In this document: in pieces, positions 1 through 44,763 of the stretch
Layout: each line of letters starts with the position of its first letter
Numbering within the stretch: position 1 is the stretch's first letter
Source of the DNA: a virus
DNA: 44,763 nucleotides
IMG/VR virus record: IMGVR_UViG_3300025674_000083
Coordinates: 1-44,763 of that record
Strand: one strand, 5' to 3'
The notes under the pieces: generated by a model
Database searches by the model: none
What the model saw: the letters and a program-made list of their open reading frames with translations, nothing else
What the model was told of the DNA's origin: nothing
Position numbers and translations under genes: made by a program

Positions 1-583
1 ATGTGTCAGCACCGTTGTCTGCTGCACCTTCAGGAATAGCGTCACTCCACCGTATAGAATAAGGCAGAAGCGTACCATTATCGTTTAAGTTAAGAGCTAT
101 CAGATGATTCCTGAACGGAACTATCACTTCGCACTTTAGCGTAGACGGCCAGTTAGGAAGGTCTGTAAACTGAGAACCACCTTGAGTAAAACTTTGCGGC
201 AGGTCTAGCCCATTGTTGACAACAAGCACACCACCTAGAACACCACCTTGCCAGTTGTTATCAGTGCCTGACAAGGTTGTGTAAGAGCCGCTAGACCTTG
301 TAACACTAGAGTGCGTTGTACCACTAATTTTATACAGGTCTGTTAGACCTCCGTAAATCCAGAGATCAGTAGAACCTTGTCTCCAGCTAGTAATCCAGTA
401 AGGGGCAGCACTGGGAGTACCTAAAACCTGAGAATGCCCTAAGATAGAACTTGCTTTTCCATCGTTAAAGCGTATGTTTTTAACCGTGGAAAACATATTA
501 GGTGGCATGTCATAGGGAGACAAGTCTGAGTTAAAAGTAAACCCAGCTTGGATTCCATTTATGTCAAAAGCCTCTTTAGCCAC
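1..583 (-). CDS. Tail tube (nozzle) protein of phage B, 3' end cut off by window
   Basis: Begins with a GTG at 583 and is open to the window edge (194 codons). The GTG overlaps the stop region of the 47-aa ORF upstream, which is normal coupling in this block. The visible part opens MAKEAFDINGIQAGFTF and is rich in Gly/Thr/Ser beta-type sequence. Its position directly after an adaptor gene matches gp12/gp10-like tail tubular proteins, and the phage A gene at 37341-38981 has the same position and general character (N-terminal 'genome annotation' segment, then repeated beta strands). In podoviruses this protein forms the tube below the adaptor ring. The call rests mainly on synteny; the catalytic-style motifs that would prove it do not exist in this family. 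Joining the window ends would stop this frame two codons on, so it is truncated, not circular. Confidence 0.6.
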   Translation of the reverse strand, partial: MAKEAFDINGIQAGFTFNSDLSPYDMPPNMFSTVKNIRFNDGKASSILGHSQVLGTPSAAPYWITSWRQGSTDLWIYGGLTDLYKISGTTHSSVTRSSGSYTTLSGTDNNWQGGVLGGVLVVNNGLDLPQSFTQGGSQFTDLPNWPSTLKCEVIVPFRNHLIALNLNDNGTLLPYSIRWSDAIPEGAADNGADT

Positions 584-719
584 TTCCCGTACTATCCTGT
601 TCTGTCCAAACGGTGTTATCAAATTCTTGAAGAGCCAAGGCAAAACCATTTTCTGTGTAAATGTTTCCGCCAGACTCTTGGATAATAGTCTGCTCAGTTA
701 TGACCCAGTTAGTAGGCAT
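576..719 (-). CDS. Hypothetical 47-aa protein between adaptor and tail tube (phage B)
   Basis: A short frame starting MPTNWVITEQT, with its ATG sharing one base with the adaptor stop (TAATG). It ends eight bases inside the next gene, whose GTG is at 583. The tight coupling on both sides is the main reason to believe it is translated. The sequence has no recognisable domain, no membrane segment and no cysteines. An alternative is that a frameshift splits the 5' end of the tail-tube gene, but the next frame has its own good start, so I favour a small separate gene. Confidence 0.45.
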   Translation of the reverse strand: MPTNWVITEQTIIQESGGNIYTENGFALALQEFDNTVWTEQDSTGSG

Positions 720-1342
720 TATGTACCCTGCACTGACATGGTTAATACAGTACCAGCATACAACGATTTTTCTTCGCTTTCTTTGACCTCTGCCATAGTT
801 TGAGCAAAGATGGAAGCAAATCGCTGAGACTGTTCAGTGTCGTTCAGATAAATAGCACCTTCCATGCAACTACCGAACAAGTACAACGCTGGATAATTCG
901 TAATAATATCGTTAGTAAGGTTAGAATCAGACAGAGCACTTAGTTTTTTATAATAGTTAATATTAATTGTATAAGCCCCGTCTGGCGTAGGCAATAGTTT
1001 TAAGTTATCGCCTACCAAAGTATAAGCTCTAGGGTAACCGCTTGTAACGCCACCGTACTCACGGCTAGCTGATTCCATAGACAAATAACTTAAAGCATGA
1101 CTAGAGTTAGTCGCCTCGTAAGTAATATTTTTAAGTTCTGTGATATCTGCTGGGAGGTTATAAAAAGCTTGGCTTGCAGTAGTAGTAGTTTCTGCCCTAA
1201 CTACGTTAGAGGTAACGCGCAGATCACGGTTCAAACGATCTTCGGTAAGCGTAATAAAATCAGGAATAACGCTTGTAAGGTCGTTCCTGTTAAGGTAATT
1301 AGCTATACTAGTTTTGAGTTCAGTATAGTTTGAAAGAGACAT
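719..1342 (-). CDS. Head-tail adaptor / gp11-like tail tubular A protein (phage B)
   Basis: 207 aa, opening MSLSNYTELKTSIANYLNR and then a stretch around 'TLTEDRLNRDLRV' typical of the helical start of podovirus adaptor (T7 gp11 / P22 gp4-like) proteins. The middle has the family's usual 'LPADITELKNI...Y' and 'GYPRAYTLVGDNLKLLPTPDG' pattern, a beta segment seen in the T7-like tail tubular A proteins of marine phages. It joins the portal ring to the tail tube. ATG overlaps the preceding stop by one base (TAATG). The phage A counterpart at 38971-39627 has the same layout, including a 'DNDIHFWPTPDAVYDIKINVV'-type segment, but is clearly diverged. Confidence is high on family and moderate on which ring position it fills. 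Confidence 0.75.
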   Translation of the reverse strand: MSLSNYTELKTSIANYLNRNDLTSVIPDFITLTEDRLNRDLRVTSNVVRAETTTTASQAFYNLPADITELKNITYEATNSSHALSYLSMESASREYGGVTSGYPRAYTLVGDNLKLLPTPDGAYTININYYKKLSALSDSNLTNDIITNYPALYLFGSCMEGAIYLNDTEQSQRFASIFAQTMAEVKESEEKSLYAGTVLTMSVQGT

Positions 1343-1647
1343 TAGATTTTGCTTTCATGTGTCCTAAGCCAACGATACTCAGGATCGTTAAGAAGCTTTT
1401 TCACTTTTGGCATATCATTCTTGTTCATAATGTCTACGCCAAGTTCACGCTTCCACTTTTCAATAATAATAAGCGGAATACTAGCTACTTTACGCATACC
1501 ATTGGTTTCTACACCACCGTAAAGGTAGTCCTTGTTTAGTTCTTTTTTATTAAGCTCTAGCAGAGGCTCAATGTCTTGAACATTTTCAAGAATAACTTTA
1601 TCTTCATTGTGGTCGTAGTTAAACTTGGTTTTAATAGGTTCGTCCAT
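1342..1647 (-). CDS. Conserved podovirus protein of unknown function (101 aa, after capsid gene)
   Basis: Start taken at the ATG giving MDEPIKTKFNYDHNEDK. A longer frame upstream runs through the terminator hairpin and is unlikely to be coding. GAGGAC lies a few bases before this ATG as a ribosome site. The sequence has an acidic N half, then 'MRKVASIPLIIIEKWKRELG', and ends 'LLNDPEYRWLRTHESKI'. This pattern (basic patch, then 'LNDPEYR.LRT' at the C end) recurs in small proteins found right after capsid genes in many podoviruses. The function is unknown to me; a structural or assembly role is inferred from place only. It lies just downstream of the capsid terminator, so its level may depend on read-through. 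Confidence 0.65.
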   Translation of the reverse strand: MDEPIKTKFNYDHNEDKVILENVQDIEPLLELNKKELNKDYLYGGVETNGMRKVASIPLIIIEKWKRELGVDIMNKNDMPKVKKLLNDPEYRWLRTHESKI

Positions 1648-1656
1648 AGTGTCCTC

Positions 1657-1687
1657 AAAAAGGCGGGGAGAGCACAAGGCCCTCCCC
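1657..1687 (-). terminator. Intrinsic terminator after the phage B capsid gene
   Basis: Read on the minus strand, a 9-bp GC-rich stem (GGGGAGGGC pairing with GCTCTCCCC, one wobble) with a 5-base loop is followed by GCC and a run of five T. It sits ten bases after the capsid stop and before the 101-aa gene. Placement right after the capsid gene parallels T7, whose late terminator follows gene 10. Confidence 0.75.
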
Positions 1688-1696
1688 TATTGTGTC

Positions 1697-2659
1697 TTAC
1701 GACAGATCGTACACAGCGCCGAGAGCCTTCTCGTTCTTTACAACAAGAGTGTACTCAGCAATGATCGCACGTTGCTCACCGTCAGAGGTGCTGGCAACTT
1801 CCTTCTGTTCAAACGGACGCAGATAAGCTACGCCGTAGTACTCAGGATCAAGAAGCCACACATCACGGCTACGCTGGAAGCGGTTCGGGACAACGGCCAT
1901 TTCACCGAAGTCCGAAACATACACGTCCATGCCACCAATAATACGCTGATCAGCAACATCATTAAAGTTGCTAACGCCCGACGCGCCACCAACACCAACA
2001 AAGCTGGAGAAGGTCTGCTTCTGCGCCGGAGCCATCATCAAGTACTTGGTGTCGGCACCGTTGTCATACGCCAACAGAATCGAAGCTTTGAGCAACGTTT
2101 CCGTAAACGTCCGTTGCGTACCGTCAGTACGAGCGGTACCCGCACCACCGGAACCAGCAGCCGTACCACCAGAGCCAACGCTAGCATTGGTGGTTACCCA
2201 GGAGCTAAGAGAACCAAGCTTACGCACGGTGCTGTCAGCGGACATAGCAGTCTTGCTCTGGTTAATACCAACCAGAGAAGTTTCCATGTCGCGCTTTAGC
2301 TCTTTTGCCCGTTTGGACATCTGGTAAGCAAGCTCTTGCTGACGGCCCGCTTTGGAAACAGCATCCAGAGTGCCTGAAACCAGGGTGGTTTTCAAGCTGA
2401 TCTGGCAGATGTTACCAACACGAGTCGTAGCAGCCGGTTCAGCAGCAGTAAGCGTCGAACCTTCCTCGTGGTAGTTGGTGCTAGCCGCAGCGGCCAGGGA
2501 GTCCGTCTGCCACTCGTGGTTAACCGCAATAGCATCTTCGCGGCTTCCCATTGACATAAACGGGGTTTCAGTAGGGGAGATATCGTAGATAACGTTTTCC
2601 AGGTCCTCCCGAAGACCAGCAGCGGAATACGTTACATATACACCAGTAGGCTGTGCCAT
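1697..2659 (-). CDS. Major capsid protein, DUF5309 (SU10-like) type (phage B)
   Basis: 320 aa. The N-terminal part 'YSAAGLREDLENVIYDISP' followed by 'TPFMS', then 'HEWQTDSLAAA' and 'TRVGNICQISLKTTLVSGT' are the hallmark sequence of the DUF5309 family, the SU10-like HK97-fold coat. 'GRQQELAYQMSKRAKELKRD' is the long spine helix. A Gly/Ala/Ser-rich run at about residues 161-180 looks like a flexible surface loop. The C-terminal third is beta-rich and ends 'VVKNEKALGAVYDLS'. It lies directly downstream of a scaffold gene and is followed by its own terminator. No N-terminal propeptide or protease gene is visible, so a separate scaffold protein probably drives assembly. It is a different family from the phage A coat at 11273-12196, the clearest sign that two phages meet in this window. 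Confidence 0.9.
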   Translation of the reverse strand: MAQPTGVYVTYSAAGLREDLENVIYDISPTETPFMSMGSREDAIAVNHEWQTDSLAAAASTNYHEEGSTLTAAEPAATTRVGNICQISLKTTLVSGTLDAVSKAGRQQELAYQMSKRAKELKRDMETSLVGINQSKTAMSADSTVRKLGSLSSWVTTNASVGSGGTAAGSGGAGTARTDGTQRTFTETLLKASILLAYDNGADTKYLMMAPAQKQTFSSFVGVGGASGVSNFNDVADQRIIGGMDVYVSDFGEMAVVPNRFQRSRDVWLLDPEYYGVAYLRPFEQKEVASTSDGEQRAIIAEYTLVVKNEKALGAVYDLS

Positions 2660-2683
2660 TAGTAATGTTCCTTTATAAGAGAG

Positions 2684-3649
2684 TTACAACAAATCCATGA
2701 AAACTGCTGCGGCATCTCTGGTATTACCCGTTTTGGCAAGCCGCTCACGTTTAGCTTGAGAATCACGCTTTGCTTTTTGCCCTTTTGTTGCAGGAGTACC
2801 TGACTTCAGAACCTTCTTTACCTGTTTAGTGTTTTTGGAACTGACGCCTGATTTGTTTTGATCGTGCAAGTAAGCTTTGTGCAACATGAGAACAACCTTG
2901 TGATCGGTTATTCCGTCTACGTCTTGCTCCGAAAAGCCTGATGACAGAGCATACTGCCTAAGATCGTTCTTTAGAGTAGAACTTGGGTCAGCATATTCTG
3001 GCAAAGCTTTTGCCAAACTTTGCGCCTCTTCGGACAAACGTTGTTGCAACGCATAAACAATTTCTTGATTATTTTGTTGCTGCACTCTCGCCTGTTCTTG
3101 CTTGATCTCTACAATCTTGTCTTTAGCTTCTTGGTACTCTATGCGTTTTTCCATGTACTCCGTTGGATCATCTTCTTTCAATGTTTTCCAATCAACGTCA
3201 CGGAACTTGGCTAGCTCCATATTTTGGTAGTCAGCCATATGTGCAAGAACTTCAGAATACTGTCCTCGCTCTTGCTGTACAGCCTGTAGGTTTGCTTCGT
3301 AAGCTTTACGTTGCTCTGCTAAAGACTGTGACTTACGGGTATAATCCGCTTGCCGCTGATATCCGTTTCTAAGTTCATCAAGGGTAACCTCAAACTCTTC
3401 GCCGTCTACCTTTACGGTATAGCTTTGTAAGGGTTCCTCAAATTCCTCTTCAACTTCTACCTCTACTTCTTCAACCTCTTCTAGCTCTTCTGGCTCTTCG
3501 AGTTCTTCAAACTCTTCCGGTTCTTGAACTTCTTCTTGAGGTTCTTCAATAGATGTCTGCTCTGGATTAGTGTCCTCACTTCCGAACATTACATCATACA
3601 TTGTCTTTTGCTGGACTTCCCCTTGGGGATTAGTCTCAGTGTCACTCAT
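2684..3649 (-). CDS. Capsid scaffold protein (phage B)
   Basis: 321 aa from the ATG giving MSDTETNPQGEVQQ; AAGGAG lies six bases upstream and falls inside the longer frame, which decides the start. Residues about 35-75 are almost pure Glu with Val/Leu/Pro, encoded by a (CTT/CTC)-rich repeat. Then comes 'YTVKVDGEEFEVTLDELRNG' and 'YQRQADYTRKSQSLAEQRKA', a segment that recurs in podovirus scaffolds. A long coiled coil runs to about residue 200, and the C-terminal tail is Lys-rich ('KKVLKSG', 'KGQKAKRD'), as expected for the coat-binding end of a scaffold. Its role is to template capsid assembly, after which it leaves the shell. It overlaps the 75-aa gene by 8 bases and immediately precedes the capsid gene. 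Confidence 0.8.
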   Translation of the reverse strand: MSDTETNPQGEVQQKTMYDVMFGSEDTNPEQTSIEEPQEEVQEPEEFEELEEPEELEEVEEVEVEVEEEFEEPLQSYTVKVDGEEFEVTLDELRNGYQRQADYTRKSQSLAEQRKAYEANLQAVQQERGQYSEVLAHMADYQNMELAKFRDVDWKTLKEDDPTEYMEKRIEYQEAKDKIVEIKQEQARVQQQNNQEIVYALQQRLSEEAQSLAKALPEYADPSSTLKNDLRQYALSSGFSEQDVDGITDHKVVLMLHKAYLHDQNKSGVSSKNTKQVKKVLKSGTPATKGQKAKRDSQAKRERLAKTGNTRDAAAVFMDLL

Positions 3650-3869
3650 TACGGTCTCCTTCAATTACGTTGTTGTGTATTAAAGACTCCAGGTCTTCGA
3701 TAATTGATCTAAGAGCTAAACTCTTGTACCAGTAAAACTCTCTGTCATCTTGATTATCAGAATATTTCCATTGTTCAATAATAGATATTTCTAGGTTACT
3801 AACTACCTCCTTAAAAACTTCATTGTCTAAAATAACTTTAGCCTGTGCGGCTTTCTCTTTTGTGTTCAT
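3642..3869 (-). CDS. Small acidic protein next to scaffold (phage B)
   Basis: 75 aa, Glu/Asp-rich and helical, opening MNTKEKAAQAKVILDNEVF. Its ATG shares a base with the stop of the collar gene, and its end overlaps the scaffold start. The C half ('REFYWYKSLALRSIIEDLES') has the same layout as the 78-aa phage A protein at 13057-13293, also found just before the scaffold gene ('LFYRKGQVDILNMMINLED'). I infer that the two are distant counterparts. The function is unknown; proteins of this kind between portal and scaffold are common in podoviruses. Confidence 0.6.
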   Translation of the reverse strand: MNTKEKAAQAKVILDNEVFKEVVSNLEISIIEQWKYSDNQDDREFYWYKSLALRSIIEDLESLIHNNVIEGDRNE

Positions 3870-4354
3870 TACGTTTTAATCATAAACCTAATTGGTTGAA
3901 ATTTAACTACGTCTGTCCCAGTAGCTGCTAATTCTGTGGTAGCTGTACCAACATTGTAGGTAGAGCCAGCACCGACTGGAAGATAATCTCTGTAGTCAGG
4001 AACTTTAAAGTCTGTACCTGATTGTCCAAAAGTTGTTCCAATGACGCCGTACAACGTTGCATAAGTCGTAGTGCTATACGCAGAGCCGTCGCACTCTAGC
4101 CAATCGTTAACACCACTGATAGTCTGTGTGCTAGGAATACTGGCAGCAAACATGCACACAGTCCCAGGCTCAAACCCCAGTTTGTTCATCTGTGTGACAG
4201 TGGCGTTAACAGCGGAAGCAGTAAGATTAGGAAACTGCGTTTTCAGAACGGTTTTGATCATTCTGATATGATCGTCACCTTCTGAAATATTGTCGCTAGA
4301 TGTGGGATTTAAAGCGTTTAGCTGGCTTATATAACTTGCGGATTCTACACCCAT
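3869..4354 (-). CDS. Tail collar-domain fibre protein (phage B)
   Basis: 161 aa. The N-terminal part, 'YISQLNALNPTSSDNISEGD' then 'HIRMIKTVLKTQFPN', is the usual head of short phage fibre proteins. Residues from about 82 ('PGTVCMFAAS', 'WLECDGSAY', 'ATLYGVIGTTFG', 'FKVPDYRDYLPVG') are the phage tail collar domain (Pfam PF07484). Such proteins sit at the tail tip and can bind the host surface. AAAGGGG precedes the ATG. It is the first gene on the left side of the shared repeat that belongs only to phage B. Phage A instead has holin and endolysin at this place, so the repeat joins two different gene orders. Confidence 0.85.
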   Translation of the reverse strand: MGVESASYISQLNALNPTSSDNISEGDDHIRMIKTVLKTQFPNLTASAVNATVTQMNKLGFEPGTVCMFAASIPSTQTISGVNDWLECDGSAYSTTTYATLYGVIGTTFGQSGTDFKVPDYRDYLPVGAGSTYNVGTATTELAATGTDVVKFQPIRFMIKT

Positions 4355-4416
4355 GGATCGCCCCTTTCAAGGCTAGTAAGTAATTATATCAAAAATTTGA
4401 AGCCTTGTCAACAAAA

Positions 4417-4734
4417 TTATACTTCTGTGCCTTTTTTGTTTTCTACGTCTATTAGCATAAAAACACCTTCTTGACTTTCCCAGACTTCCATACTTTCGTT
4501 CATAAAGTTAATAACAAAATGTTTCTTTTTCTTTTTGAACATATAATATGTGGGAAACATTATGCAATGCTGTCTTTCTAAGAAATAATTTGCCAGGGAA
4601 CTAAAAGCAACTTTGTCTTTTACCTTGTCTACAGCTTTAAAAAACTCAGCATCTTTGCAAACAAATCTTGAAAATAAGTATTCCTCTGGGTTTTCAGCTT
4701 GTGCTAAGCTAGTTAACAGGAGGATGCTTACCAT
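4417..4734 (-). CDS. Small secreted protein of the lysis region, copy 1
   Basis: 105 aa from the ATG giving MVSILLLTSLAQAENPEEYL: a short hydrophobic leader with a likely signal-peptidase site after 'LAQA'. The first 26 bases lie inside the 3' end of the spanin-like gene in another frame, like Rz1 within Rz. There is no lipobox cysteine at the cleavage site, so a classic o-spanin lipoprotein is not supported. The mature part has a Lys run ('KKKKKHFVINFMNES'). It is identical to the copy at 40511-40822 except for the last nine codons, where the repeat ends (VENKKGTEV here, LELGKEV there). The likely place of action is the periplasm; the function is uncertain. Confidence 0.6.
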   Translation of the reverse strand: MVSILLLTSLAQAENPEEYLFSRFVCKDAEFFKAVDKVKDKVAFSSLANYFLERQHCIMFPTYYMFKKKKKHFVINFMNESMEVWESQEGVFMLIDVENKKGTEV

Positions 4735-5068
4735 TGTGCATAGACTTGAGTTTATCCACCTCCGACATAACGTATTTAAAAAGGTCATCAAGTTTTTCCA
4801 CTCTTCCAGCTAAGTATTCTAATTCTCTGGAACGTTTTTCTAGGTTGTTTGGCGATAAAATATCAGATATTACCTTTACCCTGCTTTCTAGCACTTCCTG
4901 GCTAGCTATGTAATTTTCTGTCTTACTTTCCAAGTTTTGTATTTCTTGCGTTACTTTTAAAAGGTCTTGTACAGCACGTCCTAACTGACTACGCACAAGA
5001 CCCCAAGTAGCAGCTATGCCGCCTATAACAGTTGCTATTGTTAATAGCTCCCTTACGCCTAGTTCCAT
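4709..5068 (-). CDS. Membrane-anchored coiled-coil protein, possible inner-membrane spanin, copy 1
   Basis: 119 aa, opening MELGVRELLTIATVIGGIAA: one hydrophobic segment at about residues 8-24, then a long coiled coil ('AVQDLLKVTQEIQNLESK', 'LAGRVEKLDDLFKYVMSEVD'). One N-terminal anchor plus periplasmic coiled coil is the layout of an Rz-type i-spanin, which helps disrupt the outer membrane after the endolysin has cut the wall. A secreted gene starts inside its 3' end, another Rz/Rz1-like trait. It lies wholly inside the 1.94-kb repeat and is identical to 40797-41156. An alternative is an XhlA-like holin accessory protein; I have no motif that decides. Confidence 0.55.
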   Translation of the reverse strand: MELGVRELLTIATVIGGIAATWGLVRSQLGRAVQDLLKVTQEIQNLESKTENYIASQEVLESRVKVISDILSPNNLEKRSRELEYLAGRVEKLDDLFKYVMSEVDKLKSMHNGKHPPVN

Positions 5069-5084
5069 ATTTGTTACTCTTCAA

Positions 5085-5636
5085 CTAAGGAGTTTCCTCG
5101 ACTACAGGCTCTTCTGCTGGAGCTTCTTCAGCAACAGCTTCTTCGACTACAGCCTCTTCAACAGCAGCTTCTTCAGCGGGAGCCTCTTGAGCAACAACCG
5201 GCTTCGGCCATTTGTCTTTCACAGCTTGAATACTTTCCTGCCAAGTTGTCGTGCCATCCTTTGAATCGTGGAACTGGGCATCAAGCTGGTCCTCAATCGT
5301 GGGATAGTCCCGCCGACGCAATGACACGTAGTCGTAGTTCTCGTCTCCCGGCGCAGGGTCTGGATTTTTGGGTCCAACTTTCTTAGGACGTTTCCACGAA
5401 CCGTCTGAGTACTCCAGCGAACCGTATCCAAGATTGACGGGTCCGTCACCTTCGACCGGCTCAAGAACCTGACGGATGAACAAGCTACGACCTTGTTCGT
5501 CGTACAGTTGCTCGTTTACTTTTGCACGGCTGGTTTGCCCGCCGTCAGGGCGAAAGACAACAGCCAGCGACTTAAACATCTGCCGACCCTTGCCGTCGTT
5601 GACAATCTGGTGTTCTGAATTTTCGATTACATACAT
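5085..5636 (-). CDS. XkdW-like tail fibre-associated protein, copy 1
   Basis: 183 aa, opening MYVIENSEHQIVNDGKGRQ. The middle 'RRRDYPTIEDQLDAQFHD' with 'TTTWQESIQAVKDKWPK' matches the small XkdW-like proteins that follow fibre genes in many phages and are thought to help fibre assembly or attach to the fibre. Residues about 150-183 are a low-complexity tail of repeated Ala/Glu/Val/Pro units (APAEE, AVEEA, VVEEA). It follows the fibre gene with a 9-base gap on the same strand and is entirely inside the repeat, identical to 41173-41724. The link to fibre assembly is inferred from family and place. Confidence 0.65.
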   Translation of the reverse strand: MYVIENSEHQIVNDGKGRQMFKSLAVVFRPDGGQTSRAKVNEQLYDEQGRSLFIRQVLEPVEGDGPVNLGYGSLEYSDGSWKRPKKVGPKNPDPAPGDENYDYVSLRRRDYPTIEDQLDAQFHDSKDGTTTWQESIQAVKDKWPKPVVAQEAPAEEAAVEEAVVEEAVAEEAPAEEPVVEETP

Positions 5637-5645
5637 TTTTATCTC

Positions 5646-8600
5646 CTATCGTGCAGTAGCAGGGCTAGACCCGGCGAATGGGTTTTCGGCGAATGCGGCG
5701 TAGATGTACGTTCCACCGCTCACGTTGTTACCTACAGATGATTTGATTTTGAGACCGTTCGAAAGCACATCGACATTAACGCCTGTAGCTTCTTCTACAC
5801 TACTGTTTAGCTGGATATATGATGTTTGAACGTTGTAGGGTTCTCGGGCATTATCCCAACAGTACCAAGCACCGGCAGCATCGATCCGCTTGATCATTAT
5901 GTAGGCAGGTTTGAAATCTAGCAAAACCACGGGGCCGTTTGTGCTTGCATTACCTGTGTAACTTCCAAAAGCTGAATATCCCGGTATGCTGCGGAAGCAG
6001 TAGGCGATATGGTTATTTGCTGCCCCTTGGTCGTTGACCGCACCAGACGTTCCTACGCTAAACACAAATGGGGATGTTGAGCTTGGTGCGGTATCGTTCC
6101 AGAACGTGTTGCTGTCCGCTGTCCCATTTACGAGGTTTAGTATAAGATAATCAGTCTCAGGAGCAGATGTATTGCCGGAATGATAAACTGCCCAATTGTC
6201 GCCTGCGTTATCTAAGTTTTTAACCAAGATTAGGTCCAAGGCTCCTGTCTGCCCATGCCCTACTGTTCCTGCACCACTACCATTTGTAGAGGTGTATTTT
6301 ACAATGGAAAAGCCCGCTGTGTCGTTCACATTGACCGTACTGGGAATCGACCCGTCAGTGTTGCTGCTACCGCTAGTGCCGTCGCCTTTCCACCCCCAAC
6401 CAACATATGTACTTCCGCTATCGTTCAAGTTTGAGAAAGTGGACGCAACATCAAGTGTAAACCCGTTAGCATCTAAAGAGGAAAAATAACCCGCTGTTCC
6501 GGTTGTTCCACTGTCTAATTCTGCGCCACTACTGTCGGATTCAAGCGAATACATAGCTGTACCGTCATCGCCTCTTACCTCATCTACTAAAACATGAGAC
6601 TTACTGCTATTCCTACGTTTAGCCCACATTAAATCAGGCGGTAGTGCGCTATTTCCTGAAAAAGTGAGGGATCGTGGAGCGTTGTTGTCACCAGACCATT
6701 TTATAGCTTGGAAGTGTGCCGTGCCGTCTTCGATGGCTGGGGCAGCGTTGGCGTAGAGGTTGGTTGTGTCTAACCCCAAAAAACCAGAGGTTGGCGTTCC
6801 AGTGAAATCATTCTCATTGAATACAACATCAATTTCTGTCGATCCTGAAGCGTAGGGCGCAGCGACAAACTGCAAAATACCATCTTCGGGCGACAAACCA
6901 GCAGTGCCAGAATAGACGCTTACACCATCGTCAAAGAACTCAATTGTGTCAGTGTCAACGTCATATTCAACACGAATGACAGAAGCTCCTGGAGCGGTTA
7001 CTGACGTGACGTTCACACCATTTTTTTCAACTGCACCACCGAAATCTATGGTGAAATGTTCGCCAGTGCCAACGTCAGTACCTCGTGTTGCGGCTCTATC
7101 TCCAATGCCAAGTTTGCCATTAGTGCCGGTTGTTCGTTGACCTTCAAACACCCACTTACCAGAGGATGGGATGGTCATGCTTGAACCAACCCAGTCAAAA
7201 TTTGTTCCTGAACCAACGCAATGTAAGTTGCCTTTTGAAAGCGTAACGTCAGAATTTTTGCCCAAGGGGGTTAATGTGGCGACATTGTTGGTGCAAGTGT
7301 CGCTGGACTGCGTGGGTGAGCCTGATGTTTTGAAGTTATTAGCACCGTTCAGAGCAACAACCGCGAGAGAGTTACGGTTAGTGGCCGCGCTTGCCGTCGC
7401 TGTTATCGTGACGGTCTGAGCCGTTGAGTATTCGTCATACGTTCCGGCATGACTGGCGTTCGCTCCAGATTCAATTGTGGCGTCAAATACTTCCGTGGCT
7501 CCAGTATATGATATTGTGCAAACACCCGCCGAACCCTGAACTCCGCTGACTGCAAGAACAATCCCGTTTGCAGGGCAGCTTACAGAGCCAGAAGGTGTGC
7601 TACTCGTAGCCGCTTCGGTGTAGCTATCGTAAACAGAAAGACCTGTGGCTGAATTTATTGTCCAGATGCCAATGCCGCATTTCTCCATTGTGCCGCCGGT
7701 AACAGAAACGACCACATCAGCGGTTGTCCCGGTTGTCACATTAGCAACCCAGAAGGCGACATCATTATTATCATTGCCCTCAAGGTAAAGAAGTTGGTTT
7801 GCGGTAACCCCGCCAACCGTGACTCCTGAGAAATTAATGCCGCTTGCGCCGCCGCCCGTCACCGTCGAAACGATCACCTGTCTGTCAGCATCAGCCGTTC
7901 CGATATCCTGAGAAGAAAATGTGTAAGAACTCGCGGTGTTCGACGTATCAACCGCGTTCGTTTCGTATTGTCCGCCAGATACATCGCCAGAAATACTTTC
8001 GTCCGCACCTAACGCATTTGCGTCAGTAAACGGCAAATAGAAACCGTTGTTCCCAAACGTAAGGCCAGCATTTGCAATATCTATCGGACGCCAAACGCCG
8101 TTGGTGTCGTATTCGCCAAAGCTGGTCTCGGTTAAGGCTGTTCCGTCTATATAACAATATTCAGATAAGTATCCGTCCCAAAACTGAGTACTGGCTTGTC
8201 CAATGTCCAAGGTATCAGCATCAAAAAGAGTGCCGTCGCCGTTTTGTGCAATATTATACTGTGCTGTATTGAAAGCAGTAATTTCAGAGCCGTTAAGATA
8301 CATCTTAGCTCTATCTGAAGCGGTTGCTTGTGTTGTGTCTTGTACTACAACCAAATGATACCAAGAATGAGGATCACGAAACACTTGAGTAGTTATAAGT
8401 TGAATGGCAACGCCACCAGCTTCGTTGTAATAGGTTAAAGTATCGTCAGCGTTTATTCTTATAAAACCAAGCGCAGCAGTCCTGCGTTTAAGAAGATAAG
8501 TAACAATACCTAGATTGCCACGCTTAAACCAAAAAGAAACCGTAAATGTTTTCAGATTACCAGCAGCACTTGGAGTACGAGTCAGATACTGACTGCTCCC

Positions 8601-8687
8601 ATCATCCAGCACGATGCTGTTATCAACCGAGTAACCGCCGGTAGCAGCACCGGCAGCGCCTAGTAGCGCATTACGGAAGCCTGTCAT
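5646..8687 (-). CDS. Tail fibre protein with LamG-like and SPRY-like domains (phage A)
   Basis: 1013 aa from ATG at 8687 (MTGFRNALLGAAGAATGGYS), chosen because it shares a base with the upstream stop; a 22-residue extension further upstream is Arg/His-rich and lies in the previous gene. Residues about 20-230 are a concanavalin/LamG-like lectin domain ('FTVSFWFKRG', 'WYHLVVVQD', 'YLSEYCYIDG'), followed by a beta-sandwich section, then a SPRY-like segment near 'GKWVFEGQRTTG'. The C-terminal part, from about residue 766, lies in the perfect repeat ('DGSIPSTVNVNDTAGFSIVK', 'GAWYCWDNARE') and is a conserved fibre end. This is probably the receptor-binding fibre. It shares short conserved linkers with the phage B fibre but the domains between them differ, a mosaic pattern. 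Confidence 0.8.
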   Translation of the reverse strand: MTGFRNALLGAAGAATGGYSVDNSIVLDDGSSQYLTRTPSAAGNLKTFTVSFWFKRGNLGIVTYLLKRRTAALGFIRINADDTLTYYNEAGGVAIQLITTQVFRDPHSWYHLVVVQDTTQATASDRAKMYLNGSEITAFNTAQYNIAQNGDGTLFDADTLDIGQASTQFWDGYLSEYCYIDGTALTETSFGEYDTNGVWRPIDIANAGLTFGNNGFYLPFTDANALGADESISGDVSGGQYETNAVDTSNTASSYTFSSQDIGTADADRQVIVSTVTGGGASGINFSGVTVGGVTANQLLYLEGNDNNDVAFWVANVTTGTTADVVVSVTGGTMEKCGIGIWTINSATGLSVYDSYTEAATSSTPSGSVSCPANGIVLAVSGVQGSAGVCTISYTGATEVFDATIESGANASHAGTYDEYSTAQTVTITATASAATNRNSLAVVALNGANNFKTSGSPTQSSDTCTNNVATLTPLGKNSDVTLSKGNLHCVGSGTNFDWVGSSMTIPSSGKWVFEGQRTTGTNGKLGIGDRAATRGTDVGTGEHFTIDFGGAVEKNGVNVTSVTAPGASVIRVEYDVDTDTIEFFDDGVSVYSGTAGLSPEDGILQFVAAPYASGSTEIDVVFNENDFTGTPTSGFLGLDTTNLYANAAPAIEDGTAHFQAIKWSGDNNAPRSLTFSGNSALPPDLMWAKRRNSSKSHVLVDEVRGDDGTAMYSLESDSSGAELDSGTTGTAGYFSSLDANGFTLDVASTFSNLNDSGSTYVGWGWKGDGTSGSSNTDGSIPSTVNVNDTAGFSIVKYTSTNGSGAGTVGHGQTGALDLILVKNLDNAGDNWAVYHSGNTSAPETDYLILNLVNGTADSNTFWNDTAPSSTSPFVFSVGTSGAVNDQGAANNHIAYCFRSIPGYSAFGSYTGNASTNGPVVLLDFKPAYIMIKRIDAAGAWYCWDNAREPYNVQTSYIQLNSSVEEATGVNVDVLSNGLKIKSSVGNNVSGGTYIYAAFAENPFAGSSPATAR

Positions 8688-9259
8688 TACTGCATGTCCA
8701 ATCCAGCAGCAAAGCCGTACCAAGTGGTGCCGCCGTCGATTGTGGTGAAACAAAGAATGTCTTTACCCGCTGCCGTAAGCGTTGGCGCTGTACCACCGGC
8801 CCAATCAACTGCTGCGGGCCAGTTGACCGTCTGGCTTCCGCCGTTGGTTAGATACAGAACGAATCCGCACTGCTCGTCGCTTGCAGTTGGGTTGCTGAAT
8901 GTGAAAGTGTTTTCGCTCGTATCGACGGTTGCGCTGACGGAGTTGCCTAGCGTCAGGTCAATGTCGATCGTGCCGCCGCCCGTTGAGCCGATGGCGTTGG
9001 TGACTTCGCCGTAGTCTTTGAGGTTAAGTCTAGAGACAGTATTATCATTAAAATCAGTTGCTTCGTCATTTTTAACTGTAGCAGCATCATACTGTTGAAG
9101 AGTTACACCAAGGTCAGTAGAATCGTATTTACTGTTTACAGCAGTTTGAACAGCAGAAAACTCAGTATTAAAATCACTGCCTGAAATAACTTTATTAGGA
9201 TCAGCGTCAGCTAAACCATCTTTGCCAGACCAGCTTACTTGAATTGTATAATCGCTCAT
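8687..9259 (-). CDS. Fibre-associated or baseplate structural protein (phage A)
   Basis: 190 aa, opening MSDYTIQVSWSGKDGLADAD, then 'VISGSDFNTEFSAVQTAVN', a head found on many short fibre proteins that count particles per 'NTEF...A'. The C half is beta-rich ('TFSNPTASDEQCGFVLYLTN', 'TVNWPAAVDWAGGTAPTL', 'TTIDGGTTWYGFAAGLDM'), typical of phage fibre-tip repeats. It ends by sharing a base with the long fibre start, so the two are co-translated and probably assemble together, with this one linking the fibre to the tail. The role is inferred; the family has no catalytic residues to check. Confidence 0.6.
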   Translation of the reverse strand: MSDYTIQVSWSGKDGLADADPNKVISGSDFNTEFSAVQTAVNSKYDSTDLGVTLQQYDAATVKNDEATDFNDNTVSRLNLKDYGEVTNAIGSTGGGTIDIDLTLGNSVSATVDTSENTFTFSNPTASDEQCGFVLYLTNGGSQTVNWPAAVDWAGGTAPTLTAAGKDILCFTTIDGGTTWYGFAAGLDMQ

Positions 9260-9292
9260 TGTTTAATTCCTTGTTTTCCTATATGTGGTCGT

Positions 9293-9472
9293 TTATCTTG
9301 GAGAAAATTTAGCTACACTATAAATAGACCTAGCTTTTCCATACAAATAAGGTTCTCTAATTTCTTGTCTAAAGTCTGACAACTTCATAAACAATTGTTG
9401 CTTTTTCCAAGGAAGTTGTTTTTCCTTAGGAAAAGGTTTTACTATAGACCTTTTACGCCCACGCACAGGCAT
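9293..9472 (-). CDS. Hypothetical 59-aa basic protein
   Basis: Opens MPVRGRKRSIVKPFPKEKQL and ends YSVAKFSPR. Rich in Lys/Arg, no cysteines, no membrane segment. The ATG lies two bases past the stop of the 40-aa gene, on the same strand and with no room for another gene between. The function is unknown; a nucleic-acid or capsid-interior contact would fit the charge but is only a guess. Confidence 0.5.
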   Translation of the reverse strand: MPVRGRKRSIVKPFPKEKQLPWKKQQLFMKLSDFRQEIREPYLYGKARSIYSVAKFSPR

Positions 9473-9474
9473 AC

Positions 9475-9597
9475 TTAAATTCCTCTAAGTTCTTGTTTCC
9501 AACGAAAAGCATTTTTCTTACGTTGTTCTTCAGTAATTTTCTTTTTCTTCTTAGGTTTAGAGGCTTTACGAGCCTTACGCATTTTAACAGATTTCAT
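9475..9597 (-). CDS. Hypothetical 40-aa lysine/arginine-rich miniprotein
   Basis: Opens MKSVKMRKARKASKPKKKKK and ends ELRGI; about half its residues are basic. Its ATG shares one base with the stop of the 189-aa gene (TAATG), the coupling used throughout this block. Similar tiny basic proteins occur at 17175-17297 and 19242-19370. The sequence itself shows nothing more about function. Confidence 0.5.
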   Translation of the reverse strand: MKSVKMRKARKASKPKKKKKITEEQRKKNAFRWKQELRGI

Positions 9598-10166
9598 TAC
9601 CAGAATTTAACCCCGTGCTCTTTGTTGCGTTTGCGGACTAGCTCTAGCAACTTGTTGCGTTCAATGTCTAATATCTCTTGAATAGAATTTATGTCAATCT
9701 TAGGATTATCGTCTACCACCCTCTTAATGCTACCTCTAGGAGTTTCTAGTCCTTGGGTTGTGACTTTTTTTCTACTGTCTTTAGGAGTAAGCAGTCCTCC
9801 TTTTGGAAACTCAAGTGCTGACGTTTTCGGTGCTGTACTTTTTTCTTTAGACGCTTTAAGTTTGCTGCCGTTTTGCACGTCACTTTTTTCGTACTCCCTG
9901 TCGCTAACTTTATCTAAATCTTCATCTTGTATAAGTAAATCTAAAATGTTTTCAAGACCATCAGCTTCTTCTGAAAACCCATTTCCTTTAAACTCTAAAG
10001 CATTATCTTCAAGAAATTTTTCTATATCTTCACTAGAAGCTGCTGGATTAGACGCACGATAAGTGCGCTCTACTAACTCGTTGTACAGTTTAATGATTTT
10101 ATTTTTAATTTTTTCTAGTTCAAGATCGTAACTTGTGTCTATTAAAGCAGATTCAAAAGTTAACAT
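9597..10166 (-). CDS. Hypothetical 189-aa charged protein (phage A late block)
   Basis: Opens MLTFESALIDTSYDLELEKI. The N half is an acidic helical region ('KIIKLYNELVERTYRA', 'ILDLLIQDEDLDKV'), the middle is Lys/Ser/Pro-rich and probably disordered, and the C end is helical and basic ('ILDIERNKLLELVRKRNKEH'). No known domain recognised. It sits between a virion surface or fibre-like gene and the fibre genes, so a virion or assembly role is plausible. Confidence 0.6.
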   Translation of the reverse strand: MLTFESALIDTSYDLELEKIKNKIIKLYNELVERTYRASNPAASSEDIEKFLEDNALEFKGNGFSEEADGLENILDLLIQDEDLDKVSDREYEKSDVQNGSKLKASKEKSTAPKTSALEFPKGGLLTPKDSRKKVTTQGLETPRGSIKRVVDDNPKIDINSIQEILDIERNKLLELVRKRNKEHGVKFW

Positions 10167-10182
10167 ATGTTTATCTTTCTAA

Positions 10183-11040
10183 TCAATTTGCTGTGTATAC
10201 AATATTAAATGACGCAGCTACAGCATTGTTACTACCAGATGCAGATGTTCTGGTTTCTATATCAGTTTTTTCTGTAAATGGAACAGGAATAACAAATTCT
10301 TGATCTAAAAATCCATTTGAAATAGTAATCTTTTGTGCAGTTTTAAAAACTTCATTAAAGGGTCTTTGTACCAATCTTCCAGTAACATACTGATTTACGT
10401 TAGAAGTTCCCACAGAAAAAGAACCTCTAAGAATATAAGCAGTGTATCCAGCCGGAACAGTCCACAAAGCCATAAGTGTTTGGTTTTCTCCAAAAGTAAT
10501 CTTTGCATATATAGTAGCTGGAACACCAGCAGTTACTGTACCAGTTCCCACATAAATATTACCAGCCGCTGTATCACCTGAACCCGCTGTAATAACAAAA
10601 GCTCTAAAAACTCTAATAAATGTAGTAGTTGTTAAAACTTCAGTTTGCCCATTTAAAGTTACTGTTTCTTCTGCTTCATTATAATTTTCATCTAAACCAG
10701 AAACTACAACAGTTCTTGCACCTGTACCAGCAGAAGTATCATCAGCACTAGTGCTTGAAACTTTCATTTGTATAGCTGAAGAAGGATAAACGTAAACTCC
10801 ACCCTGATCCCAGATAGTTTCTTCTGTACCATTTACATCAGGATTAAACCCAAATTTAAAAACAGATTTTACACCTGTAACATTGTTGCTTGTAATTTGA
10901 AACTTGTATAGTAAGTCACTTGTAGGTAATGCATTAGTAGACGAAGTAAGTCCATTTACAGAATTAGAAATTACATGAACACCAAAAGTGTCTCCTATAA
11001 TTCTGCTTATATCTGGACTTGTGTATTTAGCGTCAGCCAT
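10183..11040 (-). CDS. Virion structural protein, beta-rich (phage A)
   Basis: 285 aa, opening MADAKYTSPDISRIIGDTFG. Nearly all of the chain is Thr/Val/Gly/Ser-rich beta sequence ('TVVVSGLDENYNEAEETVTL', 'YVGTGTVTAGVPATIYAKI', 'WTVPAGYTAYILRGSFSVG'), like virion surface or decoration proteins in marine cyanophages and roseophages, where a 'PAGYTA..L' turn recurs. The start overlaps the end of the zinc-ribbon gene by 8 bases. It lies one gene after the capsid gene. A head decoration or head-fibre protein is my best guess; a tail protein cannot be excluded. Confidence 0.6.
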   Translation of the reverse strand: MADAKYTSPDISRIIGDTFGVHVISNSVNGLTSSTNALPTSDLLYKFQITSNNVTGVKSVFKFGFNPDVNGTEETIWDQGGVYVYPSSAIQMKVSSTSADDTSAGTGARTVVVSGLDENYNEAEETVTLNGQTEVLTTTTFIRVFRAFVITAGSGDTAAGNIYVGTGTVTAGVPATIYAKITFGENQTLMALWTVPAGYTAYILRGSFSVGTSNVNQYVTGRLVQRPFNEVFKTAQKITISNGFLDQEFVIPVPFTEKTDIETRTSASGSNNAVAASFNIVYTAN

Positions 11041-11245
11041 TAGATATTACGCCGTTACCATTAACTTCATGATCTCTAACCCAACGCTCATCTTTAGTCA
11101 TTGTTTGAATGCTAGGAAAAGAAATAGAGTGGAGAGCCTTACCGCCGCACATACAACACTTCATAGGTTTCTTCCTGTCTGCCATAGACCTAAAGTCTAC
11201 TTGAACATTATCACAGTCCTTACAAGTGTAGTTGTACGAAGGCAT
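11033..11245 (-). CDS. Zinc-ribbon miniprotein (FmdB-like), 70 aa
   Basis: Opens MPSYNYTCKDCDNVQVDF. Cys8 and Cys11 form the first knuckle (CKDC) and Cys30/Cys33 the second (within 'KCCMCGG'), the two-knuckle pattern of FmdB-type zinc ribbons. Placement between capsid and a virion protein gene is common for this family in phages, where it is often annotated as a regulatory or zinc-binding protein. The function is unproven. AGGAG lies six bases upstream of the ATG. Confidence 0.7.
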   Translation of the reverse strand: MPSYNYTCKDCDNVQVDFRSMADRKKPMKCCMCGGKALHSISFPSIQTMTKDERWVRDHEVNGNGVISNG

Positions 11246-11272
11246 AGGCTCTCCTCTCAGTTATTTACTAGC

Positions 11273-12196
11273 TTACGCAGCCGGTACAACAAAGGCCACA
11301 CCAGCATTGTTACGGAGTTCCGCAACACCGTACAGCGTGTCAGCCGTAAAGAGATCACCAAGATACTCTTGTTTGTACTGAGTCTGAGAGCGAACTCCCA
11401 TCTGCTCCGCAAGGCACAAAGCGTCTTTGTGAAGCATGACACCAACGCGACCACCGGCTGAATCAACAGACGGGCAGTTAGACGAAACATAAACGTCCAT
11501 ACCGTAAATTGAACCAATTTTGCCGGTCTTAATGGCATTACCGTCACCAATGTACTGCTGCTCAGTAAAACGGTTAATACCAAGCATATCGTTTGCAGCA
11601 ATCGGAGGAATAACCATGCAACGGTTATCCATCGGAACATCAGCATTGTCCAAGGTCAAGATCATTGCACGAATACCAGCATCCGTAATGTCGGTGTCAT
11701 TCGGCGTACCACCCGTATACAAGGTCGTACCGTCGCCACCAATGACGGCCTTTTCGTACTCAGCCGCACCGGAACCACCGACCGTACCGCCCTGAAGACC
11801 TTCAGCCAACGCAAAGATGTCCGTGTCAACCTGAGTCGCCAGAGCATAACCAGCATCGTCAGTGTAGAACCGACGAAGAGACTGTAGCGCCTGAACTTCA
11901 GTAATGTCTTCAATAACAACTGAATATTCATAGTGCTTGTTAATGCTCACGTTTACGGTAGAGTGAGTATCACCCTGAAGCGTAACTTGAGTGTTAGCCG
12001 ATTTAGCATTGGCCGAACCACGAACAGGCGCAGGAATGTGAATGGTGTCACCTTTCTTGCCATTGTGGTTAATTTTAGTAACAACATTTGCCAAAACAAG
12101 ATTAGACTTGTAAGTAGCAATAACTTCGTCCGACCACAGTTCGGGAATAAAATTCGCCGCAGTAGTCGTAGTTTGATGGTTAGAACCCAAAGCCAT
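11273..12196 (-). CDS. Major capsid protein (phage A)
   Basis: 307 aa. The opening 'FIPELWSDEVIATYKSNLVL' with 'GKKGDTIHIPAPVRGSANA' and then 'YEYSVVIEDITEVQALQSL' is a familiar capsid pattern in podoviruses with HK97-fold coats, of the kind often grouped with the P22 coat. The C half includes 'NADVPMDNRCMVIPPIAAND', 'GKIGSIYGMDVYVSSNCP' and 'GRVGVMLHKDALCLAEQM', the usual P-domain-like layout of these coats. It lies directly after the scaffold gene. It shares only the general 'GMDVYVS' segment with the phage B coat and is otherwise a different family. The exact capsid subfamily is inferred from pattern memory. Confidence 0.85.
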   Translation of the reverse strand: MALGSNHQTTTTAANFIPELWSDEVIATYKSNLVLANVVTKINHNGKKGDTIHIPAPVRGSANAKSANTQVTLQGDTHSTVNVSINKHYEYSVVIEDITEVQALQSLRRFYTDDAGYALATQVDTDIFALAEGLQGGTVGGSGAAEYEKAVIGGDGTTLYTGGTPNDTDITDAGIRAMILTLDNADVPMDNRCMVIPPIAANDMLGINRFTEQQYIGDGNAIKTGKIGSIYGMDVYVSSNCPSVDSAGGRVGVMLHKDALCLAEQMGVRSQTQYKQEYLGDLFTADTLYGVAELRNNAGVAFVVPAA

Positions 12197-12223
12197 AATT
12201 TAGCTCCTATTCATATCTAAGGG

Positions 12224-13015
12224 TTATTTTACACGACCCTCAGCGTATGCCTGTAGTATTTCATCTTGTAACTCAGTATAACGCGAAGGATCAGTTTGTT
12301 TAAGTCTGATTAGATCAGCCCTACGGTAGATTTTCTTACCGCTGGATTCAGCAGATGATCTAGTAACACCCTTTCCTGTTTTTAGTGCTTGCTCACGTTT
12401 TTCTGTTTTTTGCGCTTCAGCTTCTGCAGTATTACTAATAAGAGCACGTTCTTTCCAATTACCAATTAACTCCATTGCAGAAGGCAAATGATAGTTATGA
12501 GCATTAACAAACAGTTGTTTGCGTACTTCACTTCCACCTACCCATTCCTGAAACTTAGGATTGGCTACAATATCTAAGTAGTCAGGATGCGCCTCTTTGA
12601 GTTGTTGAGTTGTAGCTTGCATATGTTGCTTTTTTTGCTGCTCTTCAAACTCACGGAACTTTGGATGATTTTCAATAGCCTTGTTGACAGCTTTGCCAGG
12701 GTCATCAAAAAAATCGTCCTCATCATAATCTTCTTGCGCTGTTTGAGTCCCGCTTTGAGTAGTAAGCTGTTGCTGAAGAATTTGATCAGTTAGCTTTCGA
12801 AGCTCTCCTAGTTCCTGACCTTTTCTTCCAAGTTCTTTTTCCAAGTTTTCGTAAGATGACACAACTTCAGCCATTGACTTACCTTGAAATTTTGTTGGAA
12901 GTTCACTTTGAGGTTCTTCCTCTTGTTCAGGAGCCTCAGATAAGTCTTCAGTAATTTCTGTAAACTCTTCAGTTTCTTCAGCTTCTTGATTTTCTTCAAC
13001 AACAATACTATCCAT
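12224..13015 (-). CDS. Capsid scaffold protein (phage A)
   Basis: 263 aa, opening MDSIVVEENQEAEETEEFTE: a very acidic first 45 residues, then 'FQGKSMAEVVSSYENLEKEL', a segment recurring in phage scaffolds, then coiled coil ('LGRKGQELGELRKLTDQIL'). 'HPDYLDIVANPKFQEWV' in the middle is another common scaffold motif. The C end is basic and helical ('KKIYRRADLIRLKQTD', 'YAEGRVK'), suited to binding the coat. It lies between the small acidic protein and the capsid gene, as in phage B. It templates procapsid assembly and is later released. No protease gene is nearby. Confidence 0.85.
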   Translation of the reverse strand: MDSIVVEENQEAEETEEFTEITEDLSEAPEQEEEPQSELPTKFQGKSMAEVVSSYENLEKELGRKGQELGELRKLTDQILQQQLTTQSGTQTAQEDYDEDDFFDDPGKAVNKAIENHPKFREFEEQQKKQHMQATTQQLKEAHPDYLDIVANPKFQEWVGGSEVRKQLFVNAHNYHLPSAMELIGNWKERALISNTAEAEAQKTEKREQALKTGKGVTRSSAESSGKKIYRRADLIRLKQTDPSRYTELQDEILQAYAEGRVK

Positions 13016-13056
13016 AGTACTAACCTCCGTCCCTAAGATTGTGGAGTTAAAATATG

Positions 13057-13293
13057 CTAGAGTTGGCTTTCTTGTTCCAATTGATCTAGCGCGAGTTTAG
13101 TAGTATCCTCTAGATTAATCATCATGTTAAGGATATCTACTTGTCCTTTTCGATAGAAAAGGGTCTTCTCGTCGTTTATAGAGCTTAATTCTTCTAGTGT
13201 AGTTACGAAGTCTTCTAGTTCACTTATCCAAATAGACCACGCTTCACTAGTAAATAACTCTAGACGCCGTTCTAAAATCTCTTGATCTGTCAA
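13057..13293 (-). CDS. Small acidic protein next to portal (phage A)
   Basis: 78 aa, opening MTDQEILERRLELFTSEAWS, helical and acidic, with a C-terminal 'LFYRKGQVDILNMMINLED'. The ATG overlaps the portal stop (ATGA). Proteins of this size and composition between portal and scaffold occur in many podoviruses. The phage B gene at 3642-3869 has the same position relative to its scaffold. The function is unknown. Confidence 0.6.
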   Translation of the reverse strand: MTDQEILERRLELFTSEAWSIWISELEDFVTTLEELSSINDEKTLFYRKGQVDILNMMINLEDTTKLALDQLEQESQL

Positions 13294-15245
13294 CCCATGC
13301 GCTCCTTAGACGCTTTAGCAAGGTTGAGGATCGTCTCAGACTGCAAGTGTTCCACCTCTGGAATATTACGTGCAGTTTCTGATTGCATGTTCTGCGCTTC
13401 GCTACGGAGCTTTTCAATCTTAGCCATCTTTTCAGCCAAGTCAATCTGAGTTTTTGCCATAGCAGCTTCAGAACCATTCTCTTGTGCATCTGCTTGGTAC
13501 TTAGCAGCCTGTGCGTAATCTTTAACAGTACCAGCTTTCATCTCTTCTAGTTCTAGCATCAGCTTCTGAAGCTCTAATTGTTTAACCATATTGGTCAACT
13601 GAAGCTCTTGAGGATCACCTTGCAAGGATTGTGCGATAGCTTTCTGCATCTGTCCACGGTTGGACATAGAGCTATTTTCAAAGATAGCCATTAACAAGAT
13701 ACCGTGAGGCATAGTTCCAGGTTGTGTCATAGACAACAACTGGATCATTTGCATCATCTCAATTTCTTTAGCCATAATACCCATAGAACTATAAGCCTTA
13801 AACTTGTAGTCACCAGCAGGGTAACGATCTGGAGAAAACTGAATGTAACGCCAAGTAGTCTTTTCAATAAGAGGTACAAGGAAGTTTTCAGTAAAGTTCA
13901 TAATAGTCCGTTTCTGGCGTTTAATTGATGCAGCCTGAATCATGGACATACCAGAGGCTGTAGAATTACGTGGGTTGCTGTAGTTGCTATTGGCGCTGTC
14001 CATAGCACCAGTACCCATTTGAACCATACGTTCTAGTTCAGCAGCCTCAGTAAACGTAGAGTTAGCCACTTGACCGAAGTTAATAGGCATTAAGGTCTGA
14101 CGCGGATCACCGTTGGTGAGGATAGTCTTACCCGCTTTAACCTCAAACTTAACACCACGAGGTAGTCTAGTGGCGTCTACACCCATCATTGGGTGCGTAG
14201 TCAAGGCTAAGGCATCAATACGAGCGCGAAGCTCCGCATCTAAAGCTTTCTGGGGATTGTATCCCTTCTCAGCTACGCCCCTTCCCCAGAACTTATTTGG
14301 AACGCGATCAAGCTGGAAGGCTATAAACGGACGATCTTCCATTAGGTATGGGTTCTCTTCAGCTTTAAGAACTACATTGTCGTTAGCAATAACAACAACA
14401 GCCTCTACCAAATCATCATCTTCATAATCAAAATCTTCTGCTTCATTAACGTCTTTTACAAGGTACTTTTTAGGTATCCGGCCCCAGTACTCAGTAATCT
14501 TAACCTTGTCTTCTACGTCTTCAGCAGCGTCATTTTCTTCATCAAAGTTAAAGTTAATTTTTTGAAAGTCACCTAAAGGTTTACTTTCGTAAATTCCTTC
14601 TTTCATTCCCTCAGTGATTTCGTACTTAGGTTTAACGACAATCTGTGCTACACCTAAAGCATTATCAATAGAAGTAGCAGAAGGATCAATAACAAATTGT
14701 TTAGGCGTAAGAGGATCAAGTGTAATAGAAGGTACAACTTTTTCACTTACTGCTACATCAGTAGTATAAGTCTGAGGAATTTGAAACTCAGACATTACTT
14801 TTTCTATTTTTTCTTCTATGTTTATTTTACCAATGCCGGTTCCATATATAGCAGCGTTAAGAAGACACTCAGAAACACTGTCTTTAATTTTACACCGTTC
14901 TAAATCTTCTTTTAAAACTTTTTTAATTACCATAGCATCAGTTGGGTTCTGATCCATAATGTCATCTTGAATATCAAACCACTCATCACGACCAAAAACT
15001 GCTTCTTCTAGTTCTGCTACGGTGGACTCAATTGCCTGTTGCGTGGCCGGTGCTATGAGGCGTGACTGTTCAGATTGACGAGTTTTATCTGAAACATCCC
15101 AAAGACCTCTCCAAATGCGATAGTACTCATCCCAACGACTTTCATAGTTGGTATTTCGATGATCTTCCCATTCTGTAGTCTTATTAACTACCCAAGCTGC
15201 TAAAGCAGAGAGAGGGTCTTTAAAGCCGTCCATGTCGTGTGCCAT
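13290..15245 (-). CDS. Portal (head-tail connector) protein
   Basis: 651 aa, within the size range of podovirus portals that carry an extended C-terminal arm. The N region includes 'WEDHRNTNYESRWDEYYRIW' and 'RSRLIAP'-like 'SEQSRLIAPATQQAIESTVA', a typical portal start. The centre 'RPFIAFQLDRVPNKFWGRGV' and 'NPQKALDAELRARIDALAL' is the conserved portal core of this group. Then comes 'NPRNSTASGMSMIQAASIKR', the crown/stem area. Residues about 545-651 form a long coiled coil rich in Gln/Glu/Lys. The ring of twelve subunits forms the DNA gate and the packaging motor seat. It follows TerL with a 6-base gap. No portal gene for phage B is in the window. Confidence 0.9.
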   Translation of the reverse strand: MAHDMDGFKDPLSALAAWVVNKTTEWEDHRNTNYESRWDEYYRIWRGLWDVSDKTRQSEQSRLIAPATQQAIESTVAELEEAVFGRDEWFDIQDDIMDQNPTDAMVIKKVLKEDLERCKIKDSVSECLLNAAIYGTGIGKINIEEKIEKVMSEFQIPQTYTTDVAVSEKVVPSITLDPLTPKQFVIDPSATSIDNALGVAQIVVKPKYEITEGMKEGIYESKPLGDFQKINFNFDEENDAAEDVEDKVKITEYWGRIPKKYLVKDVNEAEDFDYEDDDLVEAVVVIANDNVVLKAEENPYLMEDRPFIAFQLDRVPNKFWGRGVAEKGYNPQKALDAELRARIDALALTTHPMMGVDATRLPRGVKFEVKAGKTILTNGDPRQTLMPINFGQVANSTFTEAAELERMVQMGTGAMDSANSNYSNPRNSTASGMSMIQAASIKRQKRTIMNFTENFLVPLIEKTTWRYIQFSPDRYPAGDYKFKAYSSMGIMAKEIEMMQMIQLLSMTQPGTMPHGILLMAIFENSSMSNRGQMQKAIAQSLQGDPQELQLTNMVKQLELQKLMLELEEMKAGTVKDYAQAAKYQADAQENGSEAAMAKTQIDLAEKMAKIEKLRSEAQNMQSETARNIPEVEHLQSETILNLAKASKERMG

Positions 15246-15251
15246 ATTGGT

Positions 15252-16517
15252 CTAGTATCCTGCTACTGCGTCTAAAGGTTCCCACTCGTCCAAATCAATG
15301 CTTTGTGCAAAGTCTGCTACACTAACTTGGTCTATGTACGCTAGAGAGTCTAGCAAGTCATCGTGGCTTAAAGGGCTAGGAAAATCCATCATTTGACTTA
15401 TGAACTCATGGTTCCAGTCAGCCTTTCTGAACTTAATTTTACCGTGTTCAAAGCGACCTTGAAGAGCCCAGGCAATCCTATCTTGTTTCTTCTTACCACC
15501 GTGAGTAACGTCAGTAATGTTAATCCACCTACCACGTTCTCTCATAATATCTTCTAAGTAGGGCATAATAGCGTTCTTAAGCGAACCTGATTCAATCCCC
15601 ACTGTAGTAGCTTCTACGTCTTCAGCTACGTCTAGTATCCTTGAGGCTGTTTCTTTAATGTCCCAACGTCCGTGGTGAATATCTTTAACTAACCACTCAT
15701 CACCAATGATCTTAACTACAGATATTGCCGTTTCGTCGAGCTTGGAAGATTTAGTACCTCTCCCTTTATCAGCCTTTTCAAATCCAGCAGGGTCAACTGA
15801 AATGACATAACTGCCCTGCACATCTTCAAATACAGAGTCTTCAACGTACTTTACCCACTCTTCCTTAAATACACCACCACTGAAGCTCTGAAAGGAGGCT
15901 TCAAACTCCTGTAGGAAGGCTTGGGTGGACATGGTTTTCTTAGCTGCCTGGATTTCTTCAGGGTCTAAGAATGCATTGTCAGTACTGTTGAAGCTAAATG
16001 CTTCCCATTCTCCACTTTTGTCTTCTTCGGCGTCAATCCACAGTTTATAAAAGTGGTTCTTGCCAGCGGGTGTGCCTATGAATAAAGCTTTACCCTTAAC
16101 GTCTGCCAGAGTAGGACGTAAAATAACATCCCAAGTTTCTGGTTTCATAGTAGCGTACTCATCTAAAACTAAGAATGCGTAGCCTTGTCCACGTAAAGTA
16201 TCTGGTCTATCGCTACCTTTAACGTAAATCTTTCTATCGTTTACTAGAGTAACTACCCCAGTGTTCTCATGTACACTCTTGATTACTTGAGAACCTATGT
16301 CCTTTAGAATACCCCACATTATGTCTTTTCCCATTTGAAAAGTAGGGGCAATGTAAGCCACATCTTTTGAAGTTGACTGGAGTGCTTCAATTAACAACAT
16401 CCATCCAGCTAAATATGACTTACCAAACCGTCTCCCGCAAGCTGCTATTTTAAATCGAGCAGGAGACTTAAAAATTTGCATTTGAGCATCGTGAAGTGTA
16501 ACTTTTAAATCACTCAC
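15252..16517 (-). CDS. terL: Terminase large subunit (packaging ATPase-nuclease)
   Basis: 421 aa. The N-terminal ATPase has Walker A 'ACGRRFGKSY' (residues 26-35, Lys33), Walker B 'AFLVLDEYA' (Asp119, Glu120) and a coupling motif 'IGTPAG' (about 148-152). The C-terminal RNase-H-like nuclease has 'SVDPAG' (Asp242), 'GIESGS' (Glu309) and 'HDDLLDSLAY' (Asp386/387/390), the three acidic sites needed for metal binding. All key residues are intact. It drives ATP-powered DNA packaging through the portal and cuts concatemers. The start overlaps the TerS end by 8 bases, so the subunits are co-expressed. Only one terminase pair is in the window, and it belongs to phage A. Confidence 0.97.
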   Translation of the reverse strand: MSDLKVTLHDAQMQIFKSPARFKIAACGRRFGKSYLAGWMLLIEALQSTSKDVAYIAPTFQMGKDIMWGILKDIGSQVIKSVHENTGVVTLVNDRKIYVKGSDRPDTLRGQGYAFLVLDEYATMKPETWDVILRPTLADVKGKALFIGTPAGKNHFYKLWIDAEEDKSGEWEAFSFNSTDNAFLDPEEIQAAKKTMSTQAFLQEFEASFQSFSGGVFKEEWVKYVEDSVFEDVQGSYVISVDPAGFEKADKGRGTKSSKLDETAISVVKIIGDEWLVKDIHHGRWDIKETASRILDVAEDVEATTVGIESGSLKNAIMPYLEDIMRERGRWINITDVTHGGKKKQDRIAWALQGRFEHGKIKFRKADWNHEFISQMMDFPSPLSHDDLLDSLAYIDQVSVADFAQSIDLDEWEPLDAVAGY

Positions 16518-16890
16518 TAAGAGATACCTCAGAGTACTCAGCTTCTATAATTTCTTGTTCCTTGGCTTCTTTGGCTTCAATTACCTTAACACCTTCTACA
16601 ATAATGTTAATGCCAAGGTCACCGTGGTCGTGTGTAATTTCTACTGCTTTACTTGTAGGAATAATTCTGTCCATACACATTTTAAGACAGTGCCTATCGC
16701 CTTCAAGAGCTAATTCAATTACCTTATTGACAATCTCTGGTCCTTTAGTAGACATAAGTTCTCTTGAAAGTTTAGTATATTTGTTAAGAGAACCCTTTGG
16801 TCTACCTTCAGGGTTTAAAGGCTTCATCCCTTTAAAAAAATTAGGATTACCCGGCTTTCTTTTGACTGCTGTACTTTCTTCGTCTGACAT
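16510..16890 (-). CDS. terS: Terminase small subunit
   Basis: 126 aa, opening MSDEESTAVKRKPGNPNFFK. The segment 'NPEGRPKGSLNKYTKLSREL' is the N-terminal DNA-binding signature found in many small terminases and related phage proteins. The rest is helical and the C end is very acidic. It lies immediately upstream of TerL with an 8-base overlap, the usual terS-terL order. It recognises the packaging site on phage DNA and loads the large subunit. Confidence 0.8.
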   Translation of the reverse strand: MSDEESTAVKRKPGNPNFFKGMKPLNPEGRPKGSLNKYTKLSRELMSTKGPEIVNKVIELALEGDRHCLKMCMDRIIPTSKAVEITHDHGDLGINIIVEGVKVIEAKEAKEQEIIEAEYSEVSLSE

Positions 16891-16929
16891 TAATTACTCC
16901 TGACTTTGCCCTACTTTGTAGGAAGACAG

Positions 16930-17178
16930 TTACCACTTTTTACAACTCCAGTATCTTGCTGATAATTTATCTGGAGGAGACGTATCACACTTATGTCTAG
17001 CTCTAAAACTTTTTCTTCGACTAGGTTGGTCTTTTTTAATAGTCATATTAGGGTCACCAAACCTAACAAGCTTTACTTGGTCCCCTTTTTTTGCTAGTAC
17101 AGCAAACTTTTTAGACTTGCCTGGAGTACGCTTAGGTTTGTTATAACCAGAAAACTTCTCGCCACGGTAATTTATCAT
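16930..17178 (-). CDS. Conserved small basic phage protein (82 aa)
   Basis: Opens MINYRGEKFSGYNKPKRTPG, then 'FAVLAKKGDQVKLVRFGDPN', and ends 'SARYWSCKKW'. 'RGE.F.GYNKPKRTP', 'VKLVRFGD' and 'R.SFRARHKCD...LSARYW' are patterns I recognise from small proteins near terminase or capsid genes of marine phages. The function is not known. The ATG overlaps the stop of the 40-aa gene (ATGA). Cys and His in the C half ('RHKCD', 'WSCKK') could bind metal. Confidence 0.65.
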   Translation of the reverse strand: MINYRGEKFSGYNKPKRTPGKSKKFAVLAKKGDQVKLVRFGDPNMTIKKDQPSRRKSFRARHKCDTSPPDKLSARYWSCKKW

Positions 17179-17297
17179 TTTTTCTTTTTCTTTTTATAGG
17201 TATATTTTACTTTTTTACCAGTTTTTTCAGCCTCTTCCTTAGCTTTTTTCTTTCCGGCTGCGCTGTAAGAATAACGCTTTTTACCAACCATAGGCAT
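17175..17297 (-). CDS. Lysine-rich miniprotein (40 aa), first gene of the late leftward block
   Basis: Opens MPMVGKKRYSYSAAGKKKAK and ends in six lysines. The 'MP.VGKK.Y.Y...GK.KAK' layout recurs in tiny proteins encoded near terminases of many phages. It is encoded about 190 bases downstream of the leftward promoter at 17494-17522. GAGGAG lies a few bases upstream of the ATG. The function is unknown; its charge suggests contact with nucleic acid. Confidence 0.65.
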   Translation of the reverse strand: MPMVGKKRYSYSAAGKKKAKEEAEKTGKKVKYTYKKKKKK

Positions 17298-17364
17298 TAG
17301 ACAACTCCTCTATTAATTATTTTAGATTATGTCTTGTTTTTTACTAAAACAACAACTAAATCAG

Positions 17365-17384
17365 TACTTTAGGATACTATAGGA
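17365..17384 (+). promoter_or_regulatory. 20-base motif with T7-like core, copy 1
   Basis: TACTTTAGGATACTATAGGA. It matches 18 of 20 bases of the motif at 19978-19997, also intergenic and also rightward. The ACTATAGGA core resembles the initiation end of T7-class promoters, but no phage RNA polymerase gene is present, so it could instead be a protein-binding or replication site. Confidence 0.45.
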
Positions 17385-17493
17385 TATCCGCGTTTACTAC
17401 TTATTAATTCATGATGTAACTAACTAAACTAAATTAAGGTATGAGTAGTCTAGTTGTGCGCGGGTAGTGTTTCTAATGTGTCTTTATACACTT

Positions 17494-17522
17494 ATTATAG
17501 CATATTTTTAGACTAAAGTCAA
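17494..17522 (-). promoter_or_regulatory. Strong sigma-70-like leftward promoter of the late block
   Basis: On the minus strand TTGACT, a 17-base spacer and TATAAT, with TGC directly before the -10 (extended -10). The spacer carries GACTaaAGTC and a perfect 10-base palindrome (AATAGCTATT, 17521-17530) abuts the -35, so a repressor or activator could bind here. It points to the 40-aa gene and on into the terminase genes. It implies use of the host RNA polymerase. Confidence 0.8.
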
Positions 17523-17683
17523 TAGCTATTTTATGCTATAGGTTCTTTAGTAGTCTTTAGTGCCGCCTAAGGATGCTTTTGTCAAGCTTTAATTTTACAT
17601 TCATGTTATTTTTATTATATCTTTTGACCTCAAAAGTCCTTCTCATGTACCTATGACTTACTATAGAAAAACTCTAGCAGTCA

Positions 17684-17702
17684 AAGGGTCCCCCCGGGTA
17701 CC
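17684..17702. other. GC-rich block in AT-rich control region
   Basis: A short run reading GGGTCCCCCCGGGTACCAC around 17686-17704, with overlapping CCCGGG and GGTACC palindromes. It stands out against the AT-rich background on both sides. A protein-binding or processing site is possible; nothing in the sequence assigns it. Confidence 0.4.
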
Positions 17703-17756
17703 ACATTAGACCACAATTGGCACACTTTGCAGTAAACGCATAAGTAACACTTAAGA

Positions 17757-17785
17757 TTGGCATAAGTATTGCATCAGTACATAAT
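17757..17785 (+). promoter_or_regulatory. Rightward sigma-70-like promoter candidate 1
   Basis: TTGGCA, 17 bases, CATAAT: five of six matches in each box. A second TTGGCA at 17717 with CATAAG 16 bases on may be a weaker tandem partner. Directed to the early genes. Confidence 0.55.
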
Positions 17786-17795
17786 AACCCTACAG

Positions 17796-17824
17796 TTTAC
17801 TCAGGTATTCTAATGTGATACTAT
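17796..17824 (+). promoter_or_regulatory. Rightward sigma-70-like promoter candidate 2
   Basis: TTTACT, 17 bases, TACTAT with TG one base before the -10. Each box matches four of six consensus bases; the extended -10 makes up for it in part. It sits 40 bases after candidate 1 in the same direction. Confidence 0.4.
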
Positions 17825-17886
17825 AGTGTAATCATTGTGTGCTGATGAAAATGGCAGTGAAAGAGTGCAAGAGTGTGGTGTTTAGA

Positions 17887-17958
17887 CACATCAGCACACA
17901 TCAGTCCCACATCAGTCCCACAACAGCACACATCAGTCCCACATCAGCACACAACAGC
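17887..17958 (+). repeat. Iteron-like array, seven degenerate copies
   Basis: Seven near-tandem units built on ACAWCAG, of 8 to 13 bases: ACACATCAGC, ACACATCAGTCCC, ACATCAGTCCC, ACAACAGC, ACACATCAGTCCC, ACATCAGC and ACACAACAGC. An inverted copy (TGTGTGCTGATG) lies at 17836-17847. An AT-rich tract follows. Spaced short direct repeats next to an AT-rich tract are the layout of iteron-type origins; a regulator-binding array is the alternative. Confidence 0.7.
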
Positions 17959-18050
17959 CTGGATAATGTGTTGTATTATTGTCACACTTTAGTCACTCAA
18001 TAGGTCAATATCATAGGTAAACCATTGAAAACATTGGATAAATTTTTTTA

Positions 18051-18078
18051 TTGCAATAACTCTTTTTATGCTTATAAT
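18051..18078 (+). promoter_or_regulatory. Rightward promoter candidate nearest the first early gene
   Basis: TTGCAA, 16 bases, TATAAT (perfect -10). The predicted transcript would start about 40 bases before the ATG at 18125, with AGGAAC as ribosome site. It lies in the AT-rich tract that follows the iteron-like array. Confidence 0.55.
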
Positions 18079-18124
18079 CATAATCATCGAACAGCGACAC
18101 ACAATTTTGAATAGGAACACACTT

Positions 18125-18538
18125 ATGGACAAATTTGAGAAAGCTTGTAGAGCCAGTGAGCGATTAGGCGAAACTAATGACTGTACAGTCAAGGCCATTA
18201 GTATCGCTGGTAGAGTACCCTACAACGTCGCCTATGACGCTTGCAAGGCCGAGGGGAGAAGGTACCGGCGCGGAATGTACCCTACCCAATGGAAAAGAGC
18301 TATCCTTCGCGTAGGTTGCGCTTATATAGAAGTGGCAAAAAACCCACTACAGAGGAACGGCAGCAGGTATACAGTGAAGACAATAGGTCAGAAGTACCCA
18401 CAAGGTTATTACATTGTGAAGGTTCGGGGACATGCTTTGGCAATGGTTAATGGTCAGGTTCTTGACTGGACCGAAGGTAGAAAACACCGGGTACAGGAAG
18501 TTATAAAAGTCATTGTTCCGAAAGGTAGCAGGTCCTAA
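18125..18538 (+). CDS. Papain-like (cysteine peptidase-fold) early protein, first rightward gene
   Basis: 137 aa from ATG at 18125 (MDKFEKACRASERLGETNDC); an upstream ATG at 18068 lies in the promoter box and is rejected. Cys20 in 'TNDCTVKAISIAGRVPY' at a helix start, then 'AYDACKAEGRRYRRG', then His103 in 'VRGHALAMVNGQVLDW' with Asp114, form the Cys-His-Asp layout of papain-like or C39-like folds. The 'G.Y.V.V.GHA.A...G.V.D' segment is a common end of this fold. The real family is not certain and activity is not proved. As the first gene behind the early promoters it is a good candidate for host take-over. An extended hairpin follows the stop. Confidence 0.6.
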   Translation: MDKFEKACRASERLGETNDCTVKAISIAGRVPYNVAYDACKAEGRRYRRGMYPTQWKRAILRVGCAYIEVAKNPLQRNGSRYTVKTIGQKYPQGYYIVKVRGHALAMVNGQVLDWTEGRKHRVQEVIKVIVPKGSRS

Positions 18539-18539
18539 A

Positions 18540-18593
18540 ATTAGTCTTGTACAGTGTGCCCTAGTGTGCTAGGGTACACGATAGAAGACTAAT
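18540..18593 (+). ncRNA. Two-tier intergenic hairpin in the early transcript
   Basis: Outer arms ATTAGTCTT (18540-18548) and AAGACTAAT (18585-18593) pair perfectly. Inside them GTGTGCCCTAG (18554-18564) and CTAGGGTACAC (18569-18579) pair with one wobble around a TGTG loop. No T-run follows, so this is not a normal terminator. It could be an RNase III processing site, a stability element or a protein-binding RNA, placed between the first two early genes. Confidence 0.65.
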
Positions 18594-18616
18594 GAAAACT
18601 TGAAAGGATTTAAACC

Positions 18617-19234
18617 ATGTTAGTTAAGGAAGCTTTAGAATTTGGCAAGGTGTCAAAAGGTAACAGTAAAATGCCTGGAACAAGCTACGCAATAGATGCG
18701 TTCGCATGTAAAACAGGTAGCAAATTAGCAGAGATTAAAGGTACACCATGCGCCAGTTGCTACGCGAGGAAACTGCAGAAACTTCGGCCTAGCGTAAACC
18801 AGGGTTATAAGGCCAACCTTGAAAAGTGGCGTAAGGCTAGTGCGGAACAGTGGGTTTCGGCAATGGTGTTTCAGATTGAACGCAGTGGCACACAATATCA
18901 TCGCTGGTTCGATAGTGGAGACTTACAATCTAAGGCTATGTTGGAAAACATTATAGAAGTGTGCAAACGTACACCTAACGTAAAGCACTGGTTACCTACA
19001 CAAGAAAGGGACATCATAAAAGGTATTGACACTCCAGCCAATCTTGTGATACGTTTATCAGGTAGCAAGGTAAACGGCAGAGCACCTAATGCTGACAACA
19101 CCAGTACAGTGTTTGATAAGCACGGCCAGCCAATAGGACAAGAATGCCTTGCGTATACCAGAGGCAACAATTGTGGGGACTGTCGCGCCTGTTGGGACCC
19201 TGCAGTTAAGAATGTAAGTTATAAGAAACATTGA
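18617..19234 (+). CDS. GP88-like cysteine-rich phage protein
   Basis: 205 aa, opening MLVKEALEFGKVSKGNSKMP. The stretch 'GNSKMPGTSYAIDAFACKTG', then 'GTPCASCYARKLQKLRPSVN', then 'HRWFDSGDLQSKAMLENI', 'HWLPTQERDI', 'NLVIRLSGSKVNGRAPNA' and the end 'CGDCRACWD' match the pattern of the gene-product-88 family (Pfam GP88) found in many phages. Cys in 'PCASCYARK' and 'CGDCRACWD' could hold a metal or Fe-S centre. The biochemical role is not established as far as I know. AAAGGA lies upstream of the ATG. It follows the structured intergenic hairpin. Confidence 0.75.
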   Translation: MLVKEALEFGKVSKGNSKMPGTSYAIDAFACKTGSKLAEIKGTPCASCYARKLQKLRPSVNQGYKANLEKWRKASAEQWVSAMVFQIERSGTQYHRWFDSGDLQSKAMLENIIEVCKRTPNVKHWLPTQERDIIKGIDTPANLVIRLSGSKVNGRAPNADNTSTVFDKHGQPIGQECLAYTRGNNCGDCRACWDPAVKNVSYKKH

Positions 19235-19241
19235 GAAGCTA

Positions 19242-19370
19242 ATGGCAAAACAGATTGACGATAAAAAAATAACAGGTGAATGGGCAAAACACTTGCGCCC
19301 ATATGGAAAGAGACAAGCGAACAAAAAACTACGTAAACTTAACAAGAAAAGGAACTTGAAAGATGAATAA
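19242..19370 (+). CDS. Hypothetical 42-aa basic protein
   Basis: Opens MAKQIDDKKITGEWAKHLRP and continues with Lys/Arg-rich 'YGKRQANKKLRKLNKKRN'. It begins 8 bases after the GP88-like stop and its end overlaps the next small gene by 8 bases. Tight packing supports it. No domain recognised. Confidence 0.5.
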   Translation: MAKQIDDKKITGEWAKHLRPYGKRQANKKLRKLNKKRNLKDE

Positions 19371-19479
19371 AACTATTGACACTTTAGAAAAACTGGCGTA
19401 TATTATGGCAGTGACTACAATGTGCGTCGGAATGTTCTTCTTAAGTTACGTATTGACAACACACTGGATTGCAATGTAA
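19363..19479 (+). CDS. Hypothetical 38-aa single-span membrane protein
   Basis: Opens MNKTIDTLEKLAYIMAVTTM with a hydrophobic stretch (about residues 12-32, 'AYIMAVTTMCVGMFFLSYVL') long enough to cross the membrane. AAAGGA precedes the start inside the previous gene. Tiny early membrane proteins in phages can act on host envelope or superinfection; that is only a possibility here. Confidence 0.45.
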   Translation: MNKTIDTLEKLAYIMAVTTMCVGMFFLSYVLTTHWIAM

Positions 19480-19480
19480 G

Positions 19481-19552
19481 ATGTTCAATAGGTACGAATG
19501 GCTCAGTATATGGCTAACGCTTTTAATACTAACAGTTGAAAGGTTTATGTGA
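19481..19552 (+). CDS. Possible 23-aa hydrophobic micro-ORF
   Basis: MFNRYEWLSIWLTLLILTVE followed by RFM. One base after the previous stop; hydrophobic core. So short that chance cannot be excluded, but the frame fills the gap between coupled genes. Confidence 0.25.
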   Translation: MFNRYEWLSIWLTLLILTVERFM

Positions 19553-19553
19553 A

Positions 19554-19736
19554 ATGAAGTATCAAGATATGATTGATGAGCTATGGGAAATGGATAGCTT
19601 CTTTATGTCCCTCAATGAGTTAACGGTACTTGCTAAAGTGGGGTATCAGGTTAAGATGGACCGGCTAGATTACGATGAAATTAGTAACCTGTACAACGAA
19701 AGGTTTAGTGATGAAAACACGGAAGGAACAGAATAA
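19554..19736 (+). CDS. Hypothetical 60-aa acidic early protein
   Basis: Taken from ATG at 19554 (MKYQDMIDELWEMDSFFMSL); a TTG six codons earlier is possible. Acidic, helical, with 'MDRLDYDEISNLYNERFSDE'. No known domain. It ends by sharing a base with the zinc-knuckle gene that follows. Confidence 0.5.
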   Translation: MKYQDMIDELWEMDSFFMSLNELTVLAKVGYQVKMDRLDYDEISNLYNERFSDENTEGTE

Positions 19737-19921
19737 TGCGCTGTAAAATATGCGATGGCAAATTGACATTTCAAGAGCGTGTAACATTCGATGATAAGTC
19801 TGGAGAATACTTAGACATGTGTGCTAAGTGCCAGGATGTTGTAAATAAGACACACTATGGAGACTATTATCACTTTGATGAGCCTTTAGAGGTTGACATT
19901 GATGCGGATGATGAGTTATAA
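19736..19921 (+). CDS. Two-knuckle zinc-binding miniprotein (61 aa)
   Basis: Opens MRCKICDGKLTFQERVTFDD. CKIC (Cys3/Cys6) and CAKC (Cys29/Cys32) are two CxxC knuckles spaced like a small zinc ribbon; the C-terminal part is acidic ('LEVDIDADDEL'). The start shares one base with the preceding stop (TAATG). Likely a DNA-, RNA- or protein-binding regulator; the target is unknown. Confidence 0.6.
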   Translation: MRCKICDGKLTFQERVTFDDKSGEYLDMCAKCQDVVNKTHYGDYYHFDEPLEVDIDADDEL

Positions 19922-19977
19922 TAGACCTAAGTATTCAAAAGAATAGGTTTATTCATTAAGTTAACTCTATAAGTTCA

Positions 19978-19997
19978 TACCTTAGTATACTATAGGA
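19978..19997 (+). promoter_or_regulatory. 20-base motif with T7-like core, copy 2
   Basis: TACCTTAGTATACTATAGGA, 18 of 20 bases as at 17365-17384. It lies in the gap 19922-20005, just before the RBS and ATG of the 54-aa gene, where a transcript start would be useful. See the first copy for alternatives. Confidence 0.45.
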
Positions 19998-20005
19998 CAG
20001 GAGCT

Positions 20006-20170
20006 ATGTCTAAACACAAACACAAGTTTAAAGCTAAAAGGAAAACAAGGAACCCTGAAAAGGTGATAATGGATCGACACTATCATCCTAAGGTGTTCCG
20101 TAGACAAAAGCGTAAACTCGAAGATGATGTAATGTTAAACGAAATTAAGGAGTACTATGACAATGGCTAA
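20006..20170 (+). CDS. Hypothetical 54-aa basic early protein
   Basis: Opens MSKHKHKFKAKRKTRNPEKV: a Lys/His/Arg-rich N half and an acidic helix at the C end ('LEDDVMLNEIKEYYDNG'). GGAGC lies five bases before the ATG. It overlaps the next gene by 14 bases. No known family recognised. Confidence 0.5.
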   Translation: MSKHKHKFKAKRKTRNPEKVIMDRHYHPKVFRRQKRKLEDDVMLNEIKEYYDNG

Positions 20171-20393
20171 AGTTAAGATGGTAAACCCTGAACACACTGT
20201 TCAAAACAACCACGGCGTCCACAATCCCGTGTCCTATAGAGAATTTATTGATGGTGCATATGAAATAGTCAATGATTTCGTCAACGAGCTATGGGAGTGT
20301 GAAGGAGATGTTTGGATGTCCCAAGTGCGTAAGCTGTCAGAGTTGCGCTGGCAATTACACTGGATTAAACGTGAGCTAGAAAAGGAGGACTAA
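20157..20393 (+). CDS. Hypothetical 78-aa early protein
   Basis: Starts at the ATG giving MTMAKVKMVNPEHTVQNNHG, with AAGGAG six bases upstream deciding this over the second ATG. 'VSYREFIDGAYEIVNDFVNE' and 'SELRWQLHWIKRELEKED' are helical. A domain is not recognised. It is followed by AAGGAGG for the next gene, whose GTG lies just past this stop. Confidence 0.55.
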   Translation: MTMAKVKMVNPEHTVQNNHGVHNPVSYREFIDGAYEIVNDFVNELWECEGDVWMSQVRKLSELRWQLHWIKRELEKED

Positions 20394-20394
20394 A

Positions 20395-20571
20395 GTGCAG
20401 TATCAAGTGTTTGCAGTAAGTGACCGCATCTATACGAACACCAATGTTGGTGATTATTTCCAAGGTGGAATTGTAGTTGATGGCTTGCTTGACGAAGAGA
20501 CAGAGCAGTTTTTATTGGTTATTAGATACCAACAGAACAAGGAGAACTTTGAGATAAGGATATTTGAATAA
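20395..20571 (+). CDS. Hypothetical 58-aa protein, GTG start
   Basis: A GTG at 20395 (MQYQVFAVSDRIYTNTNVGD) preceded by a full AAGGAGG. Mixed alpha/beta, acidic centre. The stop shares a base with the next ATG (TAATG). Unknown function. Confidence 0.5.
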   Translation: MQYQVFAVSDRIYTNTNVGDYFQGGIVVDGLLDEETEQFLLVIRYQQNKENFEIRIFE

Positions 20572-20735
20572 TGCTGTACGCCATAGTGGTGTATTTTTTG
20601 CTTGACAGTGGGCAAACACAACGTGTAGAATTATTGCATCTATACAGCACTCTAGATAAGTGTGAACAGGTTGCGTTGGTAATCAGCCAAGGTAACACCA
20701 ACTATGAAACCAAGTGTGAACAACGAAAGGAATAG
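20571..20735 (+). CDS. Hypothetical 54-aa protein
   Basis: Opens MLYAIVVYFLLDSGQTQRVE; short hydrophobic N end (about 10 residues, too short for a clear membrane span), two cysteines (in 'DKCEQVAL' and 'TKCEQRKE'). Coupled by TAATG to the previous gene. No family recognised. Confidence 0.45.
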   Translation: MLYAIVVYFLLDSGQTQRVELLHLYSTLDKCEQVALVISQGNTNYETKCEQRKE

Positions 20736-20741
20736 AATACT

Positions 20742-20942
20742 ATGGATAGTCAAATCGAACTATTGAAAAATCATTTTAATGCTGGTAAATCTATCAGCAA
20801 CTACGAAGCACGGGATATGTACCGTATCAATAGCCTATCCCGGCGCATTAATGACCTCGAAGAACGAGGCATGTCTATCAATCGGCAACGTAAGATTGAT
20901 CAAACCGGACGCCAGTATGTCCGTTATTCTGTAGCTAACTAA
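20742..20942 (+). CDS. Small helix-turn-helix protein (HTH_39-like), 66 aa
   Basis: Opens MDSQIELLKNHFNAGKSISN. 'GKSISNYEARDMYRINSLSR' followed by 'RINDLEERGMSINRQRKID' is the pattern of small phage winged-helix/HTH_39 proteins ('S..EA...Y.I..L..RI..L...G..I'). It may bind phage or host DNA as an early regulator. It lies 18 bases before the SSB-like gene and probably shares its transcript. Confidence 0.7.
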   Translation: MDSQIELLKNHFNAGKSISNYEARDMYRINSLSRRINDLEERGMSINRQRKIDQTGRQYVRYSVAN

Positions 20943-20960
20943 ACTAAGGAGACTAAAACT

Positions 20961-21347
20961 ATGCCTATCTCAGAAGGAACTGTAGCGTTTTGTAACCTGA
21001 ACCAGACTGAACTTTATCAAGGCCAGGATACTGGCAAGTATAATCTGACCGTAACTCTTGACGGTGATCAGGCTCACGCCTTGAGTGAACAAGGTATTCG
21101 CCTGAAAGAATGGGAGGATGACGAAGGCAACGTGTTTGTCCAGCGTAAGTTCAGCACCAAGTACAGTGTCCCTGTCATTGATTCAGAAGACAATGAGATC
21201 AGCAAGGATATTCCTCGTGGCTCTAAGGTCCGTGTTCAGTGGTCCGAGGGTTTTAATAGCCCTAACTGGGGACTTGGGACGTACTTGCAGAAGGTCCGTG
21301 TTCTTGAACTTGCAGAAGATACCAAGGCAACAGAAGAGGGGTTCTAG
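20961..21347 (+). CDS. Single-stranded DNA-binding protein (gp2.5-like)
   Basis: 128 aa. The body is an OB-like beta fold: 'KYNLTVTLDGDQAHALSEQG', 'VFVQRKFSTKYSVPVI', 'SKVRVQWSEGFNSPNWGLGT', 'YLQKVRVLEL'. The C end is acidic and ends in an aromatic ('ATEEGF'), the tail by which T7 gp2.5 and bacterial SSB contact polymerase and helicase. It coats single strands during replication and recombination. It is directly followed by primase-helicase, the T7 gene neighbourhood. The family call rests on fold pattern, tail and place; no catalytic residue exists. Confidence 0.75.
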   Translation: MPISEGTVAFCNLNQTELYQGQDTGKYNLTVTLDGDQAHALSEQGIRLKEWEDDEGNVFVQRKFSTKYSVPVIDSEDNEISKDIPRGSKVRVQWSEGFNSPNWGLGTYLQKVRVLELAEDTKATEEGF

Positions 21348-21355
21348 GGTATATC

Positions 21356-22972
21356 ATGGGAAAGGTACAGCGAAAGGAAGCTTGCCCACAATGTCGGGCG
21401 CGAGGCAATGACAGGTCTGGAGACAACCTGATTGTGTTTGACGATGGCAAGTACTGCTTCGCTTGCCAATACTATGAGGGGGGAGGGAAACCTCCCTCCT
21501 ACCCTTCACCAATCAAACCAATAAGTAGGACGTATGAAATGAAAGGTGTACACGCACCACTCCCTAATCGTAGTGTAAGCCAACGTATCACTGAGAAGTT
21601 CGGTGTTACAGTTGACAACGGAACCACCTACTATCCGTACCACAATGCAAATGGTGACACGATAGGCTGTAAGGTACGGGCTGAAGGTAAGAAGTTTAGG
21701 ACTGAGGGTGACATTACCAATGCTCAGTTGTTTGGACAACACCTGTGGCGTGAGGGTCAGAAGTACGTCACAGTAACTGAAGGCGAAGAGGATGCGCTAG
21801 CCGTGGCTGAGATGTTCGAGGGCAAATGGCCTGTGGTTAGTGTCAAGACAGGCTCCGGTGGTGCCTTGAAGGACATCAAACAGAACCTAGAATGGTTAGA
21901 AACCTTCGAGAATGTGGTCTTGTGCTTCGATAATGATGATTCTGGCAAGGATGCAGTCGATCAGATACTACCGTTGTTCTCACCACAGAAGGCTAGAGTA
22001 GTCAACCTTCCGCTTAAGGATGCTAGTGATATGCTCCAAGCTGGACGTGTGCGGGACTTTGTATCCGCATGGTGGGATGCTAAAGAGTACCGTCCCGTAG
22101 GTATCGTAAAGTTCGGAGACGATGAGGTATGGGAGGCATTCCTGCGGCGTGGTACTGAGGAGATTATCCCGCTGCCTGAGTCGTACAGGAAGCTTAACCA
22201 AATGCTGAACGGTGGTGTAGCTGCAGGAGAGATCACGTTAATCTCAGCCTTCACGTCCGTAGGTAAGACAACACTGGTGTACAATCTCTTGTACGACATG
22301 GCACTAAACTCTGGTAAGAGGATAGGTGGGGTGTTCCTAGAGGCTGACCTAGGTGAGAATGCAGAGAAGCTTATCTCTATTCACGCCCAGGAGAATATCG
22401 CCCAGTTGACACAAGAGGAACGTGACAACGAAGGGTACAAGTTATATTACGATGACCTAGCGGAGAATGCAGACTACTTTATCCTTGATCACCAAGGTCA
22501 GGTGGATATTGAGATATTGTTTGCGAAGCTTAGGTGGATGGCATTAGGTGCAGACTGTGACGTAATTATTCTTGATCCTCTCCAGGCTGCTATCAAGTCA
22601 GCAGACAATGATCAGGTTGATGAGTTCATGGACCGCTGCCTTAAGTTAGTCAAGCAGACCGGCCTATCTATGATTATGGTATCTCACCTAAAGAAACCAA
22701 TGTCAACAATCAAGGACCCTCACTACGTATCTGAGTACGATACTAAAGGGTCCGGTAGCATCAACCAGATTGCCTTCAATCACATTATGATGACGCGAGA
22801 CAAGATGTCTGACGATGAGTACACCCAGAACAGTACCCAATTACACCTAGTGAAAAACCGTAGGGTAGGTAGGACTGGTAGTGCTGGTTGGTTGTACTAC
22901 GAAGAGAGCACTGGCCGGATGGTCGAAGGTAATGAACCTGAACTGGAAGGGATTAAAGATGACGAGTTCTAA
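21356..22972 (+). CDS. Bifunctional primase-helicase (T7 gp4-like)
   Basis: 538 aa. N-terminal zinc finger with Cys10, Cys13, Cys34 and Cys37 (CPQC, CFAC). TOPRIM primase has Glu142 in 'TEGEEDALAV' and Asp192/Asp194 in 'CFDNDDSGKDA'. The C-terminal RecA-like helicase has Walker A 'AFTSVGKTT' (298-306, Ala in place of the usual first Gly), Walker B 'DVIILDPLQ' (Asp407), 'MIMVSHLKKP' and 'LVKNRRVGRTG'. It makes RNA primers and unwinds the fork, moving on ssDNA as a ring. The acidic end ('EGIKDDEF') may bind the polymerase, as in T7. It overlaps the GIY-YIG-like gene by 14 bases. Confidence 0.95.
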   Translation: MGKVQRKEACPQCRARGNDRSGDNLIVFDDGKYCFACQYYEGGGKPPSYPSPIKPISRTYEMKGVHAPLPNRSVSQRITEKFGVTVDNGTTYYPYHNANGDTIGCKVRAEGKKFRTEGDITNAQLFGQHLWREGQKYVTVTEGEEDALAVAEMFEGKWPVVSVKTGSGGALKDIKQNLEWLETFENVVLCFDNDDSGKDAVDQILPLFSPQKARVVNLPLKDASDMLQAGRVRDFVSAWWDAKEYRPVGIVKFGDDEVWEAFLRRGTEEIIPLPESYRKLNQMLNGGVAAGEITLISAFTSVGKTTLVYNLLYDMALNSGKRIGGVFLEADLGENAEKLISIHAQENIAQLTQEERDNEGYKLYYDDLAENADYFILDHQGQVDIEILFAKLRWMALGADCDVIILDPLQAAIKSADNDQVDEFMDRCLKLVKQTGLSMIMVSHLKKPMSTIKDPHYVSEYDTKGSGSINQIAFNHIMMTRDKMSDDEYTQNSTQLHLVKNRRVGRTGSAGWLYYEESTGRMVEGNEPELEGIKDDEF

Positions 22973-23600
22973 AGGTAAGTACTATAAAGACAACCCTGAA
23001 ACTAAACGAAAACACAATGCGACAAGACGGACTACCGTCTGTTCTGACGGGATAAAACGGGTTGTGTACCCAAGCCACCCTGACTACCCAGGGGAGAGGG
23101 TACTGAAACCGACTAAACAAATAGACCCTTTGATAGCCAAACTACGGGCAGAGGACAAAGCTATTTACGAAGCTTCGGACAACAAACAATCACTCTTGAA
23201 ACAAGGGTTTGTTTATGTTATATCTAATCCAGCGTGGCAAGAGTGGGTGAAGGTTGGACACAGCAGGGACCCAGAACGTAGACTATCAAGTTACAATACA
23301 GGTTGCCCTGATAGAGACTACACACTTAATGGATATGTTTACTTTGAGAACAGGATAGAGGCAGAACAGACTGTACACCAGTCACTAGAAGACGGACATT
23401 TCTCACGTAGAGGTGAGTGGTTCAATTGTCCAACTCAGTATGTACTAACAAAGCTAGGTGAATTAGATGAAGCACTTAATTCTGGACATAGAGACAACGG
23501 AACTACAAAACCGGAAGGTCGAACTTGTACACATGATAGGAACGAAGGACCTGAGCACTGGGTTCAGGAAGAACTTCAACTCCCCACATCTACAGACTGA
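22959..23600 (+). CDS. GIY-YIG / T5orf172-like nuclease-family protein overlapping the polymerase
   Basis: 213 aa from ATG at 22959 (MTSSKGKYYKDNPETKRKHN), with AAGGGA upstream. The domain at about residues 85-160 reads 'FVYVISNPAWQEWVKVGHSR', then 'DPERRLSSYNTGCP', then 'YFENRIEAEQTVHQSLEDGH' and 'GEWFNC', the T5orf172/Mug113 pattern related to GIY-YIG nucleases (Tyr-Val in place of GIY, Lys-Val-Gly for YIG, then Arg and Glu). The last 45 residues fall in a 134-base overlap with the polymerase gene in another frame, and the domain ends before it. It may be a selfish or accessory nuclease settled between helicase and polymerase. Confidence 0.75.
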   Translation: MTSSKGKYYKDNPETKRKHNATRRTTVCSDGIKRVVYPSHPDYPGERVLKPTKQIDPLIAKLRAEDKAIYEASDNKQSLLKQGFVYVISNPAWQEWVKVGHSRDPERRLSSYNTGCPDRDYTLNGYVYFENRIEAEQTVHQSLEDGHFSRRGEWFNCPTQYVLTKLGELDEALNSGHRDNGTTKPEGRTCTHDRNEGPEHWVQEELQLPTSTD

Positions 23601-25206
23601 GGAAATACAGGAGTGGATCAATGGATTTGATTATATTATTGGTCACAATATTATTGGGTTTGACAGTATTGTGATGCAGCAGAACCTAGGGATTGACTTT
23701 AGTGGTGTTGAACTAATCGACACGTTAGTTCTCTCACGCCTCCACAATCCTCAACGTGAGGGTGGTCATTCCCTAGGTTCTTGGGGTGAACGGTTAGGCT
23801 TCGACAAGCTAGACTTCAATGACTGGACTAAGTTCTCCCCTGAAATGGAAGAGTACTGTAACCGTGACGTTGACCTGACAGAAAAATTGTACGTACATTT
23901 GTCTGACAAATTTGAACACGTTGAAGGTAAATGTGTACAGCTTGAATATGACGTTAGGCGCATCATCACACAACAAGAGCACAACGGTTGGCTGCTTGAC
24001 CAACGTAAGTGCTTTGATCTTATGGCTCAGTTTAAGGAGAGAACACTTGAGGTTGAACGAGAAGTACATAGACGTTTTAAACCGTTGCCGGTTGCGGGAA
24101 GAGAGATTACACCTAAGTTCAAAAAGGGTGGTAAACTTTCTGTGGTGGGTCTTAAATTCCTTGGTGATAGCTGGGGTTCTGTATGTGGTCCTTTTTCTAG
24201 GGTTGATTGGCCCAGTTTTAATCTAAGTTCCAGGCAACAGATTGCTAGACACCTTAAGTTCTTTGGATGGAAACCTAAAAAGTTTACAGAAAAAGGACAC
24301 ACCATTGTTGATGAACAGGTGCTAGAGAATGTTAAGATACCTGAGGCTCAGTTGATTGCTGAGTACCTACTATTGAAGAAACGTGACGCTCAGGTTCAGT
24401 CTTGGGTTGATGCTGTAGAGGACGATGGCAGGGTCCACGGTGAGGTTAATACTAATGGTGCTGTAACGGGACGTATGACCCACAGTAGCCCCAACATGGC
24501 TCAAGTACCGGCATCCTACAGCCCTTATGGGGACGAGTGTAGGTCTTGTTGGATTGTACCGGAAGGATATAAACTGGTGGGTGTAGATGCATCTGGTCTT
24601 GAGCTACGTATGTTAGCTCACTACATGAATGACGAGGGCTACACCAATGAGATACTTACAGGTGACATTCACACTGCTAACCAACTGGCAGCAGGACTTG
24701 AAACAAGAGACCAAGCCAAGACGTTTATCTACGCCTTCCTCTACGGAGCGGGTGACGCCAAGATTGGTAGTATCGCAGGAGGTTCTGCAGCAACAGGCAA
24801 GAAGCTTAAGGAACAATTCCTATCCAACACTCCAGCACTTAAGGAACTACGAGAGAGGATCATTCACAACGCTGAAGTACGTGGACATCTGCTTGGACTA
24901 GACGGTAGGAAGTTAATCATTAGGTCCTCACATGCTGCAGTTAATACCCTACTTCAGAGTGCAGGTGCAATTATTATGAAAAAAGCCTTGACACTTCTAG
25001 AAAAGTATGCGATAATAAATACAATAGAGTTTAAATTAGTAGGTAATATTCACGATGAGATACAGGCTGAGGTGCCTGAAGAACAAGCAGACAAGTTCGG
25101 ATGGCTGGCAGTAGACTGCATAAGAGCAGCCGGTAAAGAGTTTAATTTGAATTGTCCTTTGGATGGTGACTACAAAATAGGTGATACATGGGCACAAACA
25201 CACTAA
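23467..25206 (+). CDS. Family A DNA polymerase (T7 gp5-like)
   Basis: 579 aa. 3'-5' exonuclease residues Asp7 and Glu9 ('ILDIETT'), Asp66 ('HNIIGFDS') and 'YCNRDVDLTEKL' (Asp134/136) are present, so the start at 23467 is required. Polymerase motif A is 'GVDASGLELRM' (Asp374), motif B 'RDQAKTFIYAFLYG' (Arg414, Lys418, Tyr422) and motif C 'IHDEIQ' (Asp530). Tyr422 aligns with T7 Tyr526, that is E. coli Pol I position 762 as Tyr. It is a bit short for T7 gp5 (704 aa), with a smaller thumb insertion. AGGTGA precedes the ATG. It replicates phage DNA together with the upstream primase-helicase and SSB. Confidence 0.97.
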   Translation: MKHLILDIETTELQNRKVELVHMIGTKDLSTGFRKNFNSPHLQTEEIQEWINGFDYIIGHNIIGFDSIVMQQNLGIDFSGVELIDTLVLSRLHNPQREGGHSLGSWGERLGFDKLDFNDWTKFSPEMEEYCNRDVDLTEKLYVHLSDKFEHVEGKCVQLEYDVRRIITQQEHNGWLLDQRKCFDLMAQFKERTLEVEREVHRRFKPLPVAGREITPKFKKGGKLSVVGLKFLGDSWGSVCGPFSRVDWPSFNLSSRQQIARHLKFFGWKPKKFTEKGHTIVDEQVLENVKIPEAQLIAEYLLLKKRDAQVQSWVDAVEDDGRVHGEVNTNGAVTGRMTHSSPNMAQVPASYSPYGDECRSCWIVPEGYKLVGVDASGLELRMLAHYMNDEGYTNEILTGDIHTANQLAAGLETRDQAKTFIYAFLYGAGDAKIGSIAGGSAATGKKLKEQFLSNTPALKELRERIIHNAEVRGHLLGLDGRKLIIRSSHAAVNTLLQSAGAIIMKKALTLLEKYAIINTIEFKLVGNIHDEIQAEVPEEQADKFGWLAVDCIRAAGKEFNLNCPLDGDYKIGDTWAQTH

Positions 25207-25388
25207 CTTCCCCTATTAAAGCAATTAGGGCCTACTGTTTAGACTGCTCAGGGGGAAATGCTGCAGAGGTTAATAGATGTGTGATAGAAAGATGTGAGTT
25301 ATACCCTTTTAGGTTTGGTAAAAACCCTTTTCATAAGCGAGCATCAACTAAAACGAAACAGAAATTAGGAGTAGACATAGATGACTAA
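25188..25388 (+). CDS. Conserved four-cysteine phage miniprotein (66 aa)
   Basis: Opens MGTNTLTSPIKAIRAYCLDC. The pattern 'PIKAIRAYCLDCSGGNAAEV' with 'CVIERCELYPFRFGKNP' recurs in small zinc-binding proteins beside replication genes of many phages. Cys17, Cys20 and the Cys pair of 'RCVIERC' probably bind zinc. It overlaps the polymerase end by 19 bases and the exonuclease start by 8. The function is unknown. Confidence 0.7.
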   Translation: MGTNTLTSPIKAIRAYCLDCSGGNAAEVNRCVIERCELYPFRFGKNPFHKRASTKTKQKLGVDIDD

Positions 25389-26292
25389 AACAATAGACAC
25401 TTTAGTAGAAGACGTTTACCAACTGATGGTGTCCAAACGGGCAGAGCCTGGGGTAGATGTAGAGAGTATCATCGAAGACTTCGGCCAGAATGTTAAGGCT
25501 ATTATGAAGAAGGAGTTTGTACCTTCCATCCGTGGCTACGATGACCGTAACATCCGCCTGTCTTCCGTAGGTAAGCCTGAGTTGCAGCAGTGGTACGCTG
25601 CACGTAAGTACAAAGGTGAAAAGATTCAACCCCACACATTGATCAAGTTCATGTACGGACACCTGATCGAAGAACTAGTGTTGACTTTGGTTCAGTTGGC
25701 AGGGCATGAGGTTACTGACCAGCAGAAAGAAGTTAAGGTTGCTGGTATCACTGGACACATGGACTGTAAGATTGATGGTCTGACTACTGATGTCAAGAGT
25801 ACCACCAAGTTTGGACTTATGAAGTTCAAGGACGGAACCTTAGCTAAGGATGATGACTTTGGGTACGTTGATCAGTTAAAGGCTTACGCTCACGCCGAAG
25901 GTGAAACCAAGTTTGCTTGGCTTGCTATGGACCGTGACAGTGGTAAACTTGCGGTGCTACAGTATGATCTAGAGGATAAAAAACATCCTATGTACGAGCA
26001 CTACTCAGGTGATATTGAGGAGAAAATTAAAGAAGTAAAAAAGTCTGTGGAAGGCGAGGACCAACCTTCAAAATGTGCCTTGCCTATTGCAGATGGAAAG
26101 TCAGGAAACTTAAAGCTTGCTACTATTTGTTCTTACTGCAAATACAAACGCCATTGTTATCCAGAAGTACGGGGCTTTGCTACAGGGTCTGGTCCCAAGT
26201 TCTTAACTACTGTCGTAAACGTGCCTAAGAACCGCTCTGGTTTACCTTACCCTGAACTAGACTTAACAAAAGGAGAAGTAGACTATGGTTAA
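25381..26292 (+). CDS. PD-(D/E)XK exonuclease (RecB/Cas4-like)
   Basis: 303 aa. The nuclease core carries 'FMYGHLIEEL' (His94, Glu97/98), 'GHMDCKIDG' (Asp128), 'TDVKST' (Asp137, Lys139) and 'DQLKAYA' (Gln165, Tyr169), the ordered set of RecB/Cas4-type nucleases. Four cysteines (232, 250, 253, 259; 'ICSYCKYKRHC') at the C end could hold an Fe-S cluster or zinc, as in Cas4 and AddB relatives. By place it fills the role of the T7 gp6 exonuclease (degrading DNA, primer removal, recombination) but with an unrelated fold. No cas genes are nearby. It overlaps both neighbours by 8 bases. Confidence 0.85.
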   Translation: MTKTIDTLVEDVYQLMVSKRAEPGVDVESIIEDFGQNVKAIMKKEFVPSIRGYDDRNIRLSSVGKPELQQWYAARKYKGEKIQPHTLIKFMYGHLIEELVLTLVQLAGHEVTDQQKEVKVAGITGHMDCKIDGLTTDVKSTTKFGLMKFKDGTLAKDDDFGYVDQLKAYAHAEGETKFAWLAMDRDSGKLAVLQYDLEDKKHPMYEHYSGDIEEKIKEVKKSVEGEDQPSKCALPIADGKSGNLKLATICSYCKYKRHCYPEVRGFATGSGPKFLTTVVNVPKNRSGLPYPELDLTKGEVDYG

Positions 26293-26560
26293 AATTACCA
26301 CCATGATCCGGGCATCTTCAGCACGGACGCCACAGTTCCCTGACATGCAGAATGCTTTGCTGGCAGACGGATGGGAGTTTGACGGTTCGGTGCAGATCAA
26401 CAACGCAACCGGAGAAATGTTTAGGTTCTTTATGAAAGACTCTAAACACACACCTGAAGCTAAACCCGCTAATCGTAAAGGTAAAGCTACTGACAAGCCG
26501 GAACCTAAGACAAGGAAGCTGGGTGATGGCCCGGAAGAAGAAGACGAAGTACAAGAGTAA
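26285..26560 (+). CDS. Hypothetical 91-aa protein between exonuclease and resolvase
   Basis: Opens MVKITTMIRASSARTPQFPD with AAGGAGA upstream. The folded part contains 'ALLADGWEFDGSVQINNATG' and ends near 'FFMKDSKHT'; the rest is a Lys/Pro/Glu tail ('AKPANRKGKATDKPEPKTRK', 'EEEDEVQE'). A small beta domain with a disordered tail. Overlaps the endonuclease by 35 bases. No family recognised. Confidence 0.55.
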   Translation: MVKITTMIRASSARTPQFPDMQNALLADGWEFDGSVQINNATGEMFRFFMKDSKHTPEAKPANRKGKATDKPEPKTRKLGDGPEEEDEVQE

Positions 26561-26909
26561 GTTTGAAGAGCGTACTGCAGAGGTTCTAAAGGGCCTCTGC
26601 AAGTACGAACCTAAGAAGATAGGATACATAATCAAGCGTAACTACGTACCTGACTTCGTAGGAAAAAACAAGAAGAACAAGAGCGTAGAGATTATTGTTG
26701 AGGCTAAGGGGTTCTTTAGAGTAGGAGATACACAGAAGTACACCTCAATCCGAGACTGTCTCCCTAAGGATAAGAAGCTAGTGTTCCTTTTGTACAGGCC
26801 AACAACTAAGATAAGGAAAGGAGCTAAGATGACTATGGCAGAGTGGTGCGAAAAGGAAGGACTGGAGTGGTACACTCTAGATAATATCAAAGATGCCTTT
26901 ACCAAATAA
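26526..26909 (+). CDS. Holliday-junction endonuclease (T7 endonuclease I-like)
   Basis: 127 aa from ATG at 26526 (MARKKKTKYKSKFEERTAEV); a GTG one codon earlier is possible. 'KFEERTAEVL' gives the first Glu (15/16), 'YVPDFVG' gives Asp43 and 'EIIVEAKGFF' gives Glu59 and Lys61, matching T7 endonuclease I Glu20, Asp55, Glu65 and Lys67. Then 'IRDCLPKDKKLVFLLYRP' follows as in the T7 family. It cuts branched DNA, resolving recombination intermediates before packaging. It lies after the exonuclease as in many T7-like phages. Confidence 0.9.
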   Translation: MARKKKTKYKSKFEERTAEVLKGLCKYEPKKIGYIIKRNYVPDFVGKNKKNKSVEIIVEAKGFFRVGDTQKYTSIRDCLPKDKKLVFLLYRPTTKIRKGAKMTMAEWCEKEGLEWYTLDNIKDAFTK

Positions 26910-27123
26910 GTTATTCTTTGAGAGACTAGCTGACATGGCTGATGCTACTCTATTGTGTGACCTTATGGATATTACCAGTGAGGACATCATTGAACGGTTT
27001 GAGGATTTAGTGTTAGAAAATATAACTCAATTGCGAGAAGTGTTTGACATTAGCTTTGAACTAGAATATAATGAAGATATATATGAAGATGAAGAGGATG
27101 ATGACAATGAATACGAAGACTGA
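26893..27123 (+). CDS. Hypothetical 76-aa acidic protein
   Basis: Opens MPLPNKLFFERLADMADATL. 'LLCDLMDITSEDIIERFEDL' is helical and reminiscent of small proteins beside endonuclease genes in marine podoviruses. The C end is almost pure Asp/Glu ('IYEDEEDDDNEYED'). Overlaps the endonuclease by 17 bases. Function unknown; a DNA mimic is possible from the charge only. Confidence 0.55.
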   Translation: MPLPNKLFFERLADMADATLLCDLMDITSEDIIERFEDLVLENITQLREVFDISFELEYNEDIYEDEEDDDNEYED

Positions 27124-27355
27124 GTTAAAAAATACAGACGAAATGTACGATATGGTCATGTCTTTTGATGTCATTGTCGGACGTATGGAATGTATCAGAC
27201 GCATCGCTGAGACTATGAAGGACATAGAAGACTGTAGCAGTCAAGAGTACGAGTTATGCGGACAAGCTGCACAGTTTATTTTAGATGAGTGTACAAGAGC
27301 TAGGGCTGAGTTTTTAGCTGAGGTTAATAAATCCTATAATCCTATTATGCAGTAG
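27107..27355 (+). CDS. Hypothetical 82-aa helical protein
   Basis: Start taken at ATG 27107 (MNTKTELKNTDEMYDMVMSF) within the end of the previous gene, rather than the earlier Met-rich extension. Four cysteines ('RMECIRRI', 'IEDCSSQEYELCGQ', 'DECTRA') and helical throughout. No domain recognised. Confidence 0.5.
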   Translation: MNTKTELKNTDEMYDMVMSFDVIVGRMECIRRIAETMKDIEDCSSQEYELCGQAAQFILDECTRARAEFLAEVNKSYNPIMQ

Positions 27356-27367
27356 GAGACTTGTAAA

Positions 27368-27622
27368 ATGAGTACTGACACGTCAACCAAAGTAGCTGCT
27401 AAACAATATCAAGTTGGTGGTACACACTATAAGGACATGCCTATCCAACCTATTGAGTTTATTCACAAGAACGAACTAGGTTTCTGTGAAGGTAATATTG
27501 TTAAGTACGCTTGCCGACACAAGGCCAAGGGTGGAATACAAGACTTAGATAAGATCATTCACTATGCGAAGCTAGCTAAGGAGTTGTACTATGGGCAGAA
27601 AACAAACGGAGGTGTTACGTGA
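27368..27622 (+). CDS. DUF3310 protein (84 aa)
   Basis: Opens MSTDTSTKVAAKQYQVGGTH. 'QVGGTHYKDMPIQPIEFIHK', 'GFCEGNIVKYACRHKAKGG', 'DLDKIIHYAKLA' is the full DUF3310 (Pfam PF11753) signature. The family is widespread in phages; it is sometimes called SaV-like and suspected of a nucleotide-related role, but the activity is not established. It lies in the nucleotide-metabolism end of the early block, three genes before NrdJ. GGAGA precedes the ATG. Confidence 0.85.
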   Translation: MSTDTSTKVAAKQYQVGGTHYKDMPIQPIEFIHKNELGFCEGNIVKYACRHKAKGGIQDLDKIIHYAKLAKELYYGQKTNGGVT

Positions 27623-27789
27623 AAGACACTCTTGACATGATGGCGATAGAGGAAGTACGTAAGGACTACGAGAACTTCCGTGTTCACAACATGGGTGCAG
27701 TGACTAGGCTGCTGCCTCTACTAAACGGAGATGAAGACCGAGCTTGGGAATTAGTATTTTCTTGGGCATCTGAAGATGCTAATACCTGA
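27619..27789 (+). CDS. Hypothetical 56-aa protein, GTG start
   Basis: MKDTLDMMAIEEVRKDYENF, with GTG at 27619 overlapping the previous stop (GTGA) and GGAGG seven bases upstream. Acidic and helical, with 'LLPLLNGDEDRAWELVFSWA'. Overlaps the next gene by 14 bases. No family recognised. Confidence 0.5.
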   Translation: MKDTLDMMAIEEVRKDYENFRVHNMGAVTRLLPLLNGDEDRAWELVFSWASEDANT

Positions 27790-27964
27790 GCTTAAGAAGC
27801 AAGGGGTAGGTATAGCAGGAGCACAGGACTATAAGGTAGACAGCGATAACTTCATATGCCACTACTGTCATAAAGAACATGAGTGTCCCGCTGTAGCTAA
27901 AGCAGTACCGATGAGATTTTGGTGTAGTAAGGAGTGTTTTGAGAATGAACGGACCAACGATTAA
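27776..27964 (+). CDS. Zinc-binding miniprotein upstream of NrdJ (62 aa)
   Basis: Opens MLIPELKKQGVGIAGAQDYK. Cys28/Cys31 ('ICHYCHKEHEC') and the later 'FWCSKECFENE' (Cys50/Cys54) give a likely four-cysteine zinc site, with His nearby. It overlaps NrdJ by 20 bases, so translation is coupled. It may be a regulator or a general zinc-ribbon protein; the role is not known. Confidence 0.6.
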   Translation: MLIPELKKQGVGIAGAQDYKVDSDNFICHYCHKEHECPAVAKAVPMRFWCSKECFENERTND

Positions 27965-29633
27965 ACCTTGTGACGATCTTCACGCTATGAAGTATCGTCT
28001 TGCTAATGAAAGTTTTGAAGAAGCTATTGCGCGGCAAGCTGCCGCTATGGGAGATGATGATGAACATCGTAGCACGTATAAAGAAATCACTATGGACATG
28101 CGGTTCCTTCCTGCGGGTAGAGTTCAGTCCGCAATGGGATCACCTAGGAATGTTACGGCACTCAATTGTTTCGTCAGTGGAGTTATTGAAGACTCTATGG
28201 ACTCGATCATGCAAAGAGCCAGTGAAGCTGCTGAAACGATGCGGAGAGGAGGTGGCATTGGCTACGACTTCTCTCTTATTCGGCCTCGTGGTGACCGTAT
28301 TGTGTCTCTTGATAGTTCTGCTAGCGGTCCCGTTTCTTTTATGCATATCTTTGATGCCGTTTGCAGAACGATTGTATCAGCGGGACACCGTCGGGGAGCA
28401 ATGATGGCAGTGCTTAGAGTGGATCATCCTGACATTGAGGAGTTCATTCGAGCGAAAAAGAACGACAAGGACCTGACTAACTTTAACATTAGTGTTGGTG
28501 TTACAGACGAGTTTATGCAAGCCGTTGAGAGGGATCAAGAGTTTGATCTTAAGTTCAAGGGTAAAGTCTACACCACCATCAATGCCCGTATGTTGTGGGA
28601 TGAAATCATGCGTAACAATTGGGATTGGGCAGAGCCGGGTGTGATCTTCATTGATAAGGTGAATAAAGATAATCCTCTCAACTACATTGAAACTATTGCT
28701 GCTACTAATCCCTGTGGTGAACAACCCTTACCACCTTACGGTGCTTGTTTGTTGGGTTCTTTTAATCTAATTAAGTACATCGAAGATGGTGTGTTTATTT
28801 TTAGTAAACTTAAGCAAGACATTCCTTACGTTGTACGTGCTATGGACAACGTCATTGACCGTACTAACTACCCTCTTAAGGAGCAGCATAAGGAACATCA
28901 GAAGAAACGTAGGATTGGTATTGGTGTAACTGGTCTTGCTAATACTCTTGCCCTACTGGGCATCAAGTACGGTTCCTCTGAGTCAGTGAAGTTTACTAAG
29001 AAGGTAATGAAGACCCTTACGTACACCTGTTACGAAGCTAGTTCTGACCTTGCGGCAGAGAAGGGAGCGTTCCCATTTTTCAAAGCAGAAGACTACTTGA
29101 AGAGTGGTTTCGTCTCTCGTCTTCCTAAAGACTTACAAGAAAAGATCAAGAAGCAGGGTATCCGTAACAGTCACCTCATCTCTATAGCACCCACTGGTAC
29201 GATTAGTTTTACCGCTGACAACGTAAGTTCTGGTATCGAACCAGTGTTTGCTTTGGAGTACGATAGGACTGTTCAGCTACCTGAAGGTCCTATCATTATG
29301 AAAATGCGTGACTATGCCTACGAGAAGTTTGGGATTAAAGGTGAGGTAGCTAATGACCTATCAGTTGATGATCACCTTGCTATTCAGATGGCAGTGCAGC
29401 CTTACGTAGACAGTGCCGTTAGTAAGACCATCAACGTAGGTGATGCTGTTACCTTTGATGAGTTTAAAGATGTGTACATGAAGGGTTGGAAAGGTGGACT
29501 CAAGGGAGTTACCACGTTCCGGCTTGCCGGTAAACGGTACGGTATCTTGAATGTAGCTGATGAACCTCAGAACAATGAAGTAGGCGCTGCTTGTTATGTT
29601 GATCCTGAGACTGGCACTAAGGAATGCAGTTAA
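27945..29633 (+). CDS. nrdJ: Class II (coenzyme B12-dependent) ribonucleotide reductase
   Basis: 562 aa from ATG at 27945 (MNGPTIKPCDDLHAMKYRLA), GGAG ten bases upstream; a TTG two codons earlier is rejected. First redox Cys75 in 'TALNCFVSG', the 'GGGIGYDFSLIRPRGD' loop, catalytic 'NPCGEQPLPPYGACLLGSFN' with Cys257 and Glu259, and second redox Cys268. 'SISIAPTGTISF'-like 'LISIAPTGTISFTADNVSSG' follows. C-terminal Cys pair in 'ACYVDPETGTKECS'. No ATP cone, so no adenine-nucleotide activity switch is visible. It reduces ribonucleotides to dNTPs using adenosylcobalamin; the host must supply B12. Last gene of the early block. Confidence 0.93.
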   Translation: MNGPTIKPCDDLHAMKYRLANESFEEAIARQAAAMGDDDEHRSTYKEITMDMRFLPAGRVQSAMGSPRNVTALNCFVSGVIEDSMDSIMQRASEAAETMRRGGGIGYDFSLIRPRGDRIVSLDSSASGPVSFMHIFDAVCRTIVSAGHRRGAMMAVLRVDHPDIEEFIRAKKNDKDLTNFNISVGVTDEFMQAVERDQEFDLKFKGKVYTTINARMLWDEIMRNNWDWAEPGVIFIDKVNKDNPLNYIETIAATNPCGEQPLPPYGACLLGSFNLIKYIEDGVFIFSKLKQDIPYVVRAMDNVIDRTNYPLKEQHKEHQKKRRIGIGVTGLANTLALLGIKYGSSESVKFTKKVMKTLTYTCYEASSDLAAEKGAFPFFKAEDYLKSGFVSRLPKDLQEKIKKQGIRNSHLISIAPTGTISFTADNVSSGIEPVFALEYDRTVQLPEGPIIMKMRDYAYEKFGIKGEVANDLSVDDHLAIQMAVQPYVDSAVSKTINVGDAVTFDEFKDVYMKGWKGGLKGVTTFRLAGKRYGILNVADEPQNNEVGAACYVDPETGTKECS

Positions 29634-29653
29634 AAGCTAAAGAACTAAGTTAA

Positions 29654-29761
29654 CTACTGAATTAAGGCTACTTCAGAAGCGCAACGAGAGCAAACAAATC
29701 TGCTTTCGCTGCCTTCTGGTTTTTTATGACCAAAGACTATACAAATAAATTTCTTAAACAT
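29654..29761 (-). CDS. Small zinc-knuckle protein (DUF1660-like), 35 aa
   Basis: Opens MFKKFICIVFGHKKPEGSES and ends VCSRCASEVALIQ. 'ICIVFGHK' followed by CxxC is the pattern of the DUF1660 mini prophage proteins. The ATG shares one base with the stop of the 26-aa ORF. It is the last gene of the leftward block, convergent with NrdJ 20 bases away, with no terminator visible between. Confidence 0.5.
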   Translation of the reverse strand: MFKKFICIVFGHKKPEGSESRFVCSRCASEVALIQ

Positions 29762-29841
29762 TACTTACGTTCCCTATAGTGTTTAGTGTGATAGATGAAG
29801 TTATGCAAACACCAACGAAGGCGAGTCTTTAGTTTATTCAT
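29761..29841 (-). CDS. Possible 26-aa micro-ORF
   Basis: MNKLKTRLRWCLHNFIYHTK then HYRERK, basic. It overlaps the end of the 505-aa gene by 8 bases and couples to the 35-aa gene (TAATG). A T7-promoter-like core lies inside it on the same strand (29771-29781), so it may instead be leader sequence. Confidence 0.3.
   Translation of the reverse strand: MNKLKTRLRWCLHNFIYHTKHYRERK
29771..29781 (-). promoter_or_regulatory. T7-type promoter core match at the convergent end
   Basis: On the minus strand CACTATAGGGA is identical to the -9..+2-type core of T7 promoters; the 23 bases around match 16 of 23. It points at the 35-aa gene only, and no T7-like RNA polymerase is encoded in the window. May be chance. 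Confidence 0.2.
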
Positions 29842-31351
29842 TTGTTTCCTCTCGTGGTCTTAGTGTAGATTTAGCTGCTCTTAAGGAACCAAAGCCCGCT
29901 ACGTCAGCAAAAAGTCTGCTGTAATCTTTACGAGTGGGCTGGAGTTTAGCTACGGCTTGTGCTCTTGCCCACTGTTCTCTAGTCTTAAACCCTGCTGGTA
30001 CTTTACCAGAGACATCTACACCAGGAACTTTCTTGTAGTTCTCTATAGCTCTAGCCTCAGCAGCTACCTTCTTATTCTTGAGTTTAGCTTGAGCCTTCAA
30101 CTGTTTAGCTGTTGGCTTCTTTTTCTTTACCAAATCGTACACGATAGGTTCAGATACATTCATGTATCTAGCAGCCCCTGGCATCTTTTGCCCTAGCATA
30201 TCGTGTTCATCATTAACAATAGACACAAGCTTACCACGTTTGTTAATGGCAGTCATGTAGTTAGCACCACCTATTTCAAAGGCGTCTGTCTTTGCTGACC
30301 CAGTAACAATAGCTGGTTTACCTTTGAGAACAGCATCTGGATTTAATACACGCACCCCTGCTTTCTCTAGTTTATCTAAGAACACAGCATCCCTGTTGAA
30401 CCCCTTACCGCCTTCAAACACTTCACTCTTCAGTTCATTCATGGTCTTGCCACCAAACATAGGAGACTTGTCAAGTCCTTGCTGTAGGTTACCAGCGGAA
30501 CCAGAATGCACCCTACGGATATTCATCTGGTAATCTTTACCCTTCATGCCTATAGCTGGTAAGGTTTCAATTTGCTTAAAGATTTCTCCTACCTCGTCCT
30601 TAGCCATACCAGATAGATCACCAACAGTATCATAGTAGTCATCTACGTTAAACTTCTCAAACGTAGCAACGTGATCAATCTCGTCTATGTTATTTAAGAA
30701 ACCTTTAGATGCTGAAGTACCTTGATACTGATTAATCATAGACCGGGATTGGTTTAATTGGCCCATAGCTTTCTTAGCTTCTTGGGAAGCTGTAGACCGT
30801 AGTGCTTTAGCCTTCTCATCTATTGCTTTAAAAGCTGGAGTGTTATCTTCCCCTGCCTTCTTCATCTTACGAAGTTGACCCTCTAAAGATCGAAGGTCAG
30901 GGGTAACTTCTTCAGATATTTTAAGAGCGTTACGTGCAGCCTTCTGGTCAGCAGCACTAATATTAAATTCTTTTTGTATTGCTCTCGCTTCTGGAGCGTA
31001 CCTTGATTTAACCATATTGCTAACGCCTTCAGGCATTGTGTTAGCCCACGCTGCAGCTTGTTTAATCCTGCCTCCTCCACCATAGAACCCTGGAATATCA
31101 TTACGTAAGTTGGTCATAGCCTTCTGTGCAGTACGTGTGATACCAGCAGAAGGAACCCAAGGTAATAGACCAGCAGCCATCAGCCCAGCGTTAGCCCAAC
31201 TAGGGTCGTCGTATAAATTCTTAGCGTCAGCGCCAAACCCTACTATATCACCAACTACAGGTATAGGAGCGGTAGCTAGGGCGGCTCTATCCCACCAAGG
31301 CATATCGTCCCATATCTGTTGGAACAAACCTTTCTCTTTTTTATCAGTCAT
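29834..31351 (-). CDS. Internal virion (ejection) protein, 505 aa (phage A)
   Basis: Opens MTDKKEKGLFQQIWDDMPWW. Residues about 20-75 form a hydrophobic Gly/Pro/Ala-rich segment ('AALATAPIPVVGDIVGFGAD', 'AGLMAAGLLPWVPSAGI') like membrane-inserting parts of ejection proteins. Coiled coil ('LRSLEGQLRKMKKAGEDNTP') follows and then a folded C half ('GMKGKDYQMNIRRVHSGSAG', 'GANYMTAINKRGKLVSIVND'). The family is not certain. Its place as the last large gene of the tail/ejection series and 8-base overlap with the 955-aa gene support a role inside the head, ejected with DNA. A toxin-like C-terminal domain is conceivable but unsupported. Confidence 0.6.
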   Translation of the reverse strand: MTDKKEKGLFQQIWDDMPWWDRAALATAPIPVVGDIVGFGADAKNLYDDPSWANAGLMAAGLLPWVPSAGITRTAQKAMTNLRNDIPGFYGGGGRIKQAAAWANTMPEGVSNMVKSRYAPEARAIQKEFNISAADQKAARNALKISEEVTPDLRSLEGQLRKMKKAGEDNTPAFKAIDEKAKALRSTASQEAKKAMGQLNQSRSMINQYQGTSASKGFLNNIDEIDHVATFEKFNVDDYYDTVGDLSGMAKDEVGEIFKQIETLPAIGMKGKDYQMNIRRVHSGSAGNLQQGLDKSPMFGGKTMNELKSEVFEGGKGFNRDAVFLDKLEKAGVRVLNPDAVLKGKPAIVTGSAKTDAFEIGGANYMTAINKRGKLVSIVNDEHDMLGQKMPGAARYMNVSEPIVYDLVKKKKPTAKQLKAQAKLKNKKVAAEARAIENYKKVPGVDVSGKVPAGFKTREQWARAQAVAKLQPTRKDYSRLFADVAGFGSLRAAKSTLRPREETNE

Positions 31352-34211
31352 CCCAATAAGTCCTGTCTTGCCATTTCTCTAGACCACCACCAAGATAGTT
31401 GTATAAAATAGTCCCTAGACCTGGAATCATTTTGTACACTTTACCGTAGTCTGGTTCTTCCTTGAAAGGTTCAGTAATCAAACCGCCAGCAATGTCTACT
31501 AGAGGAGCAGCAGGAGCAACCTGATTAGCTAACCATTCTGATATCCTGCCAGTGCTAATATATTTATCAGTGACGTACTTAGAACCACCATAGATACTAG
31601 CAAGAGACCAAAGGGCTTCAGTAGGTAAGTCATTAGGATCGACTTCTCGTCCTAGTGCTATATTCTTTGCAGTGTCAACAGCGAGGTTACCACTGGACAA
31701 CCAAAGTCCTAACAGTGTAGCGTTCCTTAGTGCTTCTTTCTTGTTCCCTTTTCTCCACTTCTGGACAACATCCCTTCTAACAACATCGTACTGCTTTAAC
31801 ATAAAGGACTTGAGCATATATAGGATACGAGCGTTAGGATTGTCTAACTGCACTTTGGTCATCTCACTAAGCGTGATAGGCTGAACACCAGAAAGCTCAG
31901 TGAATAGATGTTGCTTTACCAGAGGGGTAATTCTACCAGCTTCAAGGTCAGCTAACAACGCTTCCATCTCTGGGCCATAAACATCCCCCCACTCTTTAGT
32001 CAACTTCTGTCTGCCTTTAGAAGTTTTAGCTAACTTCTGACCCTTCTTAAGAGCGGCGTTAATGAATGTGGTTTTACCCAAACGGTCAATAGCTTTAAAA
32101 CCAGATACCCCTAACATCTTATCCAGAGCTTTTGACAGAGCACTAGGGTTACTAAACTCATGGGACACTGTGTTGTACAAACCAATGTCCTTTAGCGACA
32201 TCTTATTACCACCAGGGATAATAGCCTTAGCCAGAGCTACAGCACCGTGCTTGTACCCTGTCATGCTTAAGTCCCCTAACTGCTTGGCAGCGGACATAAC
32301 GTCAGCAATAGTTCCCATGTACCCAAGGTCTCTGACTGCACCAATAACATTATGTGGTGATTGTTCAGCTTTAGGGTTGAAACGTGAACCTAATAACTCT
32401 ATAAGGTTTGACTCCTGAAGTTCATCAATCTTTCCAGAATTTCTAAGCTGCCCTAAAAGGTTAGCTATTCCGTCATTAACTTCTTGCTCAGGATTGTCTA
32501 CAGTAAGTTTAGGGGGGTTAGCATCACCTGCCAACATACGTCTACGCTCTGCAGTATTGGTAGCAAAACGTATGTACTTCTCTAAAGCTTCTTCAGGTTT
32601 GTAGTACTCCCCTCTTAACTCTTCAGGTATTCTAACAAACTGTCTCGACTTTTCAAAGCTAACTTTACCAGTAGGACTCTGCCTAACCTCGAACCCTTTA
32701 ACTAGGTTCTCAACTATGTCTTCCTTAACCTGAGCAGGGATTTGATGTACCGATATCTTATTAGATTTTGCGTATCTCTCTAGGTTTACATTAATAAGAT
32801 TTTGTTCACGTTTGCCTAACTTAAGGCGCATGGAATCTATGTCCTTCACCATACGTGGGAAGTAATCAGATACGTAGTCGAAAGTAGAACCAGTGTCTTT
32901 CAAGTCTCCGTAGACTTCTTTCAGAACACTCTTAACAGGCTGGAAAGCTTCATACGCTTCTGGTGCATACCTCTCCATAATACCTTCAGCAGCCTTAAAA
33001 TTACCGTCATTTAGGTACATGGTAACGTCACCGTACACCCTCTGATCCATATCTTTTAAGGCTCTACTGAACGCTTGAGTTTTCTCAAGACGCATTTCAG
33101 TCTTGTAATGAACATCGTGCTCAAACTTCATAAGCCTTTTGAATACGTCAGGGGAGTAGTTACGAACACGAGTAGAGATTGTCCCTAATGCGTTGTCGAT
33201 CCATTGGTTCTTAACACGGCTTACAGCACTATCATTAGCCATAGCGTGTTGAACCTCACGTTCACCTTTAGAGGGGACACCGTAGTACGGATCAGAACCC
33301 GTGCGGTTGAACGCACGTACAATTTTATCTGTAGACACTTTAAGGTCATCTGCAATCTGAGGAATTACAGCGTCACTAACTTCTACTCCTTGGTTCTTTA
33401 AGTCATCAATCTTTTTATTAACTTTACGGACTAAGCTCTTATCCAGTCCCTGTATTAGTTTATCACCAGCAAACTTAATTGCCCCGCCTGTAGCAGCACC
33501 TGCAACAGTACCTACAAGAACATTAACAGGGTCAATAGTTCCTGTCTTAGATAAATCACTAGCTGCAGCGAATGCTCCACCATAGGCACCACTTGCTGCA
33601 GTAACACCTTTAAGACCTGCGCCAACAGGCAGAAGAGTAGAAGGGTCTGCCATAGAGCCTACTACAGTACCTGCCATCCCTGCCAGAGAGTCTTCGTCTT
33701 CCCTAAAGTCTTGTCCCCACTTCTGCTGTAGCCACTCAGCCCTTTTCTTGGCTATCATGTCCCTACGTTCCTGGGGTGTCGCATCAGAAAAACCCTTGCC
33801 CCACCGCTCATCTGCAGTTTGATAACCAAAACCCTCAACGTCATCATAAGCAAAACCACCAAGAGGCATCAGAGACTCAAGGTAGTCTCCGACCATTTGT
33901 GTAAACCCTTCAGACTTGTCGTACTGATACTTAAACTGGGCTAGACTATCGTTGTATCTTGTACGTACAAGCTTACCCTCCCTTACAATGTCCCCTGGTT
34001 CTGCTCCCTTTTCCTGTAGATTAGGGTACATAGAGATGTCATCTTTAGTTAGAATGTACTCTTCAGCAGTAGAATCTTCTTGTTTTTGTGCGTATTCTTC
34101 TTGTTTAACAAGCTTACCGTCTATAACTTTATCACCTACTACAGCACCCTTTTGTTGAAGATTAGGGTAGTCCTGTAAGTCCTGATCAGTTATGGTGAAA
34201 ACTTCCGCCAC
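31344..34211 (-). CDS. Large internal virion (ejection) protein, 955 aa (phage A)
   Basis: GTG start (MAEVFTITDQDLQDYPNLQQ) overlapping the previous stop by a base (TAGTG). Two copies of a 32-residue unit at about 5-36 and 52-83 share 'YPNLQ.KGA..GD.V..GKLV'. Then come a Gly/Ala-rich hydrophobic stretch (about 175-240) that could enter membrane, and a long helical body ('YTKTEMRLEKTQAFSRALKD'-type helices near 370). It is similar in layout to T7 gp16-like or P22 ejection proteins, with no lysozyme motif visible. It probably forms part of the conduit across the host envelope during DNA entry. Confidence 0.65.
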   Translation of the reverse strand: MAEVFTITDQDLQDYPNLQQKGAVVGDKVIDGKLVKQEEYAQKQEDSTAEEYILTKDDISMYPNLQEKGAEPGDIVREGKLVRTRYNDSLAQFKYQYDKSEGFTQMVGDYLESLMPLGGFAYDDVEGFGYQTADERWGKGFSDATPQERRDMIAKKRAEWLQQKWGQDFREDEDSLAGMAGTVVGSMADPSTLLPVGAGLKGVTAASGAYGGAFAAASDLSKTGTIDPVNVLVGTVAGAATGGAIKFAGDKLIQGLDKSLVRKVNKKIDDLKNQGVEVSDAVIPQIADDLKVSTDKIVRAFNRTGSDPYYGVPSKGEREVQHAMANDSAVSRVKNQWIDNALGTISTRVRNYSPDVFKRLMKFEHDVHYKTEMRLEKTQAFSRALKDMDQRVYGDVTMYLNDGNFKAAEGIMERYAPEAYEAFQPVKSVLKEVYGDLKDTGSTFDYVSDYFPRMVKDIDSMRLKLGKREQNLINVNLERYAKSNKISVHQIPAQVKEDIVENLVKGFEVRQSPTGKVSFEKSRQFVRIPEELRGEYYKPEEALEKYIRFATNTAERRRMLAGDANPPKLTVDNPEQEVNDGIANLLGQLRNSGKIDELQESNLIELLGSRFNPKAEQSPHNVIGAVRDLGYMGTIADVMSAAKQLGDLSMTGYKHGAVALAKAIIPGGNKMSLKDIGLYNTVSHEFSNPSALSKALDKMLGVSGFKAIDRLGKTTFINAALKKGQKLAKTSKGRQKLTKEWGDVYGPEMEALLADLEAGRITPLVKQHLFTELSGVQPITLSEMTKVQLDNPNARILYMLKSFMLKQYDVVRRDVVQKWRKGNKKEALRNATLLGLWLSSGNLAVDTAKNIALGREVDPNDLPTEALWSLASIYGGSKYVTDKYISTGRISEWLANQVAPAAPLVDIAGGLITEPFKEEPDYGKVYKMIPGLGTILYNYLGGGLEKWQDRTYWDD

Positions 34212-35242
34212 TATTTAACTCCCCTCATGGCTTTAGCTTTTTTAACATTAGCTCCTGCTCTAATGAGAGCGTTCTCTAAAGACTTTTCACCACTGTCCAT
34301 TAGCCTCTTTGCTTCAGTGTATACTTCATTCTGTTCTCCTTTTGATATAGACAGCCATCTACGACCAAATACACTATCCAAAGCGTCTCTAACTTGTTTA
34401 TTAGAACTATATACACTACCGAAAACTTTATACTCATTTCGACTTGGGACTGTGACAGGACGTGGACGCTTACCTTCGATAGTTTTCATGGTTCGTTCCA
34501 TAGCAGCTTCATCACGCTGGGCCTGAATAGCAGCCTGTCCTTGGATGTTTGTAATACCTCTCTCTCCAGCAGCTTCATCACGTTGTTTCTGAAGTTCAGA
34601 TTGAGCGATGATACGCTCCTGCTGTAGCACTGCTTTCTGTTGACGATCTAGTTCAGCTAGTTTATCCCTCGCTGCAATCTTTTTATCGTCCGATGTAGCG
34701 GATGCAGTAATACGTCTTGTCTCAATAATTTCCCTAGCGATACGGTCCTTCTCTGACTGAAGAGCTTTCCAAGTTCTCTGAGTATCAGCTTCTTCCTTCC
34801 TAGCAGCAGCTTCAGACTGTTGGAATTTAGAACCGTACTCATTCTGTTTACGCTTCATTACCTCTCCAGCCTCGTTGACGTACCCACGTCCAGATAGTTC
34901 AGCAATAATTGAGTCGTACTCAGCCTCAGTGATTACACCGTCCTGCGCGGCGTTCTCAAACAGTTTGTTCATTTCAGAACGGTCTTTATCCCTCTTAATA
35001 GCTTGCTTAAGAATTGGGTCCTGATACGCTTGATCCCCAAGCATGGATGTAGCAGCCCCTTGACCAATGTCACGAAAAGCCTGACGCATACCACGTTGAG
35101 ATTGTGCAGCTATATTAACCAAAGGATCACTATAGATGTTACCTTCAAGGTACGCTTGACGTTCCTTAGCTAGCTCAGCCCTACGTTGGGCTGCTTCAGT
35201 ACCCATAGTGTTTGCAAATAAACCTTGTCTAGCCATTTTCAT
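34211..35242 (-). CDS. Coiled-coil internal virion protein, 343 aa (phage A)
   Basis: Opens MKMARQGLFANTMGTEAAQR with AAAGGAA upstream. Nearly the whole chain is charged helix ('RKEEADTQRTWKALQSEKDR', 'KIAARDKLAELDRQQKAVLQ', 'DEAAMERTMKTIEGKRPR'), with repeated 'QRDEAA' units. The C end has a small domain ('YKVFGSVYSSNKQVRDALDS', 'GEKSLENALIRAGANVKKAK'). In podoviruses, coiled-coil proteins in this place belong to the ejectosome. Function inferred from place and composition. Confidence 0.6.
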   Translation of the reverse strand: MKMARQGLFANTMGTEAAQRRAELAKERQAYLEGNIYSDPLVNIAAQSQRGMRQAFRDIGQGAATSMLGDQAYQDPILKQAIKRDKDRSEMNKLFENAAQDGVITEAEYDSIIAELSGRGYVNEAGEVMKRKQNEYGSKFQQSEAAARKEEADTQRTWKALQSEKDRIAREIIETRRITASATSDDKKIAARDKLAELDRQQKAVLQQERIIAQSELQKQRDEAAGERGITNIQGQAAIQAQRDEAAMERTMKTIEGKRPRPVTVPSRNEYKVFGSVYSSNKQVRDALDSVFGRRWLSISKGEQNEVYTEAKRLMDSGEKSLENALIRAGANVKKAKAMRGVK

Positions 35243-35263
35243 ATGTTCCTTTTATTATATCAT

Positions 35264-36550
35264 TTAAAACGGGCTGAAGCTACCCCAACCATCGCCATCA
35301 TTATTACTAGATCCATTACTAGACCCATCACTTCCACTGTCAACAGTGCCAGTGGGACCAGCTTCTTCCATAGCATTAGCAAAAGCATCATCCAGAGATA
35401 GCCCGCCAATCGTCCCGCCATACGGTCCTGAAGCCCAATCTCCTGATAGAGCCATAGACTCTTCAAGTTGCGCTTGTTCCCGAGCCGCTAAATCTACAAG
35501 GTCATTATAACCCAGTGTAGGATTGTTAGCCGCGAGGCTATTCCACGCATATCCTTCTTTGTTACTCAAGGAGCCAAGTGCTTCACTGTTAGTCATGCCA
35601 GGAAAGTCCATAGACATACTAGGACCAGGGCCAAACATATCCGTCATGTAACCTAATGCAAACGGGTCTTCATATGCTGACATAGACATACGTCCATCAG
35701 GACCTAATACGCCTGTAGTCATATCCACCCAGTCAGCTAAATCCTTTCCTTGAATTTGTCCCAAAGGGGCACCTTCTTCATTTTGAATAGTAACCCACTC
35801 GTCAGGATGATTTTCGGTAATATCTTTAGCCATGTTTCTAGCACTCTTAGGTCCCCATTGAATACCCCCGCCGCCTGGAGCCTCACTGTCCCACTCAAAC
35901 TTAGAAGTTGCAGGGTTGTAAGCTAGATTACTGTCCTCGTTTGGATTCCAATCGTGATAAGCGCCCATTGAGTTTAGAGCAGAAGCAGCACTACCAAACA
36001 GTCCAAAAGGACCACCCAACAAACCGCCGAGGAGTGTACTGCCAACGCCTAACATAGAAGCACCAACTTTTCGACCCATCCCAACACTGGGGTCTTGCAA
36101 TGCTCTAACCATATTAGAGAAAGGCCCTTGGTTGCCCCTAGTGTAAGTGTTAATAGGATCAAACTCTGCAGCCAAGAAGTTGCTAAAGTCAGCTTTGATG
36201 CCGTCTACCAATCCACCTAAGCCACCCGAAAATAAACCTTTAGCCCCCTCACCAACATCAAACACATCCCCAACTTCAAAGTTATCGAAGATACCTTTAG
36301 CGCTATCAAAGAGACTTTCAAAGCTCTCCCCAACAGAAATGCTAGGAGAGGGACCTGAAACAGAGCTATCGTCATTATAGTCCCAATTCTCGTCAGTCAA
36401 GTAGCGGTCTACCCAACGCTTAGGGTAGTACTGAGGAGGAGCAGAGGCAGCAGTTGCATCAGGAGTATCAGCAGTGTCCCCTCTCAATTTTCCACCTTGG
36501 CTTAATATCCACTGATCTAACCAAGATATCCCTGTTGGGTTAATAGCCAT
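35264..36550 (-). CDS. Gly/Ser/Asp-rich virion protein, 428 aa (phage A)
   Basis: Opens MAINPTGISWLDQWILSQGG. Low-complexity Gly/Asp/Ser/Pro, Ala/Gly helical hydrophobic segment near 165-195 ('GASMLGVGSTLLGGLLGGPF', 'GLFGSAASALNSMGAYHDW'), and a tail 'SGSDGSSNGSSNNDGDGWGS'. The glycine-rich hydrophobic part resembles membrane-active segments of ejection proteins. No enzyme motif. It starts two bases past the stop of the 256-aa protein. Confidence 0.55.
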   Translation of the reverse strand: MAINPTGISWLDQWILSQGGKLRGDTADTPDATAASAPPQYYPKRWVDRYLTDENWDYNDDSSVSGPSPSISVGESFESLFDSAKGIFDNFEVGDVFDVGEGAKGLFSGGLGGLVDGIKADFSNFLAAEFDPINTYTRGNQGPFSNMVRALQDPSVGMGRKVGASMLGVGSTLLGGLLGGPFGLFGSAASALNSMGAYHDWNPNEDSNLAYNPATSKFEWDSEAPGGGGIQWGPKSARNMAKDITENHPDEWVTIQNEEGAPLGQIQGKDLADWVDMTTGVLGPDGRMSMSAYEDPFALGYMTDMFGPGPSMSMDFPGMTNSEALGSLSNKEGYAWNSLAANNPTLGYNDLVDLAAREQAQLEESMALSGDWASGPYGGTIGGLSLDDAFANAMEEAGPTGTVDSGSDGSSNGSSNNDGDGWGSFSPF

Positions 36551-36552
36551 TA

Positions 36553-37323
36553 TTAAGGTCTCCTAGTTCCAAAGTTCTGCCTAACAACATCCCCTAGTCC
36601 TAACAAACCAGCACTCATCGGCGTACCAGCAGCAGCTTGGGTTCTCGCAAGAAGCTGCTGTGCAGAGGCTTGAGATGCCAGACCAGCACTTGCAGTCTGC
36701 CCAAGAGTACCACCGATACCACGGCCCACATTGGCGTACTGTAACGGGATATCTAACAGGCCAGTCGCACGGCCAAGGTCACCAGACTCACGACCAAGGA
36801 GAGTGTCAATCAAAGCCTGAGCGCGGTTGAAAGACTGTTCCCTACGTTGTAGCTGACCAGTACCAATAGCCTCTTCTAAAGCACGTTGTTCTTCAGCACC
36901 ACCAGTAGAACCTAAGCGACCTTGAGCCAAAAGACGTGTTTCCAAATCGGTTCTTTTTCTATTTTCTTGCTCAGTAAACATAGGCTCTTGTTGTTGGTAA
37001 AAAACATCAGCAGCAGCAAAAGGATCAAGGCCATACTCTAACGCCTGTGCTCCCCACAGACCACTACGGGCTAAAGCTCCTTGATATATATCCGTTAACT
37101 CAGGAGACAGCATAAGTGTACCTAAGCGACCTTCGCTATCAAAGGCAGCAGTGCCTCCTAAACTACCAATAGCCCAAGGTTCTGCAGCCGCTAGTGCATC
37201 AGCAGATTGTTGCCGGATAGCTGCAGCCTGTGCTTCCGCTGCGCTAGTAGCGGCTCTCCCTTGTTCTCTAGAACCTAGATAGCTCAATCCACCAGCAATT
37301 AAGTCACCAAGTAATGATGCCAT
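36553..37323 (-). CDS. Internal virion protein, gp14/gp7-like, 256 aa (phage A)
   Basis: Opens MASLLGDLIAGGLSYLGSRE, an amphipathic Gly-rich start, then 'AATSAAEAQAAAIRQQSADA', Ala/Gln-rich helices and 'RSGLWGAQALEYGLDPFAAA' and 'RLLAQGRLGSTGGAEEQRAL', a common segment in small ejection proteins (T7 gp14, P22 gp7 relatives) where 'RL.AQGRLG..GG' recurs. It probably forms the outer-membrane pore part of the ejection apparatus. Directly follows the tail tube gene, as in T7-type order. Confidence 0.65.
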   Translation of the reverse strand: MASLLGDLIAGGLSYLGSREQGRAATSAAEAQAAAIRQQSADALAAAEPWAIGSLGGTAAFDSEGRLGTLMLSPELTDIYQGALARSGLWGAQALEYGLDPFAAADVFYQQQEPMFTEQENRKRTDLETRLLAQGRLGSTGGAEEQRALEEAIGTGQLQRREQSFNRAQALIDTLLGRESGDLGRATGLLDIPLQYANVGRGIGGTLGQTASAGLASQASAQQLLARTQAAAGTPMSAGLLGLGDVVRQNFGTRRP

Positions 37324-37340
37324 TTTTGTTTACCTCTTAG

Positions 37341-38981
37341 TTATCGTATTTTGCCAAGCTTTGATAAAAGCACGGCTGTAATTAAAGTTGATGCTTTACC
37401 CTTAACTTCTGTAGTCATTTTAATACGGATTACCCGACCAGTACGTGCAAGAGGAACTCTATATTGTCTTGGACTAGCAGCAGGAGCATACTTAGCAATA
37501 CCGTATAAAGAAGTTTGATCTCCCCATAAATACGTAGTAGCGTCTGATGTAAGGGTAAATGTTTTTGAGTAGATGCTGTCCTCTTCGTAATCTTTAGAAA
37601 TAAAAATAGTACTCGTAGCGTCTTCACCGCCACTAATAGACATCAATCCAGTTTTAACAATTTTAGCTACAACAGGCTTTCCAAGGTCTAACCAAGGACT
37701 TTGAAAAGACCAGTTGTATTGATTGTTTGTGTAAGCCCAACAAATAGGTGATCTCCAAGTGTTACCAGCAGCTTCACAAACACTTTGATTGCCATAAGTA
37801 CCTGTAACGTCACTAATTGATACATCATAGTAACCATCATACTCTGCTACAGAATTAGATAAACCCATGTACATTTTACCATCAACGGTACTAAAAGCAC
37901 AAAGAGGATTATCGTTAAAAGTCCAAATAGTAATACGAGGAAATTCTTTCTTACCTAAAGCAAAATCAAAACAATACGCAATGTCATCATCTGGCATAAA
38001 AGTAACAACAAAACCTTCTTTTTGATAGTAACAACTTTTAATATTGTCTACGTCAGCATCAACTAAAAGACGTACTAAAGCGTTACGGACAGTAGTTGTA
38101 AGTCCTTCTAGCGGTGATCTACCATCTGTTTGAGTTGTACGTTGAAAAGACTCTAGACCTTCATAAGAAAGAAAGACTATGTCAGCACCTACGTACACAA
38201 TGTTGTCACGTCCAGCAAGTCCTTTATCTCTAATTAGTTCTTCAAGAACCATTGTTGATGGGTCTTCAGCACCCTTGTAAATTGCTATATTTTCTTTACC
38301 AAAAATAACAATCTTATTTTCTAAAGCAGCCAACCCAACAATTTCATCATTGCCCCAGACTGTATGTAAATCTAAAACTCCTGCAGCACCACCAGTAAGT
38401 TTTTCACCGATAAGGTTATCAGAGTAGTACAGAGTGCCAGGGTCTTCAGTAATACCACCGTACCACATACGACCAAACTCACCTAAACCACAAGAGGGAT
38501 CAAAGGTAGTGGGACCAGTAGGCGCTGCGTAAGCACCTAAGTCATCAATATCGTACCAGTTAGTTCCATCATAATTTATAACCTTATGTCCACTTTGGAT
38601 ACCCCAAAACTCAGTGTTAAAGTTAATCCACTGCCAGTTACTATCAGTGATAGTCTGGGGTGTACCAGAAAAAGACTGAGTAGTTAAGTTGTTAGGCGTT
38701 ACTGTAGTATCTAGTTTTACAATAGTACTGCCAGAACCACCAAAGCATTCTGTAGTACGATCACTTTTAGTATAACATCCAAAAGATTTTACTGGAGAAG
38801 CTACAGTCTTTGATATTTGTTTAACACCTTGACGTGGTCCCATACGACCTTCAAGGTCATATACAATATTTTCAGCCTCAGTCAACCACTCTGGACCTAG
38901 AGTAGAAGTCTGCCCCTGAGTATTAAGTCCTCTTGAGCCTAGCCCATTAAGAACAATAGGTGTTGTAGGTTTAGCTGGCAT
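37341..38981 (-). CDS. Tail tube (gp12-like) protein, phage A
   Basis: 546 aa, opening MPAKPTTPIVLNGLGSRGLN. The N region 'NTQGQTSTLGPEWLTEAENI' then 'YDLEGRMGPRQGVKQISKT' is the 'map the genome of the tail' pattern found in tail tubular B / nozzle proteins of podoviruses. The centre is beta-propeller-like ('VIFGKENIAIYKGAEDPSTM', 'GLAGRDNIVYVGADIVFLSY'). It forms the tail nozzle below the adaptor. It overlaps the adaptor end by 11 bases. Counterpart of the truncated gene at 1-583 in phage B but diverged. Confidence 0.75.
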   Translation of the reverse strand: MPAKPTTPIVLNGLGSRGLNTQGQTSTLGPEWLTEAENIVYDLEGRMGPRQGVKQISKTVASPVKSFGCYTKSDRTTECFGGSGSTIVKLDTTVTPNNLTTQSFSGTPQTITDSNWQWINFNTEFWGIQSGHKVINYDGTNWYDIDDLGAYAAPTGPTTFDPSCGLGEFGRMWYGGITEDPGTLYYSDNLIGEKLTGGAAGVLDLHTVWGNDEIVGLAALENKIVIFGKENIAIYKGAEDPSTMVLEELIRDKGLAGRDNIVYVGADIVFLSYEGLESFQRTTQTDGRSPLEGLTTTVRNALVRLLVDADVDNIKSCYYQKEGFVVTFMPDDDIAYCFDFALGKKEFPRITIWTFNDNPLCAFSTVDGKMYMGLSNSVAEYDGYYDVSISDVTGTYGNQSVCEAAGNTWRSPICWAYTNNQYNWSFQSPWLDLGKPVVAKIVKTGLMSISGGEDATSTIFISKDYEEDSIYSKTFTLTSDATTYLWGDQTSLYGIAKYAPAASPRQYRVPLARTGRVIRIKMTTEVKGKASTLITAVLLSKLGKIR

Positions 38982-39627
38982 ACCAAACAGTCTCGTCTAT
39001 AGTTCGAAGAGCATCTTGAGAAATAGCATCTGATAATGCACTGTCAAACCTAGCTCCTGCTGTTTCGCTGATAGTACCACCGTCTTCTCCACGTTCATTA
39101 AGAGCCAAAGCATAGGTGCCTAATTCTACAAGCCTTTCCTGTACCGTAAAAGTGTCAGCAGCAAGCGTTAAGTCATTTTGAGGAATAACTACATTTATTT
39201 TAATGTCATACACAGCATCAGGCGTAGGCCAAAAATGAATATCATTATCTTCTAAGCGATAATAAAATGGCTGTCCAGTTTGAGTAGTACCTACGTATGT
39301 ATAATTAAAAAAATCAGAATCACTAATTTGTCGTAAAACGGAGTCATTAGTGTTGTCAATAACTTGTAGTATTCTAGAACGATTTGTTACATTAGGCATA
39401 TCGTATTCTACAGTACTAGCCGCAGTAGTTACAGTTTGAATAGATCGAAGAGAAGTCCAGTCCCAAGAATTTTCAATGTGTTCTTTAATCTCATTTACTA
39501 ATACTCCTATTAACTTCTGATAATCGTCAAGCTCAGAAGATGCGGAGATAGCTCCTGACCAATCAGAACCAATAGTATTTTCTCGAAGCCTAGTCAGTAC
39601 GTTATCAATAACAGTTCTGTAACTCAT
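38971..39627 (-). CDS. Head-tail adaptor (gp11-like), phage A
   Basis: 218 aa, opening MSYRTVIDNVLTRLRENTIG. Helical N part ('VLVNEIKEHIENSWDWTSLR', the typical 'E.W.WT.LR' site of these adaptors) then beta segments ('TVTTAASTVEYDMPNVTNRS', 'DNDIHFWPTPDAVYDIKINV'). This is the tail tubular A / gp4-like ring between portal and tube. Same general plan as phage B at 719-1342, with different sequence. ATG is four bases past the endolysin start region, so lysis and tail genes are co-transcribed. Confidence 0.8.
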   Translation of the reverse strand: MSYRTVIDNVLTRLRENTIGSDWSGAISASSELDDYQKLIGVLVNEIKEHIENSWDWTSLRSIQTVTTAASTVEYDMPNVTNRSRILQVIDNTNDSVLRQISDSDFFNYTYVGTTQTGQPFYYRLEDNDIHFWPTPDAVYDIKINVVIPQNDLTLAADTFTVQERLVELGTYALALNERGEDGGTISETAGARFDSALSDAISQDALRTIDETVWYAS

Positions 39628-39631
39628 TATT

Positions 39632-40078
39632 TTAAATCTCCGTTAGGAATAATTCTCTTTCTGCTTTTCGTCTACGTAAAAGACCAGGAATTATTTTTTT
39701 ACCAGCATATTTCCACTTAAGCAATTCATTTGCACAACCTTCGTAATCTTTTCTATTTAATTTCATTCTTGCTGTACTTCTTTGAAAAGCTCCTGAACCG
39801 ATGTTGTACACAAAACTACATAAAGCTGAGAATTGATTTTCAGTAAGCGGCACTTTAACAAGATTAGCTATTGTAAACTCTGTAGTTTTTAAATCTCTTT
39901 CCATTAATTCCTGAGCTATTTCCTCAGTAATGTTTGGATGATTTTCAGTTACTCTTTTATTGTCTATTCCATAAATAGACCCAAATCCTATTGTCCAAAT
40001 TCCAGCTACATCTTTATAAGGAGTAGAAGAAAATCCTTCAAAATCTTTTAGTAATTCAACACCATTTTTATTTATCAT
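39632..40078 (-). CDS. Endolysin, glycoside hydrolase family 24 muramidase
   Basis: 148 aa from ATG at 40078, which overlaps the holin stop (ATGA). Catalytic triad Glu14, Asp23 and Thr29 in 'DFEGFSSTPYKD' and 'VAGIWTIGFG' has the exact E-8aa-D-5aa-T spacing of T4/R21-type lysozymes. The C end 'NQFSALCSFVYNIGSGAFQR' and 'LRRRKAERELF' are also family typical. It cuts peptidoglycan glycan strands. A longer frame upstream adds a hydrophobic segment that could look like a SAR signal, but it lies in the holin gene in another frame, so the short start is preferred; release would then depend on the holin. Confidence 0.9.
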   Translation of the reverse strand: MINKNGVELLKDFEGFSSTPYKDVAGIWTIGFGSIYGIDNKRVTENHPNITEEIAQELMERDLKTTEFTIANLVKVPLTENQFSALCSFVYNIGSGAFQRSTARMKLNRKDYEGCANELLKWKYAGKKIIPGLLRRRKAERELFLTEI

Positions 40079-40509
40079 TTCGACCATTTGCTTACTAAGC
40101 GTTGACCAAACCAAAAACTTATGATAACACTGAAAATACTGACTATCTCGTTTGACCAAAGTTTCTGAAAAAGCTCTGTGCTTATCAGTCCAAAAGCTGA
40201 AAGAAAAGTAAGCAAAACAAATTCCAAGAAAAAGAAATATGTAATTAAAGGTCTTACGGTTGCTGATAAATCTACTACCCATTGACTAGCTCTTTTAGTT
40301 TCTTCAGCGTAATTTCGATGAATAGCTAAGTTTGCTTTACCTGTGTTAGTAATTAAAGCTTCGTCTCTTTTATCTTGAGCTTGTTGGCTTAAAATTTTAA
40401 GTTCATGTTCTTTGTCTCTTTGATCTTGTTTACTGTCCATGTACATCTTAAATAAACCAGGGCCAGTAGAAGTAACAAATCCTAAAAGAGAACCTATTAA
40501 ACTTATCAT
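40075..40509 (-). CDS. Holin, three-membrane-segment type
   Basis: 144 aa from ATG at 40509 (MISLIGSLLGFVTSTGPGLF), two bases after the secreted protein stop; a TTG six codons earlier is rejected. Hydrophobic segments near 1-20, 80-105 and 115-135. 'WVVDLSATVRPLITYFFFLE' and 'SIFSVIISFWFGQRLVSK' match the pattern of the 3TM holins of gene-transfer agents and marine phages (GTA_holin_3TM). A charged coiled linker lies between. It forms the membrane hole that releases the endolysin. Phage B has no equivalent in the window. Confidence 0.8.
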   Translation of the reverse strand: MISLIGSLLGFVTSTGPGLFKMYMDSKQDQRDKEHELKILSQQAQDKRDEALITNTGKANLAIHRNYAEETKRASQWVVDLSATVRPLITYFFFLEFVLLTFLSAFGLISTELFQKLWSNEIVSIFSVIISFWFGQRLVSKWSK

Positions 40510-40510
40510 A

Positions 40511-40822
40511 TTATACTTCTTTTCCAAGTTCTAAATCTATTAACATAAAAACACCTTCTTGACTTTCCCAGACTTCCATACTTTCGTTCATAAAGTTAAT
40601 AACAAAATGTTTCTTTTTCTTTTTGAACATATAATATGTGGGAAACATTATGCAATGCTGTCTTTCTAAGAAATAATTTGCCAGGGAACTAAAAGCAACT
40701 TTGTCTTTTACCTTGTCTACAGCTTTAAAAAACTCAGCATCTTTGCAAACAAATCTTGAAAATAAGTATTCCTCTGGGTTTTCAGCTTGTGCTAAGCTAG
40801 TTAACAGGAGGATGCTTACCAT
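40511..40822 (-). CDS. Small secreted protein of the lysis region, copy 2
   Basis: 103 aa, MVSILLLTSLAQAENPEEYL onward, identical to the copy at 4417-4734 up to residue 94; the ends differ (LELGKEV here). It starts inside the spanin-like gene and is followed two bases on by the holin ATG, so in phage A it sits directly in the lysis cassette. This context supports a lysis-related periplasmic role better than the copy 1 context does. No lipobox, so not a standard o-spanin. Confidence 0.6.
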   Translation of the reverse strand: MVSILLLTSLAQAENPEEYLFSRFVCKDAEFFKAVDKVKDKVAFSSLANYFLERQHCIMFPTYYMFKKKKKHFVINFMNESMEVWESQEGVFMLIDLELGKEV

Positions 40823-41156
40823 TGTGCATAGACTTGAGTTTATCCACCTCCGACATAACGTATTTAAAAAGGTCATCAAGTTTTTCCACTCTTCCAGCTA
40901 AGTATTCTAATTCTCTGGAACGTTTTTCTAGGTTGTTTGGCGATAAAATATCAGATATTACCTTTACCCTGCTTTCTAGCACTTCCTGGCTAGCTATGTA
41001 ATTTTCTGTCTTACTTTCCAAGTTTTGTATTTCTTGCGTTACTTTTAAAAGGTCTTGTACAGCACGTCCTAACTGACTACGCACAAGACCCCAAGTAGCA
41101 GCTATGCCGCCTATAACAGTTGCTATTGTTAATAGCTCCCTTACGCCTAGTTCCAT
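40797..41156 (-). CDS. Membrane-anchored coiled-coil protein, possible inner-membrane spanin, copy 2
   Basis: Identical to 4709-5068 (119 aa; N-terminal anchor, long coiled coil). In this copy the order fibre, XkdW-like, spanin-like, secreted, holin, endolysin gives a complete lysis module, supporting the spanin reading. Which copy belongs to which phage cannot be told because both are identical. Confidence 0.55.
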   Translation of the reverse strand: MELGVRELLTIATVIGGIAATWGLVRSQLGRAVQDLLKVTQEIQNLESKTENYIASQEVLESRVKVISDILSPNNLEKRSRELEYLAGRVEKLDDLFKYVMSEVDKLKSMHNGKHPPVN

Positions 41157-41172
41157 ATTTGTTACTCTTCAA

Positions 41173-41724
41173 CTAAGGAGTTTCCTCGACTACAGGCTCT
41201 TCTGCTGGAGCTTCTTCAGCAACAGCTTCTTCGACTACAGCCTCTTCAACAGCAGCTTCTTCAGCGGGAGCCTCTTGAGCAACAACCGGCTTCGGCCATT
41301 TGTCTTTCACAGCTTGAATACTTTCCTGCCAAGTTGTCGTGCCATCCTTTGAATCGTGGAACTGGGCATCAAGCTGGTCCTCAATCGTGGGATAGTCCCG
41401 CCGACGCAATGACACGTAGTCGTAGTTCTCGTCTCCCGGCGCAGGGTCTGGATTTTTGGGTCCAACTTTCTTAGGACGTTTCCACGAACCGTCTGAGTAC
41501 TCCAGCGAACCGTATCCAAGATTGACGGGTCCGTCACCTTCGACCGGCTCAAGAACCTGACGGATGAACAAGCTACGACCTTGTTCGTCGTACAGTTGCT
41601 CGTTTACTTTTGCACGGCTGGTTTGCCCGCCGTCAGGGCGAAAGACAACAGCCAGCGACTTAAACATCTGCCGACCCTTGCCGTCGTTGACAATCTGGTG
41701 TTCTGAATTTTCGATTACATACAT
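41173..41724 (-). CDS. XkdW-like tail fibre-associated protein, copy 2
   Basis: Identical in sequence to 5085-5636 (183 aa, 'YPTIEDQLDAQFHD' and the repeated Ala/Glu/Val tail). It follows the phage B fibre with the same 9-base gap, so the fibre end and this gene move together as a unit. Confidence 0.65.
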   Translation of the reverse strand: MYVIENSEHQIVNDGKGRQMFKSLAVVFRPDGGQTSRAKVNEQLYDEQGRSLFIRQVLEPVEGDGPVNLGYGSLEYSDGSWKRPKKVGPKNPDPAPGDENYDYVSLRRRDYPTIEDQLDAQFHDSKDGTTTWQESIQAVKDKWPKPVVAQEAPAEEAAVEEAVVEEAVAEEAPAEEPVVEETP

Positions 41725-41733
41725 TTTTATCTC

Positions 41734-44700
41734 CTATCGTGCAGTAGCAGGGCTAGACCCGGCGAATGGGTTTTCGGCGAATGCGGCGTAGATGTACGTT
41801 CCACCGCTCACGTTGTTACCTACAGATGATTTGATTTTGAGACCGTTCGAAAGCACATCGACATTAACGCCTGTAGCTTCTTCTACACTACTGTTTAGCT
41901 GGATATATGATGTTTGAACGTTGTAGGGTTCTCGGGCATTATCCCAACAGTACCAAGCACCGGCAGCATCGATCCGCTTGATCATTATGTAGGCAGGTTT
42001 GAAATCTAGCAAAACCACGGGGCCGTTTGTGCTTGCATTACCTGTGTAACTTCCAAAAGCTGAATATCCCGGTATGCTGCGGAAGCAGTAGGCGATATGG
42101 TTATTTGCTGCCCCTTGGTCGTTGACCGCACCAGACGTTCCTACGCTAAACACAAATGGGGATGTTGAGCTTGGTGCGGTATCGTTCCAGAACGTGTTGC
42201 TGTCCGCTGTCCCATTTACGAGGTTTAGTATAAGATAATCAGTCTCAGGAGCAGATGTATTGCCGGAATGATAAACTGCCCAATTGTCGCCTGCGTTATC
42301 TAAGTTTTTAACCAAGATTAGGTCCAAGGCTCCTGTCTGCCCATGCCCTACTGTTCCTGCACCACTACCATTTGTAGAGGTGTATTTTACAATGGAAAAG
42401 CCCGCTGTGTCGTTCACATTGACCGTACTGGGAATCGACCCGTCAGTGTTGCTGCTACCGCTAGTGCCGTCGCCTTTCCATTGCCATCCAACGTAATTAT
42501 TCGTATCTGTATTTACATTGACGTTAGAGCCAACAGTAAAACCGTCAGCGTCGAATGATGATAGATAGGTGGTTGGGTTGCTAGTCGCCTCTGCATCTGA
42601 ATTGTCACTCTTTAGTCGGCTAGTGGAACCACGAACAGCATCAAAAAGGTGATGAGAATATGCCGTGTCCCTATCTTTCAGCCAAACAAAATCAGGAGAA
42701 AACACACTGTTGGGCGACATCTCAGATTGATTGACTTCTTTGCTTGTTCCATTGCCCTCATACAGCGTAGCCTGAAAATGCGCCGTGCCGTCTTCGATAG
42801 CTGGGGCAGCGTTGGCGTAGAGGTTGGCTGAACAGATAGCTAAGAAGCCGGATGGAGGAGCATAATCAAAGTCACCGTAGCGATTGCCGTCAGCGTTGCC
42901 GCCTGTTACGGGGGTATTGCCTGTATTGGTGTAAACGGTGCTAACATTATCCGGGCTTGCCGCTATGGTGTAGTATCCCGATAATGTGGTGTAAGCGGGG
43001 TTTGTTTGCGCGGCAGGATCGCCAGAGTTCATCCAGACGCCATTCTCAGACCAGTAGATTTTACCGTTATCTAGGTCTAACGCGCACCCAATAATGTCCC
43101 CATTTGTAAATGAAGTGCCGTAAGATGAGTTTGCCCCGTTGTTATACTTGTTCCCGTTTCCGGGGTAGACGCCATACCCCTCCGAATAGGCGCTTATAGC
43201 ACTCCCTGCCGAAATGTTGTCCACAACGCCCATTACTCCCCCAAGAAAGGTTGACCCTCCCGCCCAGCCAGTCATACGTTGCTCAAAATACCACTTGCCG
43301 GAGTTGACGGCGATAGAACCAGCAGCTACAGATGTTGTGCTGGCGCTTGCTTCTAAGTTACCGTTGGCTAGAGTAGTGTTTGTATCCAGCTTCAAGGGCG
43401 TCAGAGTTGAAAACACATTCGTCGGCGTGTCGCTGGACTGCGAGGGTGAGCCTGATGTTTTGAAGTCGTTGGCGTTTACATTCCGCACTGCGGAGCCGTC
43501 AGTCAACGCACCGTTCTCAGTAAACCCGCCGCCAGAGCCATCGTTTGTGTGCCACGTTGAGGTTGCACCAGACAAATAGATGAGTGCCGCTGTGCCGGTA
43601 GGGGTCGATCCGTCAGAGCCTACGTCAGCAGGAGCGCCGGTAGCCGTCAGGAACTTCTCTCTGTTGGCTGATGAAGACAGGTCGATGTATTCATCGGTAA
43701 GGTAGAACTCGGCCAAGTCTCCGTTGAACTTATTCCCGCCAGCTTCTGTTCCGCCAATACCCCAGTCTGTTCTAGTCCAGTCGATATTGCCAGCGATATT
43801 CGGTGAGGGGGTGGCAGCTACATCCTCACCATCGATATACATATGCGCTGCTAGGTCTCCGCTGGTCCTTTTTGTAGAAATCATGAGATGGTGCCATTGG
43901 CCGTCGGCTGTGTAGGTCTTGGTAGACGCCATCTGGATCAATTGCGTTGGGGAACTATTGTAGCAAGAAAGATAAATCTTGTTGTCTGTCGATCTGTTGA
44001 CATCTACATAGATGTCTGTGTCTGAGCGGAAAAACCTTTGAGTGGCACCATCGCCGCCCTTCAGCTTAAACCAGCAACTAAACGTAAGAAACTCGCCATC
44101 ACTCGCACCAGTAAGCCCGCCACCCCGCGTCAGGTAGTCGTTAGTCCCATCAAAGTTGACAGAAGTTGTTGACGTATCTGCGTAGTTCCCGTCCGCTCCT
44201 AAATTGGTGCTATCCGTAAACGGCAAGTAGAACCCGTTGGTGCCAAACGTAAGTCCCGACACATCTACGGGACGCCAAACGCCGTTGGTGTCGTATTCGC
44301 CGAAGCTGGTGGGGTCTAAGGCTTGTCCGTCAATGAAAACAAACTCAGATAAATAAATATCCGAATAGAGTCCTCCCGGATACCGTCCAATGTCGTGTGC
44401 AGCGGCGGTATTGATTTTGCTTTCATTGTCATTTTGCGAGGGAAAGGTCGGTGTTCCTGTCGTGGATAAGCGGACGCCATTCTGGTAGGCACGTATTCTG
44501 TCGGTTGATGTCGCGTTGGGCGTATCCCAAACAATCGTCCAATGTGAGAAAGCGTGGGGGTCTCTATTATACGGGGCAAAGTCGATTAACTGCCCCTCAA
44601 GCCCGGACCGGCTCCATTGCACCCGCAATGTGGTGTCGGTGTTAAAACTAAACCCAGAAGGATTGGTGCTATCGACGCCGAAAATGAACTGTCTGTCTAA

Positions 44701-44763
44701 TTCACACCGCTTTCCCCAGAAAGAGAAAGTGAATTGTTGGGCGCTGGTTCCGGCCCCACTAGG
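41734..44763 (-). CDS. Tail fibre of phage B, 5' end cut off by window
   Basis: 1009 codons visible; the frame is open to the window edge, so the real start lies outside and the internal TTG at 44628 is not the start. LamG-like domain at the visible N end ('QFTFSFWGKR', 'SHWTIVWDTPNATSTDR', 'YLSEFVFIDG'), a second LamG-like domain ('FLTFSCWFKLKGGDGATQR', 'GQWHHLMISTKRTSG'), then a clear SPRY domain ('GKWYFEQRMTGW', 'GDIIGCALDLDNGKIYWSEN', 'GVWMNSGDPAAQTNPAY'). The last 249 residues are in the perfect repeat, shared with phage A. Likely receptor-binding; the domain set differs from phage A apart from the shared end. Confidence 0.8.
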   Translation of the reverse strand, partial: PSGAGTSAQQFTFSFWGKRCELDRQFIFGVDSTNPSGFSFNTDTTLRVQWSRSGLEGQLIDFAPYNRDPHAFSHWTIVWDTPNATSTDRIRAYQNGVRLSTTGTPTFPSQNDNESKINTAAAHDIGRYPGGLYSDIYLSEFVFIDGQALDPTSFGEYDTNGVWRPVDVSGLTFGTNGFYLPFTDSTNLGADGNYADTSTTSVNFDGTNDYLTRGGGLTGASDGEFLTFSCWFKLKGGDGATQRFFRSDTDIYVDVNRSTDNKIYLSCYNSSPTQLIQMASTKTYTADGQWHHLMISTKRTSGDLAAHMYIDGEDVAATPSPNIAGNIDWTRTDWGIGGTEAGGNKFNGDLAEFYLTDEYIDLSSSANREKFLTATGAPADVGSDGSTPTGTAALIYLSGATSTWHTNDGSGGGFTENGALTDGSAVRNVNANDFKTSGSPSQSSDTPTNVFSTLTPLKLDTNTTLANGNLEASASTTSVAAGSIAVNSGKWYFEQRMTGWAGGSTFLGGVMGVVDNISAGSAISAYSEGYGVYPGNGNKYNNGANSSYGTSFTNGDIIGCALDLDNGKIYWSENGVWMNSGDPAAQTNPAYTTLSGYYTIAASPDNVSTVYTNTGNTPVTGGNADGNRYGDFDYAPPSGFLAICSANLYANAAPAIEDGTAHFQATLYEGNGTSKEVNQSEMSPNSVFSPDFVWLKDRDTAYSHHLFDAVRGSTSRLKSDNSDAEATSNPTTYLSSFDADGFTVGSNVNVNTDTNNYVGWQWKGDGTSGSSNTDGSIPSTVNVNDTAGFSIVKYTSTNGSGAGTVGHGQTGALDLILVKNLDNAGDNWAVYHSGNTSAPETDYLILNLVNGTADSNTFWNDTAPSSTSPFVFSVGTSGAVNDQGAANNHIAYCFRSIPGYSAFGSYTGNASTNGPVVLLDFKPAYIMIKRIDAAGAWYCWDNAREPYNVQTSYIQLNSSVEEATGVNVDVLSNGLKIKSSVGNNVSGGTYIYAAFAENPFAGSSPATAR

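Follow-up and report, generated by a model that had tools for sequence, protein, structure and literature searches.

A host recognition module shared across phage families has been described in the Alteromonas phages A5, V22 and P24, which differ in morphotype and are otherwise unlike in sequence; the copies there resemble each other at about 59%, and isolates were used to test what the fibre does (PMC10579305). The locus described here resembles that case in that a fibre and its neighbour genes are shared as a block between otherwise dissimilar genomes, with transfer inferred. It differs in that nucleotide sharing reaches 91-100%, that the edges are defined at base resolution and that the evidence comes from metagenomes only. 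The exchange between the two phages treated below, which we call A and B, is apparently younger and better delimited than the Alteromonas one, and it is host-recognition-region mosaicism of an already known type with unusually clear limits.

Two further systems are relevant. Chimeric contigs have been documented and benchmarked for virome assemblies (PMC5610896), and our contig resembles them in having two genomes joined through a common region; unlike them, it would follow a whole circular genome once around, in a figure-of-eight, with a repeat spacing that equals the genome length. B also recalls the SU10-type phages, because its capsid matches SU10_MCP and the portals of its relatives match SU10_portal (Pfam), but unlike SU10 itself, put at 77 kb (PMC4281155), the annotated capsids nearest to that of B, less than 50% identical, come from podovirus genomes of about 33-41 kb.

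Two podovirus genomes meet at an exact repeat

The window, by which we mean the whole stretch of DNA analysed, corresponds to one virus record, linear and 44,763 bp long. Its self-comparison revealed that positions 4456-6392 equal 40544-42480 over 1937 bp with 0 mismatches, at an offset of 36,088, and a genome search placed the module at the same two sites at 100%. The 1.94 kb without a difference reported in the initial annotation is thus confirmed base for base, and at this length the repeat cannot have arisen by chance. Outside it, similarity is lost within about 15 bp on both sides: to the left there are mismatches at 4455, 4447 and 4446 and no homology below 4441, and to the right there are mismatches at 6393-6395, 6399, 6405 and 6408, beyond which patchy fibre homology alone persists (76-97% in blocks of 40-176 bp). 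The two copies form a direct repeat. Copy 1 (4456-6392, minus strand) is flanked by B on the left and by the A fibre part R1 on the right, and copy 2 (40544-42480, minus strand) by the lysis genes of A on the left and a second fibre, R2, on the right. No tRNA genes were found in the 44,763-bp window.

Between the copies lies one complete podovirus, A, which with a single module makes a circle of 36,088 bp (4456-40543). Its first gene run comprises the fibre, a 190-aa fibre-adjacent protein, the capsid, scaffold, portal and TerL; the opposite strand carries genes for an ssDNA-binding protein, primase-helicase, DNA polymerase, exonuclease and ribonucleotide reductase, and after these replication genes come internal virion proteins, tail proteins, a phage lysozyme and a holin-like gene. 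The unique part of the A fibre, R1 (787 aa), occupies 6393-8753 on the minus strand, and the A side of the left module edge (39632-40527, minus strand) consists of the phage lysozyme gene at 39632-40282 and the hydrophobic holin-like gene at 40075-40527.

Phage B is represented by positions 1-4455 (minus strand), with genes for a virion protein (phrog_3287), an SU10-type major capsid protein, a scaffold and a collar, and probably also by R2 (42481-44763, minus strand), a 761-aa fibre with a SPRY domain whose 5' end is cut off by the contig end. R2 was not found in a second contig among the contigs searched. Seventeen relatives of B join TerL and the SU10 portal, the fibre region, collar, scaffold and SU10 capsid, and many of them have a DUF7483 fibre before the collar. 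We considered and rejected a third capsid background, "C", for contigs L248, L256, L261 and L262, which represent the half of the B backbone that lies on the portal side.

Different capsid families do lie on either side of the module, as first proposed: the B capsid at 1697-2659 is phrog_1328 / SU10_MCP, the A capsid at 11273-12196 is phrog_267 / P22-like, and BLASTP of one against the other printed no alignment. To call the two phages unrelated is, however, slightly overstated, as each is a podovirus with an SU10-family portal and they have a 955-aa protein in common. Both portals match Pfam SU10_portal, strongly in the B relatives and weakly in A, and the 955-aa internal virion protein of A (31344-34211) has 32-38% identical homologues in B relatives, the capsids differing. 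Out of 24 A proteins, those matched in the B relatives examined were this protein and, weakly, one tail protein.

Gene content and edges of the module

The module encodes the genes originally listed for it, all on the minus strand: the C-terminal 248 aa of the tail fibre, which by family match include most of a DUF7483 domain (5646-6392); a 183-aa protein of unknown function directly downstream of the fibre, with matches to PHROGs 9114, 1787 and 2687 (5085-5636); a 119-aa protein with an N-terminal hydrophobic segment and a coiled coil in its sequence (4709-5068); and, at the left edge, a gene for a secreted protein (ORF 4417-4791, likely start ATG at 4734, signal-peptide-like). Two labels given to these genes did not survive, since neither "XkdW-like" nor "spanin-like" is backed by a Pfam or PHROGs model. 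The 119-aa protein has no family match above cut-off in Pfam or PHROGs, and the secreted protein, without a Pfam match, has a signal that ends LTSLAQA-ENPEEY and lacks a lipobox cysteine. An Rz/Rz1 spanin pair is accordingly not supported, as its outer-membrane partner would need that cysteine. The fibre matches tail fibre PHROGs, DUF7483 and SPRY, and from these families we infer that it may be the receptor-binding part, with a role in host recognition. Against isolate phage records the full module found no relative, apart from a weak stretch that covers 5%.

Both edges had been placed in conserved codons. This is true of the right edge (6392/6393), where the fibre end, 358 residues long, has an invariant Trp at residue 111; the left edge is the 3' end of the secreted-protein gene, where the final codons are unlike between the two copies. 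In an AlphaFold model of the fibre end (pLDDT 89), edge residue 110/111 sits at the end of a strand, with a linker next to it, between DUF7483 units, so that a crossover at this point would, if the model is right, join intact folding units. Foldseek found no match for the fibre end in the PDB below E 0.001, and a sequence search of solved structures found none either.

The contig order as a probable assembly path

The order of the window is most likely an assembly path, that is, an error and not a real molecule. This had been suspected from the start, and both the gene orders of relatives and the breaks in sibling contigs agree with it. Thirteen A relatives from other samples carry, on a single contig each, A-type head genes and then homologues of 38971-39627, most of them with homologues of 37341-38981 as well, and in five of the 13 (L023, L176, L194, L085 and L060) the fibre lies between head and tail genes. 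Given this order, the A fibre naturally leads over the module position into the lysis and tail genes of A itself. In the window it leads to the B collar gene instead, and no locus among the A-capsid loci joins an A capsid to a B collar. Both chimera junctions coincide with the exact repeat, and A and B relatives have another, simple order there.

The sibling assemblies break where such a path would branch. One of their contigs, 33,405 bp long, matches window positions 7262-40666 without a single mismatch and extends through the lysis genes of A into the module. It shares its end point, module base 123, with the B contig L088 of another sibling assembly (window position 40666 in the A contig and 4578 in L088), and the B-backbone contig L262 reaches 123 nt into a further tract that A and B share exactly (8684-8806, minus strand) and stops there. 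One documented k-list of MEGAHIT has 123 as its top k (PMC6646334); if k=123 is assumed for the sibling assemblies, the 123-nt stops would fit a de Bruijn graph break at a shared repeat. The assembler of the window itself would have walked through the repeat rather than stopping. By the 123-nt rule, the stop of the A contig at 7262 also predicts another shared edge near 7384, close to 7329, where the exact match to L248 starts failing.

Could the window nevertheless be a real molecule? A single crossover between shared modules, integrating circular A into the B module by homologous recombination, would yield exactly this structure. We think such a cointegrate very improbable, because with two complete capsid systems it would be about twice the normal genome size and packaging would be unlikely, because A is also found on a contig of its own, which ends right at the module, and because simple orders are what the examined relatives of A and B show.

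If the order is an assembly path, the identity of the two copies has to be read with care. An assembler puts one shared unitig into both copies of a repeat, and near-identical copies can be collapsed. Since one shared unitig serves both copies, module identity within one assembly is not usable as a clock, and the claim that exact identity makes the exchange very recent is unsupported as a dating.

Exchange of the fibre region in other assemblies

Exchange of the fibre region between A and B is supported at the sequence level even when this contig is set aside, for both contexts occur in other assemblies. A search of the module against viral contigs recovered two capsid backgrounds outside the window. 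L003 provides the A context on the lysis/tail side, with 2 differences in 6562 bp and 0 in the module; L004, L087 and L088 provide the B context on the collar/scaffold/SU10 capsid side, L088 with the first 123 bp of the module, so the second context is not confined to this contig. L004 and L087 are identical to window positions 4405-4747, across the left edge. Virome assembly is known to produce chimeric contigs (PMC5610896), and one might suppose that the shared module is itself an artefact, carried by one phage and misassembled into the context of the other. This we regard as scarcely credible: the A context (L003) and the B context (L004, L087, L088) were found in separate assemblies, each without the other, the B copy of the module has differences of its own, and under the artefact reading L004, L087 and L088 would each have to be a chimera joined at one and the same base.

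The extent of the sharing is another matter. That both phages have 1.94 kb in common stands as far as the two contexts are concerned, but the independent B contigs (L004, L087) are identical to the module only over its first 292 bp (4456-4747) and about 6% diverged thereafter. Over 4748-5715, L004 has 55 differences from the window (about 6%), and past 5715 the fibres are about 60% alike. An exact 30-mer from near the right edge of the module occurs in 0 of the other contigs searched, so that the right half is exact in the window alone. A B context for the complete, unchanged 1937 bp appears in this composite alone.

These observations bear on the assignment of R2, which might instead be an alternative fibre of A, swapped at 6392/6393, in which case the bridge to B would be 4456-4747 only and no B would have the full 1937 bp. 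The loss of identity in L004 and L087 at 4747 fits this reading, as do the polymorphism of fibre ends and the break of the identical A contig at 7262. We consider it unlikely, however, as it needs two independent branch points, not one, and as a bubble in A would predict that the right end of the contig overlaps the start of the A fibre by about k bases, and the last 363 bp of the contig have no match in the sequences searched.

Synonymous divergence, which the initial annotation had proposed as a check, indicates that the module is decoupled from the backbone. A comparison of the B flank of the window with L004 gave Ks values of 0-0.03 for the backbone, 0.015 for the secreted-protein gene, 0.07 for the 119-aa gene and 0.19 for the 183-aa gene, and saturation at the fibre end, a climb towards the fibre between two B lineages. 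From the low values in the backbone and the saturation at the fibre end, we conclude that otherwise identical B lineages have replaced their fibre side.

Sharing between A and B also extends, patchily, over a larger cassette of about 4456-9025. Within R1, 559 bp (6770-7328, minus strand) are identical to the B-backbone contig L248, up to the end of that contig. In the pre-fibre gene, the C-terminal part (8687-9025, minus strand) is 91-93% like the B backbone and 76% like the temperate phage L006; B-backbone contigs stay 91-93% like A from 9025 to about 8660, L256 as far as 8086, and all five of five phage alignments of this gene begin at 9025. The 112-aa domain that ends the fibre-adjacent gene is common to A, B-backbone contigs, temperate phages and MAG contigs, with differing N-termini, and a host search with it led to MAGs from several phyla, among them Alphaproteobacteria and Magnetococcales, and linked neither A nor B to a host. 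L006, which has an integrase and a repressor, shares this domain and half of the 183-aa gene. That gene is a mosaic in L006 (positions 2153-2695 of the contig), with 90% nucleotide identity in the last 255 bp and a far more diverged first half.

The lysis side has a parallel. In the B-type phage L163 the collar gene is immediately preceded by a holin and a lysozyme that resemble those of A (78% and 62%), an older exchange of the same kind. An A-like holin and lysozyme lie directly before the collar in L163 (729-2638) and L160 (1-670), and are absent there in L004.

Discussion

The explanation that we find likely is cassette exchange between A and B by homologous recombination, combined with assembler bridging over the identical stretch. 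A and B would be short-tailed phages of one aquatic community that share an adsorption/lysis-edge cassette through homologous exchange, and that they have the same host, as originally suggested, is plausible. The assembly path would then run from R2 through the module, once round circular A, through the module again and into B. The true order of A would be R1, module, holin/lysozyme and tail genes in a 36,088-bp circle, and that of B, most likely, R2, module, collar, scaffold and SU10 capsid. Crossing over would take place inside conserved stretches, on the right at the invariant Trp between DUF7483 structural units and on the left at the 3' end of the secreted-protein gene, with further edges at 8806 and 9025 in the pre-fibre gene. 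By such a crossover either backbone may gain a new receptor-binding tip with its own assembly proteins untouched.

We speculate, with some doubt, that the cassette could serve as a pool of alleles for two or more podovirus backbones (A and B among them) and, in part, for the temperate L006, drawn on so often that backbone and host-recognition type would be nearly unlinked, with fixed edges at the conserved codons 9025, 8806, 6392 and 4456. With edges fixed in conserved codons, the exchange lends itself to testing by junction-specific PCR or long reads. For the viral database, the record would be a two-genome composite to be split, with phage A at 36,088 bp. For the biology of these phages, the locus would offer a base-resolution case of two phage backbones that have recently exchanged their receptor-binding region.
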